A DNA stretch of 34,008 bases, taken from IMG/VR virus record IMGVR_UViG_3300046532_002823, positions 1 through 34,008 of that record; one strand, given 5' to 3'. Numbering within the stretch: the stretch's first letter is position 1; each line of letters begins with the position of its first letter. Shown here in pieces: positions 1 through 34,008 of the stretch. Made by a program: the position numbers and the translations under genes. The notes below the pieces were generated by a model, which was given only the letters and a program-made list of their open reading frames with translations, was not told where the DNA came from and ran no database searches. Source of the DNA: a virus.

Positions 1-1
1 A

Positions 2-664
2 GCAAAAATCATAATTACTTGCCCTATCCATGGGGATTTTATTCAGACGGCAAGAAAGCACATAGAGAAAATCCCTTCCGGATGTCCTCGATGTGGGCAC
101 GAAGCCACTGGAAAAAGAATTAGAGAGTTGTGTTCCTCACCTGATTGGGTGCCTTACCAGAGAAAAAATGAACTAACACCCTTAACGGGAAATAAGGTGT
201 GCAGTAAGTGCAAACAAGAATACCCTAGAACAAAAGAGTTTTTTAGGAGCGATTCGCAAAAACGTGATGGGTTTTATTCATCTTGCAAAGAGTGTCACAA
301 CACATATCAAAGAAACAAAAAGAAGGAGGACCCCTCTTATCGTTTAAAGACTAGAATTTCGCAATCCACGGCAATAACATTGAAGCGGCATAACGGAAGT
401 AAGAATGGTTATTCATCACTTCAATTTCTTCCTTATACACCGCAAGAATTAAAAGAACATTTAGAAAATCTCTTTGAGCCTTGGATGAATTGGGATAATT
501 GGGGCATCGGGAAAGGTTGTTGGAACATAGATCACATTATCCCATTAAATGCTTTGCCTTTTGATTCTTTGGAGCATCCAAATTTTCTGAAGGCTTGGAC
601 ATTAGAAAACTTGAGGCCCTTATGCGCCATAGAAAACATGAGCAAGGGGGATAAAATATTATGA
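2..664 (+). CDS. HNH endonuclease with N-terminal zinc module (5' end cut by window)
   Basis: The reading frame is open from base 2, so the gene starts upstream; an internal TTG at 128 is not the true start. The first visible part has a CPIHGDF motif and a later CPRCGH pair, the Cys/His layout of zinc modules in phage homing-type endonucleases. Next come CSKCK and CKECH, a second zinc finger. The C-terminus carries the HNH core: DHIIPL, then NLRPLCAIENMSKGDK. HNH enzymes nick or cut DNA using one metal ion. The stop overlaps the exonuclease start by 4 bases (ATGA), so the two are translationally linked. It could be a free-standing homing endonuclease or a nuclease for host DNA; the sequence does not decide. 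Confidence 0.85.
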   Translation, partial: AKIIITCPIHGDFIQTARKHIEKIPSGCPRCGHEATGKRIRELCSSPDWVPYQRKNELTPLTGNKVCSKCKQEYPRTKEFFRSDSQKRDGFYSSCKECHNTYQRNKKKEDPSYRLKTRISQSTAITLKRHNGSKNGYSSLQFLPYTPQELKEHLENLFEPWMNWDNWGIGKGCWNIDHIIPLNALPFDSLEHPNFLKAWTLENLRPLCAIENMSKGDKIL

Positions 665-1620
665 AACGACTGTTAATTATAGACGGGCTGAACATGTTTC
701 TTCGGTCTTACATAATCAACCCCACGATGGATCCCAAAGGTATAGCCATAGGCGGCTGTATTGGCTTTCTGAAGTCACTTCAGAAGTGTGTAAGGGACTA
801 CAACCCTGACGAGGTTATAATCGCTTGGGATGGCCATGGCGGCTCTCAAAAGAGACGGACTATGAATAAGAATTATAAGGAAGGAAGAAAGCCTGTGCGG
901 TTTAACCGGAGGATGATTGACTTAAACCCCAAAGACCAAGAGAAAAATAAAGCATACCAGCAAATTAGAACAATGCAGTATGTGAATGAGCTACCTATTA
1001 TACAAATCATAATTGATTATATTGAGGCTGACGATGTTATAGCTTATGTGGTACTACATGAGAGATACAAAGATTTCAACAAACTAATTGTGTCTAGCGA
1101 CAAAGACTTCTATCAATTAGTTGATGATAAGACAGCAATCTTCAGGCCAATACAAAAGAAGATCATCACACTACCATCTGTCCTAGAGGAGTTCTCTATC
1201 CATCCAAACAATTTCGCTCTCGCTAGAGCCATCGCTGGTGATCCATCGGATAACCTCAAGGGAGTACCAAGGGTTGGGTTAAAAACATTAAGCAAGAGGT
1301 TTGAAATATTTGCTTCGTCAGATGAAGTAGAACTAGAGCAAATATTAGAACAATGCTCAGGCGTGGAAAAGCAGCTACAAGTTCACAAGAATATTTTGAC
1401 ACATAAAGAGTTGATAGAAAATAATTATGAGATTATGCAATTGTATAAACCAAGTATTGCCGGAACAAACAAAAGGATAATTAATTATTCAATTGAAAAT
1501 TTCGAATCAGGGTACAGTAAAATTAACTTTACAAAGCTGTTATATCAAGACGGCCAAGGGTCTATAAATTTTGTTGCTTTATATCGTGTATGTAAGGGCA
1601 TTTCAATGCCGACAGCATAG
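661..1620 (+). CDS. 5'-3' exonuclease / flap endonuclease (FEN family)
   Basis: This 319-residue protein has the acidic metal-binding set of the PIN/FEN superfamily: IDGLNM (D8), AWDG (D57), the basic YKEGRKP segment near 72-78, EADD (122-125), SSDKDF (D147, D149) and GDPSDN (D194, D197). The last is followed by a helix-hairpin-helix segment, GVPRVGLKT. The family removes RNA primers and 5' flaps at the replication fork, as T4 RNase H or the Pol I 5' nuclease domain do. The length fits a stand-alone phage enzyme rather than a Pol I domain. It starts inside the stop of the HNH gene and is followed by an AT-rich gap with the helicase promoter. The family is certain; its exact role in this phage is inferred. 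Confidence 0.93.
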   Translation: MKRLLIIDGLNMFLRSYIINPTMDPKGIAIGGCIGFLKSLQKCVRDYNPDEVIIAWDGHGGSQKRRTMNKNYKEGRKPVRFNRRMIDLNPKDQEKNKAYQQIRTMQYVNELPIIQIIIDYIEADDVIAYVVLHERYKDFNKLIVSSDKDFYQLVDDKTAIFRPIQKKIITLPSVLEEFSIHPNNFALARAIAGDPSDNLKGVPRVGLKTLSKRFEIFASSDEVELEQILEQCSGVEKQLQVHKNILTHKELIENNYEIMQLYKPSIAGTNKRIINYSIENFESGYSKINFTKLLYQDGQGSINFVALYRVCKGISMPTA

Positions 1621-1664
1621 CACAGCAATGAAAAAAAAACCAAAAAATAAAATATTTTTTTGTC

Positions 1665-1692
1665 TTGACAAATAACAAAAACATGTTATATT
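1665..1692 (+). promoter_or_regulatory. sigma70-like promoter of the helicase-RNR operon
   Basis: TTGACA at 1665-1670 and TATATT at 1687-1692 are 16 bp apart. A and T tracts at 1630-1660 directly upstream look like an UP element. The expected start lies just before the CGGAGG ribosome binding site of the helicase. Confidence 0.85.
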
Positions 1693-1715
1693 TATGATTA
1701 CAAACGGAGGAAATA

Positions 1716-3080
1716 ATGGATATTAAAAAAGAAACATTTACACGATATGGAAAAGATTTCCAAGAGAAACTGTGCAGATTAATGATAGAGGACCGACCAT
1801 TCTGCGATCAGATGGAAGAAGTTCTTGACATCAATTTTTTTGAAAAGGCATACTTACGTGCCTTTGCGGCTCTTTTGCTTGACTATAGAAGAGAGTATAG
1901 CACACATCCAACTTATGATTTGCTAGCAATGAAGATCAAGGGAGATATAACAAACCTCGACAGTGCTATACAAATACAGGTAAGAGAATTTTATGCGAGA
2001 GTTTTGTCTAGTATGAGTGAGATTAAGGAAGCAGAATGGGTGAAGGACAAATCGTTAGACTTTTGTCGCAAACAAGTACTAAAAAAAGCTATGATTGATT
2101 CCGTAAAGCTTTTAAAATCCTCATCGTTCGATGAGATCCAGAAAGTAATCGAAGTCGCGTTAAGATTAGGAACAGATAATAATTTTGGTCACGATTATTT
2201 GATGGATTTTGAAGATAGGTTTCTAATTAAAGCAAGGAATCCTGTTTCAACTGGCTGGAGCAGAGTGGACGATATTTGTAAAGGCGGCATCGGATCGTCA
2301 GAACTCGGAGTGGTTATCGCCCCGACAGGTGCGGGTAAGTCTATGGTTCTCGTCTCACTAGGGGCGCAAGCGGTACAAGATGGTAAAACAGTTGTCCATT
2401 ATACGCTTGAGTTGTCAGATACTGCCGTAGGTTCTCGTTATGATTCAAAAATTACAGGTGTTCCGTTGAGAGATTTATTTCATAGTAAAGAATTGATCAG
2501 AGAAAGGATACAAGATGTCGAGGGCAACTTAATTATCAAGGAATACCCGACCAAATCAGCGTCAACAAGCACTATAGCTAATCACATCGAACGCCTAAAG
2601 AAGCGCGGGATCATACCAGATTTAATCATCGTTGACTACGCGGATCTCTTGAGACCCGTGAAAGCATCTAGTGAAAAACGCCATGATCTGGAAAATATAT
2701 ATGAAGAACTTCGTGGCATCGCCCAGACAATCAAATGCCCAGTATGGACAGCTTCACAGACTAATCGCTCTGGTTTAAATGCAGAGATTATAACTATGGA
2801 GGCTATCTCAGAGGCCTTTAACAAATGCTTTGTAGCTGACTTTATATTTTCCTTGTCTCGGACTGCGGCTGATAAGCAAGCGAACACGGGTCGGATCTTT
2901 ATTGCGAAGAATCGCAACGGACCCGATGGTTTAGTATTCCCAGTGTTTGCAGATTGGGCAAGTGTTTCTATGAAGGTCTTAGATAGATCCGATGGAGAAG
3001 AAGAGAAAGTGCAGCCCTCTTCTAAAGAGACATTAAATTATGTAAAACAAAAATATGCACAACTGAATTCAAGAAAATAG
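1716..3080 (+). CDS. replicative DNA helicase, DnaB/gp41 type
   Basis: This 454-residue RecA-fold helicase has Walker A APTGAGKS at 202-209 and Walker B IIVDYADLL at about 304-312, followed by TASQTNR near 341, the sensor-like motif of the DnaB family. The first 150 residues are helical and match the position of the DnaB N-terminal domain. The family forms a hexamer that unwinds duplex DNA 5'-3' on the lagging strand and recruits primase. No primase domain is fused and no primase gene is recognisable nearby. CGGAGG lies 5 bases before the ATG. The ribonucleotide reductase follows 8 bases later, so the two are probably co-transcribed. Confidence 0.92.
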   Translation: MDIKKETFTRYGKDFQEKLCRLMIEDRPFCDQMEEVLDINFFEKAYLRAFAALLLDYRREYSTHPTYDLLAMKIKGDITNLDSAIQIQVREFYARVLSSMSEIKEAEWVKDKSLDFCRKQVLKKAMIDSVKLLKSSSFDEIQKVIEVALRLGTDNNFGHDYLMDFEDRFLIKARNPVSTGWSRVDDICKGGIGSSELGVVIAPTGAGKSMVLVSLGAQAVQDGKTVVHYTLELSDTAVGSRYDSKITGVPLRDLFHSKELIRERIQDVEGNLIIKEYPTKSASTSTIANHIERLKKRGIIPDLIIVDYADLLRPVKASSEKRHDLENIYEELRGIAQTIKCPVWTASQTNRSGLNAEIITMEAISEAFNKCFVADFIFSLSRTAADKQANTGRIFIAKNRNGPDGLVFPVFADWASVSMKVLDRSDGEEEKVQPSSKETLNYVKQKYAQLNSRK

Positions 3081-3088
3081 GAGATATA

Positions 3089-4951
3089 ATGAAGATGGAT
3101 TTAAGTAATAAAATCTTGTCTGACATAACTGTTCATATGAAGTATGCTCGGTTTGTGGAACAACAAGGAAGAAGGGAGAACTGGAATGAACTAGTTCAAA
3201 GAAATATGGAGATGCATATCAAGAAGTTTCCAATTTTAAAATCAGAGATACGTCAAGCATACAATTATGTCTTTGATAGGAAAGTGTTACCTTCCATGAG
3301 ATCAATGCAGTTTGGTGGTAAACCAATTGAGGTTTCACCAAACCGAGTATTTAATTGCGCGTATACTCCTATTGATGATATGCGTGTGTTCGGTGAGATT
3401 ATGTTCCTTCTCTTGGGAGGAACTGGTGTTGGATTCTCTGTTCAACATCACCATATTGAAAACCTACCAGAAATAAATAAACCAAGCGGGAAACGTTCTC
3501 GTAGATTTTTGATTGGAGACTCTATTGAAGGCTGGGCCGACGCAGTGACTGCACTAGTTAAAAGTTATTTCAACGGAACTTCTCGTTTACGTTTTGATTA
3601 CTCAGACATTCGTGCCAAAGGATCACTCCTAGTGACGAGCGGAGGAAAAGCCCCGGGACCCCAACCATTGAGAGAATGTCTCGTAAAAATAGATGGGCTT
3701 TTGGACACAAAGGAACCCGGCGATCAACTTAGTTCCCTAGAAGTTCATGATATCGTATGTCATATTGCAGACGCTGTCTTAGCAGGGGGCATCCGCAGAG
3801 CAGCTTTAATTTCTCTTTTTAGTATGGAAGACGAAGAAATGCTTGCGGCTAAATCTGGTGATTGGTGGGAAACAAATCCCCAAAGAGGAAGAGCGAATAA
3901 TTCTGTAGTGATCATGAGACACAGGGTTGGAGAGGAACAGTTCCAAGAACTATGGGAAAGGATCAAGTCCAGTGGTTGTGGTGAACCCGGCATCTATTTT
4001 ACCAATGATAAAGACTATGGTTGCAACCCTTGCTGCGAGATATCTTTACGACCAAATCAGTTTTGCAATCTCACAGAGGTTAATGTAAGCAATGTTCAAG
4101 ACCAAACTGATTACGAAGATCGTTGTAAGTCTGCTGCTTTTATTGGCACCCTTCAGGCTGCGTACACTGATTTCCATTATCTTCGCCCTGTTTGGCAACG
4201 AAATACTGAAAAGGATTATCTGATAGGAGTGTCCATGACAGGTATCGCATCAGGGGCTGTAATGAAACTAGATATGAAGAAGGCTGCAAAGATTGTCAAA
4301 GAAGAAAACACAAGGGTTGCTGAACTTATAAATATCAAACCAGCCGCTCGTTGCACTACAGTAAAACCCGCCGGTACAACTTCTTTAACTCTCGGTACAT
4401 CAAGTGGCATTCATGCGTGGCATAGCGACTTTTATATACGCAGAATCCGCGTAGGTAAAAACGAACCCATCTACAACTACTTAGCAACAAACCACCCAGA
4501 ATTAGTAGAAGATGAATTCTTTAGGCCACACGACACAGCAATAATTTCTATTCCGCAGAAGGCCCCAGAAGGCTCTATCACTCGCAAAGAGAGCGCTTTG
4601 CAACTACTTCGGAGAGTTAAAAAAGTACACAAGGAATGGGTCAAGATTGGCCATCGCAAGGGACAAAACACAAACAACGTTTCAGCGACTGTCACAGTCA
4701 AAGATGACGAATGGGAAGTAGTGGGAAGCTGGATGTGGGAAAACAGAATGTTTTATAACGGGCTCTCTGTTTTGCCCTACGATGCCGGTAGTTATAAGCA
4801 ACCTCCGTTTGAAGACTGTACAGAGGAACAATATAATAATATGCTGACGACCCTAGTCAAGGTCAACCTTGATAATGTCAAAGAAGAACAGGATAACACA
4901 GACCTAAAGGGAGAAATCGCTTGCGCTGGTGGTGCCTGTGAAATATTCTAG
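3089..4951 (+). CDS. nrdJ: adenosylcobalamin-dependent (class II) ribonucleotide reductase
   Basis: This 620-residue enzyme reduces ribonucleotides to deoxyribonucleotides using a cobalamin-derived radical. Visible are the redox Cys C90 in FNCAYTP, the glycine-rich GGTGVGFSVQ near 110-119, the radical-site NPCCEI (C315, E317) and its partner C326, KPAGTTSLTLGTSSG in the barrel, and the C-terminal redox pair in CAGGAC. No small (NrdB-like) subunit or activase gene is nearby, as expected for class II. The length suits the monomeric triphosphate reductase type seen in phages. AGGAGA precedes the ATG. The product feeds ThyX, dUTPase and the phage polymerase. Activity would depend on B12 supplied by the host or its surroundings. 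Confidence 0.95.
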   Translation: MKMDLSNKILSDITVHMKYARFVEQQGRRENWNELVQRNMEMHIKKFPILKSEIRQAYNYVFDRKVLPSMRSMQFGGKPIEVSPNRVFNCAYTPIDDMRVFGEIMFLLLGGTGVGFSVQHHHIENLPEINKPSGKRSRRFLIGDSIEGWADAVTALVKSYFNGTSRLRFDYSDIRAKGSLLVTSGGKAPGPQPLRECLVKIDGLLDTKEPGDQLSSLEVHDIVCHIADAVLAGGIRRAALISLFSMEDEEMLAAKSGDWWETNPQRGRANNSVVIMRHRVGEEQFQELWERIKSSGCGEPGIYFTNDKDYGCNPCCEISLRPNQFCNLTEVNVSNVQDQTDYEDRCKSAAFIGTLQAAYTDFHYLRPVWQRNTEKDYLIGVSMTGIASGAVMKLDMKKAAKIVKEENTRVAELINIKPAARCTTVKPAGTTSLTLGTSSGIHAWHSDFYIRRIRVGKNEPIYNYLATNHPELVEDEFFRPHDTAIISIPQKAPEGSITRKESALQLLRRVKKVHKEWVKIGHRKGQNTNNVSATVTVKDDEWEVVGSWMWENRMFYNGLSVLPYDAGSYKQPPFEDCTEEQYNNMLTTLVKVNLDNVKEEQDNTDLKGEIACAGGACEIF

Positions 4952-5011
4952 GTTTAGTATCCATGATAAAACTGTATTACGAGTATAGTTTAAGAGAATA
5001 GAATAAACTAG

Positions 5012-5040
5012 TTGACAAACCAATCGAAACGTGTTATAAT
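5012..5040 (+). promoter_or_regulatory. sigma70-like promoter before the GroES-like gene
   Basis: TTGACA at 5012-5017 and TATAAT at 5035-5040 match consensus with 17 bp between them. The GGAGG of the next gene follows within 10 bases, so the leader is very short. Confidence 0.88.
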
Positions 5041-5057
5041 ATAAGGGTGGAGGTATT

Positions 5058-5342
5058 ATGAAACCGTTTAACAGGCACCTGTTGGTACAATTGATAGAAG
5101 AAGAGGAGCAAGAATCACAATCAGTGATTATCTTGCCCACAGATTATGAAAAACCCAAATCGCAATACCTTGTGGCGAAGGTTTTAAGTGTAGCGGAAGA
5201 CTGCAAGTTGACTGTAAATAAAGAAGAACTAATAATAGTTGAAGGAAGAATGTTACATACTATTGAAATTTACGAAAAAACATACTATTTAATACAAGAG
5301 AATTATATCTTTGGGAGATTAAATAGCGATGAAATTGAATAG
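5058..5342 (+). CDS. GroES-like co-chaperonin (probable)
   Basis: This 94-residue protein has the GroES outline: an N-terminal strand KPFNRHLLVQL, an acidic segment followed by a hydrophobic stretch (SVIILPTDY) where the GroES mobile loop region begins, a central KVLSV strand, and a C-terminal YYLIQENYIFGRL strand that ends the barrel in this family. The length is close to the usual 95-97 residues. Sequence identity to cellular GroES is low, as for T4 gp31, so the call rests on pattern and length. A GroEL gene about 22 kb downstream (26944) supports it. It has its own consensus promoter and a GGAGG site. Another small beta-barrel protein remains possible. Confidence 0.62.
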   Translation: MKPFNRHLLVQLIEEEEQESQSVIILPTDYEKPKSQYLVAKVLSVAEDCKLTVNKEELIIVEGRMLHTIEIYEKTYYLIQENYIFGRLNSDEIE

Positions 5343-6060
5343 AAGTACACTGAAAGAATTGATTGAAGAAGTCCTCACTAACCCAGAAGACTCAATGTTG
5401 CTGGAAAGCCCAGTAATTGAATCTACTGCTGGTTCTGTCGCTAGCCGAGTTAACCTACCTGATGGGTATGAAATTGGTGACACCGGACGAATTGCAAAAG
5501 GCTTCCTTTTTCTCTCTGCTGATCGTGGAGAGTTGGATCAAAAAGTAAATGATGCGAACTATATTAAATTAAAAGACATAGTTAAGGCTGCTGGTTTTCC
5601 CTTTATTAAAGTTGAAGGAGGCTGGGTAGAGAAAGATAAGACCACTGGTGTAGAAAGACCAGTAGTAGAAAGGTCTCTTATTATTTGGGATGAACCTCGT
5701 GGATCACATGCTGCTCCTCCCTCAATGCCGATTAAGGAATTAGGTATGCAATTATCACAACTGTATAATCAGGAAGAATTCGTATACGGATTCCTAACCA
5801 AGGACGATCACGGCGGTGCGCATAGAACAATCAAAGCTTACAATCCAGATGGAAGTGAAAGAGGTTGGTTAGATGCACATGAACTACATGTAGTCCCGGA
5901 GGACGCTGAGTTTTGGAGTCGTATTCGACACAAAGGACCGAAGACACAATTGAAAGAAGATACTATAGAGATTGAAGCGCCCAACTCTGTTATAGAAGCT
6001 ATGCGGAAAGCTCGCGCCCACAAGAACAAAAAAATTAAATTCATTCGTGGTAAGCGTTGA
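5329..6060 (+). CDS. unknown phage protein with N-terminal LIEEVL segment
   Basis: I do not recognise a firm function for this 243-residue protein. It opens with a basic amphipathic helix, LKELIEEVL, similar to the start of the 25865 protein (LDRLIEEVL). The middle (about 58-150) has FLFLSADRGEL, N-ANYIKL and a VERSLIIWDE strand. This arrangement reminds me weakly of the DUF3293 family. The C-terminus is strongly basic (KARAHKNKKIKFIRGKR), suggesting nucleic-acid contact. It overlaps the GroES-like gene by 14 bases and the ThyX gene by 4. Confidence 0.7.
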   Translation: MKLNRSTLKELIEEVLTNPEDSMLLESPVIESTAGSVASRVNLPDGYEIGDTGRIAKGFLFLSADRGELDQKVNDANYIKLKDIVKAAGFPFIKVEGGWVEKDKTTGVERPVVERSLIIWDEPRGSHAAPPSMPIKELGMQLSQLYNQEEFVYGFLTKDDHGGAHRTIKAYNPDGSERGWLDAHELHVVPEDAEFWSRIRHKGPKTQLKEDTIEIEAPNSVIEAMRKARAHKNKKIKFIRGKR

Positions 6061-6797
6061 AAGAAGACAGGAAGTCCGTTGATTTATTCGGTGACGGAAG
6101 GGGCTCAGTTTCTTATGTGGACCACCTCGGTAGTGACCTTACTGTTGTCAATGCTGCTAGAGTTTCTTTCGGTGATGAAAAAACAGAACTCGATACCAAA
6201 GATAAACGTCTCATTGATTACCTCATTAGACATAGACACACCTCTACGCTTGAACATAACGTTGTTACTTTCAAATTTGTTGTGCCTTTATTTGTACGTT
6301 CTCAACATCATCGCCATAGAACATGGTCGTATAATGAAATAAGCAGGCGATATACAGATAAAGGTTTAAAATTCTATGAACCAAGAGAGTTCAGGACCCA
6401 GCATGAATCAAACAGACAAGCTAGTAACTCTGAAGAACTTATAAACCCATCGATTGCTGTTTGGGATCCGTCATGCGCAAAACCAGCAATGGTTTCGATA
6501 TCAAAAGTTGTGCAGAATTTTCATACTCAATCATTGGCCCTATTCGATGACCTTATAGCTGCTGGGGTGTGTAGGGAGCAAGCTCGCGGTGTACTTCCAC
6601 AAAACTTATACACTGAATATTATGGAACTTGTAACCTCAACAATCTAGTTAAGTTTATAGACCTACGCTTACATAAAGGCGCTCAATGGGAAATCCAACA
6701 GGTTGCCAAGGCTTGTTTGGAAATTGCATCTGATCTTTTCCCTGTGACTGTTGGTTCTTACAGGGACTTGCGCTATGGAGAAAAAGAGACCACATAA
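6057..6797 (+). CDS. thyX: flavin-dependent thymidylate synthase ThyX
   Basis: This 246-residue enzyme methylates dUMP to dTMP using FAD, NADPH and methylene-tetrahydrofolate. The diagnostic ThyX motif RHR-x7-S is present at 86-96 (RHRTWSYNEIS). An earlier HTSTLEH segment (61-67) and the late GAQWEIQ segment also match the family. The start is TTG, with the stop of the previous gene overlapping as TTGA; no better in-frame ATG precedes the conserved N-terminus. It works with dUTPase (21787), thymidine kinase (22206) and NrdJ to make dTTP. A phage ThyX avoids the need for a separate dihydrofolate reductase, and none is seen here. Confidence 0.96.
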   Translation: MKEDRKSVDLFGDGRGSVSYVDHLGSDLTVVNAARVSFGDEKTELDTKDKRLIDYLIRHRHTSTLEHNVVTFKFVVPLFVRSQHHRHRTWSYNEISRRYTDKGLKFYEPREFRTQHESNRQASNSEELINPSIAVWDPSCAKPAMVSISKVVQNFHTQSLALFDDLIAAGVCREQARGVLPQNLYTEYYGTCNLNNLVKFIDLRLHKGAQWEIQQVAKACLEIASDLFPVTVGSYRDLRYGEKETT

Positions 6798-7062
6798 AAA
6801 GACGGATTTTGAGATTGGAGACCTCATAGAGCTAAACGATATGGGTATTCTGTTTGAGATATCTCACCAAAAAATAAATATAGGTGTGATCGCCAGCGAA
6901 GCATATATTTTTGTCACTACAATATACGAGAGTACATCTATCGATGATACGGTAAACACAGAATTGGAAGATTGGTGTTATGATATATTGTTTGGTGATG
7001 AACTAGTTAAGATGATGCCCGAAGAATTTTTGGAGCTAATAATTATAAAAGAGGATAAGTGA
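6775..7062 (+). CDS. small GDLV-family protein
   Basis: This 95-residue protein has FEIGDLIEL near its start, the signature of the GDLV family that is repeated at 31272-34008, followed by a strand ending in IGVIAS. The ATG at 6775 is chosen over the in-frame TTG at 6751, because the TTG start would only add residues buried in thyX. The gene overlaps thyX by 23 bases and the next gene by 4 (GTGA). A small SH3-like barrel is likely from the strand pattern; the function is unknown. Confidence 0.75.
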   Translation: MEKKRPHKKTDFEIGDLIELNDMGILFEISHQKINIGVIASEAYIFVTTIYESTSIDDTVNTELEDWCYDILFGDELVKMMPEEFLELIIIKEDK

Positions 7063-7883
7063 AGACATTTTATTTTGATAAACTAAACATCGGTGGGTCA
7101 TTGACGGCTCTGCTTCACGCTTATAAAACATCAACTCCAATAATAATTGACAAACCATATCTCCCTTTTGAGTTAGATAATTGCCCACTTAGCTGGGATT
7201 TATCCTTCATAGGGTTCTCTCAAAACATACCAGTAAGCAAGCTACACTTATGGGAAAGGCTCTCTTTCCTGCTTTCTATGGCTGGTCTTGTAATCTTCCC
7301 CAACAATATACAAGACGCGAGATATAAAGAAAACACTGTTATCATTATCACAACAGGCAATGAAAGAATTAATGTGTCCTATAAGAAAGCTTTCCTCTTT
7401 GACATTGACAAAAAGGATTATTATTATGTTCACGACTGGTTTTATATAAAATCAGGCGGTAACCATGGGCTGGACCTTATTACCGATGACTCGGATTTTT
7501 GTTCTAAGATAATTTTTTATCCCTCAATACGCTCAAGTGTTCGTAAAGATATAAAAGATCTATGTGTGGTTTCAAAGATACCAATCGAGCTAATGGACAA
7601 CATAGAATATTCTCCTATCTATGTAAGACTAAAAGCCATTCGTATGATGAAGGACGCTGGAATCGTTGGCAAAATTAATGGTTATAATAAGAAAGGCCGA
7701 CCAAGCTACCTATCGGTGAAAATAGAACACGCTTCCAGAGAAAAAACAGAAGTATTTCAAAATCTGATGACTATCCCTGATTTATTAGGGCGCAAATTAA
7801 ATAACAAAAGTGACCTATGGAACTTGACTCAAAAGTTTATACAACAAAAAACACATTCAACCTTACAGGCATTATCCCAGTAG
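7059..7883 (+). CDS. unknown protein paired with the nucleotidyltransferase-like gene
   Basis: This 274-residue protein starts at GTG within a GTGA junction. Its N-terminus, LNIGGSLTALLHAYKTSTPIII, has the strand-glycine loop-helix-strand look of a Rossmann-type nucleotide site, but no full motif confirms this. A later stretch, GYNKKGRPSYLSVKIEHASREK, is basic. The C-terminal 22 residues are encoded in a 67-base overlap with the next gene, which is unusually long and suggests the two are coupled and keep company in evolution. No function is proposed. Confidence 0.75.
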   Translation: MKTFYFDKLNIGGSLTALLHAYKTSTPIIIDKPYLPFELDNCPLSWDLSFIGFSQNIPVSKLHLWERLSFLLSMAGLVIFPNNIQDARYKENTVIIITTGNERINVSYKKAFLFDIDKKDYYYVHDWFYIKSGGNHGLDLITDDSDFCSKIIFYPSIRSSVRKDIKDLCVVSKIPIELMDNIEYSPIYVRLKAIRMMKDAGIVGKINGYNKKGRPSYLSVKIEHASREKTEVFQNLMTIPDLLGRKLNNKSDLWNLTQKFIQQKTHSTLQALSQ

Positions 7884-8722
7884 CTGGGCTCCCATTAGAT
7901 TTTGGTATGGATTGGCATGATTGCTTAATGCCAATTGCTCCTAACTATACGATGGTTGAGCACGCGGTTCTTGAGTGCGCGTGGGCTGGTTGTGAAACAA
8001 TATGGATCGTTTGCCACTATGATATGGAGCCGCTAATAAGACACAGGCTCGGAGATTTTATCCAAGACCCCGTATGGGTAAACAGAGCAAAAGAAGTATA
8101 CCCGTCAGAGCATCAGCGTAGGATACCTATCTTTTATGTACCGATACACCCGAAGGACAGAGATCGTAGAGACTGCCTCGGATGGAGTGTGATTTATGGC
8201 GCACTTGTCGCTCTGAAGGTGCATTCTAAGATAAGTCGCTGGACGATCCCAGATAAATATTATGTGTCATTTCCGTATGGGATTTTTGACCCAGAAGGGC
8301 TGCGACCATTTAGGCTGAAAATCTCTTCTTCTAAGAATTTTTTTGCCGGCAAAATTTCAGATTTAGAAAACTTCGAAGGCTTCTCCTCATTCACATTTGG
8401 AAGAGATGAATTTATTCGCTTTAGGAGAAATGTGCGGAAAGGAACGGGGATGTATAAAAACAGTGGTAAAGAAATACCTTCTGAAAAGCTTCCAATCGAA
8501 GAAAGATACTCTGCGCGGTTTTTTGACCTAAAAGACATATTTGTCGATTTGGATGTAGCACCTGAGAATATCTACGAACCACCATTCTTCCATAATGTTG
8601 ATAATTGGCAAAATTACGTTTCTTACCTCGCGTCACCTGACTCGCATACAATAAAGAGACCATCGAAAGAAATAATGGCTTACCGAGAATTTAACTCAAC
8701 AGCCCAAGATCGTGAGGACTAA
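7817..8722 (+). CDS. nucleotidyltransferase-like protein
   Basis: Residues about 17-70 follow the fold of sugar-phosphate nucleotidyltransferases: IIPVAGLP, then DCLMPIAP (in place of the usual Lys-Pro-Met/Leu-Leu-Pro), a helix with MVEHAVLECAWAGC, and a strand ETIWIVCHYDM. The usual glycine-rich GxGTR loop is replaced by GLPLDFGMDW, so catalysis of the normal reaction is doubtful. DRRDCLGWSVIYGAL near 115-130 matches the place of the second nucleotide-binding segment. I recall similar proteins in marine myoviruses without a known role. No clear ribosome binding site precedes the ATG, consistent with coupling to the upstream gene. Confidence 0.6.
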   Translation: MELDSKVYTTKNTFNLTGIIPVAGLPLDFGMDWHDCLMPIAPNYTMVEHAVLECAWAGCETIWIVCHYDMEPLIRHRLGDFIQDPVWVNRAKEVYPSEHQRRIPIFYVPIHPKDRDRRDCLGWSVIYGALVALKVHSKISRWTIPDKYYVSFPYGIFDPEGLRPFRLKISSSKNFFAGKISDLENFEGFSSFTFGRDEFIRFRRNVRKGTGMYKNSGKEIPSEKLPIEERYSARFFDLKDIFVDLDVAPENIYEPPFFHNVDNWQNYVSYLASPDSHTIKRPSKEIMAYREFNSTAQDRED

Positions 8723-8729
8723 TTAAAGT

Positions 8730-9368
8730 ATGTCTTGGTATATCAAATTTAAAAAATATAGAAAACAGACAAAAGAATTGCTTTTCGTCAGGTCCGAATT
8801 AGAGTATATTGAAGAACTATTAAAAGAGACGCACCCGATATTCGAAGAATATTACCGTAAATTTTGTGTAGATAAGCGAATTGATTTAGATTTCTTATAT
8901 AAGGCCAACGATGAAAAAGTAGAAAATATCTTTAATGAGTCTGAAGAGAATAAAGATAAGCTGGTCCATAAACCCCGTAAGGAAAAAAGAAACCCAACGA
9001 AGGCTTTTGATAAGATATACCGAGCGATAGCCAAAGAGATCCACCCCGATAAACTATCCAAACTTTTGTCATTAAACGAAATTACGGAAAAAGAAGAGAT
9101 GTTTAAGAAAGCAACGGGGGCTATGTCCAAGGAAGATTGGGGCCACTTAATAGAAGTCGCCGATTGGCTTAATATAAAGCCCCGCTCTTTTGACGGGATT
9201 GGAGAACAAATAGGTCTAGAGCTTGGAAAACTAAAGAACCTAATTGCCAATAATAAAAGTATGTATAGCTGGGAGTTCGCTGAATGTGAGACCGAAGAAG
9301 AGAGAGATAGAATTGTTGAGAGATTTTTGTTTCACTTATATGGATATAAAGTTGACAAAGGCGACTAA
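8730..9368 (+). CDS. J-domain protein (DnaJ-like)
   Basis: This 212-residue protein has a J-domain core at about 91-135: YRAIAKEIHPDKLS, with the HPD tripeptide at 105-107 that stimulates Hsp70 ATPase, followed by a helix with EMFKKATGAMSKEDW. The first 85 residues are charged and helical. There are no G/F or zinc regions, so this is a class C (J-only) protein that probably directs host DnaK to a phage target. The promoter of the tmRNA gene lies across its last codons. With GroEL and a GroES-like protein it makes a set of phage chaperone genes. Confidence 0.8.
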   Translation: MSWYIKFKKYRKQTKELLFVRSELEYIEELLKETHPIFEEYYRKFCVDKRIDLDFLYKANDEKVENIFNESEENKDKLVHKPRKEKRNPTKAFDKIYRAIAKEIHPDKLSKLLSLNEITEKEEMFKKATGAMSKEDWGHLIEVADWLNIKPRSFDGIGEQIGLELGKLKNLIANNKSMYSWEFAECETEEERDRIVERFLFHLYGYKVDKGD

Positions 9369-9380
9369 CTATGTTATATT
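9352..9380 (+). promoter_or_regulatory. sigma70-like promoter of tmRNA
   Basis: TTGACA at 9352-9357 lies inside the end of the J-domain gene and TATATT at 9375-9380 just after it, with 17 bp between. Transcription would begin at about 9387-9390, at or next to the mature tmRNA 5' end. Confidence 0.9.
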
Positions 9381-9389
9381 ATAATGAAA

Positions 9390-9835
9390 GGGGGCGCAAT
9401 GGTTTCGACGGAGTAGAATCAAGGGGAGAGTGCAAGTAGGAAAGATACATCCTTTTTTTGCGGGTAACCGTAAACTTTATAAAAAGTTCAAAAAACTTTA
9501 ATTGCCAATAACAATTATCATTTCGAATCTATCCGCCTAGCGGCATAGTTCGGGTGGTTGTCTCAAACCATCTAACCAAGAGAGGCTTTAGCAGTTGGAA
9601 CTGCCAAGAAATAAAATGACAAAATGGATACCCTAATGGTAAATGGCCAATACTTTATACAAAGACTACGGTTAATGATTAAAATATTGAACATTATAGG
9701 TGGATTCTCAAGACTGCATAGAGAATGGGAAAATTTGTGGATATCCTGCTGGCTGGAGAAATAACCAGATATACTTGTGAATGACTCAAACTAAGACTAT
9801 TGCGGACGCGGGTTCGACTCCCGCCGCCTCCACCA
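9390..9835 (+). ncRNA. ssrA: tmRNA (transfer-messenger RNA), tag ANNNYHFESIRLAA
   Basis: The 446-base RNA has both halves of the tRNA-like domain. GGGGGCG (9390-9396) pairs with CGCCTCC (9825-9831), with one G-U pair, leaving an A discriminator and an encoded CCA at 9833-9835. The GGTTTCGACGG segment near the 5' end and the GCGGGTTCGACTCCCGC T-arm near the 3' end are standard. The resume codon GCC is at 9504 and the tag frame runs to TAG at 9546-9548, giving ANNNYHFESIRLAA. It starts with Ala and ends in the Leu-Ala-Ala degron typical of tmRNA tags. tmRNA frees stalled ribosomes and marks the product for ClpXP-type proteolysis. It is longer than the 363-base E. coli RNA. Confidence 0.96.
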
Positions 9836-9849
9836 TTTAAGGAAAGAAA

Positions 9850-10269
9850 ATGAAAGAAGAGCTACAAAGCAAACTATTCGAAAAATATCCCAAGATCTTC
9901 AGACAAAAGGATCTTCCCATGCAGCAGACAGCAATGTGTTGGGGAATAGCCTGCGGAGATGGATGGTATAATATTATTGATACTTTATGTGGTCAAATTC
10001 AAAATCACCTTGAGCATAATATGAAAGAGAACGACGGCACCATTGTTATCGAAGCGACACAAGTGAAAGAAAAGTATGGTGGTCTTCGATTTTATCACAC
10101 CGGCGGCGATGATTTTATTCGAGGATTGTGCTGGATGGCAGAAGGTCTTTCGTGCAGTACATGTGAAGAATGCGGATCACCGGGCACTCAGAATGATAAA
10201 GGTTGGATAAGCACGTTGTGTGATCCGTGTAGGAAAAATATTATGGAGGCTAACAGTAAAGACAAATGA
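9850..10269 (+). CDS. conserved phage protein with C-terminal Cys cluster
   Basis: This 139-residue protein belongs to a family I recognise from many phages but for which I know no function. Motifs are QTAMCWGIACGDGWYNIID near 26-44 and EATQVKEKYGGLRFY near 69-83. The C-terminus has CSTCEECGSPG and TLCDPC, the spacing of a zinc ribbon. It begins 14 bases after the tmRNA CCA end with AAGGAAAG as ribosome binding site, so it is probably read from the tmRNA promoter. It overlaps iscA by 4 bases. Confidence 0.82.
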   Translation: MKEELQSKLFEKYPKIFRQKDLPMQQTAMCWGIACGDGWYNIIDTLCGQIQNHLEHNMKENDGTIVIEATQVKEKYGGLRFYHTGGDDFIRGLCWMAEGLSCSTCEECGSPGTQNDKGWISTLCDPCRKNIMEANSKDK

Positions 10270-10595
10270 ATATTATATTAACTCCAGAGGCTATTGTTAA
10301 TATTAAAAATCTTCAGAAAGAATATAATGCTGTAGGGAAAGGGTTGAGATTTGGGCTTTCCGAAAAGGGATGCTCGGGATATAAGTATATTTTAGAATTT
10401 GAAGATAAACCGATGGCGGATGACATGGTTTTAAAATTTGACGAAATAGTTATCTATGTAAGCCGCTCTCATTTTGAAAAGCTTAAGGGATCTATAATTG
10501 GTTGGAAGGATACTTTGATGGAATCTGGATTTGATATTGACAACCCACAAGCAAGACAACCATGCGGTTGTGGCGAGAGCATAAACTTTATTTAG
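10266..10595 (+). CDS. A-type iron-sulfur carrier protein (IscA/ErpA/SufA family)
   Basis: This 109-residue protein has the three conserved cysteines of the family: C36 in EKGCSGYKY, and C100 and C102 in PCGCGESI near the end. The length matches the usual 105-120 residues. A-type carriers bind Fe or Fe-S clusters and hand them to apo-proteins in the cytosol. It sits between a Cys-cluster protein and an IscU-type scaffold, with a 4-base overlap upstream, so both Fe-S proteins should be made together. No cysteine desulfurase (IscS) is present; sulfur would come from the host enzyme. Confidence 0.92.
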   Translation: MNIILTPEAIVNIKNLQKEYNAVGKGLRFGLSEKGCSGYKYILEFEDKPMADDMVLKFDEIVIYVSRSHFEKLKGSIIGWKDTLMESGFDIDNPQARQPCGCGESINFI

Positions 10596-10603
10596 GAGAT
10601 AAA

Positions 10604-10987
10604 ATGTATAGTAAAAAAGTAATTAAACACTTCGAAGACCCACAAAATGTGGGCTCTATGGATACAAGCGATCCCTCTGTTGGAACGGGAATTGTGGGTG
10701 CCCCTGCATGTGGGGATGTGATGAAACTTCAACTAAAGATCAGCGATGATGGAATTATTGAAGATGCCAAATTCAAGACATTTGGTTGTGGTTCTGCCAT
10801 TGCTTCCAGTTCTTATGTCACAACGTTAATAAAAGGCAGAACAATTGAAGAAGCAAAAGAAGTTAGAAATATAGACATAGCAGCAGAATTAGAGTTGCCA
10901 CCAGTAAAAATACATTGTTCAGTGCTAGCCGAAGACGCTATCAAGGCAGCAATTAGAGATTATCAAAACAAAAGAACCAAGGAGTAA
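10604..10987 (+). CDS. IscU/NifU-type Fe-S cluster scaffold
   Basis: This 127-residue protein has the scaffold set C36 (APACGDV), D38, C62 (FGCGSAIASSS) and C105 (KIHCSVLAEDAI). It also has the LPPVK motif (98-102), which in IscU is the binding site for the Hsp70 HscA. IscU assembles 2Fe-2S clusters with IscS and passes them on with chaperone help. The ATG at 10604 is chosen because AGGAGA precedes it and the N-terminus matches IscU; an in-frame upstream ATG at 10562 would lie inside iscA. The retained LPPVK suggests it can use the host Hsp70 or HscA system. Confidence 0.93.
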   Translation: MYSKKVIKHFEDPQNVGSMDTSDPSVGTGIVGAPACGDVMKLQLKISDDGIIEDAKFKTFGCGSAIASSSYVTTLIKGRTIEEAKEVRNIDIAAELELPPVKIHCSVLAEDAIKAAIRDYQNKRTKE

Positions 10988-10993
10988 ATTGAT

Positions 10994-11059
10994 ATGGGTG
11001 AAGAAGAAACTTGTGAAGCCTGTGGCTGTACTCCGTGTGATTGTGGACACGGCAATTAA
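10994..11059 (+). CDS. 21-residue Cys-rich miniprotein
   Basis: This very short gene follows AAGGAG with 9 bases to its ATG. The product has an acidic start (MGEEET) and then five cysteines (C7, C10, C12, C15, C17) in CEACGCTPCDCGHG, with a His near the end. This density suggests binding of a metal or an Fe-S cluster. Its place directly after the iscA-iscU pair supports a role near that pathway. The strong ribosome binding site and the clean ending before the next promoter favour a real gene. The function is unknown. Confidence 0.55.
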   Translation: MGEEETCEACGCTPCDCGHGN

Positions 11060-11062
11060 TAT

Positions 11063-11091
11063 TTGACAAACTATGTAAATCGTGTTATATT
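11063..11091 (+). promoter_or_regulatory. sigma70-like promoter
   Basis: TTGACA at 11063-11068 and TATATT at 11086-11091 have a 17-bp spacer. It begins 3 bases after the miniprotein stop and serves the three small genes at 11116-11651. Confidence 0.88.
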
Positions 11092-11115
11092 ATAGACACA
11101 ATTATAGGAGTTAAA

Positions 11116-11262
11116 ATGATTGAATTGATTAAAGAGTACTACTTGATCTCAGTAATATGTGGGGGTATATCCCTCTTGGTTACTGTTGGCGGTGGATGGC
11201 TTTTTATTAAAGGGCTTAGTGGTCTTATGGAGGATACGGACAATGAAAGTGATCAAGAGTAA
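11116..11262 (+). CDS. small single-span membrane protein
   Basis: The product has 48 residues. After MIELIKEY comes one hydrophobic segment (about 9-33, YLISVICGGISLLVTVGGGWLFIKGL) and then an acidic tail, EDTDNESDQE. The ATG at 11116 follows AGGAG; the longer in-frame TTG start at 11041 would overlap the promoter and is rejected. I do not recognise a family. The next gene starts inside its last codons. Confidence 0.65.
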   Translation: MIELIKEYYLISVICGGISLLVTVGGGWLFIKGLSGLMEDTDNESDQE

Positions 11263-11437
11263 GTTAGGAGAGATCCTACATAATTGTATCGTGCATCCTT
11301 TACTCCCCTTTCTGCCAAAGAAGTGGGGAGATCGGATGCACAATTGGAGTATTAAATATTGGCCATCGATGGAGGTAGAAAATGAATCGTGCCCAACGCA
11401 GATCTTTGACGAAGACGAAGACACAGAAAATGCTTAA
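11243..11437 (+). CDS. small conserved phage protein (HN-HPLLPF type)
   Basis: This 64-residue protein has LHNCIVHPLLPFLPKKWGD and MHNW near 12-35. It belongs to a group of short phage proteins I recognise by the His-Asn and His-Pro pairs but which have no known role. The C-terminus is acidic. GGAGG lies 7 bases before the ATG. It overlaps both neighbours, by 20 bases upstream and 56 downstream. Confidence 0.65.
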   Translation: MKVIKSKLGEILHNCIVHPLLPFLPKKWGDRMHNWSIKYWPSMEVENESCPTQIFDEDEDTENA

Positions 11438-11651
11438 AGAGGATCAAGTAGGTGAAAAACTTGGTCTCTTCGACAAAATACCGAAAGAGTGCTTGACTTG
11501 CATGAAACCGTTTGATAAAAAAGATAAACAAATGGTCATGAGTTGGTCAGTTGTGGTACGAGAAGATGAGGGGGTGGTCAGATTATACTGCCCGACCTGC
11601 TGGAAGAAGGCCCAAGATTTTATCGCACAGAGTCATAAACATAAATCATAG
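11382..11651 (+). CDS. small zinc-ribbon-like phage protein
   Basis: This 89-residue protein starts MNRAQRRS and has two Cys pairs, CLTC (37-40) and CPTC (about 70-73), separated by MVMSWSVVVREDE strands. That is a four-Cys zinc-binding layout. Similar proteins occur in marine phages; the function is unknown. GGAGG precedes the ATG by 6 bases. Its 3' end overlaps the end of the minus-strand gene by 32 bases. Confidence 0.72.
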   Translation: MNRAQRRSLTKTKTQKMLKEDQVGEKLGLFDKIPKECLTCMKPFDKKDKQMVMSWSVVVREDEGVVRLYCPTCWKKAQDFIAQSHKHKS

Positions 11652-12264
11652 TCTGACCTATATCTCTCGCCGATAGAGTCGGTGGAATACTGATAGCAAT
11701 CGGCTCTAAATCTTCAGACTGACTTACTGTTCGCCCAGTGCCTTGAAAAGGGATGGTTACACAAGGGCCGTTAGCTTTGTCACACTGGGACATGACACCG
11801 GGTGTGGCTGGGATCTGCTGTTGGGTCACTTTTTTCCGCTCTACAGTCTTTGCTTTCTTAAACCTAGTGAGAGTTCCTTGTCCGATCATAGCAGCGTTCT
11901 CGTCAAACAGCATTATATTTATGCTAGCTCTCCCTTCATCAACAGAAATAGTTGTTCTCATAACCCAAATCCCGTTTTCGTTAGCACAGCCATGAGGATT
12001 TAACTTGAAATTGCAATCAGCATACGCATACTTAATCGTTTCGTCATTGTAGACCCCTATAACTTTACCTGTTTTGAGCCACGACCTGTGCTTACTGTTA
12101 GCCTCTACAAAGATACTACTTGTATCTTGTTCAAATGAACACGGGACAGAACATATGACTCTCGGCTTTTCAAAATATATCTCTTCGTACCTAGAATCTG
12201 TAACAGTAATCGAAACTGTTGGTTCTTGAGCTTGGGAAAGCAAACTAAATAATAAAATTAACAT
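11620..12264 (-). CDS. exported protein of unknown function, the only minus-strand gene
   Basis: The 214-residue product starts with a short hydrophobic signal, MLILLFSLLSQA, with a likely cut after QAQ or SQA, followed by strand-rich sequence. Cysteines in CSVPCSF, ADCNF, HGC, SQC and GPC suggest disulfides, which fits export. The ATG at 12264 has GAGGTG 4 bases before it; an in-frame ATG at 12276 lies upstream of that site and is less likely. It faces the opposite way to every other gene and is convergent with the zinc-ribbon gene. No matched domain was recognised. An inserted accessory gene is likely. Confidence 0.75.
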   Translation of the reverse strand: MLILLFSLLSQAQEPTVSITVTDSRYEEIYFEKPRVICSVPCSFEQDTSSIFVEANSKHRSWLKTGKVIGVYNDETIKYAYADCNFKLNPHGCANENGIWVMRTTISVDEGRASINIMLFDENAAMIGQGTLTRFKKAKTVERKKVTQQQIPATPGVMSQCDKANGPCVTIPFQGTGRTVSQSEDLEPIAISIPPTLSARDIGQTMIYVYDSVR

Positions 12265-12308
12265 TATACACCTCATTAACTAATTAGTAGTAAAGGGAGA
12301 GAAAGTGT

Positions 12309-12337
12309 TTGACAGCAAGCTTTTAGCATGCTATACT
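12309..12337 (+). promoter_or_regulatory. sigma70-like promoter of the lipoprotein gene, with palindrome
   Basis: TTGACA at 12309-12314 and TATACT at 12332-12337 are 17 bp apart. A perfect 10-base palindrome, TAGCATGCTA (12324-12333), runs into the -10 box and might be an operator. Confidence 0.78.
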
Positions 12338-12354
12338 AAGAATGTGGAGGTGAA

Positions 12355-13224
12355 ATGTTATTAGCTTTTTTGCTCGCTTGTACGACAGATGTAAACATTA
12401 TGAAGAGGCAAGACACGCAACCAGATAGCAATTCAGCCATAACTGATACTGGCTTACCAACAGAGCCATCAGTAGAACCGGATGCTCCCAGATCAGGGAT
12501 AACTGGCTATAACTATTTACACTTAAGACAAATCGCATGTCCCGCTTGTATGGGAGAAACGCAGGAAATAACTATTACTTTCCAAGGTGAGTTCAACCAA
12601 CCAAGCAGCGACGGATATACCGAATGGATCCCGGCAGTTGGAGAATGCACAACCAGTTTGTTTGGAGTTGAGCCTTCTGTGGTTCCGTTGAGTGTCGGGT
12701 CCTCCATTGTAGTTAACAGTCCTGCACATAACTTTTCTGTTCCAGCGATGGGAGAAGGTTTTTATTGGACAACAAATATATGGGAATCACAATTACAACG
12801 AGATACACTTTATACTGTTCAAACTGAACTTGGGTCTTACTCTTTTCTTTCGTCTCATGGGTTCGATTTTCTAGAACCTTACACAATGTTGTGGGTTGAT
12901 CCATCTTATGCTTTCGACACCCCAGTATACCGATCCGGGGCTGCGTTCACTTGGGGCCCAACGAGTTTAGACTCTACATTTTTAATAACTTTAGCTGTAT
13001 ATAGCGCTGATGGCTCACAACTGTTAGGTTATGTCGCTTGCGCTGGAGAAGATAACGGCTCGATGATAATCCCAAGCCAACACCTTCAGATATACCCAGC
13101 CGGAGCTTTAGTGGCTATACACCTATCTCGTCACAGGGTGGAGTTGGTTGAGACGGATATAAATAATTCATATATCGAAACCCACACAGAGTGGGAAGTG
13201 GTAGGAACAGGTCATATAGAATGA
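12355..13224 (+). CDS. predicted lipoprotein
   Basis: The 289-residue product starts MLLAFLLAC, a very short signal ending in a lipobox with C9 as the acyl site. Then comes a D/T/E/P-rich linker (about 20-45, DTQPDSN and TEPSVEPD), typical of lipoproteins of Myxococcota-like bacteria in my experience. The rest is strand-rich, with CPAC (about 59-62) and single later cysteines. No enzyme motif is seen. GGAGG lies just before the ATG. A surface role is plausible for a phage-carried lipoprotein, for instance blocking superinfection, but this is inference. Confidence 0.8.
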   Translation: MLLAFLLACTTDVNIMKRQDTQPDSNSAITDTGLPTEPSVEPDAPRSGITGYNYLHLRQIACPACMGETQEITITFQGEFNQPSSDGYTEWIPAVGECTTSLFGVEPSVVPLSVGSSIVVNSPAHNFSVPAMGEGFYWTTNIWESQLQRDTLYTVQTELGSYSFLSSHGFDFLEPYTMLWVDPSYAFDTPVYRSGAAFTWGPTSLDSTFLITLAVYSADGSQLLGYVACAGEDNGSMIIPSQHLQIYPAGALVAIHLSRHRVELVETDINNSYIETHTEWEVVGTGHIE

Positions 13225-13235
13225 GGAGTTAAAAT

Positions 13236-13433
13236 ATGATAGATGTATATAGAAAAAACGTTGGAAAGACCTTTCAGGTGCGCGAGACGTTTGGTATAAT
13301 TACTAAAGGGTTGCGGCTCTATTGTATATCTGAAAATGATGAGAGTATTTTCTGTGTCGCCTCAGAAGATGTGTGCGGAGTAAACCATGTTAGGTTATCT
13401 AAAGTTCACTTAACTAAATTAATAGAGCTATAG
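13236..13433 (+). CDS. small unknown protein
   Basis: The product has 65 residues and alternating strands: VGKTFQVRETFGIITKGLRLYCI and FCVASEDVC. It looks like a small beta-barrel, perhaps a distant GDLV relative, but it lacks the motif. AGGAG precedes the ATG. It abuts the next gene, whose GTG start overlaps its TAG stop by one base. Confidence 0.68.
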   Translation: MIDVYRKNVGKTFQVRETFGIITKGLRLYCISENDESIFCVASEDVCGVNHVRLSKVHLTKLIEL

Positions 13434-13726
13434 TGACAGAGTTTGTTAAGCTACCAGATGGTTGTCCTGAACCTAACACTAGATTTAATGTGGGAGACTT
13501 AGTAAGATGTCTTATCGATCCGCTTTATTTATCAGAATCAGTATTTGACCCCGTTAACCACGCTAAAGGAATTGGGGTGGTTACTAAACTACTTTTTTTT
13601 AAACGCACAACTGCCCGAACACTCTCAGATACTATTTGTGAAGTGGAGATCTTTTGGTTGTCAACTAGTCTTACATCCTATCACTTGGATAAATATGTTA
13701 ACAAACTTAAAATAAAAGATATTTGA
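13433..13726 (+). CDS. GDLV-family protein
   Basis: The product has 97 residues and starts at GTG directly at the stop of the previous gene. FNVGDLVRC at about 18-26 is the family signature, followed by GIGVVTKLLFF and a strand with CEVEIFWLS, as in the shorter members near the window end. The 17-residue N-terminal extension and the final charged helix are extra. It is followed by the promoter of the IMPDH-like gene. Confidence 0.72.
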   Translation: MTEFVKLPDGCPEPNTRFNVGDLVRCLIDPLYLSESVFDPVNHAKGIGVVTKLLFFKRTTARTLSDTICEVEIFWLSTSLTSYHLDKYVNKLKIKDI

Positions 13727-13751
13727 CAAATGTGCCATAACCGGTTATATT
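13723..13751 (+). promoter_or_regulatory. sigma70-like promoter of the IMPDH-like gene
   Basis: TTGACA at 13723-13728 overlaps the TGA stop of the gene before it; TATATT is at 13746-13751, 17 bp on. AGGAGG of the next gene follows directly. Confidence 0.88.
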
Positions 13752-13767
13752 AGTAAAGGAGGTAAGA

Positions 13768-14784
13768 ATGTATATTAAAGATACTGTAACTTTTGAGGAT
13801 GTATTGTTAAGACCGAGATATAGCTCTGTGCAATCTCGGACAGAAATTAATTTAAGCAGTGCTATGAGCATAAAGCATAGCCTAAAACTACCCATTATCT
13901 CCAGCCCGATGGATACAATTTCAGAATTTCCCATGGCCGCAGCAATGGATTTGGCTGGTGGGATGTCCATCATCCATAGATATAACTCTATAAGCGAACA
14001 GTGCAGACATATAAAACAACTACCAGCAGGTGCCATGGTCGGAGCAGCAATAGGTATGACAGGCGATTATGTTGATAGAGCTTGCGCTTTATGGGATTCT
14101 GGCTGTCGTATACTCTGTATAGATGTAGCTCACGGTCACCATGAGTTGATGAAGCACTCTCTCAAAACATTAAGAACCACTTTCGGTACAGAAATAACGA
14201 TTATCGCTGGTAACGTAGCGACAAAAGAGGGCTTTGATGATTTATCTGACTGGGGAGCGGACGCTGTTCGTGTCGGTATTGGCGGGGGTTCTATCTGCTC
14301 AACGAGAATTAAAACAGGGCATGGGATCCCGACATTACAATCAATTATAGACTGTTCCAAATCCGACAGGTCAACAGCTTTAATCGCTGACGGTGGGATT
14401 AAAACAAGCGGAGACATAGTGAAAGCTTTGGCTGCGGGGGCTGATTTTGTTATGGTCGGGTCGCTCCTCGCCGGTACAGATGAAACACCCGGCAAAGCAT
14501 TTTTTGATATGGACACAGGATCAAGGCGAAAGGTGTATAGGGGGATGGCCTCTAAAGAGGCTCAGATTGATTGGAGAGGACATACCTCTTCTGTTGAGGG
14601 GGTAACCTCGTCTGTGCCGATGAAAGGTTCTGTATCAGAGGTTTTAAATGATTTAGAGCGAGGCGTCCGCAGTGGACTTTCCTATTCTGGGGCACGAAAT
14701 ATTAGGGAGCTTCAAGCTTTTGCCACTTTTATAAGGCAAACTTCTGCTGGAGCTACGGAAAGCTCAACTCACATATTAGCTTAA
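13768..14784 (+). CDS. IMP dehydrogenase / GMP reductase family enzyme without CBS domains
   Basis: This 338-residue TIM-barrel enzyme has the family marks: FEDVLLRPRYSS at the start, SSPMDTISE, GNVATKEG, and the active loop VGIGGGSICSTR with catalytic C177, then ADGGIKTSGD and the phosphate site MVGSLLAG. The ~120-residue CBS pair of normal IMPDH is absent, so the length fits GMP reductase or a trimmed IMPDH. The C-terminus (VPMKGSVSE, GVRSGLSYSGA, SAGATESSTH) looks more like IMPDH to me. Either way it acts on the IMP/XMP/GMP branch of purine supply. It has its own promoter and AGGAGG site. Confidence 0.88.
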   Translation: MYIKDTVTFEDVLLRPRYSSVQSRTEINLSSAMSIKHSLKLPIISSPMDTISEFPMAAAMDLAGGMSIIHRYNSISEQCRHIKQLPAGAMVGAAIGMTGDYVDRACALWDSGCRILCIDVAHGHHELMKHSLKTLRTTFGTEITIIAGNVATKEGFDDLSDWGADAVRVGIGGGSICSTRIKTGHGIPTLQSIIDCSKSDRSTALIADGGIKTSGDIVKALAAGADFVMVGSLLAGTDETPGKAFFDMDTGSRRKVYRGMASKEAQIDWRGHTSSVEGVTSSVPMKGSVSEVLNDLERGVRSGLSYSGARNIRELQAFATFIRQTSAGATESSTHILA

Positions 14785-14793
14785 GAGGGTGTT

Positions 14794-15138
14794 ATGAAAC
14801 AAATACTATTCGGGGTGTCTCTTTATATGACGGCACAAATATTAGCATGGTTTCAAACCAATGGACTTCTCATACATAAATGGATGGCTGATCATGTTGT
14901 TCTAACCTCGTGTGTCCTTGGCCCGATAATTGGGGTGATGTTCGCCTATGGAACTAAAGCAATTTACGGGCAGACTGACGCTCTGTGGGTCGCAAGGTTT
15001 CTAGGGTTTGCTTCCGGGTATATAATTTTTATCCCTTTGACTTGGTACTTCTTTGGCGAAGACCCATTCACGTTCAAAAATATAATATCTTTTGTGTTGT
15101 GTGTTGGATTAATTTCAGTCCAATTTTTAATAGAATAA
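14794..15138 (+). CDS. four-span membrane protein
   Basis: This 114-residue protein has four hydrophobic segments, near 2-20, 34-54, 68-86 and 93-112. Motifs are GPIIGVMFAYGTKAIYG and DALWVARFLGFASGY. I recall similar small membrane proteins in phages; the layout resembles half of a DMT-type transporter, but transport is not shown. Holin activity is less likely because the endolysin lies 10 kb away. It is probably co-transcribed with the IMPDH-like gene. Confidence 0.72.
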   Translation: MKQILFGVSLYMTAQILAWFQTNGLLIHKWMADHVVLTSCVLGPIIGVMFAYGTKAIYGQTDALWVARFLGFASGYIIFIPLTWYFFGEDPFTFKNIISFVLCVGLISVQFLIE

Positions 15139-15172
15139 TTGTCTCATTTCTGCGACATGTAACCTACTAAAA

Positions 15173-15204
15173 TCTCCTTGCCTATTTACTCTAAAGTAAG
15201 GAGA
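15173..15204 (+). promoter_or_regulatory. hairpin burying the Shine-Dalgarno of the 15211 gene
   Basis: TCTCCTT (15173-15179) is the exact complement of AAGGAGA (15198-15204), the ribosome binding site 6 bases before the ATG at 15211. The 18-base loop can itself pair as TTACT/AGTAA. The site should be hidden in long transcripts that read in from upstream. A transcript starting within the loop would expose it. Confidence 0.7.
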
Positions 15205-15210
15205 GATATT

Positions 15211-15507
15211 ATGTTTTTTGCATTGCTAACGAGCATCGCCACCGCCGGAGTTTCGGTGTCTGTTGTTAATAATACACGGTTCGAATTTGATATAGGAGCG
15301 CAGGTCAAACCCTATGTTTCTAACGAGGTTGCATTAAACCCTCATAGCTTTGGTAACGTCTTGGATAAGAACAAATTTAGAGTTGGAATCCGACACAAAG
15401 CAAATGATTATATAAAATTAGACCCCCATCTTTTCATTCAAAACCAGCGTAAGAACAACTGGGTCTTTGAATACGGCCCAACGCTTCGCTTAGACGTTAG
15501 CTTTTAA
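15211..15507 (+). CDS. small exported protein, possible outer-membrane strand protein
   Basis: The product has 98 residues with a short signal MFFALLTSIATA and a probable cut after ATA. The mature part is mostly alternating-residue strands (FEFDIGAQVKPYV, KFRVGIRHKAND, NWVFEYGPTLRLDVSF). It ends in a Phe after alternating hydrophobics, like the last strand of outer-membrane barrels. With only about 85 mature residues it would have to form a barrel by oligomerising, or be a soluble periplasmic protein. The ATG follows AAGGAGA, which is buried in a hairpin. A longer in-frame start at 15178 lacks a site and is rejected. Confidence 0.65.
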   Translation: MFFALLTSIATAGVSVSVVNNTRFEFDIGAQVKPYVSNEVALNPHSFGNVLDKNKFRVGIRHKANDYIKLDPHLFIQNQRKNNWVFEYGPTLRLDVSF

Positions 15508-15519
15508 GGAGAGCCAATA

Positions 15520-16470
15520 ATGTTATCTATGATATTCGGTGCGGTTGGTTTCTTGTTGGCTGCTTTTGCTGTTATAGGAAATGATAGCGCTCAAACACTT
15601 GGAACTTTTATTAGTTCTAACAAGAAGAAAACTGATTGGCGTTTGATGTGGGTGTTCACCTCAGTTATATTGGGTGCCACCCTGATGTACGGGTGGGGGC
15701 AAGGTGATATAGCGTTCGGGAGATTAAATAAAATTCCTCTACCCGAACAATTCCAATGGTATCATGCCGCTGCTCCAATGCTATTGCTAGGTCTCACTCG
15801 CTTTGGAGTTCCTGTCTCAACAACTTTGCTTACTTTAAGCGCGTTCTCAAGTGGGCTGGTGTTGGAGAAAATCATTATGAAGTCAGCACTTGGTTATGCT
15901 GTTGCAGCCTTGGCTGCTTATTCTATTTGGATGGTACTCACTCGCTTCTTTAACGAGAAGAGCCCTGTAAAAGAAGACCACAAGAGATACTGGACAATAG
16001 CCCAGTGGTGTTCAACAGGATTCCTATGGCACATGTGGCTGTCCCATGACATAGCAAATATCTTTGTCTACCTGCCGAGAGAAGGAGTCTCACTACCAGC
16101 TATGCTTGGGATCATTGGTATCCTTGTGATTGGCCTCGCTCATCTCTTCTATACAGAAGGTGGTAAGATTCAAGAGATAGTTTTATCCAAAAGTGGCACA
16201 AGGTTTATCCGGTCTGCCTGTCTAATTGATTTGTTTTACGCTCTTGTTTTGTGGTACTTCAAAGTATATAACGATATACCTATGAGCACAACGTGGGTGT
16301 TCATTGGGTTGCTTGCTGGCCGCGAGTTAGCTGTCTACCGCACATTCAACAGAGACAAAAAAATAGAAGTAATCTTTCCTATGCTTGTCAAAGACTTCTT
16401 AAAAATTATGTTGGGCCTTGCTCTCTCTGTTGCAGTTGTGTCTGGTGTCATCTACTTTGATTCAATGTAA
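15520..16470 (+). CDS. PiT-like inorganic phosphate permease
   Basis: This 316-residue protein has about eight to nine membrane spans and two inverted half-repeats. Each half shows a PiT family mark: GNDSAQTLGTF (20-30) and SHDIANIFVYL (175-185), which keep the Asn-Asp and Asp-x-Ala-Asn features. Each is followed by a Ser-Thr turn, GVPVSTTL (96-103) and NDIPMSTTW (251-259). PiT carriers bring in phosphate with Na+ or H+ in the inner membrane. It is shorter than bacterial PitA (about 500 residues), lacking the long central loop. The site TAAGGAGA precedes the ATG. A phage-borne permease would raise phosphate supply for DNA synthesis. The family call rests on motif layout, so some doubt remains. 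Confidence 0.75.
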   Translation: MLSMIFGAVGFLLAAFAVIGNDSAQTLGTFISSNKKKTDWRLMWVFTSVILGATLMYGWGQGDIAFGRLNKIPLPEQFQWYHAAAPMLLLGLTRFGVPVSTTLLTLSAFSSGLVLEKIIMKSALGYAVAALAAYSIWMVLTRFFNEKSPVKEDHKRYWTIAQWCSTGFLWHMWLSHDIANIFVYLPREGVSLPAMLGIIGILVIGLAHLFYTEGGKIQEIVLSKSGTRFIRSACLIDLFYALVLWYFKVYNDIPMSTTWVFIGLLAGRELAVYRTFNRDKKIEVIFPMLVKDFLKIMLGLALSVAVVSGVIYFDSM

Positions 16471-16492
16471 AAGAAATGCTCTTTTCTTTACA
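16466..16492 (+). terminator. AT-rich hairpin after the permease gene
   Basis: TGTAAAAGAAA (16466-16476) pairs with TTTTCTTTACA (16482-16492) around a 5-base loop, with one A-C mismatch and one G-U pair. There is no long T run after it, so termination is uncertain; mRNA 3' end protection is an alternative. Confidence 0.4.
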
Positions 16493-16509
16493 TATCTGCG
16501 TTGTTGTAT

Positions 16510-16530
16510 AAAGAAAATTGAACTTTCTTT
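16510..16530 (+). other. second AT hairpin in tandem
   Basis: AAAGAAA (16510-16516) pairs exactly with TTTCTTT (16524-16530) around a 7-base loop. It lies between the first hairpin and the next promoter. The role is unknown. Confidence 0.35.
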
Positions 16531-16541
16531 GCAGAAGCTCC

Positions 16542-16570
16542 TTGACAAATGTCTTGGGGTACGTTATATT
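16542..16570 (+). promoter_or_regulatory. sigma70-like promoter
   Basis: TTGACA at 16542-16547 and TATATT at 16565-16570, spacer 17 bp, followed by AGGAGA of the 16588 gene. Confidence 0.9.
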
Positions 16571-16587
16571 ATTTAAAAGGAGAAATC

Positions 16588-17061
16588 ATGACTAACATCA
16601 TAAGCGAATACTGGGCTAAAAAAGTAAACCTTGGAGGAAAAGGGGGGAAGGAGAAATTGCTTAAAAGGGTTTTTCTTAAATCTCAAAGGATTAACGCACC
16701 ACTGTTTGATATCATAGACGCGAACGGGGGATTAAGAGAACTTAAGAAGCAGGCGAATGTCCAATGGTTTGATATAGGAAAGTACCATCTCTTATGCGAC
16801 CAAGACAAGAGTATCCTAATGACTTTTATTATGCATGAGAAGGGAAAGATCCAAAAGATAATGGAGATTGAACTCGGTAGAATGCTGGATTTGCTTCGTG
16901 GTAATGAAAAGTATCGCCAATGGGGTTGGACAAATAGTAATATTGAAATGTGCTGGATGCAAAAAGTTAAATACCCAACCCAACAGGCTAAAGTAAAGGT
17001 TGAAGTCAAAAAGTTCTTCGCTGAAAACGAAGAAGAGTTTACAATTTTATGGAGAAGGTAA
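16588..17061 (+). CDS. unknown protein, 157 residues
   Basis: The ATG at 16588 with AGGAGA upstream is preferred; an earlier in-frame start at 16549 lies inside the promoter. The product is mixed helix and strand with a basic, Gly-rich stretch (NLGGKGGKEKLLKRVFLKSQR, about 14-34), a Trp-rich middle (QWGWTNSNIEMCWM) and a basic C-terminal helix. No domain was recognised. Its stop overlaps the next ATG (TAATG). Confidence 0.72.
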   Translation: MTNIISEYWAKKVNLGGKGGKEKLLKRVFLKSQRINAPLFDIIDANGGLRELKKQANVQWFDIGKYHLLCDQDKSILMTFIMHEKGKIQKIMEIELGRMLDLLRGNEKYRQWGWTNSNIEMCWMQKVKYPTQQAKVKVEVKKFFAENEEEFTILWRR

Positions 17062-17222
17062 TGCCTAAAGTAGGAGATCTTGTACAAGTCGGAGAATCTA
17101 TTGGTATTATTCTGAGAACAGATGAAAGAACCATTCCAACTGTTTGCTATGTATATCGCATGCATGGAGTAGGGATTTCGGTACTATGCTTGACACAAGA
17201 CGATTTTAAAATTATAGCTTGA
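17061..17222 (+). CDS. GDLV-family miniprotein
   Basis: The product has 53 residues: MPKVGDLVQVGESIGIIL, then strands with VCYVYRMHG and a C-terminal QDDFKII. This matches the layout of the repeats near the window end (GDLV, GII, an aromatic strand and an acidic-hydrophobic tail). GGAGAAGG precedes the ATG. The stop TGA forms part of the next -35 box, as in several later family members. Confidence 0.75.
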   Translation: MPKVGDLVQVGESIGIILRTDERTIPTVCYVYRMHGVGISVLCLTQDDFKIIA

Positions 17223-17247
17223 CAAAAACCTTTGAGGGTGTTACATT
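17219..17247 (+). promoter_or_regulatory. sigma70-like promoter before the polymerase operon
   Basis: TTGACA at 17219-17224 shares its TGA with the stop codon upstream; TACATT is at 17242-17247, spacer 17 bp. It serves the small membrane gene and the DNA polymerase. Confidence 0.85.
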
Positions 17248-17268
17248 ATAATCATAACGGAGGATAAC

Positions 17269-17523
17269 ATGAAAGAACTATTTTGGATGATGATTGGGAT
17301 ATGCATCGGAACTATATTCCACGCCGACATACCTATATTAAATAATATCAGTGCGTCGAAGATTAAAGGGATTATTGGAAACACGAGTGAGGCAGTGACA
17401 AATGGGTTGGGACACCCAATCAATCTTGTTCCCACCCCACCACCACCAACAAACAAAGAACTAAGAAAACAAAAAAAGAAGAGTCGCAAAGACAAAGATC
17501 TAATTAATTCAGTGGAGATGTAA
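17269..17523 (+). CDS. small membrane-anchored protein
   Basis: The product has 84 residues: an N-terminal hydrophobic segment (ELFWMMIGICIGTIF, 3-17), a polar middle, a proline run (PTPPPPTN) and a strongly basic tail (RKQKKKSRKDKD). A membrane anchor with a basic cytosolic tail could tether DNA or the polymerase whose gene starts 2 bases after its stop. This role is inference from position only. CGGAGG precedes the ATG. Confidence 0.65.
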   Translation: MKELFWMMIGICIGTIFHADIPILNNISASKIKGIIGNTSEAVTNGLGHPINLVPTPPPPTNKELRKQKKKSRKDKDLINSVEM

Positions 17524-17524
17524 T

Positions 17525-20500
17525 ATGAAGTTTGTAAATTTACACGCACATTCGGGAGTTGGTTCCCCGTTTGATGGGTTTGGATATCCGCAGGAACATA
17601 TGGACTATGCTTTTGACAACGGATGCGAAGCTCTTGCTTTAACTGACCACGGTAATATGAATGGACTTGCTTACCAAGTTCTTCACGCTAATAAGATGAA
17701 GAAAGAAGGCAAAGAATTTAAGCCTATCTTTGGTGTAGAAGCTTATTTCATCCCATCGGTTACCGAATGGAAAAAAGAACTTGAAAAACACAAAGCCGAT
17801 AAGAAAATGGCTAAGAAGATTAATAAGGAACAATCAGGAACAAACATTGAAGATGAAGGCGAGTCAAAACGAGGTGGCCTTAGTACTATTAATCGTACAC
17901 GGCATCTGGTCTTGCTTGCAATGAATGAGAAGGGACTCCAGAATATATTTAAGCTGGTTTCCGAATCTTACCACGGAGATTATTTCTACCGTAAGCCTCG
18001 CATTGACTTTGACCTTTTAAAGCGTCATAATGAGGGTGTAATAGCACTCTCTGCTTGTTTAGGTGGTATCTATGCTGGGTGCTACTGGAGTAAGCGAGAA
18101 GAGGGTTCTGAGGCGGTTATGGATAGTATGCGAGATATAACCCGGAAGATGATTGATACCTTTGGCGATCGTTGGTATGGAGAATTACAATGGAACAATG
18201 TACCAGAACAGCACGAACTGAATCGCTACATCATAGAAATACATAAAGAGTTTGGTATCAAGCTTGTCTCCACCGCTGACTCACACTATCCCACGCCTGA
18301 TGCTTGGAAGGATAGGGAGTTGTATAAGCGGCTCGGTTGGCTTGGTAAAGGTAAACCTGAGTGGTTAGACATGGAGCTTCCTTTATCTGTGCAAGAGATG
18401 GAATATGAACTCTATCCAAAGAATGCAGATCAAATGTGGGAATCATATGTTAATTATAGCAGAGACTGCAAGGTTGAATACGATGACGAAGTAGTCAGAG
18501 ACAGCATCGAAGAAAGCTATGACATTGCCTTTAATCGTATTGACAACTTCCTCCCTGATAATACTGTTAGACTACCTGACTTCGTTGTACCTGCTGGCTA
18601 TACCGAAGATGGGTTCCTAGAACATCTTACCTTCCAAGGCTTAACCAGCATAAAAGGGAGGTTTAGCAAAGAGTATGAAGAGCGACTTCGCCATGAACTC
18701 AAGGTTATAGCTGACCGAGGGTTCTCTAAATACTTTCTTACAATGAAAGCTATATCGGATAAAACAAATGAAACACAACTCTCAGGACCCGGTCGAGGCT
18801 CTGCGGCTGGTAGCCTTGTTGCTTATGCTCTTGGTATCACTGCTATTGATCCACTTCGCTACGGTCTTTTATTCTCACGTTTCCTACGCTCGGACGCTAC
18901 TGATTATCCTGACATTGATTATGATGTGTCGGATCCTATGGTTCTAAAGGAAGCTCTTATCAAGGAGTGGGGAAGCTCCACGGTAGTTCCTATCTCTAAC
19001 TGGAACACACTACAACTACGTTCTCTACTCAAAGATATTTCTAAGTTCTATGAGATAGAGTTCCAAGAAGTAAATATTGTTACAAGCCGTATGTTAGCTG
19101 AGGCAACCCCGATTGCCAAGAAAGCACATGGCATCAAGGCGGGGGTTTATACTCCAACCTTTGAGGAAGTAATTAAATACTCTGAAACCTTGCAGAAGTT
19201 CTTTAAAAAATATCCTCATGTTAAAGAGCATGTTGTATCTTTACAGGGTTCTTATCGTTCTTGTTCCCGTCATGCTGGTGGTGTTGTAGTTGGTGAAGAC
19301 CTAGATAAATATATGCCTCTGATCTCCTCTAAAGGAGTCAGACAGACCCCATGGTCAGAAGGGCAGAACGTCAGACAGTTGGAGCCGATGGGTTTTATTA
19401 AATTTGATATACTTGGTTTGTCAACTCTTCGTATGATAGATGACTGTATTAGAAAAATACTTCAAAGACATTACAATAATCCTGATCCAAGCTTCGAGGA
19501 AGTGAAACAATTTTATGATGAGAACTTACACCCAGATAAAATCGATCTTGACGACCAGCAAGTATTCAAGAACGTCTTCCATAACGAGAAATGGATTGGG
19601 ATTTTCCAGTTCACTGAGAATGGCGCTCAACGGTTTGCGTCACAGGTCAAGCCGAAAAGTATTATCGACCTTGCTGCTATTACTTCAATTTACCGTCCGG
19701 GGCCACTGTCTGCTGGTGTTGACAAAGCTTATATAAAGGCTGTTGAGGAGCCTCACAATGTTAAATACCTGAACAATGATGTCAAGAGAGTGACGAAGGA
19801 AACCCACGGGTTTCTTATATTCCAAGAACAAATCGCCCAACTAGTTTACGACCTTGGTGAGGGGATTACCATGGATGAAGCCAACCTACTTCGTAAGATT
19901 CTAACCAAAAAAGGAACCGGCAAAGGTCATGAAGTTAAAGCGGAGATACATGAGAAGTTCATCAGAGGGTGTTCCAACAAAGGCATCGCAATCAGGAAGT
20001 CAGAGCAGTTGTGGCAAACCTTTGAATATTTTTCTGGTTATGGTTTTAATAAATCTCATGCTGTCTCTTACTCTATTATTTCATATCAATGCGCTTGGTT
20101 GTGTAATTATTATACTGTCGAGTGGACGTCAGCTTTCTTGGATAAAGAACCAGAGACACGTAAAGAAAAAGCTATAAACCTTGCTAAACAACATGGTTTT
20201 AATATACAGCCGCTAAGTATCAACCACTCTGGTAAAATTTGGAATATAATTGGTGATAAAGATTTAGTTGCTCCCCTAACAACCATCAAGGGTCTCGGAG
20301 AAAAAGCAATCGAACAAATTATAACTAACCGCCCATTCAATACTGTGGAGGAGCTTTTGTTTAATGATAATATAGTTTATAGTAAGTTCAATAAGAAGGC
20401 ACTCGATGTATTAGCTCGGTGCGGGGCACTGGACGATTTGATAGACGAACGTTTTACTGGGGATAAGCACTTCTGGACAGCAGTGTGTCTTGATAGACCG

Positions 20501-20935
20501 CGAAGTAAAAAGAAACTCGATGATAATATAGAAACTTACAGACCGGAAGAGTCCTTTTCTGAAGAGGAAAAGATAGAATTTATAGCCAACCTAACTGGTA
20601 TCTTTCCTCTTTCATTAGTGATGGTGCCGCCTGTCCAGAATAGACTAGAAGAACTGTGTATCCCTCCGATCTCTGAATATGATGCCGACCTGCAAGTATG
20701 TTGGTGTATACCAAGGAAGATAGAGAAGAAGAAGTCGAGAAATGGTAAATACTATTATGTGATTACAGCAATAGACTCGAACTCTGCTGAAACAAGACTA
20801 CGATGTTGGTCTATAGATTCGGAGAAAGATCATATTCATTTGAATAGGCCATATATGGTTAAGCCTCGCTACTCTCTAGAGTGGGGGTTTTCTACTTACG
20901 GAAGAGTTAATAATTCATGGGTGTTGTTGGGATAA
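17525..20935 (+). CDS. dnaE: DNA polymerase III alpha subunit (DnaE type)
   Basis: This 1136-residue C-family polymerase is the replicative DNA polymerase of the phage. The N-terminal PHP domain has its metal ligands in place: H7 and H9 (NLHAHS), D41-H42, E72, C178 (SACLGG), D252 and H254 (ADSHY). In the palm, GPGRGSAAGS (421-430), catalytic D463 and D465 (PDIDYD) and third acid D628 (KFDILGL) are present. FQEQIAQL and GYGFNKSHAVSY mark the fingers. A helix-hairpin-helix (KGLGEKAIEQI) and a C-terminal OB-like part follow. It is full length compared with E. coli DnaE (1160). No clamp, clamp loader or DnaQ gene is seen here. An intact PHP site could provide proofreading. Confidence 0.97.
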   Translation: MKFVNLHAHSGVGSPFDGFGYPQEHMDYAFDNGCEALALTDHGNMNGLAYQVLHANKMKKEGKEFKPIFGVEAYFIPSVTEWKKELEKHKADKKMAKKINKEQSGTNIEDEGESKRGGLSTINRTRHLVLLAMNEKGLQNIFKLVSESYHGDYFYRKPRIDFDLLKRHNEGVIALSACLGGIYAGCYWSKREEGSEAVMDSMRDITRKMIDTFGDRWYGELQWNNVPEQHELNRYIIEIHKEFGIKLVSTADSHYPTPDAWKDRELYKRLGWLGKGKPEWLDMELPLSVQEMEYELYPKNADQMWESYVNYSRDCKVEYDDEVVRDSIEESYDIAFNRIDNFLPDNTVRLPDFVVPAGYTEDGFLEHLTFQGLTSIKGRFSKEYEERLRHELKVIADRGFSKYFLTMKAISDKTNETQLSGPGRGSAAGSLVAYALGITAIDPLRYGLLFSRFLRSDATDYPDIDYDVSDPMVLKEALIKEWGSSTVVPISNWNTLQLRSLLKDISKFYEIEFQEVNIVTSRMLAEATPIAKKAHGIKAGVYTPTFEEVIKYSETLQKFFKKYPHVKEHVVSLQGSYRSCSRHAGGVVVGEDLDKYMPLISSKGVRQTPWSEGQNVRQLEPMGFIKFDILGLSTLRMIDDCIRKILQRHYNNPDPSFEEVKQFYDENLHPDKIDLDDQQVFKNVFHNEKWIGIFQFTENGAQRFASQVKPKSIIDLAAITSIYRPGPLSAGVDKAYIKAVEEPHNVKYLNNDVKRVTKETHGFLIFQEQIAQLVYDLGEGITMDEANLLRKILTKKGTGKGHEVKAEIHEKFIRGCSNKGIAIRKSEQLWQTFEYFSGYGFNKSHAVSYSIISYQCAWLCNYYTVEWTSAFLDKEPETRKEKAINLAKQHGFNIQPLSINHSGKIWNIIGDKDLVAPLTTIKGLGEKAIEQIITNRPFNTVEELLFNDNIVYSKFNKKALDVLARCGALDDLIDERFTGDKHFWTAVCLDRPRSKKKLDDNIETYRPEESFSEEEKIEFIANLTGIFPLSLVMVPPVQNRLEELCIPPISEYDADLQVCWCIPRKIEKKKSRNGKYYYVITAIDSNSAETRLRCWSIDSEKDHIHLNRPYMVKPRYSLEWGFSTYGRVNNSWVLLG

Positions 20936-20948
20936 TACTAATTATAGT

Positions 20949-21719
20949 ATGTCAATGACTCACAGAGAGATTAGTGCATCAGGTATAGCCAACGAAAGAT
21001 GGGTAGCTTCCTTATTAACACAGGGTAGTTCTTTTACTCATCTTCCATTGGCTCGCTTTTTTGGCTTTAATTTCAACAAAGACTTCTCCTTTAACGCATT
21101 TAAGACAGGAGGAGTCGGGAAGACTGATGTTGTTATGCAAATATTCCATAGCCGTTATGGTGTTAGCCCTTCTCACATTAATATATCCTGTAAAAAACTG
21201 AAAACAGAGAACCATAACGGCTTTGGCCATATTCATAAAACAACTATAGCTTCTTATAGAAGGAAGTGGGAGTTTGATGACATAATCGAAAGGTGTTTAA
21301 ATGTATATTGTGGCAATATAATAGTTGAGGGACACAAGGGACTTTATTTTGACCATAGATACTTCCACCCATATCATGAATATATTAAATACTTTTTTCG
21401 TAACAACTTCGATCAAATCTTCAGTGATATATTCAAAGGCCGTGGAACCAGCAAGCCGCAGTGGTTTGCAGTAACCGCAGATACTGGGGTGAGTAAGCTA
21501 CTATTCCTCGCACCAATCGACGAAGTGATAGAATATATGAAAGGAGACCGAAGGGTCGAGTTTGGTAAGGGGGCGTTTAATCAGAACCTATGTCTTGGCA
21601 ATGTTACTATGTACTCAAAGAGAACGACAGGACAACTACAATTCAAGACAAACTACAAACCAATGCTTAAGAAATTAAATCATAAATTCCGTATCTTTAC
21701 ATTTGACACAGAAGATTAG
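20949..21719 (+). CDS. restriction-endonuclease-like protein (PD-(D/E)XK fold, HinP1I/MspI-like site)
   Basis: In this 256-residue protein, residues 53-105 read TGGVGKTDVVMQIF, then INISCKKL, then NGFGHIHKTTIASY. This matches a restriction nuclease core in which a Thr-Asp is followed by a strand and S-x-K (D60, S80, K82). As I recall, HinP1I has Ser-Asp-X18-Gln-x-Lys and MspI Thr-Asp-X17-Asn-x-Lys, so this variant fits that group. The second half has YFFRNNFDQIF and KGRGTSKPQWF, also typical. No methyltransferase lies beside it, so it may cut host DNA while phage DNA is protected some other way. There is no clear ribosome binding site. The family call is probable, not certain. Confidence 0.6.
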   Translation: MSMTHREISASGIANERWVASLLTQGSSFTHLPLARFFGFNFNKDFSFNAFKTGGVGKTDVVMQIFHSRYGVSPSHINISCKKLKTENHNGFGHIHKTTIASYRRKWEFDDIIERCLNVYCGNIIVEGHKGLYFDHRYFHPYHEYIKYFFRNNFDQIFSDIFKGRGTSKPQWFAVTADTGVSKLLFLAPIDEVIEYMKGDRRVEFGKGAFNQNLCLGNVTMYSKRTTGQLQFKTNYKPMLKKLNHKFRIFTFDTED

Positions 21720-21731
21720 ATATGTTATATT
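21703..21731 (+). promoter_or_regulatory. sigma70-like promoter of the dUTPase-TK operon
   Basis: TTGACA at 21703-21708 lies in the end of the nuclease gene; TATATT is at 21726-21731, spacer 17 bp. Transcription should start near 21737. Confidence 0.88.
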
Positions 21732-21735
21732 ATAG

Positions 21736-21758
21736 CTATTCGTTGTAACAGCGAGTAG
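21736..21758 (+). other. 5' end hairpin of the dUTPase mRNA
   Basis: CTATTCGTTG (21736-21745) pairs with CAGCGAGTAG (21749-21758) around TAA: ten pairs including two G-U. It begins at the predicted transcription start, so it would cap the 5' end of the mRNA and could slow decay. Its loop core TTGTAACAG recurs at 31253. Confidence 0.5.
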
Positions 21759-21786
21759 TATAGGCGATACAAATAGGAGAAAGCCA

Positions 21787-22209
21787 ATGAGAATAAAAGT
21801 AAAGAAATTACACCCCGACGCAGTGATACCAACTTATGCTAAGGCAGGTGACGCAGGTATGGATCTCTATGCAACGGAGATGGAGTGGGATGATCACGGT
21901 AATTCTTGTTACTGCACAGGTCTTTCTCTGGAGATCCCAGCCGGTTATGTCGGTCTTATCTTTCCTAGGTCATCTATATCTAAAACCCCACACACCCTTC
22001 GCAACTCTGTCGGAGTTATCGATAGCGGTTATCGTGGAGAAGTTATGGTTAAATTTGGAGGTAACTCATCTGCCGAGTCCTATAAGAAGGGAGACCGCAT
22101 AGCACAGGTGATGATCCTACCATACCCAAAAATCCACTTTGTCGAATCCCAAGACCTCTCAGAATCAGAAAGAGGATCAGGCGGGTTTGGATCAACGGGT
22201 AACTCATGA
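21787..22209 (+). CDS. dut: dUTP diphosphatase (trimeric dUTPase)
   Basis: This 140-residue enzyme splits dUTP to dUMP and pyrophosphate, keeping uracil out of DNA and supplying ThyX. All five motifs are present: AGDAGMDLYA (I), PRSSISK (II), GVIDSGYRGEVMV (III), GDRIAQVMI (IV) and RGSGGFGSTG (V), the last with the Phe that stacks on the base. Length and order match the homotrimeric class. AGGAGA precedes the ATG, and the stop overlaps the thymidine kinase start (ATGA). Confidence 0.97.
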   Translation: MRIKVKKLHPDAVIPTYAKAGDAGMDLYATEMEWDDHGNSCYCTGLSLEIPAGYVGLIFPRSSISKTPHTLRNSVGVIDSGYRGEVMVKFGGNSSAESYKKGDRIAQVMILPYPKIHFVESQDLSESERGSGGFGSTGNS

Positions 22210-22769
22210 GAGATCCACAATTTATTATATTTACGGGTCCGATGTTCGGGTCTAAGACCACAAGAATGCTAGCTGCTGTTGACCGTTTACGTTGGCAGAA
22301 GAGAAAATATGTTGCTTTCAAGCCAAAGATAGATGATCGGTATGGGGTCAATAGGATTACCACACATAGCGGTGGTTCTATAGACGCCTTTGAAATTGAA
22401 ACAGGAACAGAACTTCTGGAGATTCTCAACGAGCGTGAGGGCTACGGGATCATAGCAGTAGACGAGGCATTTATGATTAAAGGTGTGGGCAAAACTTTGG
22501 TTGATCTGTATCGCAAAGGTAATACAATAATCATATCTTCCCTGCAACTTTCTTCATGGGGAGAGCCGTTTGAAGAAATGAAAGAGATGATGCCTTGGGC
22601 AACTAAAATAGAAGTCTGTCCCGCTGTCTGTCCTATCACTGGCAAGGATGCTTATTATTCTTATAGTAAGAGAACGAGAACAGACGGGATTTTAGTTGGA
22701 GGAGATGAATCTTATGAACCACGATGTTTCGAACACCACGAATATGTTAATGAAAGTAAAAATAAATGA
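22206..22769 (+). CDS. tdk: thymidine kinase, TK1 type
   Basis: This 187-residue enzyme phosphorylates thymidine to dTMP with ATP. Visible are the P-loop GPMFGSKTT (11-19), the Walker B-like IIAVDEAFMI, the lasso-side segment SSWGEPFEEM, and the zinc Cys pair CPAVCP with a later C and HH (PRCFEHHE). A final YSYSKRT segment and VGGDESYEP complete the family pattern. The zinc site has His where many TK1 proteins have a fourth Cys. It is a 4-base-overlap partner of dUTPase, so salvage and de novo dTMP supply are made together. Confidence 0.93.
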   Translation: MRDPQFIIFTGPMFGSKTTRMLAAVDRLRWQKRKYVAFKPKIDDRYGVNRITTHSGGSIDAFEIETGTELLEILNEREGYGIIAVDEAFMIKGVGKTLVDLYRKGNTIIISSLQLSSWGEPFEEMKEMMPWATKIEVCPAVCPITGKDAYYSYSKRTRTDGILVGGDESYEPRCFEHHEYVNESKNK

Positions 22770-22911
22770 AAGGAATTCCAACTGGACTATGAATGCACTA
22801 CTATTTAAAGAAAACGAGAGTAAAATCTTTGTCTATTCGGATGAGAAGATGAGGGTCGAATTTCATTTTCCAAAAGATTCCTATTATTATGAACAACTGG
22901 AGGGTCGATGA
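22714..22911 (+). CDS. small unknown protein overlapping TK
   Basis: The product has about 65 residues if started at 22714, after GGAGGAG inside the TK gene; starts at 22705, 22744 or 22750 are possible. The visible part has a strand pair (KIFVYSDE, MRVEFHFP) and a YYYEQLEGR end. The frame is open with a clean junction to the next gene. The function is unknown, and the start is uncertain. Confidence 0.5.
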   Translation: MNHDVSNTTNMLMKVKINERNSNWTMNALLFKENESKIFVYSDEKMRVEFHFPKDSYYYEQLEGR

Positions 22912-23229
22912 ATGAACAAAAAGAAAAGAATAGTCTTCGATGACACAGACACAAGACATGCACGGCTTCGTATACAATTAGAAAGAGACGGGTTAACACA
23001 AGCAGAATTCTTTCGTGCGTACATAACAGCGTATCTTAACAAGGATACTAACATAGTAGACTTTATAACAGACTATAAGGTAACAAACGATAGAGGTCAG
23101 CGCAGATCAATCAAAATTAGTAAAGAAGAAGAGCGCTCAAAAAACCAGTTAATGACCAAGTTTGGTATAAAAGATGATGAACTAGAGAATATATTTGATT
23201 TAATTGCAGAAGAACATCCAGATTTATGA
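22912..23229 (+). CDS. possible ribbon-helix-helix-like DNA-binding protein
   Basis: This 105-residue protein has a strand ARLRIQLERDG followed by two helices, LTQAEFFRAYITAYL and NIVDFITDYK, the order seen in ribbon-helix-helix (Arc/MetJ type) regulators, then a basic region (RGQRRSIK) and a helix ending IFDLIAEEHPDL. I recall this as a conserved phage family starting KRIVFDDTD. DNA binding is inference. It may regulate the phage promoters described here. GGAGGG lies upstream. Confidence 0.65.
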   Translation: MNKKKRIVFDDTDTRHARLRIQLERDGLTQAEFFRAYITAYLNKDTNIVDFITDYKVTNDRGQRRSIKISKEEERSKNQLMTKFGIKDDELENIFDLIAEEHPDL

Positions 23230-23298
23230 TTTTTTTCTGCATTTTAAAATATTTTTATCTATTTACTGGTAGAACATTTTAAAGGAGATTATTTCATT

Positions 23299-23871
23299 AT
23301 GTCTAAAAAAACTCTTAATGAATCAACAGTTCGTCGCTTTATGGGGCTCGCCAACATTCAACCAACTGTAGTTTCAAGCTACATGAAAGAAAATTATATG
23401 AATGAGGAAGAACCGGAATTAGAGGATGACGCGCCTGTTGGTATGGATGCCGCTCCAGAAGAAGAACCAATGGATGATGCTCCTGAAGAGCTTCCTATGG
23501 ATGACGCTCCTGAAGAAGAAGGTATGGATATGGATGGTGTTGATATCACACCAGAAGAAGCCCAATTGCTTATTGACTTAGGTCAAAAATTGGCAGCAGC
23601 AATGCCCGCCCCAGAAGAAGAAGAAGAAGAAGAAGAAATGGGTATGGATGCTGAAGCTGGCATGGAAGCTCCCCCTGAAGAAGGTGGAGAAGAAATGGAC
23701 GCAATGCCCATGGGTGACGAAGAAGAAATGCTCGAAAGCGCACTTAAGGGTGTTAGTATCGAACGATCAGAACAAGAAGTTGTTCAAGAGGTCGCTCGTC
23801 GTGTTGCTCATCGAATCCTTAAAGCAAAAAAAGCACAATCACAATTAAATAAAGCTCTCGGCAAAAATTAA
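23299..23871 (+). CDS. acidic repeat protein, possible prohead core or scaffold protein
   Basis: This 190-residue protein is very rich in Asp, Glu, Met and Pro from about 35 to 150, with imperfect repeats of the type PMDDAPEE and a run of eight Glu. The N-terminus (LNESTVRRFMGLANIQP) and the C-terminus (VVQEVARRVAHRILKAKKAQ) are basic helices. Basic ends around an acidic low-complexity core are common in phage head-core or scaffold proteins. A ClpP-like protease encoded 0.5 kb downstream fits a head maturation pair. AGGAGA precedes the ATG. This gene may belong to a late class, as no TTGACA promoter precedes it directly. Confidence 0.7.
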   Translation: MSKKTLNESTVRRFMGLANIQPTVVSSYMKENYMNEEEPELEDDAPVGMDAAPEEEPMDDAPEELPMDDAPEEEGMDMDGVDITPEEAQLLIDLGQKLAAAMPAPEEEEEEEEMGMDAEAGMEAPPEEGGEEMDAMPMGDEEEMLESALKGVSIERSEQEVVQEVARRVAHRILKAKKAQSQLNKALGKN

Positions 23872-23874
23872 TAG

Positions 23875-23903
23875 TTGACACATTAGAGTTAACATGTTAT
23901 AAT
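23875..23903 (+). promoter_or_regulatory. perfect-consensus sigma70 promoter directly before a terminator
   Basis: TTGACA (23875-23880), a 17-bp spacer and TATAAT (23898-23903) are an exact consensus promoter. The expected start, near 23910, falls in the left arm of the terminator hairpin. Confidence 0.92.
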
Positions 23904-23905
23904 TG

Positions 23906-23943
23906 AAAGACAGGGGGGAGTTATCTCTACCTGTCTTTTTTTT
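23906..23943 (+). terminator. intrinsic terminator
   Basis: AAAGACAGG (23906-23914) pairs exactly with CCTGTCTTT (23930-23938). The inner bases add weaker pairs, and the T run continues to 23943. It points along +. It can end transcripts from the acidic-protein gene and also those from the promoter just before it. Confidence 0.88.
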
Positions 23944-23955
23944 ATTGGAGAATAA

Positions 23956-24330
23956 ATGGAATTTGTATATTGGATTTTGATGTTCGCGATGGGTTGGGTC
24001 TGTAGTTCTATATGGAATTATATATTTAACCTCGGTTCTGCTTCTATTATGATGCAACATGTAACCTATGCTCTCGCGTGTTACTTGAAACTTATACACG
24101 AAGCTTCTTTAGAATTCATGCAGGTTAAGTACAGCGGGTTGAAAGCAGGAACAATCGATGAGAATTCTATTAAACTATTGAGAATAGTCGATGAGCAAAC
24201 AGCTAAAGAGACACAAAACACTCTCCTCCAACTTATGATAGATAAATATCCAAAAGGGTTTAAACATCTTTTGGAGTTTGACACTTGGTCAGGGATGAAT
24301 AACTATATTAGGAAGCATCAAAAGGAGTAA
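23956..24330 (+). CDS. membrane-anchored phage protein
   Basis: This 124-residue protein has an N-terminal membrane segment (VYWILMFAMGWVCSSIWNYIF, about 4-24) followed by a helical domain. TTGGAGAA lies before the ATG, 13 bases after the terminator T run. I recall similar phage proteins without known function. Its mRNA must come from read-through of the terminator or from the promoter upstream of it. Confidence 0.7.
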   Translation: MEFVYWILMFAMGWVCSSIWNYIFNLGSASIMMQHVTYALACYLKLIHEASLEFMQVKYSGLKAGTIDENSIKLLRIVDEQTAKETQNTLLQLMIDKYPKGFKHLLEFDTWSGMNNYIRKHQKE

Positions 24331-24333
24331 ATT

Positions 24334-24969
24334 ATGCCTAGAAAAACTGATAAACCGAAAGAAACAGAAGAACCCGAAGAAGGCGCTTTGGCATTAGCTG
24401 AAGCTATGACTGCAATGATAGAGCCAACTCCCGACCTTCGAACAATGATGTTATACGGGGAGGTAGAGGAAGAGAAGATACAAGAGTTAATTGTTGCCCT
24501 TCTTATAATGACCGAAGGGGCAACTGCTAAAGCGTATAATGAAGATGGAAAACTAAACCCGATTAGATTCTTTATATCCACTTATGGTGGCGCGGCAGAC
24601 GATATGTTCGCTCTATATGATATTATACACCTAGCAAAGCGTTCGTGTGAAATACATACGGTTGGTATCGGTAAAGTTATGTCGGCTGGTGTGTTGTTAT
24701 TGGCGTCTGGCACGAAAGGAAAAAGATTCATTAGCAAAAATTGTCGGATCATGATACATTCTGTGCAAGCTGGTGCTGGTGGCGGGATGCATGATCTTGA
24801 GAATGAGATGAAAGCTATCAAGAACTTACAGGATGTTTATATAAATTCTCTTGTAGTTGAAACTTGTCTGACGAAAAGACAATTAACTAAAATTCTTGAT
24901 CGTAAAGTAAATGTCTATTTGACAGCAGAAGAAGCCATTGAATACGGCATTGCTGATGAAATTCTATAG
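24334..24969 (+). CDS. ClpP-like serine protease
   Basis: This 211-residue protein has the ClpP fold marks: FFISTYGGAADD (79-90), KVMSAGVLLLASG with nucleophile S117, RIMIHSVQ with H142, and YLTAEEAIEYGIADEIL at the end. The triad Asp position, by alignment with the usual DRFLSA, falls on N193. D189 is four residues earlier, so the third member is altered or shifted. The first 33 residues are a charged extension absent from cellular ClpP. Phage ClpP-like proteins often serve as head maturation proteases, and the acidic scaffold-like gene nearby supports that. A role in degrading tmRNA-tagged proteins is an alternative. Confidence 0.85.
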   Translation: MPRKTDKPKETEEPEEGALALAEAMTAMIEPTPDLRTMMLYGEVEEEKIQELIVALLIMTEGATAKAYNEDGKLNPIRFFISTYGGAADDMFALYDIIHLAKRSCEIHTVGIGKVMSAGVLLLASGTKGKRFISKNCRIMIHSVQAGAGGGMHDLENEMKAIKNLQDVYINSLVVETCLTKRQLTKILDRKVNVYLTAEEAIEYGIADEIL

Positions 24970-24977
24970 GAGCATGT

Positions 24978-25853
24978 ATGGATAAAATATTTTATAACGA
25001 AGGGTCAGCCGCCAAACTTGGTTGGATCCCTAGTTGGTTCGGAGCCAACGATTTTGATGAGGAATTAATAAAAAAGATTTCTCATTATCAGAAGTCAATG
25101 GGTGTAAAAGCAGACGGTCTCTGTGGCCCAACAACGTTTAGAAGGATTTGGACAGAGCGAGAAAAGGACATAGAAGACTATTATCCGGATGATATAAGAG
25201 AAGGCTCAGATGAGTCATACCTTTTATATAACAATGATTATGTCCCGATTAATTGGAAAAGAGTTGTGCTTCCGTTTAATAACGGAGGGATGCTGTTCGC
25301 CAAGGGATATAAAAAGCAATATAATAAAAGGAAGATTGATCTTGGAATAACGCATTGGGATGTTTGTCTCAACGCAAAGTCCTGTTTTAACGTCTTAAAC
25401 CGAAGAGGGTTGAGTATTCACTTTACCATAGATAACGACGGGACTATCAGACAGCATCTGGATATAAACCACATCGCTTTGCATGCTGGGGCTTCACGGT
25501 GGAATAACAAATCTGTCGGGGTGGAGGTCAGCAACGCATACTATCCTAAATATCAAAGCTGGTATACTAAGCACGTCGGTGTTGAGCGATCAATTATCTC
25601 TGGTGCGAAGGTTCACGGTAAAACACTTGGGGATTTCATGGGCTTTTATCCGGTCCAACTAGAAGCTCTCAAAGCATTATGGGAGTCTGTGAGCAAGGCC
25701 TGTGATATCCCTTTACAATCCCCTACCTCCACTACCACCCACCGGGGTGCGTCCTCTGGAAAATATAGAGGGTTCGTACATCACTACCATCTCACGAAAA
25801 ACAAAATTGATTGTGCTGGACTTGACTTGAACGAACTATTTAATAAAGAATAG
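24978..25853 (+). CDS. endolysin: N-acetylmuramoyl-L-alanine amidase with peptidoglycan-binding domain
   Basis: The product has 291 residues. The N-terminal part (about 24-58, KKISHYQKSMGVKADGLCGP then TTFRRIW) is a PG-binding type 1 domain. From about 120, the Amidase_2 fold begins: GITHWDV (H126), SIHFTIDNDG, HIALHAG (H165, H169), GVEVSNAYYP (E183) and late VHHYH...KIDCAGLD with His and Asp/Cys for zinc. It cuts the bond between muramic acid and L-alanine of the peptide to lyse the cell. No signal peptide is seen, so a holin is expected. Modular N-terminal binding is typical for phages of Gram-negative hosts. TAGGAG precedes the ATG. Confidence 0.92.
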   Translation: MDKIFYNEGSAAKLGWIPSWFGANDFDEELIKKISHYQKSMGVKADGLCGPTTFRRIWTEREKDIEDYYPDDIREGSDESYLLYNNDYVPINWKRVVLPFNNGGMLFAKGYKKQYNKRKIDLGITHWDVCLNAKSCFNVLNRRGLSIHFTIDNDGTIRQHLDINHIALHAGASRWNNKSVGVEVSNAYYPKYQSWYTKHVGVERSIISGAKVHGKTLGDFMGFYPVQLEALKALWESVSKACDIPLQSPTSTTTHRGASSGKYRGFVHHYHLTKNKIDCAGLDLNELFNKE

Positions 25854-25864
25854 AGGTATTTTTA

Positions 25865-26878
25865 ATGAATAAATTAGGTGATTTAGACAGATTAATAGAA
25901 GAAGTGCTTGGCATCAAGCCCCGTGGACCGACTATAAAGGAGGCCACAAAAGACGCCCCATCACAATTCTCTTCAGACGAGGCAATACCAGCGGTTCCTT
26001 ACCCCAAGCTTCAACTTACAGATAACTGGGGAAAATCTACAGGTGCTGGGTTTGACGTCAAACTATTTAATTTAGCTGGACTTGGCCGAACGGGCTCAAT
26101 AGAGGATAGATTGGAAAGGTTAAGCGCCTTGGTAGATTGCGGAGAGGCATGTCCTTCTAAGGTGCAGGAGATTATTGCGAGGTTAAGTATTATGGAAATG
26201 TTTTCCACAGTTATGACCTCATATACTGAATCATCTAAAGGTTATCTATTTGAAAATTTTATGGCTTTGGTGTTAAAGGGCTCAAGGATAGGAGGCCAGA
26301 CGATAGTAGACATTGAGATTATACAAGATGATCAAGACTCAGTCGCTACAGTACCTGTTTCTCTAAAGCTTTTAAGACCGAAGGCAGCGATCACTGGAAG
26401 CCTCAAAAATCTTTATAAATCCGTCATGGTGAATGGTATACCAATAATGTATATTATTGGGTATAAATTGAAAGACGGGAGTGCCGTGGAACTCTGGCAT
26501 CTAATGATAGACCAGAAGTTTTTTATGCAGGAACAAATAAATACATCAAAAGAGACGTTGAGCCTCCTCTGGAATAAACTTGATCAGGGGGAAAAAGGAG
26601 GAAAGCCTCAATTCACCATCTCACGAGATACTATTTTTAGCAAGGGCAGAAAGATGGGCTCTGTTCCAATATACAAGCGCGAAGCTCTTAAGAAAAAAGC
26701 ACAGCAGTTAACCAATAATATGTCCCAAACTGTAACAGACATCTACGAAAACTTAAATCTGTTTTCTCAGCAGCTAACGAAGTTTTATATTGAATCCGAC
26801 CAAGCCGCTGGTGCTATGGCAAATACTGCTTTTACCAAATTACAGATAGCAGTTAAAAAAGAAGAAAGTCTCAAGTAA
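25865..26878 (+). CDS. large conserved phage protein with N-terminal LIEEVL segment
   Basis: This 337-residue protein starts with an acidic amphipathic helix, LDRLIEEVLG. The middle has SIEDRLERLSALVDC, KGYLFENFMALVLKGSRIGG, and VPVSLKLLRPKAAITGSLKNL. I recall this family from marine phages; no function is known to me. The KG..FE...A pattern followed by a later S-x-K resembles a nuclease core, but the acidic residues are not convincing. It may be a virion or head-internal protein, given the shared N-terminus. GAGG precedes the ATG. Confidence 0.7.
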   Translation: MNKLGDLDRLIEEVLGIKPRGPTIKEATKDAPSQFSSDEAIPAVPYPKLQLTDNWGKSTGAGFDVKLFNLAGLGRTGSIEDRLERLSALVDCGEACPSKVQEIIARLSIMEMFSTVMTSYTESSKGYLFENFMALVLKGSRIGGQTIVDIEIIQDDQDSVATVPVSLKLLRPKAAITGSLKNLYKSVMVNGIPIMYIIGYKLKDGSAVELWHLMIDQKFFMQEQINTSKETLSLLWNKLDQGEKGGKPQFTISRDTIFSKGRKMGSVPIYKREALKKKAQQLTNNMSQTVTDIYENLNLFSQQLTKFYIESDQAAGAMANTAFTKLQIAVKKEESLK

Positions 26879-26893
26879 ACTAAGCGTAATTAC

Positions 26894-26922
26894 TTGACAT
26901 AACTCACAGAATGTGTTATATT
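26894..26922 (+). promoter_or_regulatory. sigma70-like promoter of groEL
   Basis: TTGACA at 26894-26899 and TATATT at 26917-26922, spacer 17 bp. Transcription would begin near 26929, leaving a leader of about 15 bases with the GGAGGA site. Confidence 0.9.
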
Positions 26923-26943
26923 GTATATATGAATGGAGGATTT

Positions 26944-28515
26944 GTGAATAAACACTATGAAAACGGACTCTCATTGAGTCAAAAATTATTGAAGGGAGTG
27001 GATGTACTGGCAGATAATGTTGGCTCGACTCTCGGTCCGAAAGGGCGAAACGTGATTCTATATCACAAAGACCAGAACGTCCCTGTTATTACCAAAGACG
27101 GTGTGACAGTTGCACAGTTTATTGAACTGGAAGACCCAATCGAGAACGTGGGGGCACAAATTGTAAAGCAAGCTGCTGAACAAACAGCTAGCAAAGCAGG
27201 TGATGGGACAACCACATCGACTGTGTTAGCGAGAGCAATCATCCAAGGAGCCCAAAAGTACCTTGCTGCTGGAGCTTCTCCTATAGAGTTGAAGCGTGGC
27301 ATGGATATTGCATGTAGTATAATTGTTAAGAACCTTGAAGCCCTTGCTCAACCCGTGAGATCAAAGAAAGATATAGAACATATTGCAACTATCTCTGCTA
27401 ACAACGATATATCAATTGGCACACTTATTGCAGAGGCTGTTGATTCTGTTGGTAAAGATGGTGCGGTAATTATTGAGGAGGCTAATTCGTTAGAGACTTC
27501 GCTTGATTTGATTGAGGGTTTCCGATTCGATTCTGGCTATTGCGCCACTGCTTTCATTAACAACGAGAGGTCTGGGACGGTTGAATATGACAATCCGTTG
27601 ATACTTGTCGCTGACGATAAGGTTGAATATGTTGAACAGATACTTCCCTCACTTGAATTGGCTGCGAGGGAGACAAGACCATTGGTCATCATAGCTAACG
27701 AGGTCGTAGAGCAAGCCCTCGCTGCCTTAATTATGAACACCAAACGCGGTTCATTAAAGGTATGTGCCGTCAAAGCTCCAAGGTATGGGGAAGAACGCAG
27801 GAAGTTTATGAGGGATATATGTCTCTCAACCGGAGCAACGTATATTACCAGAGAAGATGGAGTGCAGATGAAAGATGTTCGTCTCCCACACTTCGGACAG
27901 TCAAAGAAGATTAGCATATCCAAAGGACTCACTACGATCGTCGGTGGTCGCGGGAGTCAAGAAAGAATTGATGAACAGATTGAGAGCCTAAAGATTGAAA
28001 TCCAACAGACAGAAAGCCTAAAAGAGTGTGAAAGGATACAAGAAAGGATCACACGTTTAGCCTCTGGCATTGGTGTAATTAGAGTAGGAGCAGCAACTGA
28101 AATAGAAATGATTGAGAAGAAGCACCGAGTAGAAGATGCTCTTGAGGCAGTCAGATCAGCGCAAGAACAAGGCGTTGTTGTTGGTGGTGGTTCTGCGCTC
28201 TTACATGCCTCTGTTGGGCACTTTCTCTCCACAGATAGACAAGACCAAGAGCTTGGCTCTAAGGTCGTTTTTGAGGCGGTTACTGCGCCATTAAGACAGA
28301 TGTGTTTGAACGCAGGTGAATCGCCTGATATAATTGTCAGGTTAGTCTCAGAAAGTTTGCCTAATCAAGCGTATGACTTCGTTGAACGAGATGTGGTTGA
28401 TGCCATTGAGATGGGGTTACTCGACCCCGTTAAGGTAACAATCAGTGCATTAACTAATGCTGTGTCCGTTGCCTCAATTTTGATAACAACAAACTACGCC
28501 ATTGTTAAGGACTAG
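26944..28515 (+). CDS. groL: chaperonin GroEL (Hsp60)
   Basis: This 523-residue protein has VGSTLGPKGRNV (26-37), DGTTTSTVLAR (87-97, same numbering as E. coli), an apical domain, GAATEIEMIEKKHRVEDAL with the ATPase Asp, and GVVVGGGSALLHA. The family forms a 14-subunit ring that folds proteins with GroES. The C-terminal GGM tail of most bacterial GroEL is missing. The start is GTG at 26944, because GGAGGA lies just before it. An upstream in-frame ATG at 26911 is inside the promoter. Phage GroEL genes are uncommon; the GroES-like gene at 5058 may be its partner. Confidence 0.97.
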   Translation: MNKHYENGLSLSQKLLKGVDVLADNVGSTLGPKGRNVILYHKDQNVPVITKDGVTVAQFIELEDPIENVGAQIVKQAAEQTASKAGDGTTTSTVLARAIIQGAQKYLAAGASPIELKRGMDIACSIIVKNLEALAQPVRSKKDIEHIATISANNDISIGTLIAEAVDSVGKDGAVIIEEANSLETSLDLIEGFRFDSGYCATAFINNERSGTVEYDNPLILVADDKVEYVEQILPSLELAARETRPLVIIANEVVEQALAALIMNTKRGSLKVCAVKAPRYGEERRKFMRDICLSTGATYITREDGVQMKDVRLPHFGQSKKISISKGLTTIVGGRGSQERIDEQIESLKIEIQQTESLKECERIQERITRLASGIGVIRVGAATEIEMIEKKHRVEDALEAVRSAQEQGVVVGGGSALLHASVGHFLSTDRQDQELGSKVVFEAVTAPLRQMCLNAGESPDIIVRLVSESLPNQAYDFVERDVVDAIEMGLLDPVKVTISALTNAVSVASILITTNYAIVKD

Positions 28516-28541
28516 ACTATTTATAAGTGGAGGGCTGCCGT

Positions 28542-28811
28542 ATGACGTCAGAAGAAATGAATTCGTTGACCCAAGCTATTTTTGAACTAAGGCTGGAGAT
28601 ACAAAAGATGTCTGAGCGTCAAAATGAGATGCTAGAAGATGTTAAAAAGATTAAAGAGGCTGTGTATAATCCAGATTCTGGTATTTATGCAAGGATAAGA
28701 GCTTTGGAATTGTGGAGAGAAAACCAAACGAGGTTCCAAGCACCTGTTGTGTTAACATTACTGGGGCTTATAACCGCTACCGTTTACAAGATTGTCTTCC
28801 CACTAAATTAA
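28542..28811 (+). CDS. coiled-coil, tail-anchored membrane protein
   Basis: The product has 89 residues. A coiled coil (about 5-45, rich in Leu, Glu, Lys heptads) is followed by YNPDSGIYARIRALELW and one C-terminal membrane span (APVVLTLLGLITATVYKIVF, 67-86). This order recalls phage hemolysin XhlA-like proteins that help holins, and I have seen the PDSGIYARIRALE motif in other phages. It could be a lysis helper for the endolysin at 24978. GGAGGG precedes the ATG at 28542, which is preferred over a GTG at 28527. Confidence 0.68.
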   Translation: MTSEEMNSLTQAIFELRLEIQKMSERQNEMLEDVKKIKEAVYNPDSGIYARIRALELWRENQTRFQAPVVLTLLGLITATVYKIVFPLN

Positions 28812-28829
28812 ATTATATCAGGAGATAAA

Positions 28830-29210
28830 ATGAAAGTGAAAATAACACGGAACGTCGATATAGAGGACGTTCCTTCTCTCGCGTCAGAGATGCTCGGCCC
28901 TTCTGAGCTTGAACTCGATGATGTTAGGGGCTGGTTGAGCAACTTGGTCAGTGAATTACATAATAATAAAACGACAGCCACCATGGCTTTACATCAGATA
29001 CAAAGAATAAAATACTCTCTGGAAATATGCCAAGGGGCCTTGGTTGACGTTGAGAGTATTATGCAAGGGCTAGCAGATTTTGAGAGACAACAAGCGACTA
29101 CTACTCCCCGGCCCCCGGCCCCCAGCGAGGCTGAAAATACAGGTAGGGTTGAAGGAGTCTCGGAAGAAATGAAACCGGAGGTGAGTGATGACCTCGATCT
29201 CCCTTTTTAG
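28830..29210 (+). CDS. unknown protein with SSB-like C-terminal tail
   Basis: In this 126-residue protein, the first 85 residues are strand then helices (VKITRNVDIEDVPSLASEML; DVRGWLSNLVSEL; MALHQIQRIKYSLEICQGALVDVESIM). A Pro/Ala/Glu-rich flexible linker leads to the end, SDDLDLPF. Bacterial SSB proteins end in a similar acidic tip (DDDIPF), which binds many replication enzymes. No OB fold is visible, so this is not SSB itself but could compete for or recruit SSB partners. AGGAGA precedes the ATG. It overlaps the next gene by 23 bases. Confidence 0.7.
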   Translation: MKVKITRNVDIEDVPSLASEMLGPSELELDDVRGWLSNLVSELHNNKTTATMALHQIQRIKYSLEICQGALVDVESIMQGLADFERQQATTTPRPPAPSEAENTGRVEGVSEEMKPEVSDDLDLPF

Positions 29211-29475
29211 ACCGGGCTCTTTGGTTTGGCTCCCAGCCCAAGCCAAGCGTTTTCGATGGGAAAGTAACCTACAACTGGAAATTTTCCCAAAAGATTATAG
29301 TATAACTAAAATTCCCCTTATCGGGATACTGAAAGGATATACTAATCGTGGAGACTGCGAGGTATTATTCCGAGATGGGATATGGGATGTAGAAGCAAAA
29401 GATTTATCCACGTATGTGGACACATTAGGACAAAGGGAGAGAAATGATAGAATTAATACAAATCAAAAGACTTAA
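29188..29475 (+). CDS. distant GDLV-family protein
   Basis: The product has 95 residues. LFRPGSLVWLPA near 6-17 replaces GDLV by GSLV, followed by IGILKGYTNRGDCEVLFRDG and a DVEAKDL end, the same order as the short GDLV proteins. An SH3-like barrel is inferred. GGAGGTG lies 4 bases before the ATG at 29188. The gene shares sequence with both neighbours in other frames. Function unknown. Confidence 0.65.
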   Translation: MTSISLFRPGSLVWLPAQAKRFRWESNLQLEIFPKDYSITKIPLIGILKGYTNRGDCEVLFRDGIWDVEAKDLSTYVDTLGQRERNDRINTNQKT

Positions 29476-29716
29476 TACTATTTTTGAGTTATCAACTATT
29501 TTTATTAATCCGAAGCATGTTCTCTATTTAAGCGAGGATAAGACTTATAAGTCCTATTTACGAGAAGGCAAAATAAACCTTAATTTGAATATGCAAACTA
29601 CTTTCACTACGCTTAAGATATATGAAGGCATGGGAGCAGTTGAGTTTACTATTGTTGGCGACCCAAGCTCCATCCAGAAGAAATTAACTACAACCAAACA
29701 ACTGTTGAGGGACTGA
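29444..29716 (+). CDS. small unknown protein
   Basis: The product has 90 residues: MIELIQIKRLNTIFELSTIF, then INPKHVLYLSED, and strands TFTTLKIYEG and AVEFTIVGDP. The N-terminal pattern (short strand, NP.HV turn) vaguely recalls FlbD-like small proteins, but support is weak. GGGAGAG precedes the ATG. The stop overlaps the glutaredoxin start by one base (TGATG). Confidence 0.65.
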   Translation: MIELIQIKRLNTIFELSTIFINPKHVLYLSEDKTYKSYLREGKINLNLNMQTTFTTLKIYEGMGAVEFTIVGDPSSIQKKLTTTKQLLRD

Positions 29717-29949
29717 TGTATATTATTTATGGAAGAAGAGACTGTGGTTTCTGTACCCGCGCAATCAATTTATTACAAACAAACGGATATACATTTAGTT
29801 ATATATCTATGGATGGGAAACAAGAAGAGCTTGTAGCTTTAGCCATGCAACATAACCATAAGACTGTTCCCCTTATTCTACAGGTGGTAGATGGAGATGC
29901 AGAGTTCATCGGTGGTTATGACAACCTCGTCATGCGTTTAGAAACTTGA
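29716..29949 (+). CDS. glutaredoxin
   Basis: This 77-residue protein has the redox site CGFC (C10, C13) after a first strand YIIYGR, the cis-proline TVP and the C-terminal GGYDNL that binds glutathione. It reduces disulfides using glutathione and can serve ribonucleotide reductase; the phage NrdJ has a C-terminal Cys pair that needs such a partner. The length is at the short end for the family, normal for phages. It is coupled to the upstream gene. Confidence 0.92.
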   Translation: MYIIYGRRDCGFCTRAINLLQTNGYTFSYISMDGKQEELVALAMQHNHKTVPLILQVVDGDAEFIGGYDNLVMRLET

Positions 29950-29972
29950 TAAAAACACCGTTTCAATAAACT

Positions 29973-29996
29973 CGCCCCTATATACTAATAGGGGTG
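29973..29996 (+). promoter_or_regulatory. hairpin burying the Shine-Dalgarno of the protease gene
   Basis: CGCCCCTAT (29973-29981) pairs with ATAGGGGTG (29988-29996) around ATACTA: nine pairs, one G-U. The right arm contains AGGGGTG, the only ribosome binding site, 7 bases before the ATG at 30004. Translation should be off while it is folded. Confidence 0.72.
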
Positions 29997-30003
29997 TGCT
30001 TTT

Positions 30004-30693
30004 ATGTTATGGGGATTTTTATTATTGTTATCATGCCAGACAGCAATAATGACGGATGGAAAAACTACAACTGTTGAGTTTTTCAGAACAGCATCCCATA
30101 GCATAGGGGTCAAAAATGCAATTAACTCTTCTGTTATTGTCCACTGTTTCAAAGAGAGTGAGTTTGTTAGTAAAGGATCAGGTAATTACTTTAAGATTGG
30201 TGCTAAAAAGTTTATCTTAACTGCCAACCATGTTATAGCCGGTTGTGATGAAGTACAATTAAAGAATAGGCTTGCAAGCGTAGTGACAGCTAAGATAATT
30301 CATTCTGACAAAGAAAGAGACATAGCAATCTTGAGAGCAGAACAAGAACTGTATAATGTTGACGCGATAGAATACCAACCGAGAGATCCTGATGTTGGGG
30401 AAAGGGTTTACTTTATGGGGCATCCCGATGAGGTAGATTTTTTTCTCTTTGAGGGTTTAGTTTCGCTCAAGGAAACGAAAGACTTTTTCTTACACTCAAC
30501 AGCTTGGAGTGGTGTCTCTGGTGCTGTTGTATTCGGCCAAACAGGTAGAGTATATGGTATAACCAAGGCGGTTAAGGTATCCTTTAGCCCAGCCACAGGG
30601 TTCCCAAGATTATTAGAAGATATAGTATTAGCCTCCAAGATTAACCATCTTACGAGGAAAAAAATAAGAGAACTTATGGATGAAGAAAGATGA
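30004..30693 (+). CDS. lipoprotein trypsin-like serine protease
   Basis: The 229-residue product starts MLWGFLLLLSC, a short signal with lipobox and C11 as the acylated residue. The chymotrypsin-fold triad is visible: H76 (ILTANHVIAG), D106 (ERDIAIL) and S172 (AWSGVSGAVVFG). There is no PDZ domain, so it is a single-domain DegP-core-like protease, probably held on a membrane facing the periplasm. The substrate is unknown; it may process envelope or virion proteins. The ribosome binding site is inside a hairpin. The last 14 bases overlap the next gene. Confidence 0.88.
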   Translation: MLWGFLLLLSCQTAIMTDGKTTTVEFFRTASHSIGVKNAINSSVIVHCFKESEFVSKGSGNYFKIGAKKFILTANHVIAGCDEVQLKNRLASVVTAKIIHSDKERDIAILRAEQELYNVDAIEYQPRDPDVGERVYFMGHPDEVDFFLFEGLVSLKETKDFFLHSTAWSGVSGAVVFGQTGRVYGITKAVKVSFSPATGFPRLLEDIVLASKINHLTRKKIRELMDEER

Positions 30694-30913
30694 AATTTTA
30701 TACGTTGGGACCCTTGTGGAGGATTTGGGCAAGATAGGCATTATTGTTCGGATTATACAATCGGGTACTATGGACATAGACCTCCCGCTTATTAAGTGGA
30801 GGGTCAACTACGAGATTTATTATCAAGACGGAGTTGTCACAGTTATGGCAGAGTCCACCCTTAAGCGATTGGTGGCGGATGGGAAGGTAAGAGTAATTTC
30901 GCTTCCGTCTTAA
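30680..30913 (+). CDS. small SH3-like protein, distant GDLV relative
   Basis: The product has 77 residues. ILYVGTLVEDLGKIGIIVRI near 6-25 follows the GDLV pattern (GTLV, then GIIV), then WRVNYEIYYQDG and a VMAESTLKRLV end. The ATG overlaps the protease by 14 bases. Function unknown. Confidence 0.65.
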   Translation: MKKDEILYVGTLVEDLGKIGIIVRIIQSGTMDIDLPLIKWRVNYEIYYQDGVVTVMAESTLKRLVADGKVRVISLPS

Positions 30914-30950
30914 TTACTTACTATTATTTATGCAATCGGAGTACAAATGA

Positions 30951-31220
30951 ATGGAAGGATATACAAGAGAGCAAAAGTTAATATATTATTTTTGGTTGGA
31001 CGACTTGATAATAAGTCATTGGTCGGAGTATTTAGACCTAAAACTCGATGAAGACAATGATTGTGAAGAAGAGTGCAAAGCCAAATTAGATTTAATAGAT
31101 TTTTATCAAAAGATTTTAGATGATGTGGGAGAACCTTTCACCTTCAAAGAGTTGAACGCTTGGTATTGTGAGAAATATGGAAAACCACCAGATTTTATTA
31201 GATTTTGTAAAAGCAAATAG
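30951..31220 (+). CDS. small acidic unknown protein
   Basis: The product has 89 residues, helical and acidic, with aromatic-rich YYFWLDDLIISHW, a CEEEC pair, and FTFKELNAWYCEKYGKPPDF near the end. GGAG lies 8 bases before the ATG. An overlapping ATG in another frame at 30947 gives only a short frame. No family recognised. The next promoter begins one base after its stop. Confidence 0.68.
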   Translation: MEGYTREQKLIYYFWLDDLIISHWSEYLDLKLDEDNDCEEECKAKLDLIDFYQKILDDVGEPFTFKELNAWYCEKYGKPPDFIRFCKSK

Positions 31221-31221
31221 C

Positions 31222-31250
31222 TTGACAAAATTCGCCATTCATGTTATATT
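31222..31250 (+). promoter_or_regulatory. sigma70-like promoter at the head of the GDLV array
   Basis: TTGACA at 31222-31227 and TATATT at 31245-31250, spacer 17 bp. The start region carries TTGTAACAG (31253-31261), also seen in the dUTPase leader. Confidence 0.88.
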
Positions 31251-31271
31251 TATTGTAACAGTGAGGTTATT

Positions 31272-31469
31272 ATGAAATTTAGTATAGGAGACTTAGTTGA
31301 TTACTGTACGAGCCAAAACCACATTTATATGGGAGTTATACTGAAGAAAGAGTGGAGAGACGACCTTGGTTCGGCTTGGTACTACAAAGTTTATTTTTTG
31401 CAGGAAGAGGATGAGGCATGGATTGAAGAAGAATTTATTAGAACCTATGGAGGATTCAATGGCGTATAA
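31272..31469 (+). CDS. GDLV-family miniprotein
   Basis: The product has 65 residues: MKFSIGDLVDYC, then YMGVILKKEW, WYYKVYFLQEEDEAW and a final EEFIRTYGG. It keeps the family order of GDLV, a GVI strand, an aromatic strand and an acidic-hydrophobic end. It is the first gene of the promoter unit at 31222 and overlaps the next by 11 bases. Confidence 0.78.
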   Translation: MKFSIGDLVDYCTSQNHIYMGVILKKEWRDDLGSAWYYKVYFLQEEDEAWIEEEFIRTYGGFNGV

Positions 31470-31767
31470 ATACAATTGGGATTCTGATGAGAAACCCCCC
31501 GAAAAAGAAATGATTGCCTACCTGACTACCGTGGTCCCCGACCTTGTTGAGACTGCTTTTTTAGTCGTAGGCTCAAGCGACGATGGTGGTAGGCATATTG
31601 TAATGATGGCTGAGTGGGACGAGGACGAGCAGTCCCCATGGGCAGACGGCTCTGGGTATGTAGATAGTAGAGGTTGGCGTGTGATGCGTGTGACCGTACC
31701 TAACGGATACTTAAAAGCTATGTTTAACCCCGATGGAACGAAGAGTAAACCCAAGGAGAGAGACTAA
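31459..31767 (+). CDS. unknown acidic protein inside the GDLV array
   Basis: The product has 102 residues. It has MIAYLTTVVPDLVETAFLVVGSS, an acidic EWDEDEQ segment and SRGWRVMRVTVPNGYLKAMF, mostly strands. It does not carry the GDLV motif. GGAGG lies before the ATG at 31459, which is preferred over an upstream in-frame start at 31366 that lies wholly in the previous gene. Stop and next ATG overlap. Confidence 0.7.
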   Translation: MAYKYNWDSDEKPPEKEMIAYLTTVVPDLVETAFLVVGSSDDGGRHIVMMAEWDEDEQSPWADGSGYVDSRGWRVMRVTVPNGYLKAMFNPDGTKSKPKERD

Positions 31768-31952
31768 TGGATGTAGGCGATCTCGTTATGTGGGATGAAT
31801 ACGGGGAGACACAATATGTACCTTACCTTAATCATTATATGGGTGTGATCATAAACATCATAGACATATTTGCCCGTGTATATGTGTTTGCAGATGCGTC
31901 TGATCATTTAGTAAAGCTGAATATATTGGAGAAAGTAAATGAACATCGGTGA
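31767..31952 (+). CDS. GDLV-family miniprotein
   Basis: The product has 61 residues: MDVGDLVMWDEYG, then HYMGVIINIID, ARVYVFADASDHLV and the end KLNILEKVN. Strand order matches the family. AAGGAGAG precedes the ATG. It overlaps the next family member by 14 bases. Confidence 0.78.
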   Translation: MDVGDLVMWDEYGETQYVPYLNHYMGVIINIIDIFARVYVFADASDHLVKLNILEKVNEHR

Positions 31953-32109
31953 TTTAGTCAAAGTACCAGATAAATTTGGTAAAAGACATTATGGCGTTAT
32001 CACGGACACAATTATTATGGACGAAACTCTTTATGTGGTAACCTTCTTCGATGGTAGTGATATAGTTATCCACCCAAGTCGGGTGGAGGTAATAAATGAA
32101 GATAGGTGA
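31939..32109 (+). CDS. GDLV-family miniprotein
   Basis: The product has 56 residues: MNIGDLVKVPDKFG, then HYGVITDTII, LYVVTFFDGSDIV and the end HPSRVEVIN. TTGGAGAA precedes the ATG. It overlaps the family members on both sides by 14 bases, and the GGTGATTT codons of the motif are shared in register with the neighbours. Confidence 0.78.
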   Translation: MNIGDLVKVPDKFGKRHYGVITDTIIMDETLYVVTFFDGSDIVIHPSRVEVINEDR

Positions 32110-32278
32110 TTTGGTATGGTGCAGAGAAAACTTTAGAGAGAGCATACCAAAGTTTCTTGCGATTGTCGTAGGAAATGACAAACCAAATACTGGTTATTTT
32201 TTAGTTTACGTCTGTTCTTCGGGGAGTATTCATAAATATTATTCCTTTGAATTGAAAAAAGTTCACAGAAGCACTTGA
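32096..32278 (+). CDS. GDLV-family miniprotein
   Basis: The product has 60 residues: MKIGDLVWCRENF, then KFLAIVVGND, YFLVYVCSSGSIHKYY and the end FELKKVHRS. GGAGG precedes the ATG. Its TGA stop is part of the next promoter's -35 box. Confidence 0.78.
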   Translation: MKIGDLVWCRENFRESIPKFLAIVVGNDKPNTGYFLVYVCSSGSIHKYYSFELKKVHRST

Positions 32279-32303
32279 CAAATTAAGTTTGGCGGGATAT
32301 ATT
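32275..32303 (+). promoter_or_regulatory. sigma70-like promoter
   Basis: TTGACA at 32275-32280 overlaps the stop of the gene before it; TATATT is at 32298-32303, spacer 17 bp. Confidence 0.86.
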
Positions 32304-32331
32304 ATTAGTGAACACAACATAGGAGGTTGCA

Positions 32332-32556
32332 ATGGTGACTAATGAACAAATGAATGAAATAGAAAGAAAGGCAGTAGGGATAGCAGAAGGCTGGCTTGAA
32401 TCCCCAGAAGGAGTTGACGAGACAGAGGCCCTTCGGGTCGCTTGGCAGCATCTCATAGACACAGGGGCCTGTTGGAGACTGCAAGGCTGGTTTGGCCGGA
32501 CTGCTCAAAGCTTGTTGGAGCAAAAGTTTGTGTTGCCCTACCCCCGAAAGGGGTGA
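32332..32556 (+). CDS. small conserved phage protein
   Basis: The product has 74 residues and is helical: IERKAVGIAEGWLESPEGVDETEALRVAWQHL, then DTGACWRLQGWFGRTAQSLLEQ. I recall the WQ-LIDTG-WQLQGWFGR pattern from other phages, with no function assigned. AGGAGG precedes the ATG. It is not a GDLV protein and heads its own promoter unit. Confidence 0.72.
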   Translation: MVTNEQMNEIERKAVGIAEGWLESPEGVDETEALRVAWQHLIDTGACWRLQGWFGRTAQSLLEQKFVLPYPRKG

Positions 32557-32559
32557 GGT

Positions 32560-32730
32560 ATGCCATACTTAAAACAGAGTGACATTGAAGTAGGTGTACT
32601 TGTATTATATGAAGAACATATATGTATTATTACAAACTCGCGAACTAATATGACTGATTGGGTTGAGATAATGCTACCCTGTGGCGAAAAACTACAAGCA
32701 AACAGATCGTACCTTCGGAGGGTAAGATGA
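32560..32730 (+). CDS. distant GDLV-family miniprotein
   Basis: The product has 56 residues: SDIEVGVLVLYEEHICII replaces GDLV by GVLV, then WVEIMLPCGEKL and the end RSYLRRVR. GGGGTGAGG precedes the ATG, partly in a CCCC/GGGG hairpin at 32541-32553. It overlaps the next gene by 4 bases (ATGA). Confidence 0.65.
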   Translation: MPYLKQSDIEVGVLVLYEEHICIITNSRTNMTDWVEIMLPCGEKLQANRSYLRRVR

Positions 32731-32945
32731 AAGTAGGTGATTTAATAAAATGTAAAGGCGAAAACAAAAAGAACGAGGATCAGTTTGGTGTCGTTGTTAG
32801 GTTGTCGGTGGCCCCTAAACCAGTGCCCTCAACGGCCTTTTCGCCCCGCCCTACAATCTGGGTAGAGATACAGTGGCACGATGGACACCGGACATGGGAA
32901 GATATGGAAGCATCTTTGGAACATAACTTTGAGGTGGTAGCATGA
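32727..32945 (+). CDS. GDLV-family miniprotein
   Basis: The product has 72 residues: MKVGDLIKCKGE, then QFGVVVRLSV, a proline-rich insert, IWVEIQWHDGHRTWED and the end HNFEVVA. The insert makes it longer than its sisters. GGAGG precedes the ATG, and the stop overlaps the next ATG. Confidence 0.78.
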   Translation: MKVGDLIKCKGENKKNEDQFGVVVRLSVAPKPVPSTAFSPRPTIWVEIQWHDGHRTWEDMEASLEHNFEVVA

Positions 32946-33175
32946 ACTGTTTACTTGGTGCGTTGGCAATCCAAAGACGACTTGGTGGCAAGATTGATTG
33001 GAGAGCAGGGTGGAAACAAGAAGGGTGGTACAGCTTCCTTGGGAGCCCTTGGGGTCACTTCCGAGTGATCTTACCCAACGGAACCATCCTGTCTTACAGC
33101 CCCCACAATAAAGATTTATCGGTCTGGAACCAGTTTTGGTATCAAGGCTATATCAGGAGGCGAAGATGCAAATAG
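32942..33175 (+). CDS. small unknown protein inside the GDLV array
   Basis: The product has 77 residues, rich in Trp and Gly (GKIDWRAGWKQEGWYSFLG), with WGHFRVILPNGTILSY strands and a basic C-terminus (YIRRRRCK). No GDLV motif is present. It is coupled to the gene before by ATGA and overlaps the next by 10 bases. Function unknown. Confidence 0.68.
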   Translation: MNCLLGALAIQRRLGGKIDWRAGWKQEGWYSFLGSPWGHFRVILPNGTILSYSPHNKDLSVWNQFWYQGYIRRRRCK

Positions 33176-33360
33176 GTGATTTGGTAAAATTGTGCTGGAG
33201 AACCAAACAGGTCCACCATGGCATAGTATTAAAAATAAATAAAAGTTGTGGAGATTTAGCTGGTAATGTTTTAATTCAATGGGTTGGGGTTTTCAACGAC
33301 AGGACACAGGTACACTTACTCCGTGACATCCAAACCTTTCCAATAAATAAAAATACTTGA
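33166..33360 (+). CDS. GDLV-family miniprotein
   Basis: The product has 64 residues: MQIGDLVKLCWR, then HHGIVLKINK, VLIQWVGVFNDR and the end LLRDIQTFPINKNT. The ATG at 33166 follows AGGAGG; an earlier in-frame start at 33136 lies in the previous gene. The last 18 bases plus the next -35 box are part of a 22-base exact repeat with the gene ending at 33748. Confidence 0.78.
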   Translation: MQIGDLVKLCWRTKQVHHGIVLKINKSCGDLAGNVLIQWVGVFNDRTQVHLLRDIQTFPINKNT

Positions 33361-33363
33361 CAA
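33342..33363 (+). repeat. 22-base direct repeat, copy 1
   Basis: Starts AATAAATAAAAATACTTGAC and continues for two more bases. It covers the last codons (NKNT), the stop and the -35 box, and is identical to 33730-33751. Confidence 0.9.
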
Positions 33364-33384
33364 ATTTTTTGAACTTGTTATATT
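33357..33384 (+). promoter_or_regulatory. sigma70-like promoter
   Basis: TTGACA at 33357-33362 overlaps the TGA stop; TATATT is at 33379-33384, spacer 16 bp. Confidence 0.86.
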
Positions 33385-33416
33385 ACTGATAGAACATAAA
33401 AGAAATGAGGTGTCAA

Positions 33417-33578
33417 ATGCAAGTAGGTGATTTAGTAATGATAAAGCAAGGCTATCGGACCGGCAAGTTGGCCCTTGTAACCAAGGTAGACCCTCGTCCA
33501 CAAGGTATCATTCGTGTGGTCCGTGGTTGTGGGGATTGGTTTGGCTATTACAAACGAGACTTGGAGGTGATAGCATGA
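33417..33578 (+). CDS. GDLV-family miniprotein
   Basis: The product has 53 residues: MQVGDLVMIKQGY, then KLALVTKVD, IIRVVRGCGDWFGYY and the end KRDLEVIA. It is the clearest full member, with the DLEVI end. GAGGTG precedes the ATG. It overlaps the next member by 4 bases (ATGA). Confidence 0.8.
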   Translation: MQVGDLVMIKQGYRTGKLALVTKVDPRPQGIIRVVRGCGDWFGYYKRDLEVIA

Positions 33579-33748
33579 AAGTAGGTGATTTAGTTGTAGC
33601 ATCTCACTGGGGAACAGGTTATATTGGTCTTATTATATCTATACTTCCAAGCCTCAGAAATAACCAAGTGTGTAGGGTTATGGTAAATGGTAATTACTGT
33701 GTTGACCAACTGGCGCGGGACTTAGAGATAATAAATAAAAATACTTGA
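33575..33748 (+). CDS. GDLV-family miniprotein
   Basis: The product has 57 residues: MKVGDLVVASHWG, then YIGLIISIL, CRVMVNGNYCV and the end ARDLEIINKNT. GGAGGTGA precedes the ATG inside the previous gene. The NKNT end and the stop match the gene ending at 33360 base for base. Confidence 0.8.
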   Translation: MKVGDLVVASHWGTGYIGLIISILPSLRNNQVCRVMVNGNYCVDQLARDLEIINKNT

Positions 33749-33751
33749 CAA
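33730..33751 (+). repeat. 22-base direct repeat, copy 2
   Basis: Identical to 33342-33363. Both copies join the end of a GDLV gene to the next promoter. Confidence 0.9.
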
Positions 33752-33773
33752 CTGAAACCAAACAGGATACATT
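33745..33773 (+). promoter_or_regulatory. sigma70-like promoter
   Basis: TTGACA at 33745-33750 overlaps the TGA stop; TACATT is at 33768-33773, spacer 17 bp. Confidence 0.83.
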
Positions 33774-33804
33774 ATTAGCATAACCTAAACGAACGGAGAA
33801 CGAT

Positions 33805-33963
33805 ATGAAATTTGAAACAGGACAGTTAGTCATATCAGCCAAGGGCAACCTTGGAATCATCATCGCAACCATGGGCAATGGGTGGTGGTGCGACCTAATG
33901 TGGTGCAGCACAGGTTATCTTCGGCAAGGTTTCCCCTGTGCCCAACTAAGGAGGATACAATGA
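33805..33963 (+). CDS. distant GDLV-family miniprotein
   Basis: The product has 52 residues: MKFETGQLVISAKGNLGIIIATMG, then WWCDLMWCSTGYL and the end CAQLRRIQ. GQLV stands in for GDLV, with the GIII strand kept. CGGAGAA precedes the ATG. It overlaps the next gene by 4 bases. Confidence 0.72.
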   Translation: MKFETGQLVISAKGNLGIIIATMGNGWWCDLMWCSTGYLRQGFPCAQLRRIQ

Positions 33964-34008
33964 ATGTAGGAGATTTAGTTAGAAACATACACACGATGCG
34001 TGGAGGCT
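33960..34008 (+). CDS. GDLV-family miniprotein, cut by window end
   Basis: Only 16 codons are visible: MNVGDLVRNIHTMRGG. AAGGAGGA precedes the ATG. The signature shows that the array continues past the window. Confidence 0.75.
   Translation, partial: MNVGDLVRNIHTMRGG

Follow-up and report, generated by a model that had tools for sequence, protein, structure and literature searches.

Phages with a tmRNA of their own have been described several times. Mycobacteriophage Bxz1 and Bacillus phage G carry one (PMC4131195), as does a prophage of M. abscessus (PMC9934374), and tmRNAs are present in many Streptomyces phages. The tags of the latter (for example in Blueeyedbeauty and LukeCage; see also PMC4131195) end in LAA like the tag described here, but otherwise differ from it (ANSNVASAYALAA, ANSKNASAYALAA and others, compared with ANNNYHFESIRLAA), and blastn detects similarity between the RNAs in the T-arm only. 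Among marine phages, Melnitz and pelagiphages encode a tmRNA, which, unlike ours, is of the permuted two-piece type and in Melnitz is associated with a glutamine riboswitch (PMC9004378). Mycobacteriophage DS6A has a TLD-only RNA (PMC4131195), which has no mRNA-like domain. In huge phages, tmRNA is known and SmpB is also reported (Al-Shayeb 2020, PMC7162821).

Here, we describe a tmRNA gene in IMG/VR record IMGVR_UViG_3300046532_002823, a virus contig of 34,008 bases that was analyzed as a whole and is referred to as the window. The RNA resembles the one-piece bacterial tmRNA of Rfam RF00023 in its alanine tRNA-like domain, H2, pseudoknot (PK) regions, tag frame, and LAA end, and differs from it by a longer variable domain and an insertion in PK1. 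The earlier note on this DNA had called phage tmRNAs uncommon. This holds for isolates, where 402 of 18,146 phage genomes (about 2.3%) carry one (PMC9004378), but not for environmental virus contigs, in which they are easily found. As phage tmRNAs themselves are already known, the novelty is modest; the new part is a viral tmRNA family with a common tag. The open-access literature we searched contains no description of this tag family, and blastn searches with the tmRNA body of two family members gave no match in isolated phages.

A one-piece tmRNA gene in the window

ARAGORN identifies a single tmRNA in the window, at 9390-9835(+), with the tag ANNNYHFESIRLAA. The predicted form is unpermuted, and the molecule does not qualify as a permuted two-piece tmRNA. 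Model positions 1-374 of RF00023 align end to end with 93 bits (E = 3.4e-35), about twice the gathering cutoff of 47; bacterial tmRNAs of Neomarinimicrobiota reach up to 206 bits. These results agree exactly with the earlier note on coordinates, strand, tag, acceptor stem, T-arm, and CCA; the note had called for such a covariance-model search and for the location of a G-U pair in the acceptor stem. This pair is G9392·U9829, the alanine wobble G3·U70. It is accompanied by A73 (A9832) and an encoded CCA (9833-9835), which together with the T-arm make up the tRNA-like domain of a tmRNA. The tag frame has the expected alanine resume codon (GCC at 9504), U9499 at -5, A9500 at -4, an LAA end, and a TAG stop. 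In E. coli tmRNA, certain U85 and A86 mutations lead to the wrong frame (PMC2481249).

Table 1 Features of the tmRNA locus and of two protein-coding genes in the window.
Feature	Position	Strand	Evidence or remark
Upstream ORF	8730..9368	+	HPD motif, weak DnaJ-like match; homologue known in L081
Promoter-like site, TTGACA-N17-TATATT, extended -10 TG	9352..9380	+	11/12 matches; overlaps end of ORF 8730-9368
tmRNA gene (ssrA), one-piece, 446 nt	9390..9835	+	ARAGORN, Rfam RF00023, family covariation
Acceptor stem, 5' strand, GGGGGCG	9390..9396	+	Pairs with 9825-9831; G3 = 9392
H2 outer helix, 5' strand	9412..9416	+	Pairs with 9797-9801
H2 inner helix, 5' strand	9428..9436	+	Pairs with 9774-9778 and 9784-9787
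PK1	9438..9489	+	Stem 1 9438-9441/9450-9453, stem 2 9444-9448/9486-9489; helices 5-8
PK1 loop 3 insertion, ~27 nt	9455..9481	+	None in sampled relatives; small hairpin possible
Tag reading frame GCC...TAG, ANNNYHFESIRLAA	9504..9548	+	ARAGORN, codon analysis
PK2	9553..9586	+	Stem 1 9553-9559/9566-9572, stem 2 9560-9564/9582-9586; helices 9 and 10
PK3 stem 1 hairpin	9591..9604	+	Helix 11; only stem 1 drawn
Enlarged variable domain between PK3 and PK4	9612..9703	+	Shorter form in L241, L206, L170, and others
PK4	9704..9740	+	Stem 1 9704-9709/9721-9726, stem 2 9714-9718/9736-9740; helices 12 and 13
T-arm GCGGG TTCGACT CCCGC, acceptor 3' strand, and CCA	9808..9835	+	RF00023, covariation
ClpP-like S14 protease	24334..24969	+	Pfam ClpP 2.4e-31; possible partner of tag

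The pseudoknot pairings were drawn by hand on the window and comprise both stems of PK1, PK2, and PK4, and stem 1 of PK3; the helix columns of PK4 were set on other family members. H2 and PK1 lie upstream of the tag, as in other tmRNAs, with PK1 carrying the loop-3 insertion. Both stems of PK2 and PK4 are paired in the window and covary in the family; of PK3, stem 1 was assigned. The earlier note had regarded a covariance model missing the pseudoknots as evidence against a tmRNA; the pairings can be drawn and the match runs end to end, so this is not what we find.

Upstream of the gene lies a promoter-like site with the hexamers TTGACA (9352-9357) and TATATT (9375-9380), separated by a 17-nt spacer and ending 9 nt before the tmRNA. 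The promoter of the earlier note is borne out as a sequence match, near consensus at 11 of 12 positions, and may be strong. Identical hexamers with the same spacing occur upstream of the relatives L081 and L192. We also considered a promoter conserved throughout the family and did not find one: scores of at least 10 are reached by 7.5% of 106 relatives and by 2.4% of shuffles, so a full sigma-70-like promoter is no family hallmark.

A viral tag family nearly absent from bacteria

A degenerate DNA pattern of the tag matched at least 119 IMG/VR stretches, and among the matches listed about 100 viral loci are tmRNAs with an ANNN-type tag. The tag ANNNx(H/N)F(E/D)...LAA is common to more than 100 IMG/VR stretches. 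To avoid the bias of a tag-based search, a second pattern was derived from the 3' part of the RNA only. The 93 tags of this set pool all loci matching the 3' pattern, 40 of which were found by it alone. ANNN begins 84 of them, 80 fit ANNNx(H/Y/N)(F/Y)(E/D/Q), and 88 end in LAA. An exact pattern of the tmRNA 5' part had no match in IMG/VR viral contigs. The ANNN-tag tmRNA belongs to a large group of viruses that are uncultured and largely marine. Two related virus tmRNAs (L094 and L095) have tags of 23-24 residues ending in MAFVGxDYAVAA.

A scan of 84,980 species of bacteria and archaea for the tag pattern gave 34 matching stretches, only two of them tmRNAs; it used the H/Y form of the tag and would miss a bacterial N-form. 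Both ANNN-tag tmRNA contigs in MAG bins look viral, because they share genes with the viral loci. One is binned with a Neomarinimicrobiota MAG that has its own tmRNA with the tag ADYGYAAAA. An identification of the host from this bin was considered and dropped: the MAG has a tmRNA of its own, the ANNN-tag contig is viral, and binning alone names no host. In 28 Neomarinimicrobiota genomes a tag could be read; it is 8 to 12 residues long and in no case similar to the viral one. A MAG of this phylum contains a 197-kb contig (L489; G153 contig C208) with a second tmRNA, whose tag is DESVHMLQAA; this contig is possibly a huge phage. On a viral contig in a Flavobacteriales MAG, an ORF with the tubulin/FtsZ-like motif GGGGGTGS (L286:823-2040(-)) is located near the tmRNA.

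Selection on the RNA and on the tag

In an alignment of 45 family members, the 62 drawn pairs are 93.1% paired. Changes on both sides are seen in 42 of the 62 pairs, compared to 27.2 in shuffles and at most 23 when the structure is slid along the alignment. The covariation score is 0.363, compared to 0.133 for shuffled and at most 0.087 for slid alignments. As the structure was drawn on alignment members, it is somewhat favoured in these comparisons. In stem 2 of PK2, all seven pairs change on both sides across the family. Only rows with proper ends and the G·U pair had been admitted to the alignment, which partly explains why this pair is present in 45/45 rows; before filtering, it is found in 82/95, and several of the remaining rows have shifted ARAGORN ends. 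Family covariation, together with a folding z-score of -3.07, excludes a chance origin of the tmRNA match.

The tag shows a pattern of its own. Across the 83 unique ANNN tags of the 3'-pattern set, the first four and the last two codons vary at third positions only. The first four codons were selected as ANNN, while the last two alanines lie outside that selection; the leucine ahead of them is kept in 80 of the 83. Since codon positions 1 and 2 are invariant and position 3 varies, the tag is evidently translated. Upstream of the resume codon, A(-4) is present in 106/106 and U(-5) in 103/106 relatives. Judged by these substitution patterns, the RNA and the tag are under strong selection across the viral family.

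Predicted function and fate of tagged proteins

The window RNA is very probably a functional phage tmRNA acting in trans-translation. The earlier note had proposed a complete tmRNA that should work, and the tRNA-like domain, H2, pseudoknot pairings, tag frame, and covariation all argue for it. The RNA would be transcribed from its own promoter in the infected cell, trimmed by the RNase P and 3' nucleases of the host, and charged by host AlaRS. Host SmpB and EF-Tu would then bring it to ribosomes stuck on broken mRNAs, where the ribosome would shift to the GCC codon, append ANNNYHFESIRLAA, and be freed. A search of 46 virus records of the family, the majority of them fragments, did not turn up SmpB, and host SmpB is therefore the likely partner; huge phages differ in that SmpB is reported for them, while both groups carry ribosome-rescue parts. 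For this, the RNA would have to be compatible with the SmpB and AlaRS of the host.

A C-terminal LAA is the signal read by ClpX. The LAA end thus predicts delivery of the tagged fragment to ClpXP, which would consist of host ClpX and a ClpP of host or perhaps phage origin. What the virus gains may be free ribosomes during high mRNA turnover, and it is plausible, as the earlier note proposed, that the tmRNA helps when phage mRNAs are cut. These viruses would have long kept their own RNA instead of depending on that of the host alone. Even if the tag acts like that of the host, ribosome rescue would still be worth a gene of its own to a virus group that is common and largely marine.

A different fate of the tagged products is an unlikely alternative, though one with several points in its favor. 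Here, the segment ANNNx(H/N)F(E/D) would bind a phage or host adaptor or work with phage ClpP, so that tagging would serve an end unlike that of the host. The N-terminal half of the tag is conserved in diverged viruses, including loci collected through the 3' end of the RNA, and it is unlike the bacterial tags examined, such as those of Neomarinimicrobiota; conservation of this half may, however, have ribosome- or adaptor-related reasons in any lineage. ClpP-like genes are found in 12/13 family records with a length of at least 140 kb, but also in 5/19 records that served as comparison and yielded no ANNN-family tmRNA. The latter include Microcystis phage Mel-JY01, where a search with RF00023 returned a 17-nt T-arm match only and no tmRNA was detected. 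We therefore dropped a link between tmRNA and ClpP, suggestive in the long records, since almost all the records are fragments. The ClpP-like protein of the window matches ClpP in the PDB with aligned Ser and His motifs, but among the PHROGs it matches a head maturation protease best. The earlier note's suggestion that the middle of the tag redirects products to another protease is not supported: LAA is kept, no alternative protease or adaptor was tied to the tag, and phage ClpP is also present in the relative without a detected tmRNA. That this is a virus-only lineage of tmRNA in which a specific adaptor or the ClpP of the virus receives the tagged protein, creating a degradation route run by the virus and not by the host, seems slightly less probable still. 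If the tag did act unlike the host tag, this would amount to a phage takeover of protein quality control. A role of phage tmRNA beyond that of the host copy is testable in this family, as the viral tag is nearly absent from bacteria and selection is visible at the codon level.

The window copy and its insertions

With 446 nt, the window tmRNA is the longest sampled, the others ranging from 322 to 422 nt. Its PK1 insertion is private to this copy, and PK1 stem 2 comprises only 4 bp; the window copy could therefore be weakened. A decaying or inactive copy within a working family, disabled by its PK1 insertion and long variable domain, is nevertheless quite improbable. Every family-defined helix is still paired in the window, and neither the acceptor stem nor the resume codon, tag, or stop is damaged. 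Furthermore, the promoter-like site is near consensus, and large insertions in the downstream domain occur in other members too.

We regard it as very unlikely that the RNA inhibits host trans-translation or acts as a decoy by titrating SmpB. It would then be comparable to the TLD-only RNA of DS6A; a molecule similar to that RNA is an inhibitor of tmRNA (PMC4131195). The window RNA, however, has a complete mRNA-like half, whose codons are under selection at the amino-acid level and would not be needed by a decoy. Host ssrA can be used as a prophage integration site, and gene exchange of this type was proposed for Melnitz (PMC9004378). Yet it is extremely improbable that the gene is a remnant attachment site or a copy of host ssrA acquired by imprecise excision, as position and family are shared by diverged viruses, bacterial genomes almost lack the tag pattern, and the scanned ORFs of the window include no recognised integrase.

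Gene neighborhood and age of the tmRNA

The neighboring genes of the family allow the age of the tmRNA to be judged. Eight window genes have homologues in L081 that precede the tmRNA there in unchanged order, and the homologue of ORF 8730-9368, at 27% identity, is located 63 nt upstream of it. The tmRNAs of L153, L193, and L214 lie 1.5 to 2 kb downstream of a homologue of this ORF. L016 has an equivalent gene block in which no tmRNA was detected, so the tmRNA is dispensable. Judged by the synteny with L081 at such low identity and the block of L016, the tmRNA has been kept for long but is losable. ORF 8730-9368 itself matches a DnaJ domain weakly (E 0.013, below cutoff) and has a likewise weak match to the DnaD-like helicase loader phrog_6493; used as a scan query, it yielded no confirmed relatives.

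The window encodes an exonuclease, a DnaB-like helicase, and NrdJ in succession. Mel-JY01 has the same order, with an ORF annotated as DNA polymerase I, a gp41 helicase, and an NrdJ with 64% identity to that of the window. Just past the tmRNA region, overlapping genes for IscA-like and IscU-like (NifU_N) iron-sulphur scaffold proteins occupy 10266-10987. GroES-like (5058-5342) and GroEL-like (26911-28515) genes form, together with ClpP, a protein quality-control set beside the tmRNA in one virus. Finally, the window contains a weak match to S-adenosylmethionine lyase at 5329-6060 (E 0.0042, below cutoff) and, at 20949-21719, a virus-borne R.HinP1I-like restriction endonuclease (Pfam 3.4e-13).

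Follow-up and report, generated by a model that had tools for sequence, protein, structure and literature searches.

An expanded, translationally coupled array of small proteins with a predicted KOW-type barrel fold in an uncultivated marine T4-type phage

Analysis of a 34,008-nucleotide stretch of viral DNA (the window; IMG/VR record IMGVR_UViG_3300046532_002823) revealed that an expanded array of translationally coupled genes, all of one paralogous family, begins at its end. The presence of about sixteen small GDLV proteins, proposed in an earlier note made from the letters alone, was confirmed. All sixteen frames are open on the plus strand, and nearly all begin with ATG and a good Shine-Dalgarno sequence; the start signals are weaker at 6775, 13433 and 30680. 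A family HMM trained without any window sequence recovered 14 of the 16 proteins, 13 of them at E<0.01. The matches at E<0.001 are 32727..32945 (72 aa, E 1e-11, overlapping the frame at 32560 by 4 bases), 33417..33578 (53 aa, E 5e-11), 31939..32109 (56 aa, E 8e-10, with 14-base overlap joints on both sides; orthologue L010:12853, dN/dS 0.23), 31272..31469 (65 aa, E 7e-9, first of the array; orthologue L010:12184, dN/dS 0.16), 32096..32278 (60 aa, E 9e-9), 33575..33748 (57 aa, E 3e-8; orthologue L010:14195), 33166..33360 (64 aa, E 3e-7), 31767..31952 (61 aa, E 5e-6; orthologue L010:12681, dN/dS 0.37), 17061..17222 (53 aa, E 5e-5), the divergent 33805..33963 (52 aa, TGQLV, E 5e-5), 13433..13726 (97 aa, GTG start, E 4e-4) and 6775..7062 (95 aa, E 8e-4); those at 6775, 13433 and 17061 stand isolated from the array.

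The remaining frames are more divergent or incomplete. The gene at 30680..30913 (77 aa, VGTLV/I, E 0.009) is a divergent stable orthologue, assigned to the core family by hhalign at 90% and with orthologues in 17 hits, and 32560..32730 (56 aa, E 0.035) is a divergent member with orthologue L010:13677. The two proteins missed by the HMM both have GDLV-bearing orthologues. One of them, 29188..29475 (95 aa, E 0.75), is a stable orthologue downstream of groEL whose counterparts read KIGDLVHVP or ERGDLVWIP; its AlphaFold model (pLDDT 78) is SH3-like and led Foldseek to SH3/Tudor structures; a solved-structure search with the 29188 group gave no match. The other, 33960..34008 (MNVGDLVRNIHT), opens one more member, which the window end truncates; L010:15012 is its likely orthologue. 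The frames at 13236 and 32942 were also tried as members and do not belong.

The family extends well beyond the window. In the window and 80 relative loci, the motif [VI]GDL[VI] occurs 178 times near the N-terminus of small ORFs, always on the coding strand, against a single occurrence of the reversed motif in the same scan. The profile search suggested earlier yielded about 300 members across 54 of the 81 loci, which all derive from uncultivated marine T4-type phages; reversed sequences and the minus strand gave no match. The highest copy number is 37, in one 112-kb record, and the window phage carries at least 16. Some relatives have few members or none, hence the family is dispensable within the group. 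No members were detected in cultured phages by tblastn with 33575, and a consensus-like member gave only matches at E=5 there, in P-SSM2 and P-SSM5; the family profile likewise found none in P-SSM2, T4, HTVC008M, one Flavobacterium phage and two Vibrio phages, nor at E<0.01 in 79 other phage loci with relatives of the neighbouring gene 32332. Existing PHROG, Pfam, NCBIfam and PADLOC families offered no credible membership, the best PHROG values (E 0.002) concerning single members and no PHROG having matches to more than 3 of 53 members. The search for a host among genome contigs returned one match, a WOR-3 MAG chromosome (GroEL, 58% identity), which is unusable as host evidence.

The SH3-like barrel anticipated for these proteins was borne out by modelling. 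The AlphaFold model of 33417 is a five-stranded SH3-like barrel (pLDDT 90), and its best Foldseek match is the KOW region of eS4 (TM 0.90). Profile matches were obtained to uL24c (8.7e-5), to NusG over the whole domain (0.0043) and to Spt5 (0.014), and a glycine in strand 2 of the family, conserved at 73% and thus not invariant, aligns with the NusG glycine of the KOW G-V/I. The Pfam cut-off for KOW (PF00467) is not reached, the best scanned member scoring 19.0 against 22.3 bits and only 1 of 53 matching at all. As modelled, the members are stand-alone KOW-type SH3-like barrel proteins. They share the five-stranded barrel with the KOW domains of NusG, Spt5, uL24 and eS4, but differ from them in (i) forming independent proteins of 50-75 aa with GDLV and LEV ends and very variable loops, and (ii) being present as many as 37 times in a single phage record. 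No fusions to larger proteins were found; no member exceeds 115 aa and all are single-domain. The likeness to actinobacterial DUF1918 (PF08940) and other small SH3-like families is weak and confined to two members (best E 0.023, below significance). DUF1918 and similar families are single-copy cellular proteins. A shared fold does not by itself prove a binding role.

Selection on these genes was assessed through orthologues, whose dN/dS of about 0.2 indicates purifying selection, in agreement with the earlier expectation of coding frames and far from a value near 1. The frames are very short and identity between copies is low, as chance or decaying ORFs would be; against this stand the roughly 300 profile hits with none in either control, the orthologue dN/dS and the confident fold, which refute that explanation and leave it a negligible probability. 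In the variable columns, 67% of residues are identical between orthologues and 8% between paralogues, and dN/dS in these columns (0.19, orthologues) is nearly down to the framework value. Since the variable columns are kept in orthologues and not in paralogues, each copy maintains its own surface under selection, and a separate role for each copy, as previously suggested, is supported. The same dN/dS values reject, on average, the idea that the copies diverged through relaxed or positive selection. The description of the copies as if diversified therefore holds for their strong divergence and fails for rapid ongoing change; the divergence is that between old paralogues.

Alternatively, all members could share one job and regulate by binding nucleic acid or RNA polymerase, in the manner of the KOW proteins NusG, uL24 or T4 MotB, the copies differing in sequence preference or dose. 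Among fold and profile matches, the closest are KOW domains from ribosomal proteins and from elongation proteins, and a viral fold library search returned phage KOW proteins. However, half of the members have a pI below 6, the mean net charge is -1.4, and no basic or other surface residue is conserved outside the structural framework; a single shared job is rather unlikely. MotB, for which a KOW domain is predicted, is made early, binds DNA and changes the expression of host genes (PMC7827196). As an early-region protein of the T4 superfamily with such a predicted domain it is comparable to the family, but MotB is single copy and consists of two domains, an N-terminal KOW and a C-terminal OB-fold; the T4 genome gave no family profile match.

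The head-to-tail overlap of the genes was confirmed, and at the DNA level the joint has a defined construction. The LEV end of one gene contains the Shine-Dalgarno sequence of the next, whose start codons supply the stop of the previous gene; at 33560..33597, for example, the LEV codons are TTGGAGGTG and the start is ATGAAAGTAGGTGATTTAGT, with a 4-base overlap. The consensus of the joint was taken over 120 members. Judged from these sequences, the "DLEVI" end is in part a ribosome-binding site, i.e. a nucleotide signal: the end noticed earlier is real, but it is largely the Shine-Dalgarno sequence of the next gene and not a purely protein feature. Repeated regulatory DNA has reportedly been linked to accessory-gene shuffling in T4-type phages by Arbiol et al. 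in 2010, in the form of the mobile PeSL cassettes. Those cassettes consist of promoters and stem-loops that lie between genes unrelated to each other, in contrast to the repeat here, which falls where paralogous reading frames overlap. A further parallel comes from cluster K mycobacteriophages, in which start-associated sequences (SAS) repeat a DNA block at the starts of many genes (PMC3203893), but SAS lies upstream of genes from different families and is not coding sequence of the conserved end of the previous gene.

Whole units are gained or lost between close relatives, and in some cases their order has changed. It is conceivable, though doubtful, that the array is a cassette system, in which the overlap joint (ribosome-binding site, start and previous stop) would double as a homology tract, so that barrel units could be duplicated, deleted or swapped with coupling intact; the phage would thereby maintain and re-assort a repertoire of single-domain binders in which the framework stays constant, the loops vary and every binder suits a host factor. 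In the competing explanation, for which the chances are about even, selection acts on the joint as a translational operator or as a preference of the initiation region, and the joint is no recombination site; this accounts for translation and not for spread. Joints are nearly as alike between genomes (66.5% identity) as within them (68.7%), and within-genome homogenisation of joints has only a slight effect; the synonymous positions of the start change between orthologues yet stay biased, and unjoined members likewise favour GTA. On the other hand, exact tracts of at least 12 bases are shared between same-genome paralogues at 95 of 470 joints and at 0 of 470 interiors, the edges of shared DNA blocks are concentrated at joints, and 8 of 66 family genes are permuted against 0 of 67 non-family genes. 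Tract sharing, block edges and permutation could all also come from general gene-boundary exchange.

The proposal of strong promoters was supported by a consensus scan, which located near-consensus sigma70-like sites at 31222..31250 and 32275..32303 (both TTGACA-17-TATATT, 11/12), 33357..33384 (TTGACA-16-TATATT, 11/12) and 33745..33773 (TTGACA-17-TACATT, 10/12), all on the plus strand. Promoter-like sites are about three times denser within arrays (1.06 per kb) than outside (0.32), with 0.16 on the other strand. The array may thus be transcribed early from host-like promoters. The members may act as early host-directed binders, the variable loops of each barrel binding one host partner, for which RNA polymerase or elongation factors, the ribosome, nucleic acid or another host protein are candidates; the mixed charge of the window members (31939 is acidic, 33417 basic) and their pI spread of 4.3-9.7 fit such diverse partners. 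The action of T4 MotB on host genes also speaks for this reading. Units would be added or lost as hosts change. That the array of KOW-type barrels is in this way an early-expressed host-adaptation kit of an uncultivated marine T4-type phage is a reading we hold in even balance.

It is unlikely that the array is specifically a collection of defence inhibitors in which every barrel would block or decoy a different bacterial anti-phage system. An arms race with changing defences would give the unit gain and loss between close relatives and the private conserved surfaces, and the accessory position of the genes agrees with it. However, PADLOC, whose models mainly cover defence and not inhibitors, gave nothing better than E 0.03 (1 of 53 members), no known inhibitor, defence-related or otherwise diagnostic gene was recognised among the array neighbours, and the orthologues are under ordinary purifying selection with no sign of fast change. 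The earlier suggestion of host takeover or defence inhibition thus gained nothing from the PADLOC search or from the neighbouring genes.

For motif-based annotation, the joint illustrates a trap, as a conserved protein end can disguise a ribosome-binding site. Small early phage proteins are mostly orphans and studied singly. In the present family a single recognisable scaffold recurs as many as 37 times within a phage record, framework and variable positions can be told apart by measurement, and orthologues allow comparison. It thereby becomes testable whether phages maintain a set of scaffold-based binders directed at host factors.

An open frame is present at every position where the earlier note had placed a tiny GDLV protein, with an ATG and a good Shine-Dalgarno sequence in nearly all. 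That these proteins form one family is borne out by a profile built with the window left out (consensus MKVGDLVKHKSEPHDDGGIGIVVEVDEDDGEGYYKVLWIDGGRTTWEDEEELEVL), which recovers 14 of the 16, with E<0.01 for 13. The motif [VI]GDL[VI] occurs near the start of small ORFs 178 times in the window and its relatives, always on the coding strand (178/178), and the reversed motif once in the same ORF set. Iteration of the profile gave 299 members at E<0.01, with no reversed-sequence and no minus-strand matches at this threshold. Many relatives carry stable orthologues of the more divergent genes starting at 29188 and 30680, located downstream of groEL; profile comparison relates 30680 to the core family with 90% probability and matches 29188 at its start only. 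The orthologues of 29188 carry GDLV and its predicted model is SH3-like. In L084, one of the compared loci, a run of members at 12539-13019 reads GSLV or GTLV at the GDLV position, which suggests sub-lineages of the family inside one array.

The window is a viral record of 34 kb, and its relatives are 80 loci from related uncultivated phages, found by a scan with the window GroEL (GroEL identity 49-82%). The loci are mostly fragments; several are near duplicates, taken out for some counts only, and the profile training set comes from the same phage group, except where the window was left out. Because T4-type capsid and portal proteins in six large records (184-203 kb) pass curated cut-offs with scores well under those of T4 itself, the group is a distant branch of T4-type phages; none of the cultured phages is close to it. 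A GroEL in a WOR-3 MAG chromosome (locus L108, 10001-11566), 58% identical to the phage GroEL, may reflect a host link, transfer or a binning artefact. The window, in a single phage, encodes both a GroES-like protein (Cpn10, 5058-5342) and, far apart, GroEL (26944-28515, both +), as well as a complete tmRNA gene (9390-9835, +; tag ANNNYHFESIRLAA; ARAGORN; Rfam RF00023, 93 bits). The window also encodes a DNA polymerase III alpha subunit of bacterial type (17525-20935, +; PHP, DNA_pol3_alpha and finger domains), unusual in a T4-type phage. Other genes encode an IscA-like beside a NifU/IscU-like iron-sulphur assembly protein (10266-10987, +), an IMP dehydrogenase / GMP reductase domain protein (13768-14784, +), ThyX (6057), a ribonucleotide reductase with a B12-type insertion domain (3089) and a ClpP-like protease (24334). 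A hydrophobic 316-aa protein (15520-16470, +), without a Pfam match at 1e-5, looks by eye like an inorganic phosphate permease.

The AlphaFold model of the 33417 protein (pLDDT 90) has strands at residues 6-9, 18-24, 31-35, 41-45 and 49-51, with a short helical turn ahead of the last strand, a predicted layout which agrees with the SH3-like barrel proposed earlier. The best solved structures found with this model by Foldseek are ribosomal eS4 (TM 0.82-0.90, best E 2e-3); the matched part is, in our reading, its KOW-type domain; the sequence profile agrees, matching eS4 at residues 174-220. The family profile also matches uL24c (8.7e-5), NusG (0.0043, spanning the whole domain) and Spt5 (0.014). 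In a viral fold library the best match is the KOW protein of Streptomyces phage Gilson, followed by other phage KOW proteins. The 29188 protein, modelled from an independent alignment, is SH3/Tudor-like too, at lower confidence (pLDDT 78). As all members scanned stay below the Pfam cut-off for KOW, the family is KOW-like, not KOW.

Members overlap head to tail, as the earlier note described, by set lengths of 10 (72 pairs), 4 (34) and 14 bases (20), because the start codons of the next gene supply the stop at fixed places. The 4-base overlap comes from ATGA, the 10-base one from an out-of-frame TAG within the V/I-G codons (GTA or ATA followed by GGN) and the 14-base one from TGA within the G-D codons GGT-GAT. 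Tails such as CK, CE, NEDR and SESR are therefore the start of the following gene, read out of frame. The joint consensus of 120 members is TTGGAGGTAnTATGCAAGTAGGTGATTTAGTAA, in which the upstream gene's LEV codons serve as the Shine-Dalgarno sequence. An LE[VA] tail is seen in 63 of 178 joined members and 8 of 119 unjoined ones, and the LEV glutamate is GAG 89 times versus GAA 8 times when a gene follows (5 versus 12 otherwise). Valine 3 is encoded by GTA in 70 of 90 cases, compared with 25% in gene interiors (p=5e-24); codon use in the conserved GIV motif of the interior is at background, and the bias is absent from starts of non-family genes. As unjoined members prefer GTA as well (11/16), stop-codon supply is not the whole explanation. 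Relatives of a small gene within the array (32332-32556, +; AWQHLIDTG...LQGWFGRTA) occur in about 480 stretches of viral contigs, and some of these phages lack the GDLV family.

The number of members is 28-29 in records of 62-64 kb, 22 in a 203-kb, 31 in a 192-kb and 37 in a 112-kb record, and zero in two records of the group. Relatives differ by gain and loss of whole units; L084 contains close tandem copies. By a simple gene caller written for this analysis, 8 of 66 family orthologues are displaced in gene order versus 0 of 67 non-family genes. Edges of shared DNA blocks concentrate in the joint (49% of right edges lie within 30 bases after a start, versus 11% expected, HSP edges being non-independent), in part because alignment naturally extends through this conserved segment. 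Recombination at joints is only possible: two joints from different genomes resemble each other nearly as closely as two from one genome, the synonymous sites of joints change between orthologues, and selection on translation initiation explains joint conservation equally well.

The frames are coding: pooled dN/dS, for which the earlier note took a value near 1 as the mark of non-coding frames, is 0.20 (109 mutually non-independent orthologue pairs, 50-97% identity). Window genes compared with their orthologues in L010 give 0.16, 0.37 and 0.23, the fourth pair being saturated, and framework and variable columns give 0.16 and 0.19. At variable positions, identity is 67% for orthologues and 8% for random paralogues; with the low dN/dS, the copies are therefore old, each maintaining its own variable surface.

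Predicted promoters at 31222, 32275, 33357 and 33745 are near-consensus, and the density of promoter-like sites on the coding strand is about three times as high inside arrays as outside them, from which we infer that the array is probably expressed early. The accessory position, the private conserved surfaces and the mixed charge (pI 4.3-9.7, mean net charge -1.4) speak for a variety of partners rather than a nucleic-acid role common to all members. Given the KOW relationship, RNA polymerase, elongation factors, the ribosome or nucleic acid would be natural candidates; T4 MotB, an early protein of the same superfamily that contains a KOW domain, is able to act on the host's DNA (PMC7827196). 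Inhibition of host defences, also raised in the earlier note, is a possible role that nothing found supports specifically. The private conserved surfaces are the strongest evidence that the copies may do different things.
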